Positions 1 to 64,000 of a DNA stretch of 64,000 nt are shown here, in pieces (within the stretch, counting starts at the first letter, position 1; each line of letters starts with the position of its first letter). The stretch is taken from assembly GCA_001599295.1 (NCBI GenBank), contig BCGN01000004.1, positions 1,839,617 through 1,903,616 of the forward strand. The letters run 5' to 3'. The position numbers and the translations under genes were made by a program. Origin of the DNA: Sporopachydermia quercuum. Taxonomy: Eukaryota > Ascomycota > Sporopachydermiomycetes > Sporopachydermiales > Sporopachydermiaceae. The notes below the pieces were generated by a model. The model was not told the origin of the DNA and did no database searches. It saw nothing but the letters and a program-made list of their open reading frames with translations.

Positions 1-3000
1 TAGCATCCTTGTCTTGTCTTGTGGTATTCTATTCATGAACCTGATAATCAATTAATGCACTTTTTTACATCATCATTAAACATAAAATATAAAACTTGGA
101 ATAATACCCTCATAATATTAATATCTTGAGACCGTTGGAAAAAAAACAGTGGTCACTCCACAATTCTTCCACTGAGTGAAACATGAATTCAACATCTCTG
201 AATTATTGTAGTTCATTGCTACTCATAGACTCTTATGCTGTGTTGTTTACAACTCCAATTAACGTTTGCCAAACTGCAATTGTTTCAAACAAAGAAAGAA
301 AGAAAAAAATTAATATAGGTATTAGAAATTATAGCAAATTTTAGATGAGTTACGCAGTAATGAACGTGAGCGTGTGAGAGTTTAACTAATCACTCGATGC
401 TGGGATATTAGGAATTGTATTACAATATATTATATATATATCCTTGAACTTCATTATTGATGTTCATGTTCATGTAAACACTTGCTTGGCAAGCTAACTG
501 TTTCTTGAGAGGCATCTCCATTTACTGAAATATATCACAATAATACACCAGTTTTGTAGGAGGTAAATCGGATTTCCATCAAGATAGCATACTAAACCAA
601 AGAAGTCTTCATCAATTCTAGACTGGTTAAAAGAATTGAACATGTGCAATATCGCCATAATTAACCACAGATTCCGGTTCGATTCTTTTGCCACTGCCAT
701 GACTGTCTACAATAAAATAGAGTCCTCTGGCTCAATAAAAGAACATTATAAGAATATTTGTTCAAGAATAACAATTGTTGGTATGTGGCGTGATAATATT
801 AAATGAAAATTGATTTTAAACGAATTTCAAGGAATGACCGAGCGTATTTTTAACCTTAATCATTTATAAAACCATTATTACTTATTTAGGAAGGGAAATA
901 TGTTGGATTNCAGTAAATGTTCAACTTTAATTTAGATTCGGTTTCAAGATTTTCTATCACACATTATTTACAGAATATAATATGTTTCAAATCAAATAAA
1001 AAGAGTCAGACATACAAGGCTGCTTGAAGGATAGCAGACCAACAGATGTTTTCTTTTGAGTTGACGGGATAAATTGAAATAATGATGGCACAATTTTTCT
1101 TTGATGGATGGTAGCAACAGAGAGCAGATCATTAGTTGAATTGGAAAGATCAGAGCGATCATTTTGATTTGAAATCTCAGACAGATAGATAGATAGATAT
1201 ATTGATTGTAAGTGATTGTAGAAATTCGAGAGTTAAACTTTCTTTGCTTATATAGGGTTAGAATGGAGTGTCAAATAATTGGTCGAGCGTGTTAGTCTTC
1301 TGATTATCGTTTTCAGAAGCATTCAAAGCCTTAATTCCATCGTGCCCAGTGATTGAAGTGTTGAAACTGTAAGCACTTCATTTGTTTCTTCTGTATTACT
1401 ATTCAGTTTCAAAGAACTTGTTTGTTTTCTTTTCCGCTCAAAATCTATCCAAAATCCTTATCCTATCCTTACACTTTGTTCACTGAGAAAGATTCCGTCT
1501 TCCTAAAGTTTGAAGGAAAAAAAGGAAGTGGTCCGACTTTAAGTTTGCTTTTTTGGTTTAGTGTTTTACTTAAGATTTTCTTAGTAAACTATAACCTTAA
1601 ATATATGTATTATTATGTAACTCAGAAACGGGAACTGAATGCTCACTTCTAGAAAGTAAAACCTTAAATCCAGATCTCATCGGTTACAACCTTGCTTACC
1701 NAATTGACACATTCGATACTGACAGCTTTTTAACATATATTTTTAGAAGAGTTGTTGTACACGCGTTTGTGAAAGCAATTTTACCACAAGAAATGAAAAT
1801 GAGTAGCTTGATGCCTCATCATCTAAATGAACTTGGTGGTATGAAGTTATTGTGACTGGCACTTGAGGCTCTTTTTCACTTCATTCAAATACAAGGTGAA
1901 AACTGGAAACCGTACCCAGTTTGCTTTCGATTAGATCGATATGAGTAATTTGAACTGCAAATACTTCTTGATGAAATTGTTGANGATTCGAGAGTTGAAA
2001 TGGCTGTTAGGTTGATGGGCATGGCTGATTGTACCTATCCAGCAAGTTTGTTTTTTGAAATTTCATAGACTTTCAATTATTTCAAAAACGTACGCTTAAT
2101 AATAGAATGATATATTCATATTTATGTCTCAAATCAACTGTCACTCTATGGAGCCTTTTGTAAAATAAAATCATAACTAATTGCCATCTCTAGGTAATTC
2201 TATGATGATGTTTTTCAAGCATATGAAATTAATAATCCAAAATTCGATCTTTATCAAACATTACCCTTTTAGACTTATGTTCCGTAGATAAGTGGCTGAA
2301 CAGTCGGAAGAACATTTTTTATTTGCCGGGTAACCTATGTTTGGCAGCTCGTGACTTATTGAATCAGTAGGATGTCTGGGTGTTGATAGGACGTTGATAT
2401 CTCTGTTTATTTGTCTGATGCATATATTCAAAACATCTCAAAATCGATCAGGATTTGATCAAAGATGTTGTGTGATAAAACATATTCTATTGTCATATAC
2501 TCCGTAATTTAAAATCCAATAGCACTTTCTTGTAAATTTTGTTACTCCAATTGTAGTCATTTGATGTAGCAAGTAGACTTATCAAGTTACCCCAGTTAGT
2601 TGACACTACAAAGCAACCTTGATGACAAATTTATGTCCCTTTCGCTATCTATATCGCTAGAGGACAGGAACAAACGGAATATGGAGTTTTGCTCACCTCA
2701 GTATACAAATCACAATCTCACTTCAAAATCATTTCAGGTTTTGGTATCTCTTCCAAAAATATTATAAATCCACACAAACTATTCCCATTAAAGAAAGTAC
2801 GGTGGGTAAGTAACTTCTACTGAACATTCATGTCACACTGCCTTCTTTCGTGTCAGATCCCTCTGACTAAGGTTTGTCCATTTCATGACGATAATCTTTA
2901 CTTTGTAACATTCTCACTTTGCGAAAGTTCTCTCTCCTTCTTTCATTCACCTTTGCTCTTCTACACATTTATCTTCTAATACATAGGTCATTTTTCTTAA

Positions 3001-3220
3001 AAATCATATAATACTCATGGTGTTATTTATCAAAATTTATCCTGATTGGTAACTGATTTCATTATACTTTAATACTATAATACCAGACAAGATTATAAAG
3101 CATTCTTTTATTCTTCTAGTTAAGAATTTGACAACTCATTGTTTAGGAGGTTTGTGTTGACATAGGCCAGCGTACCAACCACCGAATACATTTTCATATA
3201 TCTACATATAAATATCAACG
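1..3220. other. Intergenic region upstream of UBC4
   Basis: No convincing intact gene is visible. Short open frames exist on both strands, but none shows a recognisable domain. A decayed reading frame (1601-2068) is listed separately. A GATA tetranucleotide run of about four units lies at 1183-1198. The 150 bases before 3221 should hold the UBC4 promoter and leader. I see no tRNA or other RNA gene. Confidence 0.6.
1601..2068 (+). pseudogene. Decayed reading frame, family unknown
   Basis: One plus-strand frame runs for about 155 codons interrupted by only two stops before the final one. Its translation is protein-like: mixed hydrophobic and charged residues, with a stretch such as FLTYIFRRVVVHAFVKAIL followed by acidic helices. 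That persistence is unusual for intergenic DNA this AT-rich, so a relic of a host gene is the simplest reading. I do not recognise the family. There is no good start codon and no obvious splice site that removes both stops. A multi-exon gene with sequencing errors is possible but less likely. Confidence 0.35.
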
Positions 3221-3879
<659 letters not shown>

Positions 3880-4205
3880 TCAGTGTATTTGCAATATCAG
3901 ATCCAGGGTAATATAGAATTGTTTGAGTCTAAGAAGCGATAGAATAATTAAGAGTTTCTTGACTTTACGATTTCAATGACTGTCTTTTTCTGTACATTTG
4001 ATAAATCAGTCACCATAGTTCATTCCACGGACTTATTTTACTGAAGTACTCAATGGACAAGTTTAGTTTATAAATTTTCATGTTTCTATAGAGATTCAAC
4101 AATATCAGATTACTCTTTTATGATAAATAGGTATTATCACCCATCTATAGAGATATTTTAAACCTATCCAGTTTAACTATTTTAACTGTTTTAGCTATTA
4201 TTCCT
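3880..4205. other. Convergent intergenic spacer
   Basis: A 326-base AT-rich spacer between two converging genes. It should carry both 3' ends and polyadenylation signals. No gene or repeat is seen. Confidence 0.7.
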
Positions 4206-5313
4206 TTATAATTTTGTCTTGAATGGAATGCCTTCATATTGATCCAAGGCAAGTTGAACAGCTTTCATTGACATTCCAAGCCCGCTTTGATAACCATTTC
4301 CACTGGCACCATAGTTATGTACAATCAATTTACCAACTTCAACTTCCTCTCTTTCAATTCTAGTACCACCTTGTCTAGAGGGTCTCAACCCTGCTACTTC
4401 CCTTAAAATCTCAACAGGTCTCTCCAATATTTTTGGCAAAAGAGTAGTAGTCCGTTCAATAATATCTTTCGTCTCATAGCCAAAAGTATCTCCAGTCCAG
4501 TTATCCTTTTGTAGAAAGCCACCTAAAATAAGCTGATCATCTGAATGAGGACGAGGGATAATGTATGTAGCATATGACTTTCCCCATCTATGCATATTTT
4601 CTTTGATATGAGGAGCCTTAATAACAACAACCTGTCCCCTTGTTGCATATACCTTTGAATCCTTGACACCTTCCAAAAATCTGGCTCCGATACCTGTACA
4701 GTTGAACACATATTTGGTGTCACTTTTCCAGAAAGCTTGAGATATATGTGTGAGCTTCTTTCTCTCAAACTTCACACCTTCCCTTGCCAAATAGTCTGCC
4801 ATATTGACTAAAAACTTTGGACAGTTGAAATCCCAAGTGGTGTACTTTACCCCAAATTTTGCTCCTACTGGTAAGCTTTCAGGAGGTAGGATTTGAAAGC
4901 CATTCAAATAGGTACTTAAATCTTTGATCTTTCTCTTATTGGGTAAATAGTCCCAGTACTCAGTTGTGGGATATTGCTGTAAGCCACATTCTGGTCCTCC
5001 TAATTTCTTTTGAATGACATGCAAATTAGTGTAAGTAAATTTATCGTATGCCAACGTAGCTTCATCGTTTGCTGAGATAGCAGAAAAATTACCACCAGCC
5101 CATGGCGAAGTGTAGTAAGTAGATTGATCACCAGGAAGATATTCAGCAATGATTGTTACATCTTTGATTCCTTTCTCAATCAGAATATACCCGGTATATA
5201 ATCCAATGATACCTGATCTAATAAAACATCAATTTTGGTTAATATATACCACAAGAATGAAATGTTTGTTCATCAAAGCGCTATACGTACCCAACTATAA
5301 CGTATTCACTCAT
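4206..5313 (-). CDS. DAO1: D-amino-acid oxidase (FAD flavoprotein)
   Basis: Oxidatively deaminates D-amino acids to 2-oxo acids, ammonia and peroxide, normally in peroxisomes. Exon 1 (5313-5291) encodes MSEYVIVG; exon 2 is 5217-4206. The intron has a GTACGT donor, a TATTAAC branch-like site and a TAG acceptor. Splicing restores the FAD dinucleotide fold VIVGSGIIGLYTG at residues 4-16, missing from the large exon alone. The protein is 344 residues, normal for DAO. Family signatures in order: SPWAGGNFSAISAND, FNCTGIGARFL, RGQVVVIKAP, YIIPRP, GLRPSRQGGTRIE and HNYGASGNGYQ. It ends KTKL, a weak PTS1-like tail. D-aspartate oxidase is an alternative, since the substrate cannot be read from sequence. 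It shares its upstream region with YAP1. Confidence 0.92.
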
Positions 5314-7081
5314 GATCGATTTGTTCTCAATTGCCCTAGACCAAATAAAAATGTATATTATCAATTGTTTGAATTAAGATTAAAAGAATAACAAAATGGT
5401 CATTTAAAATATTCATGGAGACTTTTCATCACAAATTTGTAAGCCAATTGATAATACAATGCAGCAAGTGATATTATGAAGTACAACTAACTTATGATGC
5501 TAAAGAGCAAACCACCAATTTTCACTTTCACTTTTACTTTCGCTTTTATATATTATTTTTCATCGCCTTACTGCCCATCTACGAGGTTGTTCGTTTTAAT
5601 TTATAACAATGCCAATGTTTATTACTTTTTTCATGTGAATGAATTGAAAAATAAATAATGTAAACTGATAGTAATTAATGCGGCTTTAGGGCTCCGGTTG
5701 ACTCATTCTTGAAATTTAATTTGTCCTTCAGTTTCCTTATCAGTGATGAGGCACTTAATGGAGATAAGCCGTGTACTTGTGCCAGAAGGATGTATAGAAT
5801 ATTTTACAGTGGATGCCGCTTGTTATTGTTCAAAATGGAAATAATTGAGATAGTACAACTAGCTAAATAATAAATGTAGGACATAGAGAAGCTTTCCAGA
5901 ACTGCTTTGAGTAATTGTTTGGTCAAGATGCTTGCTGGTTCATGTCCGGTCCTTATGAGCAATATCATACAATATCATACATACAAGAGGAGAGCATCAC
6001 TGAACTGAACCTTGGAGGTACTCAGAACTGAAATTTCATACAGGAACACAGATAAAACCTTGGAGTTGAACTGAACAAGACTAAGCTCTTAATGAAATTC
6101 GAAATAGTACTGAATAAGTGTCGTTTTTCAATCATCTCAGTATAATGATGGATCTAGTAGTATCTTGTTGTGGGTGGTGAAAGCCAAAAACCCTTTCTTC
6201 AGACACTATCAACCACAATTTTAACCAGCTTGAAATCTCCCACCCAACCAAACACGCTCGCGTTTCCTTCAAACATTAAGTATCACTACAATTCTAACAT
6301 CGTCAACTTCGCTAACAATTCTCTACCTTTTTCTTTCCTACCATTCTCTCATTATTCCAGAATCATCGAGCAAGTCTCATCCATGTCTGGACTAAATCTA
6401 CTTACAAATATTAGATGACATAATCCTAAAATTTCATAAAACATGACCACAATAATAAATAAGAAATTTTTGCCACTGAGTGGAAGAAGTACAAATACAT
6501 TAAGTACATGTGAAAACATTTCACTCATTACTAATCAAGTGCTCAATCAAGTAATTGATGGCATATCTTCACCTGTAGTTCTTGCATGTCGAATAACGTG
6601 TGAATCCATCTCCACTTTATCTAAGGGGTATTATGACTATTCAATAAGAACTGTAGTTTCTGCTTTCTTTTTCTTAGAACAATGTTAATTGAAGATAAAG
6701 TCATTGAGAAACTGGAAAATTCTGGATTTACAGCGTGCAGAGGATTTATGTGTAATTCTGAACAATAGATGAGATAATAATAGCTTATGACAAGTAGAGT
6801 ATCACAAATAAAATTTTCAGGAAGAAGAAAGTAGGATTTGGCACGGTACTTATAAAAGTAAGAAAGAAGTGAATACATCGTTATATTGTCACAGTTTGCT
6901 TATCGTTATACAGTTTTTTGGTAGAGAATAGGCAGTTCACAAATTTTCAAGTAGAAGCGTAAAATAATCAGAATTATTGGTCGAAACTCAACAGGGTGTT
7001 TTTAGTACAGACGGAGTATAATACACACTACACATTATACATAATACATTACACATTACACATTACACATCACACATTACA
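5314..7081. promoter_or_regulatory. Divergent DAO1-YAP1 intergenic region
   Basis: About 1.8 kb between two divergent genes, so both promoters must lie here. Short open frames at 6170-6418 and 6443-6688 lack any domain, signal or homology I recognise. Just before the YAP1 start, 7023-7080 is a run of imperfect ACACATT units. No RNA gene is seen. Confidence 0.55.
7023..7080 (+). repeat. Imperfect ACACATT short tandem repeat in the YAP1 leader
   Basis: About seven degenerate 8-nt units of the type ACACATTA follow one another and end at the YAP1 ATG. G is absent, so the leader would be unstructured. This is probably just a simple-sequence 5' leader. Confidence 0.7.
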
Positions 7082-8737
7082 ATGGCTGAGGTATCGAAAA
7101 GACCAATAAACTCAGTGAACGGTTCTGAAATTAGTAATCCTAAACGACACGAGAGCGGTACAAGTTTATCTAGTGCCAGCTCAACTTCGTCATTATCCGA
7201 AGCAGCACTAGCAGCAGCAGCAGCTAAGAAAGCGGGAAGGAAACCTAGTAATGATGTTCCTGAAAGTAAGAGGAAAGCGCAAAATAGAGCAGCACAACGT
7301 GCTTTTAGAGAACGTAAAGAAAAGCGTCTACAGGAGCTTGAAACAAGAGTCAATGAGCTGGAAAATGAACAGCTAGCTAAAAACTCAGAGAATGAATTTT
7401 TGCGATTGCAGATTGACAGATTGATGAAAGAGTTAACCACTTATAGAAATGCATTTATAGCAGACTCACAACAAGACGGTNCTAATATCATAAGCAAACT
7501 GGATGCAACCCAGCAGAGCGAAAGCTTAGGAACTAAATGGACTCCTACTAGTTCGTTTTCCTTTCCTGCTATACCCACAAATTTCAATCCGTCCCCCGGT
7601 TCTGGCAATGTCTCGGGTTCAGCATCATCATCACCAACTTCAGTCAGTCAACCATCTTTATCAGAGAATGGCGGGGAATCATCCTGTACGTCTGTTGGGT
7701 CGTCTCCTTTGAATCCTGTCCTGAGCAGTTCATTGATTAATAAATCATCTTCCGGAAATGGACAGCTCAACTCTTTATTCAACACCCCAAGTGTTGGAAG
7801 CTCATCGGAAAGTTCAGCTGTGGGATCGGTGACAGGAGTGCCTACGAAGACCGAAGAGGAACCATTTGAAGAGACTGTTAGTGATTTTTGCTTGGAGCTT
7901 TCGGAGGCTTGCGGCACCAAAACGCAACCAGTACCTAAGAATTTATCGAAAGCAGCAAGTAACAAAGCTTTTTCTGTATTCTCGAATGATAGCATAAATA
8001 CACCTAGCTCAATTTACTCTAATTCTATTGATACACCCAGCGGGATAGGCTCAAGCTTTCCTAATGCTACTAGTTTGCTGTTTGATTTGAATAATAATTC
8101 AAGAGACAAGCAGACGAAAAGTCGTACAGTTGGACAAGGAGCTGAAAGTTTTTCAACAACAGACAACTCTACTGGTAGTGTTAACCAGCAAACGGAAGAT
8201 CTCATTGCGAATGATTTCTTATCAAGTTTATCAGCAGTAAGTGAGCCAAATCCTTATTCGTCATTGTTTGACATGAATCAGTTTGATGCTTCATTAGTAT
8301 TTGATGACCCTTTCAACAACATATACCAGGATGATGAAATAGAAAAAGCTAGCAACAGTAATCCTGTTGTAGCAGATAGCAGCCTATCAGCTCCTGAGGA
8401 CGCTTCTGAATTGCTATATAAAGGACTGACAACCGAAGAATCAGTATATGATCCTTTGGGAATGTTCAAATCTAGTGAACCAGTGCCCGTTGAAGTTCCT
8501 GCTCTCGAAGAGACAAATCCAGATAACGATGAAGTTGTTCCAAACAATGAAAAATATCTTATGTCATGTTCCGCTGTGTGGGATAGAATCACGGCTCATC
8601 CGAGATATGGTGACATCGATATCGAAGGTTTATGCTACGAATTGAAAACGAAAGCTAAATGTTCTGAAAGAGGAGTTGTGATAGAAAAAGACGAGATTGA
8701 TACTATACTTGGGCAATTTCCTGAGAAGCAAAACTAA
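7082..8737 (+). CDS. YAP1: AP-1-like bZIP oxidative-stress factor, Yap1 type
   Basis: Transcription factor that activates thioredoxin, glutathione and efflux genes when peroxide or thiol-reactive drugs oxidise its cysteines and block Crm1 export. 551 residues, intronless. The bZIP (about 53-120) has the fungal basic motif NRAAQRAFRERKEKR followed by a leucine zipper in which CTG encodes a zipper leucine. The n-CRD is VSDFCLELSEACG (Cys270, Cys277; a seven-residue step as in Yap1 Cys303/Cys310). The c-CRD has Cys496, Cys518 and Cys527, exactly the 22- and 9-residue spacing of Yap1 Cys598/620/629. The middle is Ser/Asn-rich activation sequence. One codon contains an N. The conserved cysteines argue for a redox-regulated orthologue (Yap1/Cap1) and against another Yap paralogue. 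Confidence 0.95.
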   Translation: MAEVSKRPINSVNGSEISNPKRHESGTSLSSASSTSSLSEAALAAAAAKKAGRKPSNDVPESKRKAQNRAAQRAFRERKEKRLQELETRVNELENEQLAKNSENEFLRLQIDRLMKELTTYRNAFIADSQQDGXNIISKLDATQQSESLGTKWTPTSSFSFPAIPTNFNPSPGSGNVSGSASSSPTSVSQPSLSENGGESSCTSVGSSPLNPVLSSSLINKSSSGNGQLNSLFNTPSVGSSSESSAVGSVTGVPTKTEEEPFEETVSDFCLELSEACGTKTQPVPKNLSKAASNKAFSVFSNDSINTPSSIYSNSIDTPSGIGSSFPNATSLLFDLNNNSRDKQTKSRTVGQGAESFSTTDNSTGSVNQQTEDLIANDFLSSLSAVSEPNPYSSLFDMNQFDASLVFDDPFNNIYQDDEIEKASNSNPVVADSSLSAPEDASELLYKGLTTEESVYDPLGMFKSSEPVPVEVPALEETNPDNDEVVPNNEKYLMSCSAVWDRITAHPRYGDIDIEGLCYELKTKAKCSERGVVIEKDEIDTILGQFPEKQN

Positions 8738-9580
8738 GGTAAGGGATTGAGTTCGAGGTAAAAAAAAAAAGATACCTACATAAAATGGATGTTTGGTTAA
8801 AGCATTTATTTGTGGATGACGGTAGGTGTAAATACTTGGCTATGCCCTGGTGAAATATGGATAGAAAAATTAACAATGTACAGTTTAACGGTTTATCTTT
8901 TGATTCCTCCTTGTAGATTTGAATTCTTTCGTAAATGATATAGTTCTATCTCATTCAAACAATCAACTATAAACTCCTCAATAAGAATGGAACACTCAAT
9001 CCTTAAGTTCCTTTTCTCTTCGGCAATCAATTTATGAACTTATCTATTTAATTCATCTCACCAACTACTTATCATGTACTCTCTCTTAGAAGGTATACAA
9101 TGCCATAAGCAGAAGCAGTTTCCTAAATAGGAATCCTCAGCCCTGTTCCAGTAAATGAAGCAGTTCAAGACCCCAAGACCGCCATAGACCCTATGGAGAT
9201 TTTGCTATTGATTTGAGGGTCTCCCCATAACTTTCGTTATGTTTATCAAACGCACAAATACACGAAACTCAAAACAGAGCAAATGGTGTATCTACAGATA
9301 GAACACCGAAACCCAATCGACCGCTGATCAAGTAGTTGTTCTTCATTGAATGATAAAGTAATGGCAGTAAGAATTAATTGGGGTATTTTGAATGTTTATT
9401 TGAAGAGCGATTTGAGCAGTTTGGTGGTTACTTGACGGCCCAAATCAACAACATAAGAACTGAAGCACCTTTANCCATCAGAGTGTAAACGAATGAATCT
9501 TATCAATAATCTCATTATAAAAAGTAAAAAATACTGCTATAATTTGAGCAGCAATTAGATAGATAGCTATAGGGCTCATT
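8738..9580. other. Intergenic region between YAP1 and ATG37
   Basis: Holds the YAP1 3' end and the ATG37 promoter. An A10 run lies at 8761-8770. No gene, RNA or clear repeat is seen. Confidence 0.65.
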
Positions 9581-11243
9581 ATGTCTGATTCCATTGGTAA
9601 GTTGGAAATACGGGAGCAAATGATGCACTTAACCGTTTAGCATCGAATTCTGTGCTATGTGTGATGTATTATATTATGTCTATCTCACAAGAGTGTAAAT
9701 CTAACAATCAATTAAGATCGAGTATTTGTTAAAGCCATTTCCACAATTAAAACATTGAGTTCTAAGAGTGGAAAAGGCGCTTTACCGTCTCCCCCTTTGA
9801 ATACACGAACCATGTTATACGGTTTATACAAGCAAGCTACAGGTATGTTGTGGTGGATTCGGAACAGTTACTTACAAAGGTGAACCAATGTCGTGTAGTG
9901 AGAGATTCAGCTACTTTAACGAGAAACTGATAACTAACCTTCTGCATACTATAGAGGGTGATGTTGAGGCTATAATGTCTCGCCCGCAGGGCAACTCTAA
10001 GGAGGATCTGGACGCTCAAATGAAATGGTACGTTATGATTAAAGAGTAGGACCTTGCTGTAAGGTAGCANTTAGATCAGGCATTACAAGCAACTCAATTT
10101 GCTCATATTAACAAATCACTCAACCGTATTAGGGATGCTTGGAAAGATCAAGAAGGGCTATCAAGAACAGAGGCCAAACGCGGATACATATCCTGCTTAA
10201 TTCAAGTAAGTATCATAATCTGTCGAAATCACGATNAACCCCAAAGGGTTCATTGATATGCCCATTATGTGGCAAGTAACCATACTAACACTCTACAGGC
10301 TATGAAGATGTATGCCGGCGGTAGTCTGGAAACTTCTGAACTACTGTCTGAACTGGAATACCTTTGGGATCAAGTGAAAGACGTTGAAATTGAGAGCAGT
10401 TCAAGTATCTCTTCGAGTTCTGGATCAAAAGATAAACAATTGAACTCGAATTCAAGACATTCAATCATCTCTGATATCTTCAACGCCAGCAATATAGTTA
10501 CTCCAGGCACTACAGGGGGGTCTCCCATTCCTAGCTACAACTACAATCAAGCACACAGCAGTAATAATCCAACAAGCCATATCAGTTATAATCACAATCA
10601 AGTAAGAACATTCAGCGGAACAGGAGAGATCAATAGAGACGACATAAGAACATTAAGAAATGACATAGTATTTAACTTGGAAAATTTAGGAAGCGAGTTG
10701 GAAACATTGAAACAGAAGATCGATTCAATTGTTCATTTCAACAATTTGGCTGTACCTGGTGTATCTTTCTCTAAACTAAAACGGAACTCATTGAATGGAA
10801 ATAATGGTTATCTAGGCAGAAGGTTTAGCAGTAACAACAGTAATAGAATTGTTGATAGTGCAACCAACAGAGACGATGAAGTACCTAATTCCGAAGGTAA
10901 CAGACATAGAAAGAAGCGACAAGAAGCCCATATAGTAATCATAGCGAGATATCTACAACAGTTTGCTGTTGCATTTGCAAAACATGCCGCATTTGATATC
11001 CTCCTGCTGTTTGGTTTGCTAGTGATCTATCGTTGGAGAAGAAGACAGGTTATTACAAGATTGGAAGGTACTAATCAAATCTCAGCACTAATGGAAAATA
11101 TTTCACCAGCAACGTTGAAAAATGCCGCAGATAGAGATGCCATCATTGACAAATTCTTTCTATACGCATCCAACTCTTTAATGGATAGGTTTCTATTTTT
11201 CTCTGACATGATGGCCAAATGGATATTGGGATACTACTCTTAA
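9581..11243 (+). CDS. ATG37: Acyl-CoA-binding membrane protein, Atg37/ACBD5 type
   Basis: Five exons: 9581-9596, 9717-9842, 9955-10027, 10133-10205 and 10299-11243, encoding 410 residues. All introns have GT-AG ends with GTAAGT, GTATGT or GTACGT donors, and CTAAC or TACTAAC branch sites are visible for most. The joined N-terminus is an acyl-CoA-binding domain (about 6-105): DRVFVKAISTIKTL, MLYGLYKQATEGDVEA, WDAWKDQEGLSRTEAKRGYI. A low-complexity Ser/Asn linker and a short coiled-coil follow. One membrane segment (about 325-342, AFDILLLFGLLVIYRW) is followed by RRR and a short tail. This layout matches fungal Atg37 and animal ACBD5, peroxisomal membrane proteins used in selective peroxisome autophagy. 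The 16-nt first exon decides the start: it supplies the G completing the first exon-2 codon. Family call is firm; the pexophagy role is by orthology. Confidence 0.9.
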
Positions 11244-13620
11244 ATGCTTTCACAAAGGGTTACAAAGGTTAAATGACGGGAATAGGAGAATAAGAGTAGA
11301 TCAAGTTTTTGGATATTCATGTCAGTATGTATGTTCATCATATCAAATGAGTTATGTATCTTTTGTATTATTTCAGCCAAGTTTTCATAAAGGGTGCTCC
11401 AATTTCATAATAGTAAAATAGCATTGTAGTAATATGATATTAATGTCCGATCGATAGTTGGGTTTGTAGAGAGTACTGTGTCACGGGAGTTTTCCGACAT
11501 AACCTCGTANTATGTCAGAAACCCTAGCTCATTCCAGGACATTCTTATGACTTGTAGGGACGTCTCGAGATATTTTCAATCAATTCTTAGAGTTACAGTT
11601 TAGTTTAAAATCTTAAATTCAAGCGGCATCAATCTGCCACTTGCAATACAAACAACAAATAAGAGTATCGAAGTTAATTTTACTGAGAAGATCGTTCGGG
11701 ATGATGCCAAAGCTCCACAGGCAGTAAACTCGCTTTAAGGAACAGGACAATTAGATCATAGCGCATCTGTTGGAGGGAAGGGTTAATAAATGGTAAATGG
11801 GAAATGCTAGATGAAAGAAAAATAAGGATTAACTCGGGTTAAGAAGAGTTCCAGGAACTCTTTTGGAGAAACGAGGATATGATATGGCCGTTTGCTTGTA
11901 TTTGTTACAAAATTGAATGGAAGGCATGGCATGGTGAACATAATATAAGGGCCCCTACCATGCCAATCAGTTCCAGTATCCAAATGATATCTGATATGAG
12001 ATGCACTAACCAGAGAGGTTCACTTACATGAAATACTGGATTATTTATGAATAGAAAGAATCCAATTGATTGATTGAAACTTTTCCAGAGATTAGTCTAG
12101 CCAATATCGTAGTTTATTGTGAACAATCTATCAGTCAAATCTCTGAGTTCGATTATTGACCTATTTAGGACCTATTTAGGACACGCCAACAAAACATAAT
12201 TGACTCCCAAAACTTTTAATCATTCCTCTTCACTTTTCTGTATATCATTAGTTTTCTCGTGGAGCTGTTATTTCAATCAATTGTTTACTCCAGTTCCTGA
12301 AAAACATGACATGTAAGTCTTGAAAGTTTCGCTACTTGAAACACGTAGCATCCTAAACTTAGCGTGAGCTTACTTGATCCTATTGGACGGATTAAGTAGA
12401 ATCTAGTCTCGGATAAATTTGATTTCAGAGCGATCGCTAATCTTGCCTTGAACTGGTTATCTAGAGGAATGTTGAAACTATAGAATCTTCTATATTCAGA
12501 ATATTTACATACAATCAAATACTTTACATAAAGCGAATTCTCTTTAATTATCAATCCATTCAATTTGATTTAACTATGCGAAGTGTCTTACAAGAGAACA
12601 ACCGAGAAGCCGAATCGGCTGAGATATAGCTCAGAACGGGTTTTGAAGTCATAGCAAATTATGACGAAATAAGACTAGTGTCAGGAACATCAGCGAGATA
12701 ACACCAGACCCTCAGATTTAGTTACGAGACTCATGGTCACCCTCAGTATGAACGGTTATCAGGAAGTACTTAACAAAGTACTGATTTCAGATGTCACCTT
12801 ATCAATGGCAGTTTAGTTATCTCTAACTTGCTTTACAATCATCTTGAAAGGGTTAACATATGTAGCATTTGCCTGTCACGAGAAAGCATAACTATTAAAC
12901 GCTTTTGATATATGGTACTAGATTTAATAAAGAGTGTTACATCAAGCTGAAGTATCAAGAACATACACGTACAGCAGTACAGCAGTAGCCATTGTGCCTT
13001 AAGGATGTCACACCAGACCCTCTCTATCTAATAAGGGACAAAGACCCTCGCTATGTACCCACGAATTTTATCCCTCACACTACCAAAACTGCCCCTCAAA
13101 AATGTTTTCATCCTGAACTGAGATACCTTTTCCAGACAATCTCATAGAATTTTTGCTGGCCGTTGCTTCTTTTCTTCTTTTCACTGTTTGGCATCAACAT
13201 CAAATTGTTACATCACGGTAGAAAATATTTTCAACGCAGAACACCTTAGTCTCGTCATACTCAACGGCTTGCAATTATAATTTTCCATCATTTACAAAGT
13301 CTTGTCTTTTCAACATAACATATCATCCCTCTCTAGAGTAAAATATCAATCAGACCACAACAGTTGACTTTCAATACAAGCTAACAGAAGCAAACTCAAC
13401 GTATTTTGAGCTAATCGGATTTGCAGCAGATCTTGACCCTTTTGGAATTGAGTTNGCGGGTTAACAATAACATAATCACAAGCACAGAAACACTCCCAAA
13501 AGTAAAGCAGCAGAACAAGCGTATAGTCACCACTGACTGATTCTTGATCTTCCAGTTAAATTTTGTTCTAACAACTTCTCAACTCTAGTAATTGGAAGCT
13601 ATCTTATCACAACATAAACA
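11244..13620. promoter_or_regulatory. Long upstream region of the STP gene
   Basis: 2.4 kb without a recognisable gene. An unsupported 92-codon minus-strand frame lies at 12285-12563. The block ACACCAGACCCTC occurs twice (about 12701 and 13009). A small direct repeat of GACCTATTTAG is found near 12158-12179. The last 400 bases are A/C-rich, as expected for a long leader. The length would suit a heavily regulated transcription-factor promoter. Confidence 0.5.
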
Positions 13621-15843
13621 ATGACAAGCACATCAACAATACCTCCCCAAAGGGTGAGCCCAGAGAGAAGTACTACGAGTATATTGACGTCATTGTTCTC
13701 CTTCATGACATCTTGGATTACCATCAGCTCTAGTCCTGTTCTTCAAGCATGGTCTCATGTCTTTAGTACTTCACCACTGGTTCAGTTTGTAGTAGGATTG
13801 TTACCGAGCTTCAGAACGGCCCCTTCCATCCAACCGAAGTCAACGCGTTCAGAAGAACACCAACAAGGATCACCAGAGTTTCAGCAATCACACCCAACAG
13901 AGACAACTTCATTGAGAACAAGTATAATAGATCCTGTGAAGAGAATGTCAATAACAGCTCAGAGACAAAATCCAACTGGGCTNTTCCCTTCAATATTTAT
14001 TGATGCGACCCTCAATAGTTGTAAAAAGACTCAAGGCCAACCTGTGTCTTGTGGGACACATGAGAATCTATCTTTGTTTCCATCAACCAACAGTAATGGT
14101 AGCGTGACATGGAATATTTCTGATGAAATGATTTATAATGTGGAAAAGAATGAATTCGAATTTGTGGAACCCAGTGATGTCCGTACATTGTCGTCAGATT
14201 CTTTCCGTACCCCAATAGTGTTTAAGGAGGACATATTTTCTCTTGCCAATTACTCATCAAACAGCGAGACAAACTCTCATCCTACAAGGGTTGTTCGTCA
14301 CAAGCTAAATGCAAATTATTCCAGTAATCCATACTCTTCAGACTCGGCTCATGGCGTGTCAATAGTATCCAATATGTCTAGTAAGCAAGATTCTTATCAT
14401 ACGCGTAACGATGCGAAGGACACAACAANAATGCTGTTTGGAGCCGTTGGTTCTTTCAACTTTGAAGGGTTGTCAGAATCTGACATTCTCAAAACATTAC
14501 AGGCTGACACACTAGGGTCTGAGCCATCAAGCTCCAAAGCTGGCTCTACGGGTTCTTTCAGCTCTTTAAACGACGAATCTGTTGTCACTACTTCAACTAT
14601 GTCATCNTTATCACCAGAGAGCTCGTCAGGTGCTGACCAAAGTCAATATGACNATAGCTCCAACGTCAATGACTTCAATATGAAGCTTGAGGATACACCA
14701 GAAAAGTTATGGAATGAATCCATTGCTGCCTTTCAATTCGATGAATTTAATGAACCTGGAAACATTTCTCCCGATAATTACGCATCAGCTTTCACACCTT
14801 TATCCACAACATCTACATCATCAGTTAAAAGTAATAGCAGTTCTCAGAATGAATCTAACATATATACCGAAATGATAGGGTCCTCAACGGATGGTTCTAA
14901 TCCACGACCTAATCACATCAACAATAAAGGCCTAGCTAGTCCATCAACCCCTGCATATAAGAATACGTACAATTCTGGTTCTCCTTTTGGTGATAGCTCA
15001 ACACAATCAAAAACAACTCCTAAACAAATGCTTTCTCCATCTACAACAGACAGTGAACTAGAAAGCCATCCAAATTATCCTCATACATGCGAATACTGTG
15101 GCCAGAGATTCCGTATCAAGGGTTACCTCACGCGGCACATCAAGAAGCATGCTTCTACAAAGGCTTTTAACTGTCCTTTCTTCGACAGTAATTCTAAATC
15201 ACCTTGTCATCAACACGGTGGATTTTCACGCCGTGACACGTACAAGACGCATTTGAAATCGAGACATTTTCTTTACCCACCAGGAACAAGAAGCGTNAAT
15301 CGTTCTGGAGTCCCTGGTCAGTGTGCTCATTGTAAGAAGGAGTTTGAGTCTAATGAAGATTGGGTCGAAAAGCATATCCAAACTGGTGAATGTTCTGCTA
15401 TCCAACAGAAAAAGCTATTGGATCANCGCAGGAAACAGCGTCAAGAATGTGCGGCTCATATCGCAAGCATAAACAGTGAAGTCAGTGCCAATAACTCTAG
15501 GTCTAATGGCAATGTTGACATGACATCATTTGCTGGTATCAATCAGCAGTCTGTCTATTCCGTGGGCCCTCTTGATGGTAGATTCAATTTGCAACCGGCA
15601 GGCAATATGAACATGTATTATGGCAGTGATCCTGCTGGTATTGCTCTCCCAGTTCCTGTTGCTGTTCCCGTACCTGTTGGAGTCAGTATGCCAGTGCCAG
15701 CAGGATTACCAATGATGAATGGAATGGTTGCACAACCANCAGAGGGAATGTATTATCCAGGAATGCAAAATGTGCATGCAGGGCCTGTTTATGACGAGAT
15801 GTATACAGGTACTGATAATCCTGGATATGCTAATTTCTGCTGA
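13621..15843 (+). CDS. STP1: C2H2 zinc-finger transcription factor, Stp1/Stp2 family
   Basis: In yeasts, Stp1/Stp2 are made as latent cytoplasmic factors. The plasma-membrane SPS amino-acid sensor triggers N-terminal cleavage, and the shortened protein induces amino-acid permease genes. Here 740 residues, longer than S. cerevisiae Stp1. The zinc-finger block (about 487-600) has the family's distinctive pattern: CEYCGQRFRIKGYLTRHIKK, then CPFF..CHQHGGFSRRDTYKTHLKSRH, then CAHCKKEFESNEDWVEKHI. An N-terminal hydrophobic stretch (about 20-65, SLFSFMTSWITI and VQFVVGLLPSF) is where the latency region would be. The rest is Ser/Thr/Asn-rich, with a Pro/Val repeat (VPVAVPVPVGVSMPVP) near the C-terminus. 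Several N bases leave undefined residues. Stp1, Stp2 and Stp4 cannot be separated by eye. Confidence 0.88.
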   Translation: MTSTSTIPPQRVSPERSTTSILTSLFSFMTSWITISSSPVLQAWSHVFSTSPLVQFVVGLLPSFRTAPSIQPKSTRSEEHQQGSPEFQQSHPTETTSLRTSIIDPVKRMSITAQRQNPTGXFPSIFIDATLNSCKKTQGQPVSCGTHENLSLFPSTNSNGSVTWNISDEMIYNVEKNEFEFVEPSDVRTLSSDSFRTPIVFKEDIFSLANYSSNSETNSHPTRVVRHKLNANYSSNPYSSDSAHGVSIVSNMSSKQDSYHTRNDAKDTTXMLFGAVGSFNFEGLSESDILKTLQADTLGSEPSSSKAGSTGSFSSLNDESVVTTSTMSXLSPESSSGADQSQYDXSSNVNDFNMKLEDTPEKLWNESIAAFQFDEFNEPGNISPDNYASAFTPLSTTSTSSVKSNSSSQNESNIYTEMIGSSTDGSNPRPNHINNKGLASPSTPAYKNTYNSGSPFGDSSTQSKTTPKQMLSPSTTDSELESHPNYPHTCEYCGQRFRIKGYLTRHIKKHASTKAFNCPFFDSNSKSPCHQHGGFSRRDTYKTHLKSRHFLYPPGTRSXNRSGVPGQCAHCKKEFESNEDWVEKHIQTGECSAIQQKKLLDXRRKQRQECAAHIASINSEVSANNSRSNGNVDMTSFAGINQQSVYSVGPLDGRFNLQPAGNMNMYYGSDPAGIALPVPVAVPVPVGVSMPVPAGLPMMNGMVAQPXEGMYYPGMQNVHAGPVYDEMYTGTDNPGYANFC

Positions 15844-17327
15844 ATAAGTTATACTTAACAGCAGTTTGGATAGTTGGATTAGTACGTCAATTGTTTTTTG
15901 AAACCGAGTGAATGTACAGTATCAGCTTGAACTCGGCTTAGTGATTAATGGTCTGGATAAAATTGATGGATTGTGTATAATAAAATGGTTTGGGTTGTGG
16001 TCAATTATGGGTAGTTATGATAGGGTTCAATTATTGTTTATAGAANCATAATCTTTTTGAACAAGGGAAGTGGAGTCAAATCAAACAGTGATTTGTTTGT
16101 TTGATATACGAATCCGATGGGTTTAATGTATTTGTAGTTTGTTGTATCAGAGAAAGCTGAATAAGAGGAAAAGAATCATATNGTGATGATTTTGATAGTC
16201 TAACCATCATTGTTATGATAACTTTTATCAGTTGCTTATTCTGCTGCTAATATTTCTTTGATAAATCGTTTAGTTTTTCTCTTCCTTTAATTTCTTTGGA
16301 AGCGATTCCATCATTGGTTATTTATTTATATTATTTATGTATTCTACTGTTAATTTTCTAATACGCAATTGCGAACGTTTAAATTTTGGAGCTTTTTTTG
16401 TTTGTAGGATATTCTTTTACATATCTAAAGCTTAGTGTTGGCTCGTGAGACAGAATAAACATCTCAAAACAATGGAAGTAATGAAATCGGAACAATATGA
16501 AAGATAACGACAATGCTTTGATTTTAATAGATAAGTCATCTATCTCATTGCTCTATCGGCCTGCTTTGTATTGAATTCGTCCAAGCAAAGGGGCAGAATC
16601 CATANTCCAATATGGGATGAGCATAGCGTAATTGTATATTGGAGGATTGGATAGATTTCGGAAAACATGTCCGCTATTATCTCTAAAATATTGTGCATAG
16701 TAAGTAAATAGTCAACCAATGGACAGTAAGCTTTATTGGTTGACAAGGATAACAATGATAATACCGTTAGCGATACAAAAAAAAATTTATACTTGTTGGA
16801 TGGTCTCTTTCTCAGGCTTTTAATGATTTTGATATGTTCATTCGCCGTCGTCTGAAAGTAAAATCTAGAGTAGAGAAGTGGTCGTAATCTTTCGGATAAC
16901 CTTTAACATTGATAGTTTCCGAAATTTGCACGTGATATATATAAATTTCTGTTTTCATTGAACTGACAGAATCAATTAGAAGATCCGAAAGCCATGCGGA
17001 GCAATCAATGACACTGCCGCTTAAACCAATCGAAAGGTTGACATTCATTCTCTGTTTTCCCTTATGTTTCGTTCCAATACTGAAGCAATCGTTTCATTTG
17101 AATCATGTCTCAAGGAGGTTTGGTTTCCCATTCCTAAACTCTGGAGTAAAACTTTAAACCATTAATATTCACCGTAAAATTACANTGAACCTCAAACGAC
17201 TTTCCTATATTATTATATACTATTATTTCCACAAGCAATCACTTACTTTTAATCACAACTTATCACATATTATTAATTATCTACTACAACATTATTGTCC
17301 AAATATCCATTACAGACAAGACAAGAA
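15844..17327. other. Convergent intergenic region between STP and ERG11
   Basis: 1.5 kb holding the 3' ends of two converging genes. Frames at 16540-16755 and 16812-17048 (minus) have no recognisable domain. AT-rich, with no clear repeat or RNA gene. Confidence 0.6.
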
Positions 17328-20949
<3,622 letters not shown>

Positions 20950-23829
20950 CTATAGCAAATCTATCTCGTCGCCATTCTGACTATGACTAAATGAATTGGA
21001 AACGTTTGCTTCCATAGCATCGTCCTTTTCCTCCATTATATTGCGTTCTATTTTCTCCAAGCTCGTTTGATCTTTCTTAATAAACTCTGTCAGTCCTTCG
21101 GTTAAATTCCCTTCTTCACCACTAGTACTTTTACACCAAGCCATTTTATCTGCGTAGAAAACCAAGATGTCATCATGATACTCAAGCTTTGTTTCATGCA
21201 ATACAGCTTCAATTGCAAACTCACAACTTCTTTCAACATAATCGAAATAAGGACTTGATTCGTTGCCCGAATAAAATATCTCAAACCATTCAAATTGGTC
21301 TTCCCATTCATTATTACTATCGTCATCATTATCACTACTACTATTCAAAACCTCTAGTTCCAGCAACTTCTCCTCTTTCTGTTTCAGCCTGCGATATATA
21401 ATCCTTCTATCACCAAATACAACTCCTGCTAACACATATTCCTTGAGTTCTTCAGGCAATAGACTAGAAACGGATTCATCGTTGATATCAGTATCTTTTA
21501 GTTTACGTTTGGTACTTTCCCAGTTTAATAATTCTTCCCTAACCGCAGTTTTCTTATTGTTCAGCTGATTCAACACATTCTCAATATCATTTCTAGCAGC
21601 AATTGACTTTCTTATCTCCCCATCTCCTTGTTCAGAATCAGTTTGATGTTTTACAACGCTATCAAGATAATGCAATGTTCTTTCCAACACCTTATTAATC
21701 GGTTTACCTTTAACTGTTGATAGATCAAGCAACTGTTTATTCAACATAACTCTCTTTCGATCAAACGACTCATTACAATTCTTTAAAGCTTTAACAACAG
21801 GTAGAAAACTCTCTTTATACCTTTGAGGATAAAACCTTTTCGGTAGTAACAAAGAAATTCTGGCATGATTATCATCTGAAGTCAAAGAAAAGCATATAAC
21901 ATCAGCTATTTGCTTCAAAAACGTTTCCCCAATTCCAGAACTCCAAATCATCCCATCTAATGTTGCTTTAAGAGTTGGCTTTTTATCTTCAGCATCAATT
22001 GGAAAAACAAGTACCCTATCATTTCTTGTTTCACCCATTGATGATCCAGCTGCAGAAGCGAAAGCTGATACCAATGCTTTTAATTTGGGATCGCCGTTGG
22101 TGTTAACAGAATAGCCATCACTTTCCTCATCGCTTTCTAGCTTTTTGTTCAACTCTAATATTGAAATAACAGCTTCAAGGTAGACATGAAATGGTGATAA
22201 AGAATTCTCTTCTATAGGTAAGTTTCCTACCGTTTGTACTTGTTGTTTAGATTTTATATAGCCATTGATTAGAATAACCAATGTGGAAAATGATCTTTGG
22301 CTTTTTCCATCAAGAAATGCAAATATTCTCTGTAGCTCCAGCAGAAACTGGCCGTTTATTCCAACAGATTTGTCCGTTGTTGCCGATGTGCCGTTCAGTA
22401 TACATTCATCCTCGTCAAAGATAACCATATCTTCTTCGTAGCCTCTCCACCAGTAAGGATTGAATCCGTAGTTGTTGAAATGATGGATATCCAGAACAAT
22501 GTCTCTTATCAATGGAATTGAATGTAAGATCATTAGAGAGCCAGCTAGTTGGGGAATTGCTTTGTTCGGTAGTAGAATTGGAGGCCTAGAAAAGGAAGAT
22601 GTTGTGTTAGATTGTGTCCTGACAAGAGTTAAGGAATACATATGTTAAAGAAGTAATGATGCTAACTGTTACAGGATCGAGTTAGGTGTCAATTAATAAT
22701 GGCATCTTTAGTGCGAAGCGGCCAATTAGGCCATTGATCGCTATTCCAGATCCTTAAATGAAGACTTCAATCCCGCTCCGCTAGATAGCTCAAGAAGAAC
22801 ATTATTGCTATACTCAGATCGACTGATTTGAATTCGTTGAAATTTTATATTAAACTCCCATACGCTTTTCCCAATTCTCCTCTCTCTCTTAAACAGTTCT
22901 CTGCGTCAAATTCTACTTACTCCGATAATTTTCTAATCCAAGACTCACTACTTTCTAGAATTGAATGATTTTCTTCAGATTTCTTGAGAAAATGAAATAA
23001 ACTCTCTGCTGTCACATATTCAACCATTTCCTCATTTCTTTCATCGTATTCGCTGGGTACTGAGTGAGGCACATTTATCTCCAATGATATTTTATAATCA
23101 CTACTATAATCATCATGACCAATATTGTAGTGACTGTGATTGTGATGAGTATCTGATGCTTTATGGTGATCATTGTTATGGATATGAATATCATAAGCAC
23201 TATCTGATGGTATTGCATTTTCTCCTAAAGAAACTAGATTAGTAGTGCTTTGTTCTTCNGATGTAGCTTCTGACTGACCATTTTCATCACCAACCATTCG
23301 TTCTTTCACATTAATATAATTATTGGGATTTTGGCTGTATGCATTAGAATCACTGGGTTGATCTGATTGATTGTCGTTAGAATATGAATTGGGAATCAAC
23401 AAAAACCTGTTGAGCAGCTTTGGAAGTAGATTGAATTTGCAAAAGTAGATTCAATTTCATAATCATAGACATACCATACTGACGCTAAGAGACTGTTAGT
23501 TAATGCTAACTAGGATAAAGTGTACATTCAAATCCAGTCAAATATGTACAACAAGACAGTTAAGACATATACAATACAAGACAACATACATCTGGTTCGG
23601 GACCACTCAAAATGTACTCAATTGCTGCTGATACATCATTTTTACAGACCTGAATTGTTAGTATGAGACAATATTCATATTCATCAATAACTTACAAAAA
23701 TTGAAACAAACAAGTTCCCCAGGGTGAGCCCTCCTCTCGTTTACTTACTTTCAATGCAACTTCTGCTTGTTCTTTGGTAAACCCCATCGATAGTATCGCT
23801 TGGATTCTTGACTCCATGTGTTGTGACAT
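20950..23829 (-). CDS. RUP1: UBA-domain protein, Rup1 type (Rsp5/Ubp2 regulator)
   Basis: In S. cerevisiae, Rup1 bridges the Rsp5 ubiquitin ligase and the Ubp2 deubiquitinase. Exon 1 (23829 to about 23749) encodes MSQHMESRIQAILSMGFTKE and the first half of a UBA domain. Exon 2 (about 23649-23590) completes it with VCKNDVSAAIEYILSGPEPD. Between them lie a GTAAGT donor and a TACTAAC branch. A Ser/His/Asp-rich acidic region follows (23402-22917). A later intron (GTAAGT donor near 22918, CTAAC branch, TTTTCTAG acceptor) joins WIRKLSE to PPILLPNKAIPQL in the large exon ending at 20950. That exon holds the conserved body (LIRDIVLDIHHFNNYGFNPYWWRG), coiled-coil-like stretches and an acidic C-terminus. 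The junction(s) between 23590 and 23402 could not be settled. Confidence 0.82.
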
Positions 23830-24687
23830 TATAGAATGGTTCAATTGTATCCAATAGACACCCACTATGTAGTTCGAGCTGCTGTATCTTTCACTGGTTC
23901 ATCACCTGGTTGATCGCTTTCCTTTACGTTTCAGTAAATAAAGGAGATGGCTGATTGTTAGATTGGGTTGCTTATTGTCAGGCGAATTGATTAACATAAA
24001 ATTCACATGTTTCGGGAAGTCTGATTGTTAGTTTCATTGTTAGGTTAGTCAGTAATGGTAAGAGTTGCCCCCTGGTATTGCCGTTAGGAAAATTGAGAAG
24101 CTTACTACTTTGGGTATTTTTGAANTGATAAGGATTTTTCTAAGAAATAATAGAAAAAACTGAGAAAATATGAAGAATCGAATTGAATAACTGAATAACT
24201 ATGAGAATTGTAAGATTATTAGCCATCCCAGTAGGTAAAAGCCATATCTTAGTTACAGGATTCTTANTTTAGAAGTGTTTATAGTGTTGAGAAATTCCTC
24301 ACTATGGTCTAGAAGAGTCTATTCATTGATTGCCGTAGCAAGTTTACTTTTATTCTACTTCAAATTGATATCTTGGTACTATATTATGACCATGGAATAT
24401 GATATCAAATTATGCTGGGTAATTGCTTCATATATACATTTTGATAGAAAGTGTATTACATAATCAAATGAACCTTTCCATCAATATGCCTCGATGCTTA
24501 TTGGATCTTTCTCTAACAAAGGAAAGTCATTAATAGTACTACAGCTGAATATATCCCCGCTTTGCCATAATCTATACATTATCCATTCACTGCCAATCCA
24601 AACTGTAGTAAAAACGTTTCCAGTGCCAATACGACCATTATTTGTGCCTTTCTCAGCTTTTAATTGTGCTTCTGTCCTANCATTACN
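23830..24687. promoter_or_regulatory. RUP1 promoter and RMT2 3' flank
   Basis: 860 bases between two minus-strand genes. The right part contains a 69-codon minus-strand frame (24481-24687) that continues directly from the RMT2 stop (see findings). Plus-strand frames here have no recognisable domain. No repeat or RNA gene is seen. Confidence 0.5.
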
Positions 24688-25974
24688 CTAAACATCAAAT
24701 TTGACAACTGGTTGATAATAGACTGGACACTTCCAATAACTCTGTTTCACACCATCCCAGACTTCATTTTCAACTTTCCAAACACTATCAGGAACATTAT
24801 ATAGTATAAACTCAGTCTTTAATCCATAATCTGCCAAATCTAGCTCCACAACTTTCTTGTAGACATCNTATGTAATTTGTCTATCAGCGCCAAGTCCATT
24901 GAAAAATGAAAATGTACCTTCAGGTTTCAATAGTCCAACAATCAAGTCAAATAAATCTAGCATATCTTCATACTTTTCACTGAAAGTGTCATAATAAATT
25001 CCATCGAAATATTCACCTTTCAGCAATAGTCCTGGTAATGTATCTTGCCATCTACCTTCCAATATTGTAACGTTCTCTTTTTCGTACCAACCATCTTCTT
25101 TCATCTTCTTCAAAACGTCAGGATGTGCTTCACAAATGATATGCGATTTCGGATTCATTTCCTGAATGAATGAATCAATTATCCCCAGTCCAAATCCAAT
25201 GTTAATTATGCTAGCATTACTGGGGTCGTTGTCTTCTACTGACGAAAATAATGATTCTTCCCCCAATTTCATAATATCTGTCTCCCAATCCATCATCACA
25301 CCATCTTTATGTTCTTTGGTAAGCAATCTACCATCCTCATACTGCAATTCTGTTTTTAAGTAAGTTTCCTGATTATGACTTGCATCAGACGTATTTCGAG
25401 CATTATCTTGTCCTTCCGATGATATGTTATCCACAATGAGGTTCTTTTCTTGTTCTGATGCATCNTGAATCTCTTCTTTTGATATACTTATTAGTTCATT
25501 CTCATCCTTGTCTTCATCAGCTGTTCCAAGCTCTTCTATATCTTCTATGATCTCAATAGTATTATTTTCAACTTTTCTCAATAGCAGTTCTGCTCTAACT
25601 CCAGCAGCAACAAATTTCTCATAGATCAATCTATCAAGCTTCCTTCTATTACATATACATCCCGGAGTTTCTAAATTTTTATCTAGTAATGCCCAACCTG
25701 CACCCCATTCAAATAAAACATCAATTAGCTTCAAAGCAACTTCCAATTCTTCCTTTTCTTGTTGTTCTCCATCCGCATCTTGTCGAGATGGGAATGTTTC
25801 CATTAAAATATGAAGACCTGTTGATCCATCATATCCTTCGTTTGATGTATCTTCAACATCTTCAATTGTAGTGGTAGGAGATTCCCCTTTTTTCAGTAGC
25901 TGACGTAACTTATCGATTCTGTCACTTTTGAAGTTTCCTGTCTCATACTTGAATAAATCCAATAGTTCACTCAT
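24688..25974 (-). CDS. RMT2: Protein arginine N5(delta)-methyltransferase 2
   Basis: SAM-dependent enzyme that methylates the delta nitrogen of an arginine in ribosomal protein L12. About 428 residues from the preferred start MSELLDLFKYETG at 25974. The frame is open 21 codons further up, but that stretch lacks family similarity. The N-terminal ankyrin-like region contains GSTGLHILMETF and WGAGWALLDKNLETPG. An acidic linker (about 150-190) follows, then the methyltransferase fold with motif I NIGFGLGIIDSFIQ, CEAHPDVLKKMKEDGW and the Rmt2/GAMT-like LEGRWQDTL...FDGIYYDTFSE. It ends normally at VVKFDV. Several N bases fall in the gene. It lies upstream of RUP1 on the same strand, with an independent promoter likely. 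Confidence 0.94.
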   Translation of the reverse strand: MSELLDLFKYETGNFKSDRIDKLRQLLKKGESPTTTIEDVEDTSNEGYDGSTGLHILMETFPSRQDADGEQQEKEELEVALKLIDVLFEWGAGWALLDKNLETPGCICNRRKLDRLIYEKFVAAGVRAELLLRKVENNTIEIIEDIEELGTADEDKDENELISISKEEIXDASEQEKNLIVDNISSEGQDNARNTSDASHNQETYLKTELQYEDGRLLTKEHKDGVMMDWETDIMKLGEESLFSSVEDNDPSNASIINIGFGLGIIDSFIQEMNPKSHIICEAHPDVLKKMKEDGWYEKENVTILEGRWQDTLPGLLLKGEYFDGIYYDTFSEKYEDMLDLFDLIVGLLKPEGTFSFFNGLGADRQITXDVYKKVVELDLADYGLKTEFILYNVPDSVWKVENEVWDGVKQSYWKCPVYYQPVVKFDV

Positions 25975-26224
25975 AATGGATGAAGATGGATAACTGAACA
26001 CAACACTTGACGTATACCCAATGATCAAGTAGTACAAACCTTGAGAAAAAGAACAATCAATAGGATCGGTTCAATGCCAAACTAAATGCTTTTTTAAAAT
26101 AAAGAAAAGTATAAAGAAATCCATTGTATAATAGCATAAACTACTACAGAATGAATAAGAAAAAATAATCTTCAGAAGATAATGAAAAATAAAAAAATTA
26201 TGAAAAAATCATATAAAAAAGTAA

Positions 26225-26296
26225 TTCCGATGCGGGGAGTCGAACCCCGGTTTGCCCGGTGAAAGCGGACCGTGCTAGCCGTTACACTACATCGGA
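26225..26296 (-). tRNA. tRNA-Glu (UUC)
   Basis: 72 nt without an intron. The 7-bp acceptor stem TCCGATG/CATCGGA is perfect. The anticodon loop is CTTTCAC, anticodon UUC, on a GTCCG/CGGGC stem with one G-U pair. The T arm is CGGGG-TTCGACT-CCCCG and supplies the B box; the D arm includes AGTGTAACGGCTA. The discriminator base is A. A T6 run just downstream on the minus strand is the polymerase III terminator. Confidence 0.97.
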
Positions 26297-26365
26297 TTCT
26301 GTAATAATGTGTTAGTGTCTGATCATACATCATTCAGTAAAATAAAATGAATTTTAAGAAAAATT

Positions 26366-26578
26366 GAAGAATTGTATTAGAATTCTTACTCTTTTTCCTT
26401 CTTCTCCTTCCTTTTCTTATTAATTAGAAAGAGAAGAATGAGAGTAAATAATCAGCGAAGTAAATAGTATATATATATAAAAGGTACAAATAGAAATATA
26501 GATAGATGTGAAATGCCAATGTGTCACGTGAAAGGTCACGTGGTTTAGTAATAAGTAATGCATAGCTGGTTGTTACAA
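26366..26578. repeat. Diverged duplication, copy 1
   Basis: Aligns by eye, with gaps, to 26621-26809. Shared landmarks in order are GAAGAATTGTATTA, a T/C-rich stretch, ATTAGAAAGA, AATAATC, TGTCACGTG...GGTC, ATAAGT and TGTTACAA. It carries two CACGTG palindromes (26525-26530 and 26537-26542). It lies 70 bp from the tRNA-Glu gene. There are no clear terminal repeats or target-site duplications, so calling it a mobile-element remnant would be speculation. Confidence 0.6.
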
Positions 26579-26620
26579 ATAATTTTTTGCCTAATAGTAT
26601 ATAATGCAGTAAATAACAAT

Positions 26621-26809
26621 GAAGAATTGTATTAAGATCCTTACCCCTTTTCATTCCTATCCTATTTTTTATTATTAGAAAGAAAAGAGTAAAAATAATC
26701 NGCAATGTCAGTGTTCTAAATATGAAAGCTACAAAGAGGAATAATGAATAGTTGGAAGGTAATGTGTCACGTGGAAGGTCGCGTGGACTGAGTGATAAGT
26801 TTGTTACAA
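26621..26809. repeat. Diverged duplication, copy 2
   Basis: Second copy of the unit at 26366-26578, in the same orientation. One CACGTG is intact (26768-26773); the second box has diverged to CGCGTG. Conservation of one box within otherwise drifting DNA may reflect function, perhaps control of the downstream zinc-cluster gene. Confidence 0.6.
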
Positions 26810-27667
26810 CGGTCTAAAAAGTAGAACAGTGCTTAGACTTGAATTAATTAGCTTGATAATGAATAGATGGGGATATCTTACTACGAAACAATTTTTTTTT
26901 TTTTTTTTTTTTTTTGATAACGATTAATGATTCTATTTGAAACGCTCAGCCTGTACTAAGTTATCATTGACAATATTCNTGTGGTGGTAATTGATGGTAG
27001 GCAAAAAGATCCAAATTACCTGGCAACTGTAGACGAGAAAAGGATTCGCGATAAGGAAACTCATAGATATGACGATACACGAGCGATAGTGTTATCGAAT
27101 GGTTTATAGAGGTTAACATGAAATGCCTTTGGCAATTTCTCAATTTTGAATTTCTTTTCTTGTAAGCTTGAACACATTTTATACATACATATTGTTCATA
27201 ATGCTGCTCTCCATTTCTTTAAGTATTTATGTATTATTGGGATATTACTATGCGTATCAAATTACTTCGGTATAATATTTAGGTTTTGCATCAAAACTAA
27301 ACCTAAAGGCTGGTTGATAATTTAAATGACTTAAGCCCTCAACCTTAATTCTACTGGTATGTTGTACGTAAAATTAAGATAACTGGGCAACAGCAAAAGA
27401 AATAGTATTGAGCTAGTCGTAGATCTTAGATAGGAGTTAATACTTGATTCTACCTTCAACAAATGATTCTTATGCTAGATCGACATATTTTATGCTCTTC
27501 AATCTGTACACATGAGGAGTTCAAACAACCCGAGATCGTTCAAATTAGCAGCTAAGAAAATCTCTAAGAGACCGTGTCGCTTTTTCTGTTGTATGACTTC
27601 CTTGCACCATTATCTACTTGTTGCGTTGCGTTGCTTGCGATGAACAANCTTCGAAGGTTTTACAACA
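26810..27667. promoter_or_regulatory. Upstream region of the first Zn2Cys6 gene
   Basis: About 860 bases with no gene. A T24 homopolymer spans 26892-26915, which could act as a nucleosome-depleting tract. AAACCTAAA-type inverted words occur near 27280-27305. The promoter of the gene at 27668 lies here. Confidence 0.55.
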
Positions 27668-29500
27668 ATGGTAGTTGCTACTGATAATATGAACATAATT
27701 CGGTTCAAGCTGGAGGGAGCTTGTAAGATTCACAAATCAAANAAATTTACAAGAAACCGAACAGGTTGTTTGAATTGTAAGAAAAAGAAGAGGAAGTGCG
27801 ATGAAAGGAAACCAATCTGCAGTTCTTGCAAGAGGTCGAATAAAGAATGTTGCTATGATACTATTCTTAGTTTTAAATCAGAGAACATGATAACAAGAAG
27901 ACATTGCGAGCCATTTGTTAGATTATCGAAGTATCAAATGGAGAACTGGCTGTTTCTTAATTCAACTTGTGAAGACATCATGCTGTCACATTCAGTTAGT
28001 AGTGAATATGAGCATGATGATGAAACCTCCTGTCATTTTCGTTATAGTTTCAACACTGAGTTGCAACATAACAGGAAATTTACTATAGAGTACTTTGATA
28101 CTCAAGTTGTCGAAACGTCAGGTAATCTTGATGATTCCGATGGAGCATTAGATTCTGATGGAACAAATGAGAATGAAAATGTTGAAAGTACGACATGTGC
28201 TTTGCAAAAGCTAGTGCCAGCTGAGAATTTAGAGAAACAACTTTTCAATCACTATGTTTCGAATGTCAGTTGCAGAAAGGCTTTTGCTATAACCGAGCAT
28301 AATGAATTCAAGTCACTCATCATACCAAATCTTGAAAAGTTTCCTGCTTTATTTGAAGCAGTTTTAGCCCTTTCAGCAAGTGATATGTTCCATAGAACAA
28401 GCGATACCACATTCAAAGAATTGGCCCTTAGATATAAAGAACAATCAATTAATAATCTCCATTCTGTTCTTGATCAACATGAGTCCAACGAAGTCTTTTT
28501 GAATAGTCGCGATGATAACGGAACCATCACAGGTCTCGTTTCCTGTATCTTAGTCTTATGCACCTTAGAAATTGGGGATAAAAACAATTGTTCTTGGCAT
28601 ACTTACTTGAAAGAAGCTTCTTTGGTATTTTGCAATATTGAAGAAGCTGATATTCTCAAATCTAATATTCTCAATTTTGCTTATCGCTATTTCACTCTAC
28701 GATATATTCTTTTTCTTACAACAACCACTCAAGCAGAATTTGATATGTTTACTGAAACTTCTCCGTGGCCAATCTTAGACCGATTCTTTGATGATGATAT
28801 TGTTGATCACGTTTTGGGCTGTTCACCTAGATTATTGCAGCAGATCTATTTAATCTCAAAACTGAGATTTAGTTTTCTTGATGAAACTATTACGTTAGCT
28901 GATTTCACTAATCAGTACGTTGATTTGTATGAAAAGTTGTCAAGTCTTGAACAGCAGATCAGTGATTTCGCTAATAAAACTCAATCCGAGCAGTTATTAC
29001 TTTGCTCAACAGCCTATCATTACAGCACTATGCTTTATTTTCATGTTTCTTTATCAAGGTTGGTAATAATGAAGAAAGCAAATGACGTTTCAACTATTAG
29101 TTTCCAATCCGAAATCAAGAAAAGATTCAAATCTGAATACTCTTATTATCCCAAACGATTATTAAATCATTTGATCTCGTTACTAAGGAAAACAAGTATT
29201 CTATCTAAAGCTAATCAACAAGGCTGTCCTTTATTCCCAACTTGGTGTTTATTCATTTTATCGGTATGCGATGGTTTCAGTTCTTCCCATGATATAGCAA
29301 AAGATCATGAATGTCAAAGAAGAACTGTTATGAAACTACTGAATTCTATTATTCAATTATGGCCAAAATCATCTGTTCAAAAAATCAAAATTGCTATTGA
29401 AACAATTTGGAAAATTTTGGATTTAAATGCTGATTTGAAAGATTTAACTGATTGGAGAGAAGTTTTAGATAGAGCTGGTTTCAAACTTGCTTTGACATAG
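27668..29500 (+). CDS. Zn2Cys6 transcription factor, Uga3/Fungal_trans_2 type
   Basis: 610 residues, intronless. The binuclear zinc cluster is Cys34, 37, 44, 51, 54 and 61 (CX2CX6CX6CX2CX6C), preceded by the common RNRTGCLNC entry and followed by basic/Ser residues. The middle (about 200-350) resembles the Fungal_trans_2 domain of Uga3, Lys14 and Arg81: LFEAVLALSASDMFHRTS, LALRYKEQSINNLHSVL, ILVLCTLEIGD and WHTYLKEASLVF. Those factors control nitrogen and amino-acid pathways, but the target here cannot be inferred. It converges with OXP1. An earlier exon is possible because the zinc cluster starts at residue 34, but none is visible. One N falls in codon 25. Confidence 0.85.
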   Translation: MVVATDNMNIIRFKLEGACKIHKSXKFTRNRTGCLNCKKKKRKCDERKPICSSCKRSNKECCYDTILSFKSENMITRRHCEPFVRLSKYQMENWLFLNSTCEDIMLSHSVSSEYEHDDETSCHFRYSFNTELQHNRKFTIEYFDTQVVETSGNLDDSDGALDSDGTNENENVESTTCALQKLVPAENLEKQLFNHYVSNVSCRKAFAITEHNEFKSLIIPNLEKFPALFEAVLALSASDMFHRTSDTTFKELALRYKEQSINNLHSVLDQHESNEVFLNSRDDNGTITGLVSCILVLCTLEIGDKNNCSWHTYLKEASLVFCNIEEADILKSNILNFAYRYFTLRYILFLTTTTQAEFDMFTETSPWPILDRFFDDDIVDHVLGCSPRLLQQIYLISKLRFSFLDETITLADFTNQYVDLYEKLSSLEQQISDFANKTQSEQLLLCSTAYHYSTMLYFHVSLSRLVIMKKANDVSTISFQSEIKKRFKSEYSYYPKRLLNHLISLLRKTSILSKANQQGCPLFPTWCLFILSVCDGFSSSHDIAKDHECQRRTVMKLLNSIIQLWPKSSVQKIKIAIETIWKILDLNADLKDLTDWREVLDRAGFKLALT

Positions 29501-30309
29501 TGTAACTTTACAGCTTTTATTTTATAGTTCAGTTTTGGTATTTGTTTCTTGTTATTACTGTTGTTTTAACTTAATGGTATTCTTGGTTTGATTTTAAGAA
29601 TTGGTTTATAGGAATAATTAATAATGACATTTAATTGATTAAGTTATCTTTCTTATGTAGGTGATCACCAAAAAAAGGTTATGGATGATAAATTCTTTCT
29701 ACAAATGATCAATTAAAAAGGGGCCAATACTCTTCTTCTAAATTCGAAGAACGAAAGGAAGTAACACTTTTCAGCAATCTTCCATTTCAACAAAGCTAGG
29801 AAGGCAGAAGAACTGAAACGGTTGATATTCCGTTTTGCATTACATTTACGGTCTTCCTCTTTCTCTCTTTACTTCTTAAATTGAATTTTTTTTTTTTTAT
29901 TCAAGTATGGTTCTCATTGGCCACAACGATAATGGACAAGAGTCGAATGTACTGATACTACTTTAATCCTACAATTTTGTTTCCAACTGCTATTATTGGG
30001 AAGAGAAGACTCATAATTGCTCATCATCCCTTCTGTATGAAAAGTCTAAAACAACGAATAATTTGACGATTAATATGATGTTCTAGAAATGTTCTCAGAA
30101 TCCCAATATCAAGAGTATAATACTTTCTGTCTCTCTCTCTCTCTCTCAAGGATAAGTCTACATTCTTTTATATTATCTACAAGTATTCAAAATATAAACA
30201 AACGAAAACAATTACCAATTACTTATTACCCTTATATAAAAAATTATAATCATATAAATGAACCAACCAATATAAAATATCTACTGCAACAACAATTTTA
30301 GTAAGTTAA
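29501..30309. other. Convergent intergenic region
   Basis: About 800 bases between converging genes. Contains a T12 run near 29888 and a CT dinucleotide run at 30131-30147. No gene is seen; the frame at 30089-30301 is low-complexity. Confidence 0.65.
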
Positions 30310-33300
30310 TTATTGTGAGGTCTTCATGGAATCATGGAAAGCAGAAACTGATCCATGAGCTCTTGGAATATTGACTTTTGTTTGTTGCTTACCATTTCCT
30401 TCACAATCACACTTTTCTTCAACAGGACCATAACCACCTCCACCTGGAGTTGAAATCTTAAGGATATCACCAGGATGAAACTCGATTTCTGCAGTAGGGC
30501 CCAAATGTTTCCAGAAGATCCTTTTACTCTTAGGATCAAATCTTCCTAATTGATTAAGGCCCCTACCACCATTTTCACCACCGGCCATACCGTAAGGAGG
30601 GAAAACTCTTCGCTGAGTTAAAACTGAACCGTGACAATCTTGAGTAAACTGCAGTTCTCTAATCAAACCATCACCGCCATTCCATTTGCCTCTACCACCA
30701 GATCCCTTTCTAACAGAGAATTGCTTCAACCAGCATGGATATCTTTGTTCCAAGACTTCAGGATCAGTCATAAGAGTATTGGTCATGTTACATTGAGTAC
30801 CGCTAAAACCATTGAATCCATTACCAGCACCAGATCCACCCCCAATGGTTTCGCAAAAACCGAAACCTCCGACGACTTCACCAGTCTTAGGATCAATACC
30901 ACCTTGACCGAAACAAATACAATTCATGCAACCGTAAGATGCAGCAACAGTACCAAATGCCTTCAAGATAGTATCAGTGATCTTTTGAGAAGTAATACCA
31001 TTCCCACCAGAAATAGCAGCAGTTGGGCCAGGATTGAGTAAACAGTTTTCAGGGATAATAATGGTGATAGGATCCAGGACACCTTCATTCAAAGGTAAAT
31101 CACCATCGGTGATATGACATCTCAAGCAGTAGGTAATACAAGCGCATACAACACACTTAGGAGCATTGAAACAATTGTAAGCTTCATCATCAGTACCCGT
31201 GAAATCAAATACTGCATCACCAGTTTCTTCATCAATATCAACGGAAACTTGGATTCTAGCGCCATCATCCATATAATCAACAGCAACTAGAGGTAATTGA
31301 CCTCTCTTTTCAACAGCAACAGATTTCAAGAATCTTCGAACTGAATCAGATGAAGTGTCCTTGATAGCCTTCATATAGAATAACACGGTCTCAGTACCAT
31401 ACTCTCTAAAGACTTCTTGCAATAAAGAGATACCCTTACTATTAGCAGCAACCTGCGCCTTCAAGTCAGCAATATTATCTGCAACCTTTCTTGAGGGTGA
31501 TGAGCCAGGTAACTTCATTGGTTCTTCAGTGAAATACTTATGAACACCATCATAATCAAACTGACCATTTTGAACAACCTTCCAGGCAATAAATTTAGCA
31601 CCTTCTTCGTCTAAGGAAGTAGCATTTGAATCCATACTACCAGCTTTAGTTCCACCGATTTCAGCATGATGAGCTCTGTTACCAACATAGAATCTAATCT
31701 TACCATCAATAAAAACAGGAGAAATCAATGTTATATCAGGTAAATGAGAACCCATAGCACTAGGATGATTGGTTGCTAAAATGTCACCGGGTTGAATATC
31801 ACCATTCCAATGCTTAATTTGATATTTAACGGCAAACGACATAGAACTCAAATGAACTGGTACAGCTGGAGCATTAGCAACCAAGTTACCTTCATCATCA
31901 AATAAGGCACAAGAAAAATCCATTCTTTCCTTAATATTGGCACTGACTGATACCTTCTTCAAAGTAGAGCACATTGATTCAGCAATGGCCATAAACCTAT
32001 GAGAGAAGATAGACAACTGAATATGATCAACAACGGTTGGCTTTTCAAGGTCGTTTCCCTTGGGTGATTGGTCCTTAACATCAATGATAACATGGTTAGT
32101 TAGCACAGTTAATTGAGAACCTGGTTCCAATAATAATGTTTGAGTAGCATCCAGAACTAATGCTGGACCATTGATGATAGTTCCTTTCTCCAAATCTTCT
32201 AACTTATAAACTTTTGAAGATTGCAAGCCATTGTCAAAGTAAATATCAGTGGTCGTAGTTGCCTTGTCAGCAGAAACTTCCTTGGTTTGAATACTGTTCA
32301 ATTCAGTGAAAGGAGCAGTATCTGAATTTGAGTTGTTGATATCAGCAAAAGCTCTAACACGGATATCAGAAACAATAACATCTCTTGACTTATCATTAAA
32401 TGAGAACTCTCGTTCATGTTCAATGTAGAATTGTTCAATAAAACTAAAGTTCTTTTTTTCTAAATCTTCTCTTATCATGATTTTAGAATCAGAGCCAGAA
32501 TAACACATATTTAAGAAAATTTCGAATTGNATTAATTCTTCAGGAATATTTTGCTCAAGTAAAGATTTCTTGGACTTTTCTTTTAAAGCATCAATCTTTG
32601 GGACAATCTCATCATCAGCATTTTCTTTGTAAGGAATAGCAGTCGGTAGAATAGTTTCTTCGACAACATCAGCAAGAGCAATACCGTAAGCAGATAGNAT
32701 AGAGGAGTACTTGTGAATTATAACTCTACTGATACCTAATTCTTTAGCTAGGGAATTAGCATGTTGGCCTCCAGCACCACCTAATGACACTAAGTTATGC
32801 TTAGAAATTTGGTAACCTTTATTTTCAGTCAACTGTCTCATTGGTTTAGCCATTGTAACATTGGCAACTTGTAAGAATCCATATGCAACTTCTAAAGGAG
32901 TCTTTGGCTTAGAGTTTGGATTATCAGCATTGATTTGATTCGCAAGTTTGGTAAATGCTTCAACAACTAGATCTTTATCTAGTGGTTCATCTTCGTTAGG
33001 ACCGAAAATCTTAGGGAAGAACTCAGGTAAAATTCTTCCACACATTAGATTAGCATCAGTTATTGTTAAGAAGCCATTCTTCTTGTAACAAATTGGACCA
33101 GGATGGGCACCGGCAGATTCAGGGCCAACATTGTATAAATGATTCTTGTAGGTTAGAATGGAACCACCACCAGCAGCAACAGTGTTGATATCTAACTGAG
33201 GAGCAGCGATCTTGATTCCTGCCACAGTGGTTTCAAAAATATGAGCATAATGTCCGTCAAATCTGGAGACATCACTAGAGGTACCACCCATATCAATGGC

Positions 33301-34269
33301 GATAGTTGGAGTACCATCATCCTTATCGTACGATGTTCGGGCAACACCAACAACACCACCTGCAGGACCAGACAATAATGCCTTCAAACCGGTGAATTTA
33401 TCATATTTACATAGACCACCATCAGACATCATGAATTCAAGTCTTGTATGCTTCGTGAAATCTGATGAGAACCCTTTTAAAAGAGTTTTGATATAATCCT
33501 TGACGATCGGTGTCAAATAAGCATCCATACATGCTGAATGACCTCTATAAACAGCCTTTATCATGGGTAAAAGTTCGTGGGATAGTGACACATTATCGAA
33601 ACCAACTTCCTTTGCAATTTCCCCAATTTCCTTTTCATGCACNTGGAAGTTATAACCGTGAATCAAACAAACAGCTAAAGATTTAATAGATGGGTTCTTT
33701 TCCTTCAGCTCTAGTAATTGCTTCTTGGTTTTCTCTTTGTTCAATGGCTTTAATATTTGAACAACTTCATTAGTTGAACCAAGGACATATTCTTTGCCAT
33801 CAACTAAATCTCTTGCATCATAACCAGTAGCATCTTCGGTAAATGCAGGTAGTGTAACTCTTTCTTCTACTTCAATTACTTCTTTATACAGGACACCAGG
33901 CTTAACGATTTCAAAGGCAAACAAATCAGGTCTTGCTTGATCACCAATGTGCAACATATCCTTAAAACCTTCAGAAACGATCAAAGCAAAATCCGAACCC
34001 TTTCTCTCCAGTAAGGCATTTGTTGCGACGGTTGTACCAAGTCTAATGTTAGAAATTGGTGTAGTATCTAAGGGGACTCCTCTTGGGATCCTTTGATCAG
34101 TGATTTGTTCTAACACTCTTCTTATACCTTCAATGTTGGCATCTTCATAATTACTTGGATCAACAGAAAGAAGTTTGAAATATATATCTGGTTGGCCAGG
34201 AACAATAGCTAGAACATCGGTGAATGTTCCACCTCTGTCTAAATTGACTGTGACACCTTCAATAGTCAT
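30310..34269 (-). CDS. OXP1: 5-oxoprolinase (ATP-hydrolysing)
   Basis: Opens 5-oxo-L-proline to glutamate with ATP hydrolysis, recycling pyroglutamate from glutathione turnover. 1319 residues, close to the usual 1285-1290 of yeast Oxp1. The first half is the HyuA/hydantoinase A part: it starts NLDRGGTFTDVLA, with GTTVATNALLERKG, LSGPAGGVVG and AIDMGGTSSDVSRFDG of the actin-like ATPase fold. The second half is HyuB: MAIAESMCSTLKKVSVSANI, ATNHPSAMGSHLPDITL, ISGGNGITSQK and KGSGGRGKWNGGDGLIRE. Both halves are fused in frame, as in all eukaryotic enzymes. No intron. Three N bases leave unknown residues. With the nearby oxidase and permeases it fits a nitrogen-scavenging neighbourhood. Confidence 0.97.
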   Translation of the reverse strand: MTIEGVTVNLDRGGTFTDVLAIVPGQPDIYFKLLSVDPSNYEDANIEGIRRVLEQITDQRIPRGVPLDTTPISNIRLGTTVATNALLERKGSDFALIVSEGFKDMLHIGDQARPDLFAFEIVKPGVLYKEVIEVEERVTLPAFTEDATGYDARDLVDGKEYVLGSTNEVVQILKPLNKEKTKKQLLELKEKNPSIKSLAVCLIHGYNFXVHEKEIGEIAKEVGFDNVSLSHELLPMIKAVYRGHSACMDAYLTPIVKDYIKTLLKGFSSDFTKHTRLEFMMSDGGLCKYDKFTGLKALLSGPAGGVVGVARTSYDKDDGTPTIAIDMGGTSSDVSRFDGHYAHIFETTVAGIKIAAPQLDINTVAAGGGSILTYKNHLYNVGPESAGAHPGPICYKKNGFLTITDANLMCGRILPEFFPKIFGPNEDEPLDKDLVVEAFTKLANQINADNPNSKPKTPLEVAYGFLQVANVTMAKPMRQLTENKGYQISKHNLVSLGGAGGQHANSLAKELGISRVIIHKYSSXLSAYGIALADVVEETILPTAIPYKENADDEIVPKIDALKEKSKKSLLEQNIPEELXQFEIFLNMCYSGSDSKIMIREDLEKKNFSFIEQFYIEHEREFSFNDKSRDVIVSDIRVRAFADINNSNSDTAPFTELNSIQTKEVSADKATTTTDIYFDNGLQSSKVYKLEDLEKGTIINGPALVLDATQTLLLEPGSQLTVLTNHVIIDVKDQSPKGNDLEKPTVVDHIQLSIFSHRFMAIAESMCSTLKKVSVSANIKERMDFSCALFDDEGNLVANAPAVPVHLSSMSFAVKYQIKHWNGDIQPGDILATNHPSAMGSHLPDITLISPVFIDGKIRFYVGNRAHHAEIGGTKAGSMDSNATSLDEEGAKFIAWKVVQNGQFDYDGVHKYFTEEPMKLPGSSPSRKVADNIADLKAQVAANSKGISLLQEVFREYGTETVLFYMKAIKDTSSDSVRRFLKSVAVEKRGQLPLVAVDYMDDGARIQVSVDIDEETGDAVFDFTGTDDEAYNCFNAPKCVVCACITYCLRCHITDGDLPLNEGVLDPITIIIPENCLLNPGPTAAISGGNGITSQKITDTILKAFGTVAASYGCMNCICFGQGGIDPKTGEVVGGFGFCETIGGGSGAGNGFNGFSGTQCNMTNTLMTDPEVLEQRYPCWLKQFSVRKGSGGRGKWNGGDGLIRELQFTQDCHGSVLTQRRVFPPYGMAGGENGGRGLNQLGRFDPKSKRIFWKHLGPTAEIEFHPGDILKISTPGGGGYGPVEEKCDCEGNGKQQTKVNIPRAHGSVSAFHDSMKTSQ

Positions 34270-34774
34270 TTTCAGCGATTGATTTNGATTTGATTATAAA
34301 GATAGGGAATCGCAAAAGTTTGATTCAAGCAACTAACACAGCTTAGTAGACAATCGAATAGAACCAGCTATCTTTATGGAAGAAAACAACAAATAAATGA
34401 ATAGAAAAATAGAAGAGATTAAATCCTGTGAATGAGAAACAGGGTGTAGATAGGTATAAGTAATAATTTCTTTCTTGTAGTTGATAGGTTGGAATCAAAG
34501 GATGTGGAGAAGAAGAATCTGTGAGCGGGTCGAGTTACCCATGCGAAGTATGTTTGAAAAGAAAGCTAGTAAAACCTAGACTTCTAAAAAGTAACTCAAT
34601 AGGTAATCCAAAATTCTAAGGATATTAGTTGCTTCTTACCATGGTAAGCTGGGTATTGCAGTGGTGGTTAACATTGTTGAGATTAAGTCAGAACCATGGA
34701 CTAACTAACTCTCTAAGAGNTTTTCACTGAAAGGAAGTAATATCCACAATTCCCAAAAAGGGTTTAAGGTTGAT

Positions 34775-34808
34775 AATTGCAAATTTAACAAATTTCTAAA
34801 ACTAAGGT
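34775..34808 (+). repeat. Inverted repeat, left arm
   Basis: The reverse complement matches 35489-35522 at 33 of 34 positions. There is no coding capacity in the 680-bp interior and no visible target-site duplication outside the arms. Confidence 0.85.
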
Positions 34809-35488
34809 AAGGAGAAAGACTAAGTTGGAAATTTTAGATAAGTACTTAAAATGGATTTATAAAGTTGACGCAGATTTCAAAACCAATAATATGTCTTGAT
34901 GTNTTGAGGGAAAGAGGGAGTAGAAACGAACACCAATCTAGATTGCAGGAAATATAATCGTTTGCTCCGTACTAACTATCTACTTGTCTCAATATCCAGG
35001 TGACCTTACAATGAGAGTTTGTCAATAAATTCACAATCTAGAGCTTTTATATGAAACTTCTCCAATAAATTATTGAAGATGAAAGAACGGACTTTATGTT
35101 CCGTTGCAGAAATTAAGTTGAACATTTTGTAAACTTTATATTTGACCGTTAGGGTTTTCGTTTCCTATAGTTTGCCTATGCGTTTCTCATTTTCTTATCA
35201 AGCTACTGTTAGCAGATCATTCTCTAGAAAACGATGAGCTTTTCACAACATCTTTTAGTGTTTAAGATAATTCTTGTTTGTTTTCTCTAGCTAGTAAACT
35301 TTAACTTCTAATCTAGTCATCATTCAATATCTTTGACAGAAGTTCGCATACTCTATCCTTGAATTATTAGCTCCACCGTAGGACTATCTCTGTACTTGAT
35401 TTTTTGATACCATTTACGTTTGTACTTAAGAACTACGTATAAACCTGAACTTTAATACTGACAACATAGATTAGGTAAGTCAACTTTA

Positions 35489-35522
35489 ACCTTAGTTTTA
35501 GAAATTTGTTAAATTTGTAATT
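35489..35522 (-). repeat. Inverted repeat, right arm
   Basis: Partner of 34775-34808. The arms share ACCTTAGTTTTAGAAATTTG and the following bases. Only one position differs. Confidence 0.85.
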
Positions 35523-36200
35523 GTACCCGACGAACTATTTAAGGAAACTAACTGATAAGATCACATAGAACAATGGTTTGAATGAAAGAGAGTATAAGAG
35601 AATAGATAGCATATGAATAGTATTATTTTCTATTTCTGAAACCCTGAAAATCATAATTAATAATTTTATTTTTAATCCCTATCTTGTATTAGTAGCTTTA
35701 ACTTAAAAGCGAAAATGCTCATTTAGGAACCATTGGTGTGTCTCAATCTAAGGAAGAAACATAGAACCCGATTGCTATATTTGAAAGTTGAGATTGTCAA
35801 CCTTGACGATTTGATCTACTTGTAATATTATTATAATATGTAGCGAAGATTTGTAATNTAATAACTATGATGATATTCATTTGGTAAACAAGCCACGAAA
35901 GTTGGGTCTGGATCTGCAATTCACAATAGGTCAGAATTTCACACACTCCGTGACATTAAGAGGTACCACTTATCAATACACGTAAGGTATATGCGACTGA
36001 TATTATTCTTCTCTTAATAATTCTATGAATTAGATTACTATAGATTCATTAATGTAGTTGAATAAAACATCTGTAATAAATTATTTCTACATTACAAGTT
36101 GATACGAGCAATATAAACTAAGCAACATTTATCATTCTATACGCTTGGCAGAACATATAAAGCCAAAATATTAAAGCTGAAAGCTCCTGTTTTATCAGTT

Positions 36201-37499
36201 TCACAACTTGCTAAGTCTTTTGCTTACAACTTCTTCTTTGACCCAGCTCTTAATATCCTTGAAGTCAAGGTTTTCACTGACGACTCTCCATTCACATTCT
36301 TCTTGGCTGAATTCTTTAGTGTCTTCTCTCCATCTCCATTTCTTCGATAAGCTCTCAGAAAGCTCGTTATCTATTTTTTGAACTATGTATTTGCCAATGT
36401 TTGGAAGTAATTTGAAAGCATGTCCACTATCGCCTGTTGCAACTAATACATTCTTATATGATGGTAGTTTATCGATGATGAAATGTGAATCAGAAGTATC
36501 AGCAATCCAACAACATTTACTATCAATTAAGTCATGATAAGCCAACTCAGGGACATACTTGCCCAAGATTTGTTTAACTTGGGCAACACATTCGCTTGGA
36601 ATTGTATCTTCAGGGTGATTGTTTTTATATCTAGGTAACGATTTATCCTTAATATAGTTAGTTGTACCAGAACCTGGAAGAGCAATCTTCAGTAATCTTG
36701 TTTCTGGATCAGGAGGGAAAAAGTAACCCATTTCTGCATCGAAAAGAATAGGAACATCTTTAAACTTTTCATACTCGGCATCCGTCAATCTAATGTGAGA
36801 TACAAATAATCCAACTGCACTTTGCTGCTGCTGTAAATCAACAATATATCCGGTACCAGCTCCTGATGCTACAATAATAAGTTCACCAGAAATTTTAGAA
36901 CCATCAGCACATTCAACAGATTCCACACCAGTTTTAGAGTCTTTACTAATACCAACCGCTTTACCAGCATCACCGAAAACAAATTTGACGCCTAAACTTC
37001 TTGCCTTTTCATATGCAGCTCTCAGAGAGTTAGCAGCATGAGCTAGGCCACATTCTTGATTGAACTTCCATTCAAGTTCCGGGCTACCACTATTATACTC
37101 AAAGAATGAAAATCTCTTGGCTAGAGCTTCACCACTCTTATGGAATTCAATTTTTTGTCCTTCGCCGGGAATCTTTCTCAGTGTCTCAATACTTTCTATT
37201 TCAAATTTTCTTCTTCCCTCATGATGCAACGGAGTGATTTGAACTCTGCCACATTCACTGAAGTGAGGTTTGTAGATTGGACTATGTTTCCATTCATGAT
37301 AGGCTTCAACCGCCATATCACAATATTCAAGATCAGTGTACTCATTTCTAATAATTTTATTAATATCATTAGCAGCTGACCAAGCTGATGGTACTGGATA
37401 AGCATCAATAGCTGTAATCCTATAATCAGGGTGCTTCTCAGCAAGGTGAACTGCCGTCGAAAGACCAAGGACACCGCATCCAACGATTACAACTTCCAT
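36201..37499 (-). CDS. FAD-dependent fructosyl-amino-acid/sarcosine-type oxidase, peroxisomal
   Basis: 432 residues, intronless. The FAD dinucleotide fold VVIVGCGVLGLSTAVHLAE is at the N-terminus. The C-terminal block KCCWIADTSDSHFIIDKLP...VLVATGDSGHAFKLLPNIG is the hallmark of the amadoriase, sarcosine, pipecolate and saccharopine oxidase family. One of the paired cysteines is the expected covalent flavin attachment site. The last three residues are SKL, a canonical PTS1, so the enzyme and its peroxide are placed in peroxisomes. The likely reaction is oxidation of an N-substituted amino acid, with fructosyl amino acids, sarcosine or L-pipecolate as candidates; the substrate cannot be fixed from sequence. 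It is divergent from a Dal5-family permease across 2 kb, which suggests, without proving, uptake and use of one substrate. Confidence 0.9.
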   Translation of the reverse strand: MEVVIVGCGVLGLSTAVHLAEKHPDYRITAIDAYPVPSAWSAANDINKIIRNEYTDLEYCDMAVEAYHEWKHSPIYKPHFSECGRVQITPLHHEGRRKFEIESIETLRKIPGEGQKIEFHKSGEALAKRFSFFEYNSGSPELEWKFNQECGLAHAANSLRAAYEKARSLGVKFVFGDAGKAVGISKDSKTGVESVECADGSKISGELIIVASGAGTGYIVDLQQQQSAVGLFVSHIRLTDAEYEKFKDVPILFDAEMGYFFPPDPETRLLKIALPGSGTTNYIKDKSLPRYKNNHPEDTIPSECVAQVKQILGKYVPELAYHDLIDSKCCWIADTSDSHFIIDKLPSYKNVLVATGDSGHAFKLLPNIGKYIVQKIDNELSESLSKKWRWREDTKEFSQEECEWRVVSENLDFKDIKSWVKEEVVSKRLSKL

Positions 37500-39516
37500 T
37501 ATTAATGACGTTCTATCAATCTAATTAATTTTGTTTCACTCAGAAAAACCCTTTTCTTAGCTTTGTCAATTCTGTGTTCTATATGATCGCAAATTATAAC
37601 TAAGATACTTGTGAACGATCAAGCTGAGTCAGAACCTTTTTCCAATATTGATTCAGAAACTATTGCTTTATACTTTCCAATAATTAAGGCCAGTAATATC
37701 AATCTCAAAAGAAATGATTGAATCAACAGCTGATTGTAAAAATCGTGGAACGTATGAGGTTATAAATTGGAGTGAGAGCAATCAGATGCGATAGAAATAT
37801 CATCATTTCTTTGAATTCTCCAAACACATCCTACTAAGTTTCTATGAGAGCAAAAAATCAATTCATCCCATCGGAAACACTAGCCACTCGTATTGCAGTT
37901 ATCAATCAGATTTAGAAATATTATTCAAAGTTTCTTTCAATAGCGCAGGTGTCAGACGATCAATTATTGTTGGAAGTCAGCTTGAAATGTAGAATTGCTT
38001 GGGTTCAGTGATACTGAATGTGGTAAAATCTTTCAACGGCACACGTATTACCAGAATAGGCATGATGTTCTTCTGTGTTTTAGATTGAAGCTTAAATTAA
38101 GTTAAGGTTTGAATCATTAAGTACCTCTCAATATAGAATCCGATAATCATTTCAATTCTCTTTTTTATGGTTGTTGGGCTGATCATTATAGCACAATAGT
38201 GGAATATGAATCCCACACCCTTGCATTGGGTAACTATGATGAACTCATTCTCGAGTGGTTATTATTTGCTATGGAGCGCGGAGTAGTTTCGATTGGAAAT
38301 TATAAAGTTCAGCGCAGTAGGTAGCAGATCACAAGCAATAGATATATTTCTCTAGTATAAATTATTATTCTCACACTATTGAAAGTCTATGGTCTACATA
38401 GTATATTGAATAATACCACCGGCATGTGCCGTTAGTTGGGGTCCAAAGAATACATTTGTCGGTATGAATCCCCTCTTTAGTGTAGTAGATTGGACTGCAT
38501 GCACTCTATTTGCTTCTCCCTTTAATTAGTATAAATTGCATGTATAAATCACTTTATTGTAGATTTGCGCTGAAATATCATTATTGTTCTTCTTCTTCGT
38601 GATAGGGAAATGTCAAGATAGGAGGACGGTAATGTCTCCTTCTTTGATGGATAAATGCTTAAGTATAAATAAGGTTGGTACTAAATATAAGCTTAACAGA
38701 ATAAGGTTTAAAAGATTTGATAAAATTGTACTATCTATCCGACATACCTGATTCAAGCCTCGCTTGAATTGCATTTTTTATCACTTGCTCGATGATAATG
38801 ATGACTTGACAAGTTTCCTTTAACTTAGAACTATTATTCGTTAAGAGTCTATAGATGGTAAGAGAAAGGCGCGTATTTTATAACAATTTTCTAGTTATTA
38901 ATTTACTTGGCAGAGATATTATTCTTTCGTACATGAATTGGTAGCTGGTATCACTGTTTCTCTTCCAATACTAATTTAATGTTTAATTTGCTCCTGAAGT
39001 TCATCTGTCATAATAAAAAGTTGAAGAAGCATCAATCAAGTGAAATTCTAAAGGAAAATTATTTTATACTGAAGAAAAGCTTGTTTATCTAGTTACTGAG
39101 CTTGGGCCATCTATTCTTTCGTTGATAATCATATTACTTGTCATCTAACTGAGCTTTCAATAAGTAGTTTCAAACCCGATAAGAAGATTTGCAGATACGC
39201 TTGCTAAAAGAAGTTGATGGTTCATACTTCCCTTTCTCCACTTTCCTTTGATCTAGCCTACTGATATCTGTTATAATACTGTTGTCTTCTGCATCTTGTT
39301 TCAGAAGTTTATAAATGCAAGTGAGAATCCCACTCTTTAAATTTATTTGATCATTTGAGTCTCTCTCTTTCTGCCAAATAAACATAATCAATCAACAAAC
39401 GACTTGTAAATAACATCACTGGTTTGAGTTATTGAAAGTATAGTTAAAATAAACTATACATTGAAACAAGAATATCGTTTACACAACATTTATATTGTTC
39501 GTCTAATTGTTTTAAA
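37500..39516. promoter_or_regulatory. Divergent promoter region of oxidase and permease
   Basis: 2 kb between two divergent catabolic genes, with no coding frame that looks real. A GATAAG site (39178-39183), the core of nitrogen GATA-factor sites, lies about 335 bases before the permease start. One site alone is weak evidence. Confidence 0.5.
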
Positions 39517-41082
39517 ATGGATTCAAACACCGAATCAAACACTAGTATCGAGAAATCTCAACCAAAGGTTCAAGTTGGTGAACTCGAAACTCAATCTTCA
39601 GCACCTTCAAATAAGGATATTGAGAATTCTAAAGATCTTGATGCTGGTGCTCAATTTTTAATTTTGCACGCAGATAAATATGCTGATTACACTGAAGATG
39701 AAGCAAGAAAGGTTTTGAGAAAAATTGATTGGAATCTTATGCCAATTATGACACTTGCTATAACATTTGCTGCAGCCGATAAGATTATCATTTCCAATGC
39801 TGCTCTTTATGGTATGAAAACTGATGCCAATCTTGTCGGTCAGCAATATTCTTGGATCGGATCTATCTTTTATTTTGGTTATTTGGCTATGGAATTACCT
39901 GCAAACATTATGCTACAAAGGTTTCCAATTGGCAAATGTTTATATGGTTCTTTCTTCTTTTGGGTTTCAATTTTACTTTTGATGGCCGCTGGCCATAATT
40001 TTGGCTCGCTAGCTGCTCTCAGGTTCTTATTGGGTATGGGTGAAACTTTTCTTTTCCCTGCATCAACTGTCATTACTTCTATGTTTTACAAAAAATCAGA
40101 ACAACCTATTAGAAACGCTATCTGGTTTTCTGGGTTTTCTTCATTGATTACCGGTATTCTTTCTTACGCTATTGGTCATGCTGATTCTGCTATTGCCAAC
40201 TGGAAACTACTTTTCATTGTTTTTGGCTGTATTACTTTTGCCATTACTTGTGCAATGGTCTATTTTATTCCTGATTCTCCAATGACTTGTCGTTGGTTGA
40301 CTGAAAAGGAAAGATACATTGCAGTTGATAGAACTAAGGCAAATAGAACTGGTACTAAAAACTCAAAACTGAAGAGAGAACAAGTTATTGAAGCTTTAAC
40401 TGATCCCAAATCGTGGCTAATGTGTATTTTTGTTTTATGTTTCAACATTCCTAATGGTGCCTTGGTTACCTTCGCTGCTCAAATTGTTAGCGGAATGGGT
40501 TACGGACTTCTCCAAACTACATTACTAGGTATGCCAACCGGTGTTTTCATGACATTTTCTTCATGGGTTATTGCTGGTGGTACTCATTTCACACCAAAGA
40601 AATACAAGTCTGTTGCTATTGCTTTAGTTGGTCTTGTCCCCTTAGTTTGTTGTGTTTTAATTAAAGAGTTGAACCCAGATACTACCAACAAAAATGGTTT
40701 ACTAGTTACTTATTATTTCTTCTACTTTTACTGGGGTCCTTATGTTGGTATGCTTTCTTTGTCTATGGCAAACACTTCTGGTCATACTAAGAAGACAATT
40801 GTGAACGCTATGAATTTCATTTCATACTGTGTTTCTAACATCATCGCACCACAATTCTTCAAAGCAAGTGAAGCCCCTCATTACAGAACTGGTTATAGTG
40901 CAATTTTAGGTTTTGTTTCCGCTGGTATTGTTACTATCATCTGTTACGGATTTTTATGTGTTTACGAGAATAAGAAGAGAGATGAGCTTTATGGCAAACC
41001 ATCTTTGGACTATAATCCAGACGAGGATTCTTTGGATTTGACTGATAGGCAAAAGGCCAACATATTTAGATATAGTTGGTAA
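39517..41082 (+). CDS. MFS anion:cation symporter, Dal5/allantoate permease family
   Basis: 521 residues, intronless, about 12 membrane helices. A hydrophilic N-terminal tail of about 65 residues precedes DEARKVLRKIDWNLMPIMTL, the usual entry of this family. YFGYLAMELPANIMLQRFPIGKCLYG and the signature RFLLGMGETFLFPASTVITS follow, with a cytoplasmic loop (about 250-290) after PDSPMTCRWLTEKER. C-terminal YFFYFYWGPYVGMLSLSMANTSGHTKKTIVNAMNFISYCVSNIIAPQFF-type sequence is typical of Dal5, Tna1 and Vht1 relatives. These carry allantoate, ureidosuccinate, nicotinate, vitamins or dipeptides; the cargo here is unknown. Codons are rich in T-ending, highly expressed-looking choices. It shares its upstream region with the peroxisomal oxidase. 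Confidence 0.92.
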   Translation: MDSNTESNTSIEKSQPKVQVGELETQSSAPSNKDIENSKDLDAGAQFLILHADKYADYTEDEARKVLRKIDWNLMPIMTLAITFAAADKIIISNAALYGMKTDANLVGQQYSWIGSIFYFGYLAMELPANIMLQRFPIGKCLYGSFFFWVSILLLMAAGHNFGSLAALRFLLGMGETFLFPASTVITSMFYKKSEQPIRNAIWFSGFSSLITGILSYAIGHADSAIANWKLLFIVFGCITFAITCAMVYFIPDSPMTCRWLTEKERYIAVDRTKANRTGTKNSKLKREQVIEALTDPKSWLMCIFVLCFNIPNGALVTFAAQIVSGMGYGLLQTTLLGMPTGVFMTFSSWVIAGGTHFTPKKYKSVAIALVGLVPLVCCVLIKELNPDTTNKNGLLVTYYFFYFYWGPYVGMLSLSMANTSGHTKKTIVNAMNFISYCVSNIIAPQFFKASEAPHYRTGYSAILGFVSAGIVTIICYGFLCVYENKKRDELYGKPSLDYNPDEDSLDLTDRQKANIFRYSW

Positions 41083-43220
41083 TAGTGTTCGTTTATGTAG
41101 TAGCTTGATTTTTCTTTGCTGAGGGTGTTTATTATTCAATAAATAGAGGGTACAAATGTTTAAAATGGGTTGACGTAGGATATCTCTAAAAGAACAATAA
41201 TTTTCCGAATTCTTAGAGCTGAAGATATTAAGAGATTGATAATACTCCGAGACAGAAACTAAGGGAATTGTCAACCAATATTTAGAAGAATAAGGCTAAA
41301 CAAAGAATAGGGGTAATAAAAGTTCTCTTTGTTTTCAAATAAGATTAACGTAATAGCGGAATGAATAATTCTGTACTCAAAACTGAAATTCAGTGCTATG
41401 TAATCGAGTAGTTACTTCTTTTGCTCCCAACTTTTAGGTAAATTGAAAATCTGTCCAGCTTTTACTTACTAAAGATCAATTAATATTTTGTAAGTACCAA
41501 TAGCAATTTCCAAAGCTTTTCACTGATAAACAGGAGTTTCCGAACTAATAAGTGAGGAAATGTTATGAGTGTGATTTTCAAGTTTTTTGATAAATTCTTT
41601 CGAGATATCTATATTGAAAGTTTGTCATTCGTATTTTTGGAGATCCAACATATCAAGCGACGTTGTTTTGATGCGATTTCAGAAAAGAAATGAGTTTAAG
41701 CAGATTGAATGAACCAGTATACACATATATGTACAATATCTCTTAATTGGATGAAAGCCAATGTTGTGGTAACACCTTCACTTTCAAACATCAAATTGAT
41801 AAATCAGCATAATAAGTACCCTTTTTGATAAGATTATCAGATGTGTGTCACCAAATTGTAAACGATAATACTAAATTTGATGTTACTGGAGTACTACAAT
41901 TAACCATCCAGAGAGATTTCGAATCAAATAGAATCAAGTCAGTAGCAATTGTGATCTAATATGCGCTTCTTCATTTAGAAGAGAAAACAGTTGTTGTCAA
42001 AAATGTTAATATCTAGTACAAACCATTGATTGAGAGTTCTAGATAGATTTTGTAAGGAAGAGGAAAGGTATGTGAGCTAAGAGTTGATCGGTTTAGATCG
42101 TCTAAACATGGTCCCATCTATTACTTTAACCAAACAATTAGGCCAACCAAGTGAGAACATTTCACATTAAAATGAATACCTTGGTGTCAGAACACTATAC
42201 GATAAAGCTGGAAGAGTGGAAGAAATGGTAAGGCAAGGTAAGAAATGTTCTAAGATGGAATTGAGAACTAAAAACTGGGAAGAGAAGTGTGAAATGATAG
42301 AGTTTGAACTCGGTCTCGTAAATCTCGAATAGTATGAGAAGTTTTAAAGTTGTGCAAACTTAAATTAAAAAGCTCTATGTTCTTGTAGTATTACTAGAAA
42401 AGATTGGGATTATTCTAGCAGCTATATGAATATGATAATATCAGCCTTGTCTTAGCAGTTTAATGATGCTTGATTTTTTGGTTTNATCTTATAAAGTAAC
42501 ATTGCTTGAAAAGTTAATCGAAAGAAGGTAATTTGAGATGGAGTGACTACAATCTAACTAACATGAAATCAACCATATTTAATGAACTCTATTTTGACTT
42601 TAATCGTAAGGGAACCAGTTAATTCGAATACTTTATAGGACGATGAAAGGGCCCAAGCCCTATACAAAATGTATAATACCTAAGCATGAATCAAAGAAGC
42701 TTCAAACGATACGAGATATAAATACTGTTTTGTTTATGAGCCAAGTATAAAGTGCGAGTACTTATTATACGTTACTAGGACACTGTGTGCCTATACAATT
42801 TTGCGCCGGAAAAGCTAAGAAATAGATCACATCTGTAATTAGGTTACATTGAGCCTTATGAGGATAACTAATGTCTTGAGCTATCATATAAGTAGCTGCA
42901 ACTTCCATGTTATACATACCACTACAAGTTATTGTTACTATTCTTTTTTAATTACGGTAGGAAGGACATCACAACCACTATTGGTATGAGAAGTCGTTAG
43001 CCGAGGTTTTACTAACTTTAGTCATAGAAAACCAACAAACGATTCTATAGACTAACAGTCGTGAAAGAATTACTCACAAGTAGCCTCAAGAGAATGGACA
43101 GCAAGATTCACTTAAATATTTCTTGAAAACTCGAAAATAGACACTCTGTTAGTAACATAATTTCCAAAAAAAATTATACATTTGAAGTATAAAGGTTATA
43201 AAATACTCCGGGGAAAAAAA
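41083..43220. other. Convergent intergenic region
   Basis: 2.1 kb between converging transporter genes. Long for a convergent spacer, but I find no frame with a recognisable domain, no tRNA and no clear repeat. A relic decayed beyond recognition is possible. Confidence 0.5.
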
Positions 43221-44822
43221 TCAAGCTGTATTTATCAGCTCTCGAGCGTATGCTTCTTCAATACCCATATTGGTATCAGGGCCAGAGTAAGTATTTTTTC
43301 CCCTAATCATCCACCATATGGAAGACAATATAAACACCGCGCCGATAATCACGCAAGCATAATTCATATTATCTGCCGCAACAGGCATGGTAGCAGGGAA
43401 ATTGAAGAATATAATCATGAAAACAATCCAGCCAGCGGCAAGAGTGTTGATAATGGGGCCCTTCACTTTGCCTAATGGAAAAGTTGTTGGCTTCATGTAT
43501 TTTCTTCGACCAGCGAGAAGTAATCCAATGGGAAACAAAAATGAGATGTTCGCAAGTAATACATTACATCCTACAAGTGCATTAAATGCAGTACTGCTTC
43601 CAACGTAAATACAGCCTAGAACAGTCATGACAGCCCAAGTCAGCAAAGCAGCATTTCTAGGCACTTTCAGAGTAGGATGAATTATACTCAGCTTATCAGA
43701 GTAAGGTAATCCGCCATCTCTTGAAAAAGCCCAAATAAGTCTGTTGGCAGTTTGCATAGTATTGACCGTAGCACACATAGTGAGGAAAAACAAGATACTT
43801 AAAAGAAAAATCGCAGCACCTTTATTTTTGGTTGCTAGATAAAATACTTCAAGGATAGGTACTCCAGTTGTGGTGTTCAGAATTTTATCCAAATCAACCA
43901 TACAGAAGCAAATACAAATAGCAGTAACAATCATGGTGAAGAAACCAATTGCCACAGTGCCAACCAAAATTTTCGGTAGAACTTTTCTAGCGTCTTTAAT
44001 CTCCTCAGCGCAATGAACTGCTCCATCAAGGCCTCCAAAGGCAAATGCAGGATTTGTCAGTCCTACAATGAATGCAATACCGTTGGATTTCCATCCTGTA
44101 TTATTAGTGAAAGTAGCAAAAACAAACCGAGCACTTTGCTTAGGGTATGCAGAACCCACCATAGTAAAATTCACCAAGAAGAATGAAAACAAACAGATTC
44201 CAAAGCAGACTTTATTGAAATACGGCATGATCTTATGTCCATAGATATTCATCACAGTAAAAATAGCACAACAGCCTTCATAAACAAGAAATCCTTGCCA
44301 ACGATGATATTCTACTGAAGGGTTGGCCAATATAATCATAGCAATAAGAAACTGACCCAAAATAATATTCACTGAAGCTCCTACCACGCACCAACCAACA
44401 GTATTGAACCATCCACAATACCAACTTAACAAAGGTCCCCATTTCTTGGAAGCTAACTCATATGTCCAATGATATTGTCCTCCAGACGTAGGATAAGCCC
44501 CTGCGATCTCTCCTAAAGATAACGCTACACATAATGTGAAAAAAGAAACCCCTACAGAACCATAAATTAACATGACAGTACCACCAGATCCGATACCTGT
44601 GGCCAATGATCCAATAATACCAGACCATGAGTCAACAATCATGAAGGAAAAGGATAAAATAGCCAGCTTGGACATATTTCTTTCTAATACTGGTTTATAG
44701 CCAGTTTTCAGTAAATCTATATCATCTTCGTTAAGACCTTGGAATTTTTCATCCATTTGAGCAGATTCGGAGGAGCCCACTTCGCTCTTAACTGTTAATA
44801 CTGTGTCAACTGTTTTACTCAT
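43221..44822 (-). CDS. APC-superfamily amino-acid/choline permease (Uga4/Hnm1-like)
   Basis: 533 residues, about 12 membrane helices, intronless. The N-terminal tail (about 50 residues) leads into NMSKLAILSFSFMIVDSWSG. Family marks include GGTVMLIYG, SLGEIAGAYPTSGGQYHWTY, the helix-6 region IAFIVGLTNPAFAFGGLDGAVHCAEEI, and CATVNTMQTANRLIWAFSRDGGLPYS. The pattern is that of the fungal group with GABA permease Uga4, choline permease Hnm1 and polyamine/choline carriers. The GLDGAVHCAEEI segment is common to all of them, so the substrate (GABA, choline, polyamine or ethanolamine) is open. The gene is divergent from the PhyH-type dioxygenase gene across 1.6 kb. Confidence 0.92.
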   Translation of the reverse strand: MSKTVDTVLTVKSEVGSSESAQMDEKFQGLNEDDIDLLKTGYKPVLERNMSKLAILSFSFMIVDSWSGIIGSLATGIGSGGTVMLIYGSVGVSFFTLCVALSLGEIAGAYPTSGGQYHWTYELASKKWGPLLSWYCGWFNTVGWCVVGASVNIILGQFLIAMIILANPSVEYHRWQGFLVYEGCCAIFTVMNIYGHKIMPYFNKVCFGICLFSFFLVNFTMVGSAYPKQSARFVFATFTNNTGWKSNGIAFIVGLTNPAFAFGGLDGAVHCAEEIKDARKVLPKILVGTVAIGFFTMIVTAICICFCMVDLDKILNTTTGVPILEVFYLATKNKGAAIFLLSILFFLTMCATVNTMQTANRLIWAFSRDGGLPYSDKLSIIHPTLKVPRNAALLTWAVMTVLGCIYVGSSTAFNALVGCNVLLANISFLFPIGLLLAGRRKYMKPTTFPLGKVKGPIINTLAAGWIVFMIIFFNFPATMPVAADNMNYACVIIGAVFILSSIWWMIRGKNTYSGPDTNMGIEEAYARELINTA

Positions 44823-46426
44823 TTTAACGCGAGAACAAGAATGACCAATTAAATCCTGTATCCTTTTACGTTTTGGCTGTAAGCTGATCAGGGTGAGATT
44901 TGATTTTTAAACTTCTTGCTTCTAGAGACATTTGAAAGGAATCCTTTCTTTATATATCAAATAGTTTTGTTTCCTCCTTTTTTATTCTTCTTGAATGAAT
45001 CGATAACGGCAATAATGTGAATTAAGTGGAAGATAACAAACAAGATACATCTGCTGTTGTATATTAAGGTAATGGATTAGCAATTGATGGATGAGAAGAC
45101 TTCATTGGCCAAATCTAGATATCATGTTCAGAGAATATGATAAGAGACATTAGAGAGAGAATTTGATAGAAAAGAATCAACTTTTGATACACCATGCTAA
45201 AACCATAGTTAAAATAACAAAATAAAGACAAGTATAAGCTTGAAGTTGAGTCCAAGATACCATGTTTCTTGTGAAACTCTTCAGGCGGCGATTCTGCGGA
45301 TGAAGTTTTGTTGATGTGGATTGCTTGAGTCTTAAGATATGTTCCAAGTAAGGTTTCAGATAACCAGAAAGTGAACCGAGTGAGATATACCCGAAAGAGA
45401 AACTACTATCTACTATCAACAATATCAAAAGCGCGAACTTAAACTAGAGCTTAAACTATATTATTTAATACAAAACTGCACTATGAATATCTATTGCAAG
45501 GCTTTCGAATGGAAGAAATTAAATGACCTTTCATGATCGAAAGTGGTTTTCAATATTCCAGCCAATTATTATTTATTATAGAAGGGTGATTTTTTCATTG
45601 TAATTCAAGTTCAGATTTAGATTTCACTTTGAATTAGTGGATTGCCTAAATGGGAATATCATCTCTTATCTTTTCCCAGTTGAAATTGTTCCTTGGAAAC
45701 ATTTTGTTCCTGGCGGAGATTTAGCGGAGATTTAGCGGAGCTTTGTCGCTGGAGCCAAGTTAGAGTGTTGAACTCTAAATGTTTAATTGTTTAATTTCTT
45801 GATTTTACCCCAGATTTTATTAGAGCTTAATCAATCTTCTGTTGGCTTATAATAATTTTAGTATTCTCTTCTTTCTCTGGTACGCATTGCCAAGCGAAAA
45901 ATTACGAATAACTTCTTATTGAATGAATCTTGGTGCACCTCCGCAATAACACCGACATATCTTCAATGTAAGTCCGTGTTAACAGAGCTTGATGAAATTT
46001 TTTGCTGCTGTTGTTGCTGTTGTTGCTGATAAACCCCTTACTTATCTGCTGGTAATAAAATTTGAAGTTCATAGCAGGTATTTGTTGTTTCATTTCCTGA
46101 ACAACGTCTCTGGATTTTGAAAGTCTATTCTATCCCCCATCTTCATATATTGTCAAAAATGGATGCTGGAGCCATTCTATTCCAAAAAGGCAAAAGAAGA
46201 ATATAGCATGACTTACAGTTTTCAATTCATATTTCCGTAACAATAAAAAAGGCTATTAAATATAAATACTAACCATGTTCTTGCTAAATCAGCATGACTA
46301 TTTGGTATACAGTTACCATTGAATTTTTTTGAGATTCTGAAAGATACTGAGGTTCCAAAGTAGGAATGTCTACAGAATAAAAAGGTTAAACTGCAGTATA
46401 TCAGTGCTTATTGATTTTTTCACAAG
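44823..46426. promoter_or_regulatory. Divergent promoter region of APC permease and PhyH gene
   Basis: 1.6 kb without a recognisable gene. Contains three 11-bp units of GCGGAGATTTA type at 45713-45745, a GTT/GCT trinucleotide stretch near 46003-46029 and an isolated GATAAG near 45139. Both promoters must lie here. Confidence 0.5.
45713..45745 (+). repeat. 11-bp direct repeat, three units
   Basis: GCGGAGATTTA occurs twice and is followed by GCGGAGCTTTG. Its higher GC stands out from the surrounding AT-rich DNA. Could be a repeated protein-binding site in the divergent promoter, or simple slippage. Confidence 0.7.
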
Positions 46427-47537
46427 ATGACTACTGATGCTGAATACCAGATTCCAAACCAAGATTATAATGCCCGGAAAGATCAACTCTCAGTTCCTAC
46501 GGTTAAACATCCTGACGCCCTTATACCATTTGAACGGATAGTTGAAGCGAGCTCAAAGGCATACCCTGCTCGGAAACAGATGGATGTTCCTGTGTTTGCG
46601 AAAGATGCAGATCCTGAAGAAGTTATTAAGGCGATGAAGACAACAGGGGGAGTGATTGTCCGTAATATTTGTTCAGTAGAAGATATGGAACAAATGGAAA
46701 GGGATATGAGACCTTTCATTGAAGCTGACGAACCTTGGCAAGCAGAGAATGACTTTTTCCCCAAATCCACTCGTAGAGCTTTTGGCCTGGCAGGCAAGTC
46801 TGAAACATTTGCATTAAAAATTTTAGGAAATGAGCTTTATCAAACAGTGTGTGACCATTTCCTTACCTCAAAGGCTTACACTTGGTATGGTGATAGAAAT
46901 AACGTGAGTGTATCACACCCGCAGGTAAACAACACTATTGCGTTCTCTGTTAGGCCAGGAGGATTCTCACAACCTTTACATCGTGATGATGATATTCACT
47001 ACTCTTCTCGTGAAAGAGTCGATGTATATCCCGAGCCTGCAAACTGGCGAGAGAATGGCATTGGGTTCTTTGTAGCTGCTAAAAAAAGCCATAAAGCAAA
47101 TGGAGCCACTAGGTTCATTCCTGGGAGTCACTTAGAAGCTACTGAACAACCGCCAGATGAAAATCACGCGCGTTACGCTGAGCTTGAAGTGGGTGATGGT
47201 TTAATTATGTTCTCTAGTTGTTATCATGGTGGTAGTGCCAATACAACTGAAAATGAAGAAAGGCTTTTGATGAGTTGCTTCATGACTAGAGGGACTTTAA
47301 GACAAGAAGAGTAAGTATTAAGATGGAAATTTTCGATCTTAGATTTTATGATAATTAACTAACAAATTTATTAGAAATCAATATTTAGCTGTACCTATTG
47401 AGAAAGTAAAAAAGCTCCCTTTAAAGATTCAAAACATCCTGGGGTACGAATTCTCTCAACCGATGCTTGGATGGGTTGATTTCAAAGAACCTAGAGTTGT
47501 GTTTGACCCTTCTGTCAAACAGGTGTCACAATATTAA
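46427..47537 (+). CDS. Phytanoyl-CoA dioxygenase (PhyH) family protein
   Basis: Fe(II)/2-oxoglutarate-dependent oxygenase fold. Exons 46427-47310 and 47375-47537 encode 348 residues. The intron has a GTAAGT donor, a TTAACTAAC branch and a TTAG acceptor. Splicing extends the frame with ENQYLAVPIEKVKKLP and GYEFSQPMLGWVDFKEPRVVF, a tail common to fungal members, so the unspliced stop at 47312 is not the real end. The iron ligands are probably His185 and Asp187 (PLHRDDDIHY) and His267 (SSCYHGGS), with RFIPGSH between. The group includes fungal oxygenases of primary and secondary metabolism; the substrate is unknown. A Zn2Cys6 regulator lies immediately downstream on the same strand and is a plausible local activator. 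Confidence 0.9.
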
Positions 47538-48214
47538 CTGTAAGTTGAAAAATTTTCTCTCAAGCTATTCATTTCTTTTCTGTTTCTTTGATCTGTATGA
47601 TAATATTCAGATCTATGTTTACACATCTCATTGTAGGCTGCAATAAGCATTTTCGTGCGCTTTCACTTGGAGATATTATTTGCTACCTTCACCAGATCAC
47701 CTTGCTTTCCACTCTAGTTTTATAAGGTCTTTCTGAATTTTGTTGGAATCCCTTTATATATGTTAATGCTCTTATATATCGTAAGACAGATCAATCAAAG
47801 GCGTTGATAGGTTTCCTTCCATTCTTAACAAAATAGACTTCACACTCTAAAATATACTTAAACTCGTAAATCGCACTTTCATTGACATGAATTTTGCTTT
47901 TCAAACTCTAAATTCTTTATCTTTTACCACCTTTACTTTAAGTTTTAAAACCTCTATCATTCTAGAACTGATAATCATTTATCTTTTTGATTGAGTATCG
48001 GGGTTTATGCACTACTAGAAGCTTGTTATATTCTTCTTCACATAACAGACAATGATTTCTGGACTTTCTACTTTTCCGGAGCTTAGTATTTTTGTTAAGA
48101 ATACTGTGACTATCATTCTCGGCTTCACGATAATTTACCGTCGAGACGCATTCGAAACACTGCAACCTTTGCAATAGGCAACATAGAGCAGGCAATCAGA
48201 TCAAAAGGTTAGAA
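47538..48214. promoter_or_regulatory. Spacer between PhyH gene and Zn2Cys6 gene
   Basis: About 680 bases containing the terminator of the dioxygenase gene and the promoter of the regulator. No gene is seen; the minus-strand frame at 47962-48195 has no domain. Confidence 0.6.
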
Positions 48215-50128
48215 ATGGTCACAGCTATAAAGAAAACATATCGTAAGTACATTGAATTGTTGAGACTACTAGAAAGCTTGTGTATTCAAGAAATTGTTAT
48301 CCAAAACTAACAACACAATATTTAATCTTTAGACCGAGCATGCGTCAATTGTCATATTCGCAAAAGAGCATGCGATATGGCCAAACAAACACCATGTAGA
48401 CGATGTGAAGAAGCTAAATTGTCGTGTCATCCTCATATTCCCAAAAGAAGGCGCATTAAAAGCATTCAAAGTGCCAGTGAAAAGAAAACAGAGCTTCTGA
48501 ATAGCGGTCCGCAATCTTCCTTACCACAGATAGCTCCTGGCGATTACGCCCCAAGGCAGTATCAAACGGCCGAAGTCTACGATTTGACCAAAGACAATTG
48601 TATTCTAGTTGATTTTTTATCGCAAGATTTTTCCTCCGTGTCGATCAATAACTATCAAGTCACATTTGTTGATAAATATACAAGCATCACCAGACAACTC
48701 GCTAAAGAGTTTGGCCAAGGGTTCGAGAATATGGATAACGTGTACCATTTCCGAGATGCGCCGTTTCTGCAACGAGGATTTGGATCCATCCCTCGAACTA
48801 TCAGTGATAAGGAAAGAGCTTTATTAGAATTGCAAGGAGCGTTCACATTACCTACTGAGTCAATAGCAAAAACGTTTATCGATGCCTTTTTCGATAGAAT
48901 TCATCCATTTGTTCCGATTATCAGTAAAGACACATTTACAGCGTACAATGAAAACACCTCCGGTTCTCATCCTGTATCGATTTTGCTTCTCCAGTCTATC
49001 ATTTTGGGAGGTTCCACTGTACTCGACCATCCTGAGTTAGAACTTCCCCAAGATGAAGTTAGCGCAAAGTTATATGAGCGGGCAAAATCTTTGGTAGATG
49101 TGAAATACGAACAAGATAGACTCACCCTTGTTCAGAGTCATTTAATATTTTCGGTCTTCAACGCTGATTCCTGTGACGATACTGTGGCCAGTATGTGGCT
49201 TTCTCTTGGTACTGCCATAAGGCTAGCACAAGGTTTGGGAATGCATAGGAAATTTGGTAACGCAAACGCTGATATAGAAATGCGGAAGCAATGGCGAAGA
49301 ACATGGTGGACATTGTTCCAGCATGATGTATTGTGTTCTTTCGAATGGGGAAGACCTAGAGCTATCAATCTAGACGATACCGATGTAGAAGAAATAAGTG
49401 AACTTGATTTCATTATTGATAAGAGTGATGGGGAGAAGGAGTATATATTAAGTGAAGAAAACATAATATTTTTTCTATTGAATCAGAAGCTGTGTCATAT
49501 CATCAATGAATGGATGAAGCTGATTTCTCCCAAATATAATGGTAAAATTTTGGAGACAATTGAGAAGAAAATCATGCTCGAGCATTTGAAACAAAAGATG
49601 CGTCGATGGTTTGAAAGCTTGCCTTATCAGTATCAAATGTCAGCGCTAAATGATAAAATATGTGAAAAATGGCCCTTGTGGGCTTACAGCCTTTTATGTG
49701 TATATAATGCCTTGATTATCCGAGTGTATTCTCATGAGGATTCTAAAGAGCTTGAAGCAAAGGAGAATGTGTCAATAGCTTCGAGAAGAATCTTGGAGTT
49801 GTTTCAACAGTTAGAAAGGAGAAATTTACAGGATTCGATATGGGTTTTTGGTATCCATGAGTTTGATTTGGCTTTGACATTTTTTGCTAAGATGGCAAAT
49901 GATACCAATCGGGTGGTGGCGTATGCTGGTCTTCAAGCGTTAGATGTTGGTGTTCCGTTACTGGGAAAGATGTGTGAACGATCTTCAGTTGCCCGACAAG
50001 GTTATGTATTTTATCAAACTCTACTCAACTCTAAAATTGAATTGTTCAATACAATTCAGTTTATAGATGTCGCATTTGCCGATGATTGCAATGAGAATCC
50101 AGATTTTGGAGAGCTCTTCGTCGTTTGA
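48215..50128 (+). CDS. Zn2Cys6 transcription factor with fungal_trans domain
   Basis: Exons 48215-48242 and 48333-50128 encode 607 residues. The 28-nt first exon (MVTAIKKTY) joins through a GTAAGT donor, an AACTAAC branch and a TTTAG acceptor to complete the zinc cluster: Cys13, 16, 23, 31, 34 and 41 (CX2CX6CX7CX2CX6C). Starting at the internal Met of exon 2 would lose half of the cluster, so the spliced start is preferred. A basic KRRRIK follows. The fungal-specific regulatory domain (about 190-400) shows FIDAFFDRIHPFVPIISKDTF, WLSLGTAIRLAQGLGMHRK and RRTWWTLFQHDVLCSFEWGRP. The layout resembles Ctf1/FarB-type and other catabolic regulators. The target is unknown; the PhyH-type gene next door is the obvious candidate. 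Confidence 0.9.
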
Positions 50129-52247
50129 ACATTTTTGCAATCATTTTTTGATTTGACTGCATGCATCTAATTAAAACGATTAAACTGAAGTTTTAAGAAG
50201 CACTGATTTATAGATTCACTTATTAGATCACATGTTTAGATCTGTAGAGCTTGAGTAATCAAGTTATTTATTTTTAAATGATATAATGAACTAAATCAGT
50301 AGGTACGAATATGTGATATTAATGGGTATTCTCAAGGCATATACAACAAGTATAGAAGGAACATAGACATTAGGGAATAAAATTTAATGGAAATTAGAAG
50401 GAATATGTATAAAGAATAGAAATTTTTTTTGGCAAACCCCGTTTGCTTCTATTCCGGTCCCAAAGCTTTGAGTTCTGTTCATCAATTTTACTATGTAGAG
50501 TATGTTGATCGACGTCTTATCCTTTTTCACAAGATGTATGTGTAAGGGAACATCAAAATGTTTAAGAGGCAGCAACAGGTTCTTCTAGTGATTATGTAAT
50601 CGCGTATTAACGTTATTTGCTCCAACACCATATTGACTTCTTTATCAATCTACGTTCTTATCCTTTCGTTTTGCTGGGAAAACAGTTACTTTAAACCCAA
50701 TCTCAGTTTTGTTAACATGTGGGATCAGTACAATTTAGCAAGCACAATATGAATTTTATATACTATTATTTTTAAATTTCTTATTTTTATTGATCGGGGA
50801 ATGCTCTAATATCTTATCAGTATTCGTTCTAATAATAGATAATTAGATATTATAAATTTGTTGCGATATTATTTCAGAATAATAAATACAGATTACGTAA
50901 ATAATAATTATTGTTTCCTCTTCACTTTCACCGGAATCTGAAAGCATATGTAACTGATATATTCATCCACTACAAAAGTGTTTACTAATACAAAGATGTC
51001 GGAAAAATGAATGAAAGTAAGTTTAAAACACGGACTCTGTATTAAGGGTGCTGTATGATTGATCATTTACTGTTATTTCTATATATATCCTCAACATCTA
51101 TGTAATTATTACTATAGATAGGTAAATTATTAAATACAAGAACTAGCAAGTACATTCAGAGCTAACTTAAATAACTTAGATTTAATCTTTCTCATTCGTT
51201 AAATCCTAATCCACTTTCAATAATAGTTTTTGACGTACTTCATCTATACATGTTACCAGGAACTACACAGATAGGAGCGTGTTATTACCAGAAATTGATG
51301 TGACGTATAATAAATTAATATATATTAATGAATTTGACAGCTCATGTAATTATTTATGAAGCTGTAAAGATGAAAAAGTAATGGTGATAATAATATAGTA
51401 GTAAATCTTCAAACAAGCTACGCGTCTTATCAATATCCAATTTGCTTACCAACCAATAGACCTATATAAACAGATGACTACAAATTGGGACGTATCAATG
51501 AATAAACTATTTGACTGTAAAACTCTCCTTGAAGGATCAAATGACACAGCGTCTGATGTACAGAGACTTGTTCAAATAAGAAGTATAGTTGTTACAAAGC
51601 AATAATGAAACAAAGACTCTTATGAACAGTAGTCTATTACTTTGCAAATGTCACTTAACTTGTTAACAAAATATTGTATGCATGTTGTGTAGGAATATAT
51701 TTAAATAAAAAGCAAGTAAAGTGCAAAAAGTAATAATACAACAACTAACTATATCACATTGTTAGTAACAATAACATGTGAATACTATTTAATTTTTTCT
51801 GTATCTTATTTAATATGTACTTACTTAAACACAGTCATAAGAATGGCTGCGTCTCAGAATTCTTGATGTTCCTTTGTACTGCCTTATAAAAAAGGGTGTA
51901 AAGTGGATCAACAAAATCTATATAGTAGAGAGGTTGGCGAGAAAAATATAAATATCCATAACTCACAACTGATAACCATCAATTAAAATAAAATAAAATA
52001 CAATACATCTTTAGCACGCTACACTTCAGGAGATTGTAATATATATATAGACATTTTTCACTTGGTTAAAACTATATACATACCACAGAAATGACTGAAT
52101 AAATAAATGATCCATCGATTGTATCTATGTAAAAATTTGGGAGGCTCCCACTATGTAAAATACAAAATCATCAGAATGAAGGATGAGGTGATACATGAAG
52201 TTGGTCAGGTCAATCGAGAATAAATTCAACAAATAGCTCATTAAGGC

Positions 52248-52329
52248 AAATTATTGACTAATATCTATAAAAAGAAACGAATAACTTATAAAGGTAAATT
52301 TATTGATTAATATATATAAAAAGAAACGA
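52248..52329 (+). repeat. Two-copy tandem repeat, period about 48 bp
   Basis: Both copies share the core TTATTGA-TAATAT-TATAAAAAGAAACGA. Two or three differences are visible. Simple local duplication in AT-rich DNA. Confidence 0.7.
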
Positions 52330-52871
52330 GAAACGTAAAAAATAAACCAATAACTAATAAGGGAAAAATATTTACTTTTGACTTATAAGAAGAAAACGTA
52401 AATAGAGTAACCAGGAAGATGAGGATTGCTATAGTGATGATGTAAATATTGATATAGTACTTGGATAAAAGAGAAAAATAATAAAGCGATAAAAAAGAAC
52501 AGGAGGCGGAAGGAGTAGCCTGAAGGAGGCGGTACGTAACATTCATGTGACAAAAAGATACTGGAAAGGGACAGATACTCTACCGCCCAACTACCAACCT
52601 ACAGACTTGGTGAAGGCACAAATTTAAACCGTCTATGTGCTTTGAGTCTCATTAATTACCAAGAATATAGTAGCAACCAAATCGTAGTGCTTTTGCAACA
52701 GAGTTTGTATTCAAAGGAGCTTATTTTTGAAAAAATAAATGGCTGAAAACAACTGAAAATAGAGGGAATACTTAATCATTTAGTTAATTTGTTTCTTATT
52801 TGTAAACTTGAATTAATCTTTTATACCACCACGTTTCCGACAATTTTCCAACAATTGTCATTCCACAATGT

Positions 52872-53045
52872 CATGTGACTCATCACATGCCATTTTATTA
52901 AATGATATCATAAACCAAGATTACTTTTCCATAAGCTCACATGACGACTTACATCACATGATATACCATATGAGTTGTCACATGAGTACATACTTATATT
53001 TTGAATATCACCTATCACATGTCATCTCACAATTGATATCACATG
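52872..53045. promoter_or_regulatory. Cluster of CACATG/CATGTG motifs
   Basis: Seven copies lie in about 174 bp: 52872, 52884, 52938, 52955, 52979, 53016 and 53040. Several are extended to the near-palindrome TCACATGA. CACATG is an E-box core of the kind bound by basic helix-loop-helix factors such as Ino2/Ino4. The cluster is about 520 bp upstream of the GT25-type gene. Binding is inferred, not shown. Confidence 0.45.
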
Positions 53046-53563
53046 ATACATCATATGACTATAGCTTTTTCAGCAAGGTAAAATTGATTACGTGAGAATT
53101 ATCAAAAATTTATTAATTTATTACGTATTCTATATTTTTAAGTGTAGAATAGTTTGCATTTTTATGCATGAACATATACGTAATCTACATATAAGTACAA
53201 AAGATTTAACTTTAAGATTAGAACTGTTGATTTCTTTGAGACCCCCGAAATTAAACTTCCTTGTCAAAGTAGATCTCAGCGCCAATCAAAGTATAATTAT
53301 GTGATTAGTTTTGTTGAATGGCAGTAGTACAGAACATTGAATTACCATTCTTGAACCTGTTCCTTAAGCCTTGTCTGTCTTATCATCATAAGGTTCAAAC
53401 CGTAGAGCTTTATTTCGTTCCATTTTTTCCTTCTTCTTTCTCCTCTGTGCACAACTACATTAATTGATCACAATAAGAAGTTTAGATTACTCTTCTAATG
53501 AAGTTAGAGTAAGTAGTACGTTCCGGTGCTGGAATATTTCTTCTTGGCAGTTATGTAATTTTT

Positions 53564-54832
53564 TTGGCCAAGATTTTGAAATCCCACAAATTTAGTAGCT
53601 CGAAGATGTTCACTTTAAATTTGTTAGCTTCACCTTGGAAGCAGAAAATCAAATCTTCTAGAGCCTATACTTGTTTTTTAGCTTTACTGTTGCTTGCAAT
53701 TCCTATTATAACAATACTACAAAGTGATCTGAGGGACGTATTCAATTTGGTTGATACAAGCAGTTTCATAAACAGCAATCGTTCGAACGAAGACAGTAGA
53801 AATACAGTAGTTGTTGAAATAGAACTAGCGAAAACCTCAGAGATGTATTTTAACTCTATCAACAATGCGACGCTAGGAGTAGAGAAAATCATTTACATTC
53901 ACCTACCTCAAAATTTGAACAAGCTTGATATCATGACTATGCAATCGTCAGCTTCAGGTATTGAATTTGAGGTTAGGGAGGGTGTTATACCTGATAGTTT
54001 ATCAGATAAAGGCTTACCCCCTAATCTAAACACTTGGAAAGGAGGAAATGACATGAAGCTAGAGGAAAAGGCCTGTTGGAGGGCACATGCTAATATTTGG
54101 AGAGAAATGGTGGAAAATGGATGGAGTAGTGTTCTTGTACTAGAGTCTGATGCTACTTGGGAAATAGGTTTGAAGCAAGACATGCAAAGAGTTGCCAGAG
54201 CTCTGAACGATGTTACTATAGCATACCCTGGATACAAAAGAGACGTCGAACCACATGATCAAGATCCTTGGAATACCAGGAAGTGGGATATGTTTTATCC
54301 AGGATCTTGCGGAGATAATGAAAAGGAATTGAGAAAAGATCAATTTTTGAAATATGAAAGTCCTGAATCTCCGGATAATTATGAATATTTTGGCGACAAA
54401 CTTGTTAATGAAAGAGTCGTAAGGAGAAATGGTGCTCCACTATGCACTACAGGTTATATTATCTCTCTAGAGGGAGCAAAAAAGCTACTACTGCGGACCA
54501 ATGTAGATATGAGCTATCCTGTTGATCTAATTATTGGTGATTTGTCTCGTGATAACAGATTGATTTCTTACAGTGTATATCCGCCTTTGATTCACTCATG
54601 GGGCTATATTCAAGGTATCGGTGCAGAAGATAAAGAGTCTGATATCCTTGACAGAAAGCCAGCAGATCAACACGTCGAAGCATGGAAACAGGCTTTTGAT
54701 AGGTTTGACGCTTGGAGAATTAGAACAGAATATAGAGTAAAACACCCCATTCTAAGCTCCTTGAAGCAAGACTATTTTAATGGAGAAATAATTGAAAACG
54801 AGGTTGCAAAAATAGACTACGTACCGGAATGA
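53564..54832 (+). CDS. GT25-like type II membrane glycosyltransferase
   Basis: 422 residues, intronless. A short cytoplasmic tail is followed by one signal anchor (about 34-52, AYTCFLALLLLAIPIITIL), the topology of Golgi transferases. The lumenal part matches the glycosyltransferase family 25 layout: IIYIHLPQNLNKLDIM (about 109-124), KACWRAHANIWREMVENGWSS (169-189), acidic motif VLVLESDATW (190-199), GAPLCTTGYIISLEGAKKLL, then a C-terminal HSWGYIQG. The likely role is transfer of a sugar, perhaps galactose, to cell-surface glycans; donor and acceptor cannot be read. A second, truncated copy follows at 55685-56093, so the gene belongs to a duplicating family, as expected near a telomere. Confidence 0.85.
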   Translation: MAKILKSHKFSSSKMFTLNLLASPWKQKIKSSRAYTCFLALLLLAIPIITILQSDLRDVFNLVDTSSFINSNRSNEDSRNTVVVEIELAKTSEMYFNSINNATLGVEKIIYIHLPQNLNKLDIMTMQSSASGIEFEVREGVIPDSLSDKGLPPNLNTWKGGNDMKLEEKACWRAHANIWREMVENGWSSVLVLESDATWEIGLKQDMQRVARALNDVTIAYPGYKRDVEPHDQDPWNTRKWDMFYPGSCGDNEKELRKDQFLKYESPESPDNYEYFGDKLVNERVVRRNGAPLCTTGYIISLEGAKKLLLRTNVDMSYPVDLIIGDLSRDNRLISYSVYPPLIHSWGYIQGIGAEDKESDILDRKPADQHVEAWKQAFDRFDAWRIRTEYRVKHPILSSLKQDYFNGEIIENEVAKIDYVPE

Positions 54833-55684
54833 TGGTAGAGCTAGTCCAAAAACCATGGCATTATATGCGTTTCGTATATGATGGCGTCTGTCTTCTTGTT
54901 TCAGAGCAGTAATATCGATATTGCACTCCATATTGTTGAAATGACACATAGTTGCATTGGTATAAAGGGCACAGGTTGTTGGAAGTCTAAACTATGAGGA
55001 AAAGTGAAAAGCATTAATGCTAGATGAGAACAAACATAGTCCAAGGAAGCTCACTAATTAACATTTCAAGGAAGATACAGGACTAATCGACACGATATCC
55101 ATAATGTCTCAAATGGCATCAGCTTTCTTGTCTTGGACATCAATTTCAGTCCAGGCAGTGAGTCAATTCGATGGGTATGTAATTGAGATTCTTGACTCAA
55201 TTCAACTCAATAGTACTCTGCCAAGCACAATTTTGGAAAAGAGCAAACTTTATTTGCCCTACTTCGTTTATTTTCAAGTTTTGTTTTCACCTTTATGTAA
55301 TGAGACACTATTTCTTTACTNGTTCAATTGTAAATGAAAGTGATGTGCTATCTTTAAAACATTCATTTATTAATTTCTGTTAGAATCCAATTTCAAATTC
55401 CAAATAAACTATTTGACATGCACTTTACAAACGGCATAGTTTATAATTGTTTTTACTCAGATAGTGTTTTCTAGATTCTTGCATAACTATTGTATGATCT
55501 TAGTTGAATTCAACACAACATGCCAGATAGTTAAAGACCGAGTTACTAGCTAGAAATTGGATCTACAAGCTGATACGGTATAATAATGATTTTCATCCAA
55601 TAAGCTCAAAGCTCAATTATTCAATAGCAAATATACATCATAACTGAAAGGGTATCCAAAATGAACCGAAATACCTAGATTTAT
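54833..55684. other. Spacer between the two GT25-like copies
   Basis: About 850 bases of AT-rich DNA. The frame at 55104-55337 has no recognisable domain. No repeat or RNA gene is seen. Confidence 0.55.
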
Positions 55685-56093
55685 TTGTGCTGCTGCCAAT
55701 AAAAGTAGCCCTGATGGTAAGAACCAACCTCCAACAGGTTTTCATACATACAGATGAAATAGTAATCGATAGGGAAAATAAATGCATAGTATACAAGAGT
55801 CTTGAAGTAATCGCCGAAAAGCTTAAGGTTAAGGAATCTTTGTTTTTCCCAATTAGTCACTGTGCTCTTAGAGCATTCAAAATCATTTACATCATGCCTC
55901 ACAATCATAACAAATTAGACATTATGCCAACGCAGACTTGGGTCTCAGGGATTGAGTTTGAGGTAAGGAAAGATGTAAATCAGAGAATTTTGCCGGAAAG
56001 AGAACTTTCACCTATTATCAATCCTATGACAGATTTTCCTGAGATGAGAGGAAGTGGGAAAGGGTGCTGGAGAACGCACGGAGAGAGACAATA
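55685..56093 (+). pseudogene. Truncated GT25-like gene copy
   Basis: Aligns with about residues 43-178 of the intact gene at 53564: FKIIYIMPHNHNKLDIMPTQ against EKIIYIHLPQNLNKLDIMTMQ, SGIEFEVRKDV against SGIEFEVREGV, and GKGCWRTHGERQ against EKACWRAHANIW. No cytoplasmic tail is found upstream, and the downstream two-thirds, including the acidic ESDATW motif, are absent. Similarity stops abruptly where the SNT2-like sequence begins, so this end is a rearrangement junction and not gradual decay. The fragment has diverged well beyond a recent duplicate. It would not encode a working transferase. Confidence 0.8.
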
Positions 56094-58734
56094 ATAAGCA
56101 ACTGGCATGTGATTTCCTCAGAAGAAATCGGAAGAGATCCCGAAGGAATCCCGCTTCCATGGTATCAAGAAGTGCCTCGCCGATACGTTGAAAGAGGCGG
56201 CGAAGACACTGTGAGTTTGAGATGGAAACCAGCTGGAAGTTCCGAGATTATTTCCGATGTTGAGATAGCGGCATACTTAACGAAGGCCGGGATTTAAAAT
56301 GAGAAATTGCTACTCCGGCCGGTTACCCCAAATTTTACAGATGCTTGTCTCCAAACCTTACTGAACTGTAACTATAGTGTGTCAAAAGCATTGAAAATTG
56401 TTCCCACTTTCACCCGGCAAACCTTGAAAGAGCCGACTTTCTCCAATGCCGAAATCGGCCGCTTTGAAGAAGGAGTTTGTATGTATGGATCGGAACTGCA
56501 TCCGGTTTATCAGCATGTGAAAACGCAGCCAAGTGCTATGATTGTCCGGTTTTACTACTTATGGAAGAAAACACCTTCCGGACACGCAATTTGAGACAAT
56601 TTCGAAGGCCGGAAACATATGTGGAAGCCATAAGATGCTGGCAGTGGAACGGGAAGTGGCACTGCAGCCGGAAAACATATCGGCACCGAGATTGAAGACG
56701 GAAATTATGTGGACACTGTGGCCTCGTCAGAAGATGATTCGGGATACGATGTCCGAAAAGCTCGGATGCAGAAAAGAACGGTCAAATGTAAATTTTGTCG
56801 AACCACAAACTCAATTGTATGGAAACGAGCTCCTGGTCATGCTGTAGCTGAAGCCGGAATGGAAGAAATAACGGCACTTTGCTTCCGATGCGCTCGGCTA
56901 TGGAGATTATATGCTGTGTTTTGGGAGGAGCCACTGGAAGTACTTCGGAAGTTGAGCCAACGAGGAGGAGGAGGATGGAAACGTCGAATGGAAGACGAGT
57001 TGATTTCGGATGCGGAGAAAATAATGGAAGGTCGGAACTCTGGTGTTGAAGGTACATCCCCTATTGCTAATTATAGTTATGACGAGTGTTTCGGTAACGG
57101 CCGAATTCAACGGAAAAGGTTACGGAAAAAGCGGAAGTTATCTGCCAAGTCTAAAAATGGTACAAATGGAATTCCGGAAAAAATCACAAACACATCGAAA
57201 CCTGAAAAGATGCCGAAATCTCGGAATAAATCCACAATTTCTACTACTGTGAAACTCAATGAAGCTGAAAAACGAAAACAAAAAGGACCGCAACCAGAGA
57301 GAACCTTAAATGCAACACTAATTCCGCGAAAACGCATCAAAATGGAAAAGTTAAAACATCCCAATAGGGAAAACACTCAACCTAATTTTGGATCCGGTAT
57401 TATTTCCGATATTACATCTCCAAAATCGGAAATCGTAGCCAACTCCGAGCTCAAACAGCAAAAAAAAGCGGCAAAAGCGATCTCTAGATGCTTCCGCGGT
57501 GGCTCCAGCCACGACTATTGCTGCTGCTGCGGCTGCTGCTGCCGTTGCCGCTTCCGGTGGTCGTCCGAAACATTCAAACGTCTCGGCTTCTCGGATCTTG
57601 CAATTAGAACAAGCTTCCGATATCTTTTCTTCCTGTCAGGACGTCGGGATACCTTTCAAAACTCCGTTCAGTACTAATGCCCGTGTTTGTTGCGTTTGCC
57701 ATAGTCTGGCGCCTTCGCACAATATGGCTATATGTTGTTCATGTGGACTTAATGTCCATAAGACATGGTACGGCATACCAGAGTTGGGAACAAATCTCGG
57801 GTCGGCTAGATGGCTCTGTGACGTTTGTAGTAATGACTCAAATCCAGGAGTCTCTACTATTTATGATTGTGTGCTATGTCCAGTAAGAGAAACGGATCAT
57901 GATGCTGCAATCCCAGGACTCGATTCTGCTGAGCCGGACGCTTTGAAACGGACTGTCAATAACTGGTCACACGTGATGTGTTCTGTATTTCTAGGTAAGT
58001 GTAAATTCGGAGACGTTGTTCATCGGCAGCCAGTGGAAGGTATATCCGAGATTCCCATCTCAGCTTTAGAAACCACCTGCACTATCTGTCGGACAAATAA
58101 TGGAGCTTGTACGCGATGTCGTCTTTGTGACATACCCATTCATGTTGGATGTGCATTTCGGAAACGATTCTTCTTTGGGTTTGAGATGAAGTCTCCGGAA
58201 TTAGCAAATTCAGTTGAGAATAGTGGAAATAATGAAATAATAAAGTTTGGGCCAAATGCAAAAGGAATACCTAGACCAGTGATTGTGTGTGCTCGGCACG
58301 ACGTTTTAAAACTTCCATTCTACTCCATAGCAGATAAAGTCATCGATTCGGAAGAAAACGTATTGGATTTGTTCTGCTCGAAGTATAAGATGGCAAAGCC
58401 GGAGAACACAGGATTTATGTAAGGATACGAAGAATATCAACGGCTAAGAAGGAATATTTTGGAATCGGAGAAACTGAATTCCAGAAATCACGGCGGAAAC
58501 TGCGAAAATCGCGGATTGAAAAAAGAGAAAATGGCTGGGGGAAAAATTGATCTGTTAGGGATAAAACCGGAGATTATAGCGGAAAAGGTGTTAAGACACA
58601 TGGAAGCAGGAAATGAGGAAACGGCAACGGGAAATATACCGGAGCCCATTTTGGAAAAAGCTTCGGAAGAAAATTTACTGGAAATTGCAGTTGAAATGGA
58701 ACCACAAATGGAGAAATCAATTCAGATTGGCTAA
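56094..58734 (+). pseudogene. SNT2: 5'-truncated, broken SNT2 gene
   Basis: Snt2 is a chromatin regulator of the Snt2-Ecm5-Rpd3 complex with BAH, PHD, ELM2/SANT and GATA-like modules. Present in order: RDPEGIPLPWYQEVPRRYVERG (56110-56300); a SANT segment RFEEGVCMYGSELHPVYQHV...IVRFYYLWKKTPSG (56450-56590); a GATA-like finger CKFC...CFRC (56788-56905); a PHD finger CCVCHSLAPSHN...CDVC (57688-57830); and an extended PHD CVLCPVRETDHD...HVGCAFRKRFFFGFEM (57870-58190). The BAH and first PHD are missing at the junction with the GT25 relic. In-frame stops lie at 56295, 56592 (where relatives have Trp), 56631 and 58420. The frame shifts within an A8 run at 57460-57467; seven A would keep it open. Otherwise the frame is well preserved, so decay is recent. 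A sequencing error in the A run is possible, but four stops argue for a pseudogene. Confidence 0.85.
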
Positions 58735-59041
58735 CCAGAACGGCAATGAACCTGGGAAACGGAATAACATGATGGAAGAAATACTCTGAAAACTTCGATT
58801 ATCCCTCAAATTCAAGAAGTGCTAGCATCTACACATTTTAAACTTTCTTGTTCTGCATATAGATATACTAAATAAATAGTTAAAACTTCCTACGTAAAGT
58901 GGCGACTTTATACTTCACCCCCATTTGATACATCTTGCACAATCGTACCTGTGGACCGAAATTAGTACACTACGATGTATTAGCACTGCGTCTTCTGTAA
59001 ATACCTTTAATATCTTATCAAAACATAAAAGCACTGTTCCT
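58735..59041. other. Convergent spacer between SNT2 relic and LEA1
   Basis: 307 bases holding both 3' ends, including ATATAGATATACTAAATAAA, a plausible polyadenylation region. No gene is seen. Confidence 0.65.
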
Positions 59042-60000
59042 TCAGTGGCCCCGCAGTAACCCCTCGATCCGAGAAATCTCTTCCAATGACGTTGCCGCAT
59101 CTAACTCTTTCAACAATTGTTCCTTCTCCTTTTCGGAGAGATTCCGTGCCGAGACTTCGGAACCTGGTCCCGCTCCCGAGACTGTGGCATATTTACCAGC
59201 GTCAAACCGACTATACTTCACTCCTAACAGTTCTGCGGCAGCCGGGGTAGGTTCCGTTGTCGTTCCAAACAGTTCAAAAGCTTGCTTCCGTTCGGAATCA
59301 GAAACCCGATCAAAATCTAAAAACCTCAAACATGGTATAAGCCGCACGACCCATAATCGGTAATTTTCTTTATATGTTACAGGATTGTTTACCAAAGATA
59401 GAAAAGCAAGCGAACCGGATGTACGCATTTTCGGTAAAGCTTCTGATATTTCAGAAAAATCGATTGTCGGCTCATCGGTGTCCGGCTGAGTTTCGGTATT
59501 AATACTGCTGAAGCTTCGAAGTGGATTCAAATCCCATAGATTCTCTATTCCGTTATTTGCCAAAACAAGCATGGTCAGATTAGGCAATGATTTTCTATTG
59601 AAAGACTTTTCTTCTATTGATTGTATCTGGTTTCGGGATAGTAGCAGAGTTCGTAGTTTTACCAGTTTAGGAAAGTTGCCTAAAATTCGGATGTTGTTAT
59701 CGGATAAATCAATGGCCTCATTTATATCCTAATTAGGCAAGTTAGTAGCCAGAACAGAAATAAACAGAGGTGTATAGAGATGAATGATTGATACTTAATA
59801 CTTACTCGGCTAACGCCCAGATTTTCAATTTGGGGAATTTTTCGTCCTAGTGAGAGAGTTAAGGTTAGATCAAATTTCCTAAATCCGATTGTTAACATCA
59901 TCCGAGTTCTAGAATACTCACCTCGAAGATCAATTTCCCGTTCTTCATTTGCATTCAAATACGTTGGAGCATATTGTATAACGTCGGCTGTGAGTCTCAT
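59042..60000 (-). CDS. LEA1: U2 snRNP protein A' (Lea1)
   Basis: Leucine-rich-repeat protein that binds the U2B'' homologue (Msl1) and U2 snRNA in the spliceosome. Three exons, 60000-59922, 59846-59806 and 59728-59042, encode 268 residues; phases join correctly at both introns (GTGAGT and GTAAGT donors, TAG acceptors). The N-terminus MRLTADVIQYAPTYLNANEE and REIDLRGRKIPQIENLG are diagnostic of U2A'. Repeats continue with EAIDLSDNNIRILGNFPKL, TLLLSRNQI and LTMLVLANNGI, then the LRR-cap SLVNNPVTYKENYRLWVVRLIP..RFLDFDRV. The C-terminal helix with EKEKEQLLKELDAATSLEEI resembles other fungal members. The gene is complete although it lies about 4 kb from the terminal repeat and shares atypical codon use with the SNT2 relic. 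Confidence 0.93.
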
Positions 60001-61602
60001 TGTATAACACTTCGGCTTTTCCTCAGTTGTTAAGTTTACTTTTTTGGATAAGTTTCTAAGTTTTAGAGCAAATAAATCAGAATTGGTATTAGTTTTTAGT
60101 CCGAAGATCAGTCGAATTTTGAAAGCTTCCAATAACGTCCAACGCCCAATGTCTAATGCCCAATGTGGTTCGTGCATTGTGCATTGTGTTTCTGTCATCA
60201 TACAACACAAAGCGCAAAGACTGAAAATTAAGCATCATGAAAGAGAAGGTACTTCCCAATAGAAATTAGAAGTTTCAATATTTCGGAAAACATATTCGAC
60301 TTATAGTTTCCGGAATTGTAACCTTATTATTCTCATATGTCCAGTTTGCCTTAGCATTGATTGTCATTGTTATTTTTCTTACATTTCGTACCCACAGTTA
60401 TCTGATCTGGAATACCGAAAGAAAGAAACTACCAAGCTAATTTCAGCTCATTTATTCAAAACAAAATGATTTTATTTTATTATCTGCTAAATCAGTCACA
60501 TACCTGTTGACAAATATAATTGATATACAGAAGTTCGTGTATTTGGAAAGGTGTTGAGTATCGTATCACAAGCTACTTAGGTCCCTTGCTTTTACTCAAA
60601 GTCTATCTGGTAAGAACTTTAATGTGAAACACGTGGCTTGTAATACAACTATGTAGCAATGGTAGACATTTAGGTTGGGTTCTCGTAAGAAGAAACTAAA
60701 CCAACTGCAAAGTTTATTTTACTGAGTACAAAAGGCTGTTGTATCAGTTGGTTAATATTGAATGTATGGTGATAACACTTAGATCTAATGTGAAAATAAC
60801 TAGTTGATTGTTGGTCCCTCTGTATTTTGTAGATATATCATATGACAAATATGTGATATTAACATAAGCTAACTTACAGGTGAACCTTGATTAAGTGAAA
60901 GTAATAGCGATTTTGGAATAATTAAGACGAAGATTGACGGACTAGCATTTGACTACTTAAACCATACTACATTAACTACTGAAATGATCTTGGAAAGTGT
61001 ATTTATTCGAATTGAATTAGCGAGAAGATTAATATGGGAAGTAGTCGTGCAAAGAGAAGGACAAAGAGCTCATGATCATGTGACTACGTTGAGAAATATA
61101 TATACGCTTTGATAGTATGCCAACTTGCAATTCGGCCAAGGATACCCTATGATAATATGAACAAATACTATTATTTACAGAAGTAAAGTATAGTATTTAC
61201 CATTGCTTCTGCAATTTTCTATTATTTGGTGCTACAAAACTAAAAACGTGCTATTTACATTTTAGTATTATGAATTATTAAGTTCTGATCACTTGAAACA
61301 GCGTTCGTAATTTTAGGTAGTAGATTACTTTCTTCTTCCACTGTTTCAGCTATTGGGTTCCAAACGCAATGCAGTAATGTGATGAGCTTTCACTCGAACA
61401 TGAGATTTTAGACTTTCATTCCCTTAAGATATAAAAGTTCTTTCTTTCTCAATAATTCTTATATCTAAGGTGAATAGTCAAAAGTTAGACTATTGATTAT
61501 TAGAAGTTTCTTAGATTTCTACTTTTCATTCAACCTCTATATTTTTCTCACAACTATCTACCATTTTGAGCTTTTTTATCTGTAATTTGGAAGTTAAATA
61601 GA
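60001..61602. other. Intergenic region between LEA1 and the GT32-like gene
   Basis: 1.6 kb holding two divergent promoters. The composition returns from CGG-rich to AT-rich by about 60350. Overlapping words near 60130-60185 form a small CAATGT-rich repeat (CCCAATGTCTAATGCCCAATG, then GTGCATTGTGCATTGTG). No gene is seen. Confidence 0.55.
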
Positions 61603-62739
61603 ATGATTTTGAAGTCGAAATTCGCTCGCATCATTATTGCTGCGTGTGTCACACTGATCATCATAATATTGGAAGAAACTACTTTACAGCTTATCACAGG
61701 TAAAGCAGTTGAGTATAAATCATTTTCTTACTTCGATATTACCGGAGTAAACAGTAATGACTATGCGAATAGTGAATGTATTCCCAATGATCTTCATATA
61801 GTTTATGTTCTAATCAAGGATCCTACAGAAGATCTTGTACTGCATTTCAAACACTTTCTATCTGTCTATTCTGCTTACTATTTTTGGAAACCTCGTACTA
61901 TTTACTTCCACACTAATATGCCAGATGGAAATCTCGAAAGGGCACTCAATGGTGAAATGGGGAAGTGGACTAAAAGTATATTAAAACTTCCAGGAGTGAA
62001 AGTAAACTACGTCGAGGCAGTTAAAACAACAAATACAGGGACTGAAATTTTGGGACCAGAACATGTTTCGGACTTTATCAGAGTGGCTGTGGTTAAAGAA
62101 TTGGGAGGAATTTACATAGATTTGGACGCTTTTGCTCTTAGAGATATCAAAGATTATAGGTGTAGTGGTTTCAAAACAGTGTGTGGCAGAGAACCCGAAG
62201 GGTCCATCAATAGTGGTGTCTTCTTTTCTGTCAAAAATTCTGAGGCTTTGACCCTTTGGAAAGAAGAAATGTACAGAGTATATGATGGTGAATGGACTAC
62301 TCACAGCAATCAGGCTTTCAAAAGAGTAGTTGAAAGATTGTCAAAGGAACAGAATGAAGTTTTAATAATGCAGGAGGCAACTTTTGCACCTGTCAGCTGG
62401 CAACATGATTCACAAGTAAGATTATTCGAAGTTCATGAGGATGTTATTAATAATCTAGAGCTTATTGATATTGAAAAGAAAGACCTTCCTGAATATATAG
62501 AAGAGTTTGATGGTAGTTGGAGCAACTCCAATGACGTTCCCTCGTGGGACGTTGACTTTTCACAGGTTGCAATATTACATTCTTTCGAATCAGGACCAGA
62601 GGGAATTCCGGGGTTTAAGGAAATATCCCCTTCATATATATTGGCAAGACAGAGTGTCTTTGCAAGAGCCCTATACCTTGTCGTCCGAGATATGGTTATA
62701 AATGATTGGATATCAACCACAGATATAGAGGAACCATAA
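61603..62739 (+). CDS. DXD-motif glycosyltransferase (GT32-like, sugar-binding region)
   Basis: 378 residues, intronless. N-terminal signal anchor (about 8-23, ARIIIAACVTLIIIIL) gives a type II Golgi-type protein. The core HVSDFIRVAVVKELGGIYIDLDAFALRDI carries the DXD motif (Asp173, Asp175) that binds the metal and nucleotide-sugar. It is preceded by PRTIYFHTNMPDGNLERAL and followed by NSGVFFSVKNSEALTLWKEEM and ILHSFESGPEGIPGF. This is the Gly_transf_sug/GT32 pattern shared by Och1/Sur1-like mannosyltransferases and by capsule-type galactosyltransferases; the sugar is uncertain. It is the last gene before the chromosome end, about 1.2 kb from the terminal repeat. With the GT25-type gene it suggests a subtelomeric set acting on surface glycans. 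Confidence 0.85.
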   Translation: MILKSKFARIIIAACVTLIIIILEETTLQLITGKAVEYKSFSYFDITGVNSNDYANSECIPNDLHIVYVLIKDPTEDLVLHFKHFLSVYSAYYFWKPRTIYFHTNMPDGNLERALNGEMGKWTKSILKLPGVKVNYVEAVKTTNTGTEILGPEHVSDFIRVAVVKELGGIYIDLDAFALRDIKDYRCSGFKTVCGREPEGSINSGVFFSVKNSEALTLWKEEMYRVYDGEWTTHSNQAFKRVVERLSKEQNEVLIMQEATFAPVSWQHDSQVRLFEVHEDVINNLELIDIEKKDLPEYIEEFDGSWSNSNDVPSWDVDFSQVAILHSFESGPEGIPGFKEISPSYILARQSVFARALYLVVRDMVINDWISTTDIEEP

Positions 62740-63948
62740 AAGTGAGCGGGCAGCGGAATACTCTTAAAGATAGAGTATTGTCTGGGAGATATTGTGAAAG
62801 AGAAATTCATAAAGAGTTCCAAGACAGAGATAAGGAATTATTTTGATATTCATGAGCACCAGATTGATTGGTTATCTTTCTTTTTTTCTCTTATCTATCA
62901 GCCAGGTGATCTAAATGAATAACCATTGAATGGATTAAGTAAGCAATTTTATACAAAAGCATAATTTTACCATGGTATTATGTAAACAAAAAGATTGAAA
63001 ACTATTTGGCTAAGCATCAATTAACTTTTAACCATTTCGTTGATGATGATTTCTTCTGATTGGAAAACGCCTAACAATTGTGATTACCTGATTTAGCTCA
63101 AAGCTTTGTAGGAGCAACTGACAATTACAGAATAAAGTTTATTCTCATTTTTCAGTTGCTTTTTCCTCTGCCAAGACCAGTCATACTTCGCATCTGGGAA
63201 TACAGTTTCCTGTTTTTTATGTTTATCTCTGGTATATTATACAACTAAGAAAATGTATATAGCACGTCTGCAAAATTATAAATTAATGTGCATGGGCTAT
63301 AGGTAGACTTTTCCGACGAATGTAGCTGAAGGTAAAATCGCCACCCGCGATCAGTAGTCTGAAGACAGCATTTTCAATTGATAGATAGAAGTTAGAGCAG
63401 TATTTTTTTCTCTTTACGAGAAGACTTGTCATTCAATAAGCTCTATATAATATTTCAGAATAATGCAGCTTTAATTCAATTAATTAGAGGAGATTTAAGG
63501 TTTCGCTTAGTTTCATCATACTAAACTGTAAATTAGTGTATCGGTATGGGAAACTGTACCATTTGTAATAAAGTTTCTATCTCGAACTTTATTAACAATA
63601 TTTTAAGTTCATATTTGTGCAGGATAAACAGGAAGCTACATGAAGTTACATTTAATTAGGATTATGTGATCAGTTATTAATCACAATATTAGGTTAAGGT
63701 TGAACCTACGTGCATGAAAGTTGTAGAGTCTATCTGATAATAACAAAGATATGGTTGCTATGATACAACAAGAAAGAAGATAATAACACGAAAGTAGTAT
63801 CTCTGGCCAGAGATATTTCATAGTATCCTATAGATTATGATAGCACAAAGAAGAAAATATCTAAATAGGAGGCAATAGCTGTAAAGCGAATGGAAAGCAC
63901 TCCTCTTCATTTTATATAGCTAGAAAAGACCAATATAGAAAATAAGGC
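62740..63948. other. Distal non-coding region before the terminal repeat
   Basis: 1.2 kb of AT-rich sequence without a gene. No degenerate copies of the terminal 11-mer are seen here, so the array starts abruptly at 63949. No Y'-like helicase or other known subtelomeric element is recognisable. Confidence 0.6.
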
Positions 63949-64000
63949 TTGGGAGGTAGTTGGGAGGTAGTTGGGAGGTAGTTGGGAGGTAGTTGGGAGG
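63949..64000 (+). repeat. Telomere-like 11-nt tandem repeat
   Basis: TTGGGAGGTAG is repeated four times perfectly, followed by a partial TTGGGAGG that runs to the last base of the window. The unit is G-rich on the plus strand, the 5'-to-3' orientation toward the end that telomeric DNA must have. Neighbouring genes look subtelomeric. I know of no yeast telomere with this unit: Yarrowia uses a 10-mer GGGTTAGTCA and Candida a 23-mer. The window end may not be the contig end, so an internal minisatellite remains possible. Confidence 0.7.

Follow-up and report, generated by a model that had tools for sequence, protein, structure and literature searches.

Telomerase working on a C-rich RNA template yields identical short units with all G on the outward strand. 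A known telomere unit is a usual handle for finding telomerase RNA, whose template must hold the complement of that unit. The yeast units described in the passages of the sources cited here are (i) TAAGGGTGGTG, 11 nt, in Saccharomycopsis fibuligera (PMC10100673), (ii) TTAGGGAGGTAC... in Clavispora lusitaniae, Candida intermedia, and Metschnikowia aff. pulcherrima, where the units measure 21 and 27 nt (PMC10100673), (iii) TTNNNNAGGG, 10 nt, in the Yarrowia clade with the exception of one species (PMC6746865), (iv) TAGAACGGG in Trichomonascus vanleenenianus (PMC13130702), (v) CA3G5-8, of variable length, in Saprochaete (PMC6908801, PMC6395866), and (vi) TTTGAGGG in Lipomyces oligophaga (PMC6692504). 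GTGTGG in Barnettozyma and GGGTGTCT in Cyberlindnera sylvatica are also given as telomere units in the excerpts consulted.

The window, that is, the whole 64,000-nucleotide stretch of DNA analysed here, closes with a regular array of an 11-nt G-rich unit. We consider it highly likely that this array forms the proximal beginning of a telomere templated by a telomerase RNA.

Sequence and purity of the terminal array

63949 to 64000, + strand: telomere-like array, (TTGGGAGGTAG)4.7, from TRF, composition, and Markov copies

An earlier note on this DNA had reported a perfect 11-nt G-rich array at the window end, and TRF confirms it: the array has a period of 11, 4.7 copies, 100% matches, and no indels up to base 64000. 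It makes up the final 52 bases of the window, the last of which falls mid-unit (...TTGGGAGG). In the array, perfect period 11 extends over 52 nt, compared to at most 22 nt among 30 copies of the window generated with a first-order Markov model, and no other perfect tandem array in the window reaches 30 nt (periods 2-40, two or more copies).

G occurs six times in the unit, T three times, and A twice, with the G residues in GG and GGG clusters. The outward strand of the array lacks C altogether and has a G share of 0.56, and its excess of G over C (29) is the largest of any 52-nt stretch in the window. Clustered G on one strand combined with a short tandem unit is characteristic of telomeric repeats made by telomerase. 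The G-rich strand is the + strand and runs 5′ to 3′ toward base 64000, which is the telomere-like orientation if the chromosome ends there. The 5′ junction with unique DNA is abrupt: the preceding 48 nt share 8/48 in-phase matches with the repeat, at or below chance, and contain no decayed in-phase units. The G4Hunter score of the array is 1.33, versus 0.96 or less in any non-overlapping 52-nt stretch of the window; TTAGGG scores higher (1.5) and the Yarrowia unit lower (0.9). No structure was returned for the array by a DNA folding model that is presumed not to treat quadruplexes.

Contig ends are error-prone, and a chimeric or adaptor-derived tail produced by assembly could be considered. 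Adaptors and low-quality tails, however, do not usually take the form of 4.7 error-free copies of an 11-nt unit with the base composition given above, and such an artefact is extremely unlikely.

Replication slippage could also have produced a G-rich minisatellite by chance, bearing no relation to telomeres. TRF finds six further tandem arrays in the window (e.g., at 7022-7081), and an 11-nt array resembling that of the window occurs in a bacterial contig. The six other arrays are, however, imperfect or shorter, the G-over-C bias of the terminal array is matched by no other stretch of the window, and no minisatellite is expected at the very end of a sequence. By our own estimate from the length ratio, an unrelated array of 50-100 nt would lie at the window end with a chance of the order of 0.001 per array. 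An origin as a minisatellite is thus very unlikely. The array at 7022-7081 consists of 8.6 copies of TACACAT with 86% matches and lies directly before a PAP1/YAP1-type ORF at 7082.

The bacterial array was found by scanning 25 bases of the window array against bacterial and archaeal genome contigs, of which one, L001 from a bacterial MAG, matched; the same 25 bases had 0 matches in viral contigs. At L001:341-400, an imperfect 11-nt array with 85-89% matches includes 25 bases identical to the window array. About 340 nt of other sequence separate it from the contig end, the neighbouring genes look Bacteroidota-like, and the array is plainly not a telomere. This example shows that a G-rich array with an 11-nt unit need not come from a telomere, though the bacterial array is impure and internal, and because of it sequence alone is not proof of a telomere. 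The fact that the window array represents one locus of 52 bases also counts against the telomere reading. The array in L001 is situated between two short tandem arrays, GTTAAGGT (270-301) and ACCTTAAC (441-472), which are mutually complementary and perhaps form part of a hairpin-like repeat element.

Genes next to the array and the nature of the host

The features between the end of one of the two largest ORF gaps and the array are:

53606 to 54832, + strand: glycosyltransferase family 25 (GT25) gene (PF01755), 408 aa, from the ORF list and Pfam

55714 to 56094, + strand: decayed partial copy of the GT25 gene, without a Pfam match of its own, from comparison with 53606-54832

56766 to 57677: ORF without Pfam match, from the ORF list

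57724 to 58422: PHD-like zinc protein, from the ORF list and Pfam

59042 to 60000, - strand: LRR_9 gene with three exons and two introns placed by eye, the Pfam match coming from ORF 59042-59572 only

61603 to 62739, + strand: outermost gene, a DXD-motif glycosyltransferase (PF04488), 378 aa, from the ORF list and Pfam

62740 to 63948, no strand: 1.2 kb between the last gene and the array, without a called gene or a repeat of at least 30 nt

The earlier note saw the signs of a subtelomere just inside the array, namely a fall in gene density and glycosyltransferase duplicates. The window contains 24 ORFs of at least 120 aa with an ATG start, and the coding share was calculated from 22 of these in eight 8-kb bins, with introns and small genes uncounted. 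ORFs 59722-60201 and 62433-62810, both on the minus strand, were excluded as spurious. The claimed fall does not clearly appear in these values: the last 8 kb have a coding share of 0.422, inside the range of 0.245-0.601 over the eight bins, and the two largest ORF gaps are at 50129-53605 and 1-3438. The share of 60000-63948 is 0.288, as compared to 0.245 in the bin 1-8000. As to the glycosyltransferases, the GT25 gene is followed by one decayed partial copy (44/126 positions identical, 35%), while the outermost glycosyltransferase is from another Pfam family. Comparison of 50001-64000 with itself, which leaves the overlapping array itself unlisted, yields one 45-nt AT-rich pair as the only repeat of at least 30 nt. 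With no clear fall in coding share and no such repeat other than the AT-rich pair, the subtelomere argument is weak.

These surroundings bear on whether the array might be interstitial, a telomerase product that is now internal owing to an old fusion or to break repair and is followed by unique sequence past base 64000. The window stops inside the array, leaving any continuation unseen, and the flank carries ordinary genes, including the LRR_9 gene about 4 kb inside. Against this stands the freedom of the array from mutations, since internal telomeric copies usually accumulate them, and a window edge is unlikely to hit a short internal array by chance. An interstitial position is consequently quite unlikely.

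The window has a G+C content of 35.8% and further encodes a lanosterol-demethylase-type P450, a bZIP/PAP1 protein (PF08601), a ubiquitin-conjugating enzyme, an oxoprolinase-type protein, two transporters, and two fungal transcription factors. The best matches of the P450 are lanosterol 14-alpha demethylase chains, with 740 bits for 4lxj, which we take to be the S. cerevisiae chain, versus 542 bits for the CYP51B chain 5frb, presumably that of Aspergillus. Of the five CTG codons in the P450 gene, four align with Leu and the fifth with Thr in 4lxj, and on the basis of this one gene CUG is thus very likely decoded as Leu in the host. The same holds for Yarrowia, while CUG decoding differs in the Saccharomycopsis lineage.

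By eye, the ubiquitin-conjugating gene contains one TACTAAC-type intron (GTACGT ... TTACTAAC ... TAG), and the LRR_9 gene contains two introns (GTGAGT ... ACTAG and GTAAGT ... CTACTAAC ... TAG). Introns in such numbers are in keeping with an early-branching budding yeast. A P450 closer to its budding-yeast than to its filamentous-fungus homologue and TACTAAC-type introns are both features of a Saccharomycotina host, and these sequences suggest as host a budding yeast with several introns and CUG as Leu. The LRR_9 gene is presumably U2A′/LEA1-like, and a gene of this type would not be expected in a subtelomere, some 4 kb inside the presumed end of the chromosome.

Single N occur at 47 positions of the window, 45 of them in 1-36000 and two beyond (42485, 55321), an imbalance with a binomial probability of about 1e-9 at a cut chosen post hoc. 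They are perhaps masked ambiguity codes at heterozygous sites, and their pattern would be consistent with a diploid in which heterozygosity has been lost up to the chromosome end.

Telomere reading and putative template

The claim of the earlier note that the array is a telomere holds as the best reading, with the exception of the expected subtelomere: coding share shows no clear fall, and only a decayed GT25 copy lies nearby. What favours a telomere is the perfect short unit, its G clusters, the C-free outward strand, the abrupt start, the position at the end of the window, and the yeast-like host. The array would then be the chromosome-proximal telomere start of a budding yeast, whose continuation beyond 4.7 units would have been cut off in the assembly or by the edge of the window. 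By copying an RNA template, telomerase would extend the 3′ end with TTGGGAGGTAG units; the template is predicted to contain a rotation of CTACCTCCCAA and a few further bases that allow realignment. Fixed template borders and a single register would give identical units, as in the array. The contig would be expected to end at the array, other ends to carry the same array, and the cell to possess a matching telomerase RNA and proteins bound to the repeat.

The window itself contains no second site resembling a template. Exact matches to rotations of the unit, taken on both strands, do not exceed 10 nt outside the array (52586-52595), which is about chance level (about one expected by our own estimate), and there are five positions outside it at which a nine-mer of the unit, in either orientation, begins. 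With 14 repeat bases and up to three mismatches, 13 sites were found versus 3.98 expected, four of which are in the array and nine elsewhere with 2-3 mismatches. Rfam matches in the window comprise a tRNA alone, with no telomerase RNA. Provided that TTGGGAGGTAG is the telomere repeat of this species, its value is that of a key to the telomerase RNA, whose gene could then be searched for directly, as could the telomere-binding proteins.

Comparison with described telomere units

The earlier note had called the repeat unfamiliar, which is correct for the exact unit within the literature searched and not for its kind, as the literature consulted includes short yeast units, among them one of 11 nt (PMC10100673). 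Among the literature matches listed, TTGGGAGGTAG was not found reported as a telomere, in a search of rotations on both strands that covered titles and match counts, with supplements and figures outside its range. GGGAGG is absent from the main texts of PMC8211666 and PMC10767889, and it occurs three times in PMC10100673, in the Clavispora and Metschnikowia units. According to PMC10433822, candidate motifs for >200 fungal species are provided by PMC7857110 and PMC8211666, so the unit may already be catalogued. As a telomere sequence, the unit of the array may be unreported.

The Clavispora/Metschnikowia units, as printed in the excerpt consulted, have GGGAGGTA, 8 nt, in common with that of the array. 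Shuffled 11-mers score as well in 28 and 36 of 1000 cases against these units taken singly, and in 331/1000 cases against the best of 22 motifs, which are part of the motifs printed in the literature consulted for the array. Because the latter value is not significant, descent from the Clavispora/Metschnikowia unit was rejected as an explanation and is not claimed.

Quite tentatively, TTGGGAGGTAG may represent an undescribed telomere unit from a yeast lineage with CUG as Leu and comparatively many introns. There, the ancestral TTAGGG core would have lost its A (TTGGG) and AGGTAG would have been added. It could then provide a new point for the co-evolution of the telomerase RNA template and telomere-binding proteins.

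As far as the excerpts of the cited sources go, the array resembles several described systems in form and differs from them in sequence. Saccharomycopsis fibuligera is likewise a yeast with a regular 11-nt unit that has GGG and GG clusters and no C (PMC10100673), whereas the longest stretch that the two units have in common is 3 nt. The Yarrowia clade shares with the array a short regular unit of nearly equal length, but its unit retains TT...AGGG, while that of the array has TTGGG without the A (PMC6746865). In Trichomonascus, Saprochaete, and Lipomyces oligophaga, scaffold or contig ends likewise carry short units rich in G; these are 8 to 12 nt long and have sequences other than that of the array. 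The array is a probable telomere whose kind is well known and in which variation is expected. Telomere repeats of this kind are known to vary between yeasts, and beside these systems the array, very probably the beginning of a telomere, is a useful but fairly ordinary find.
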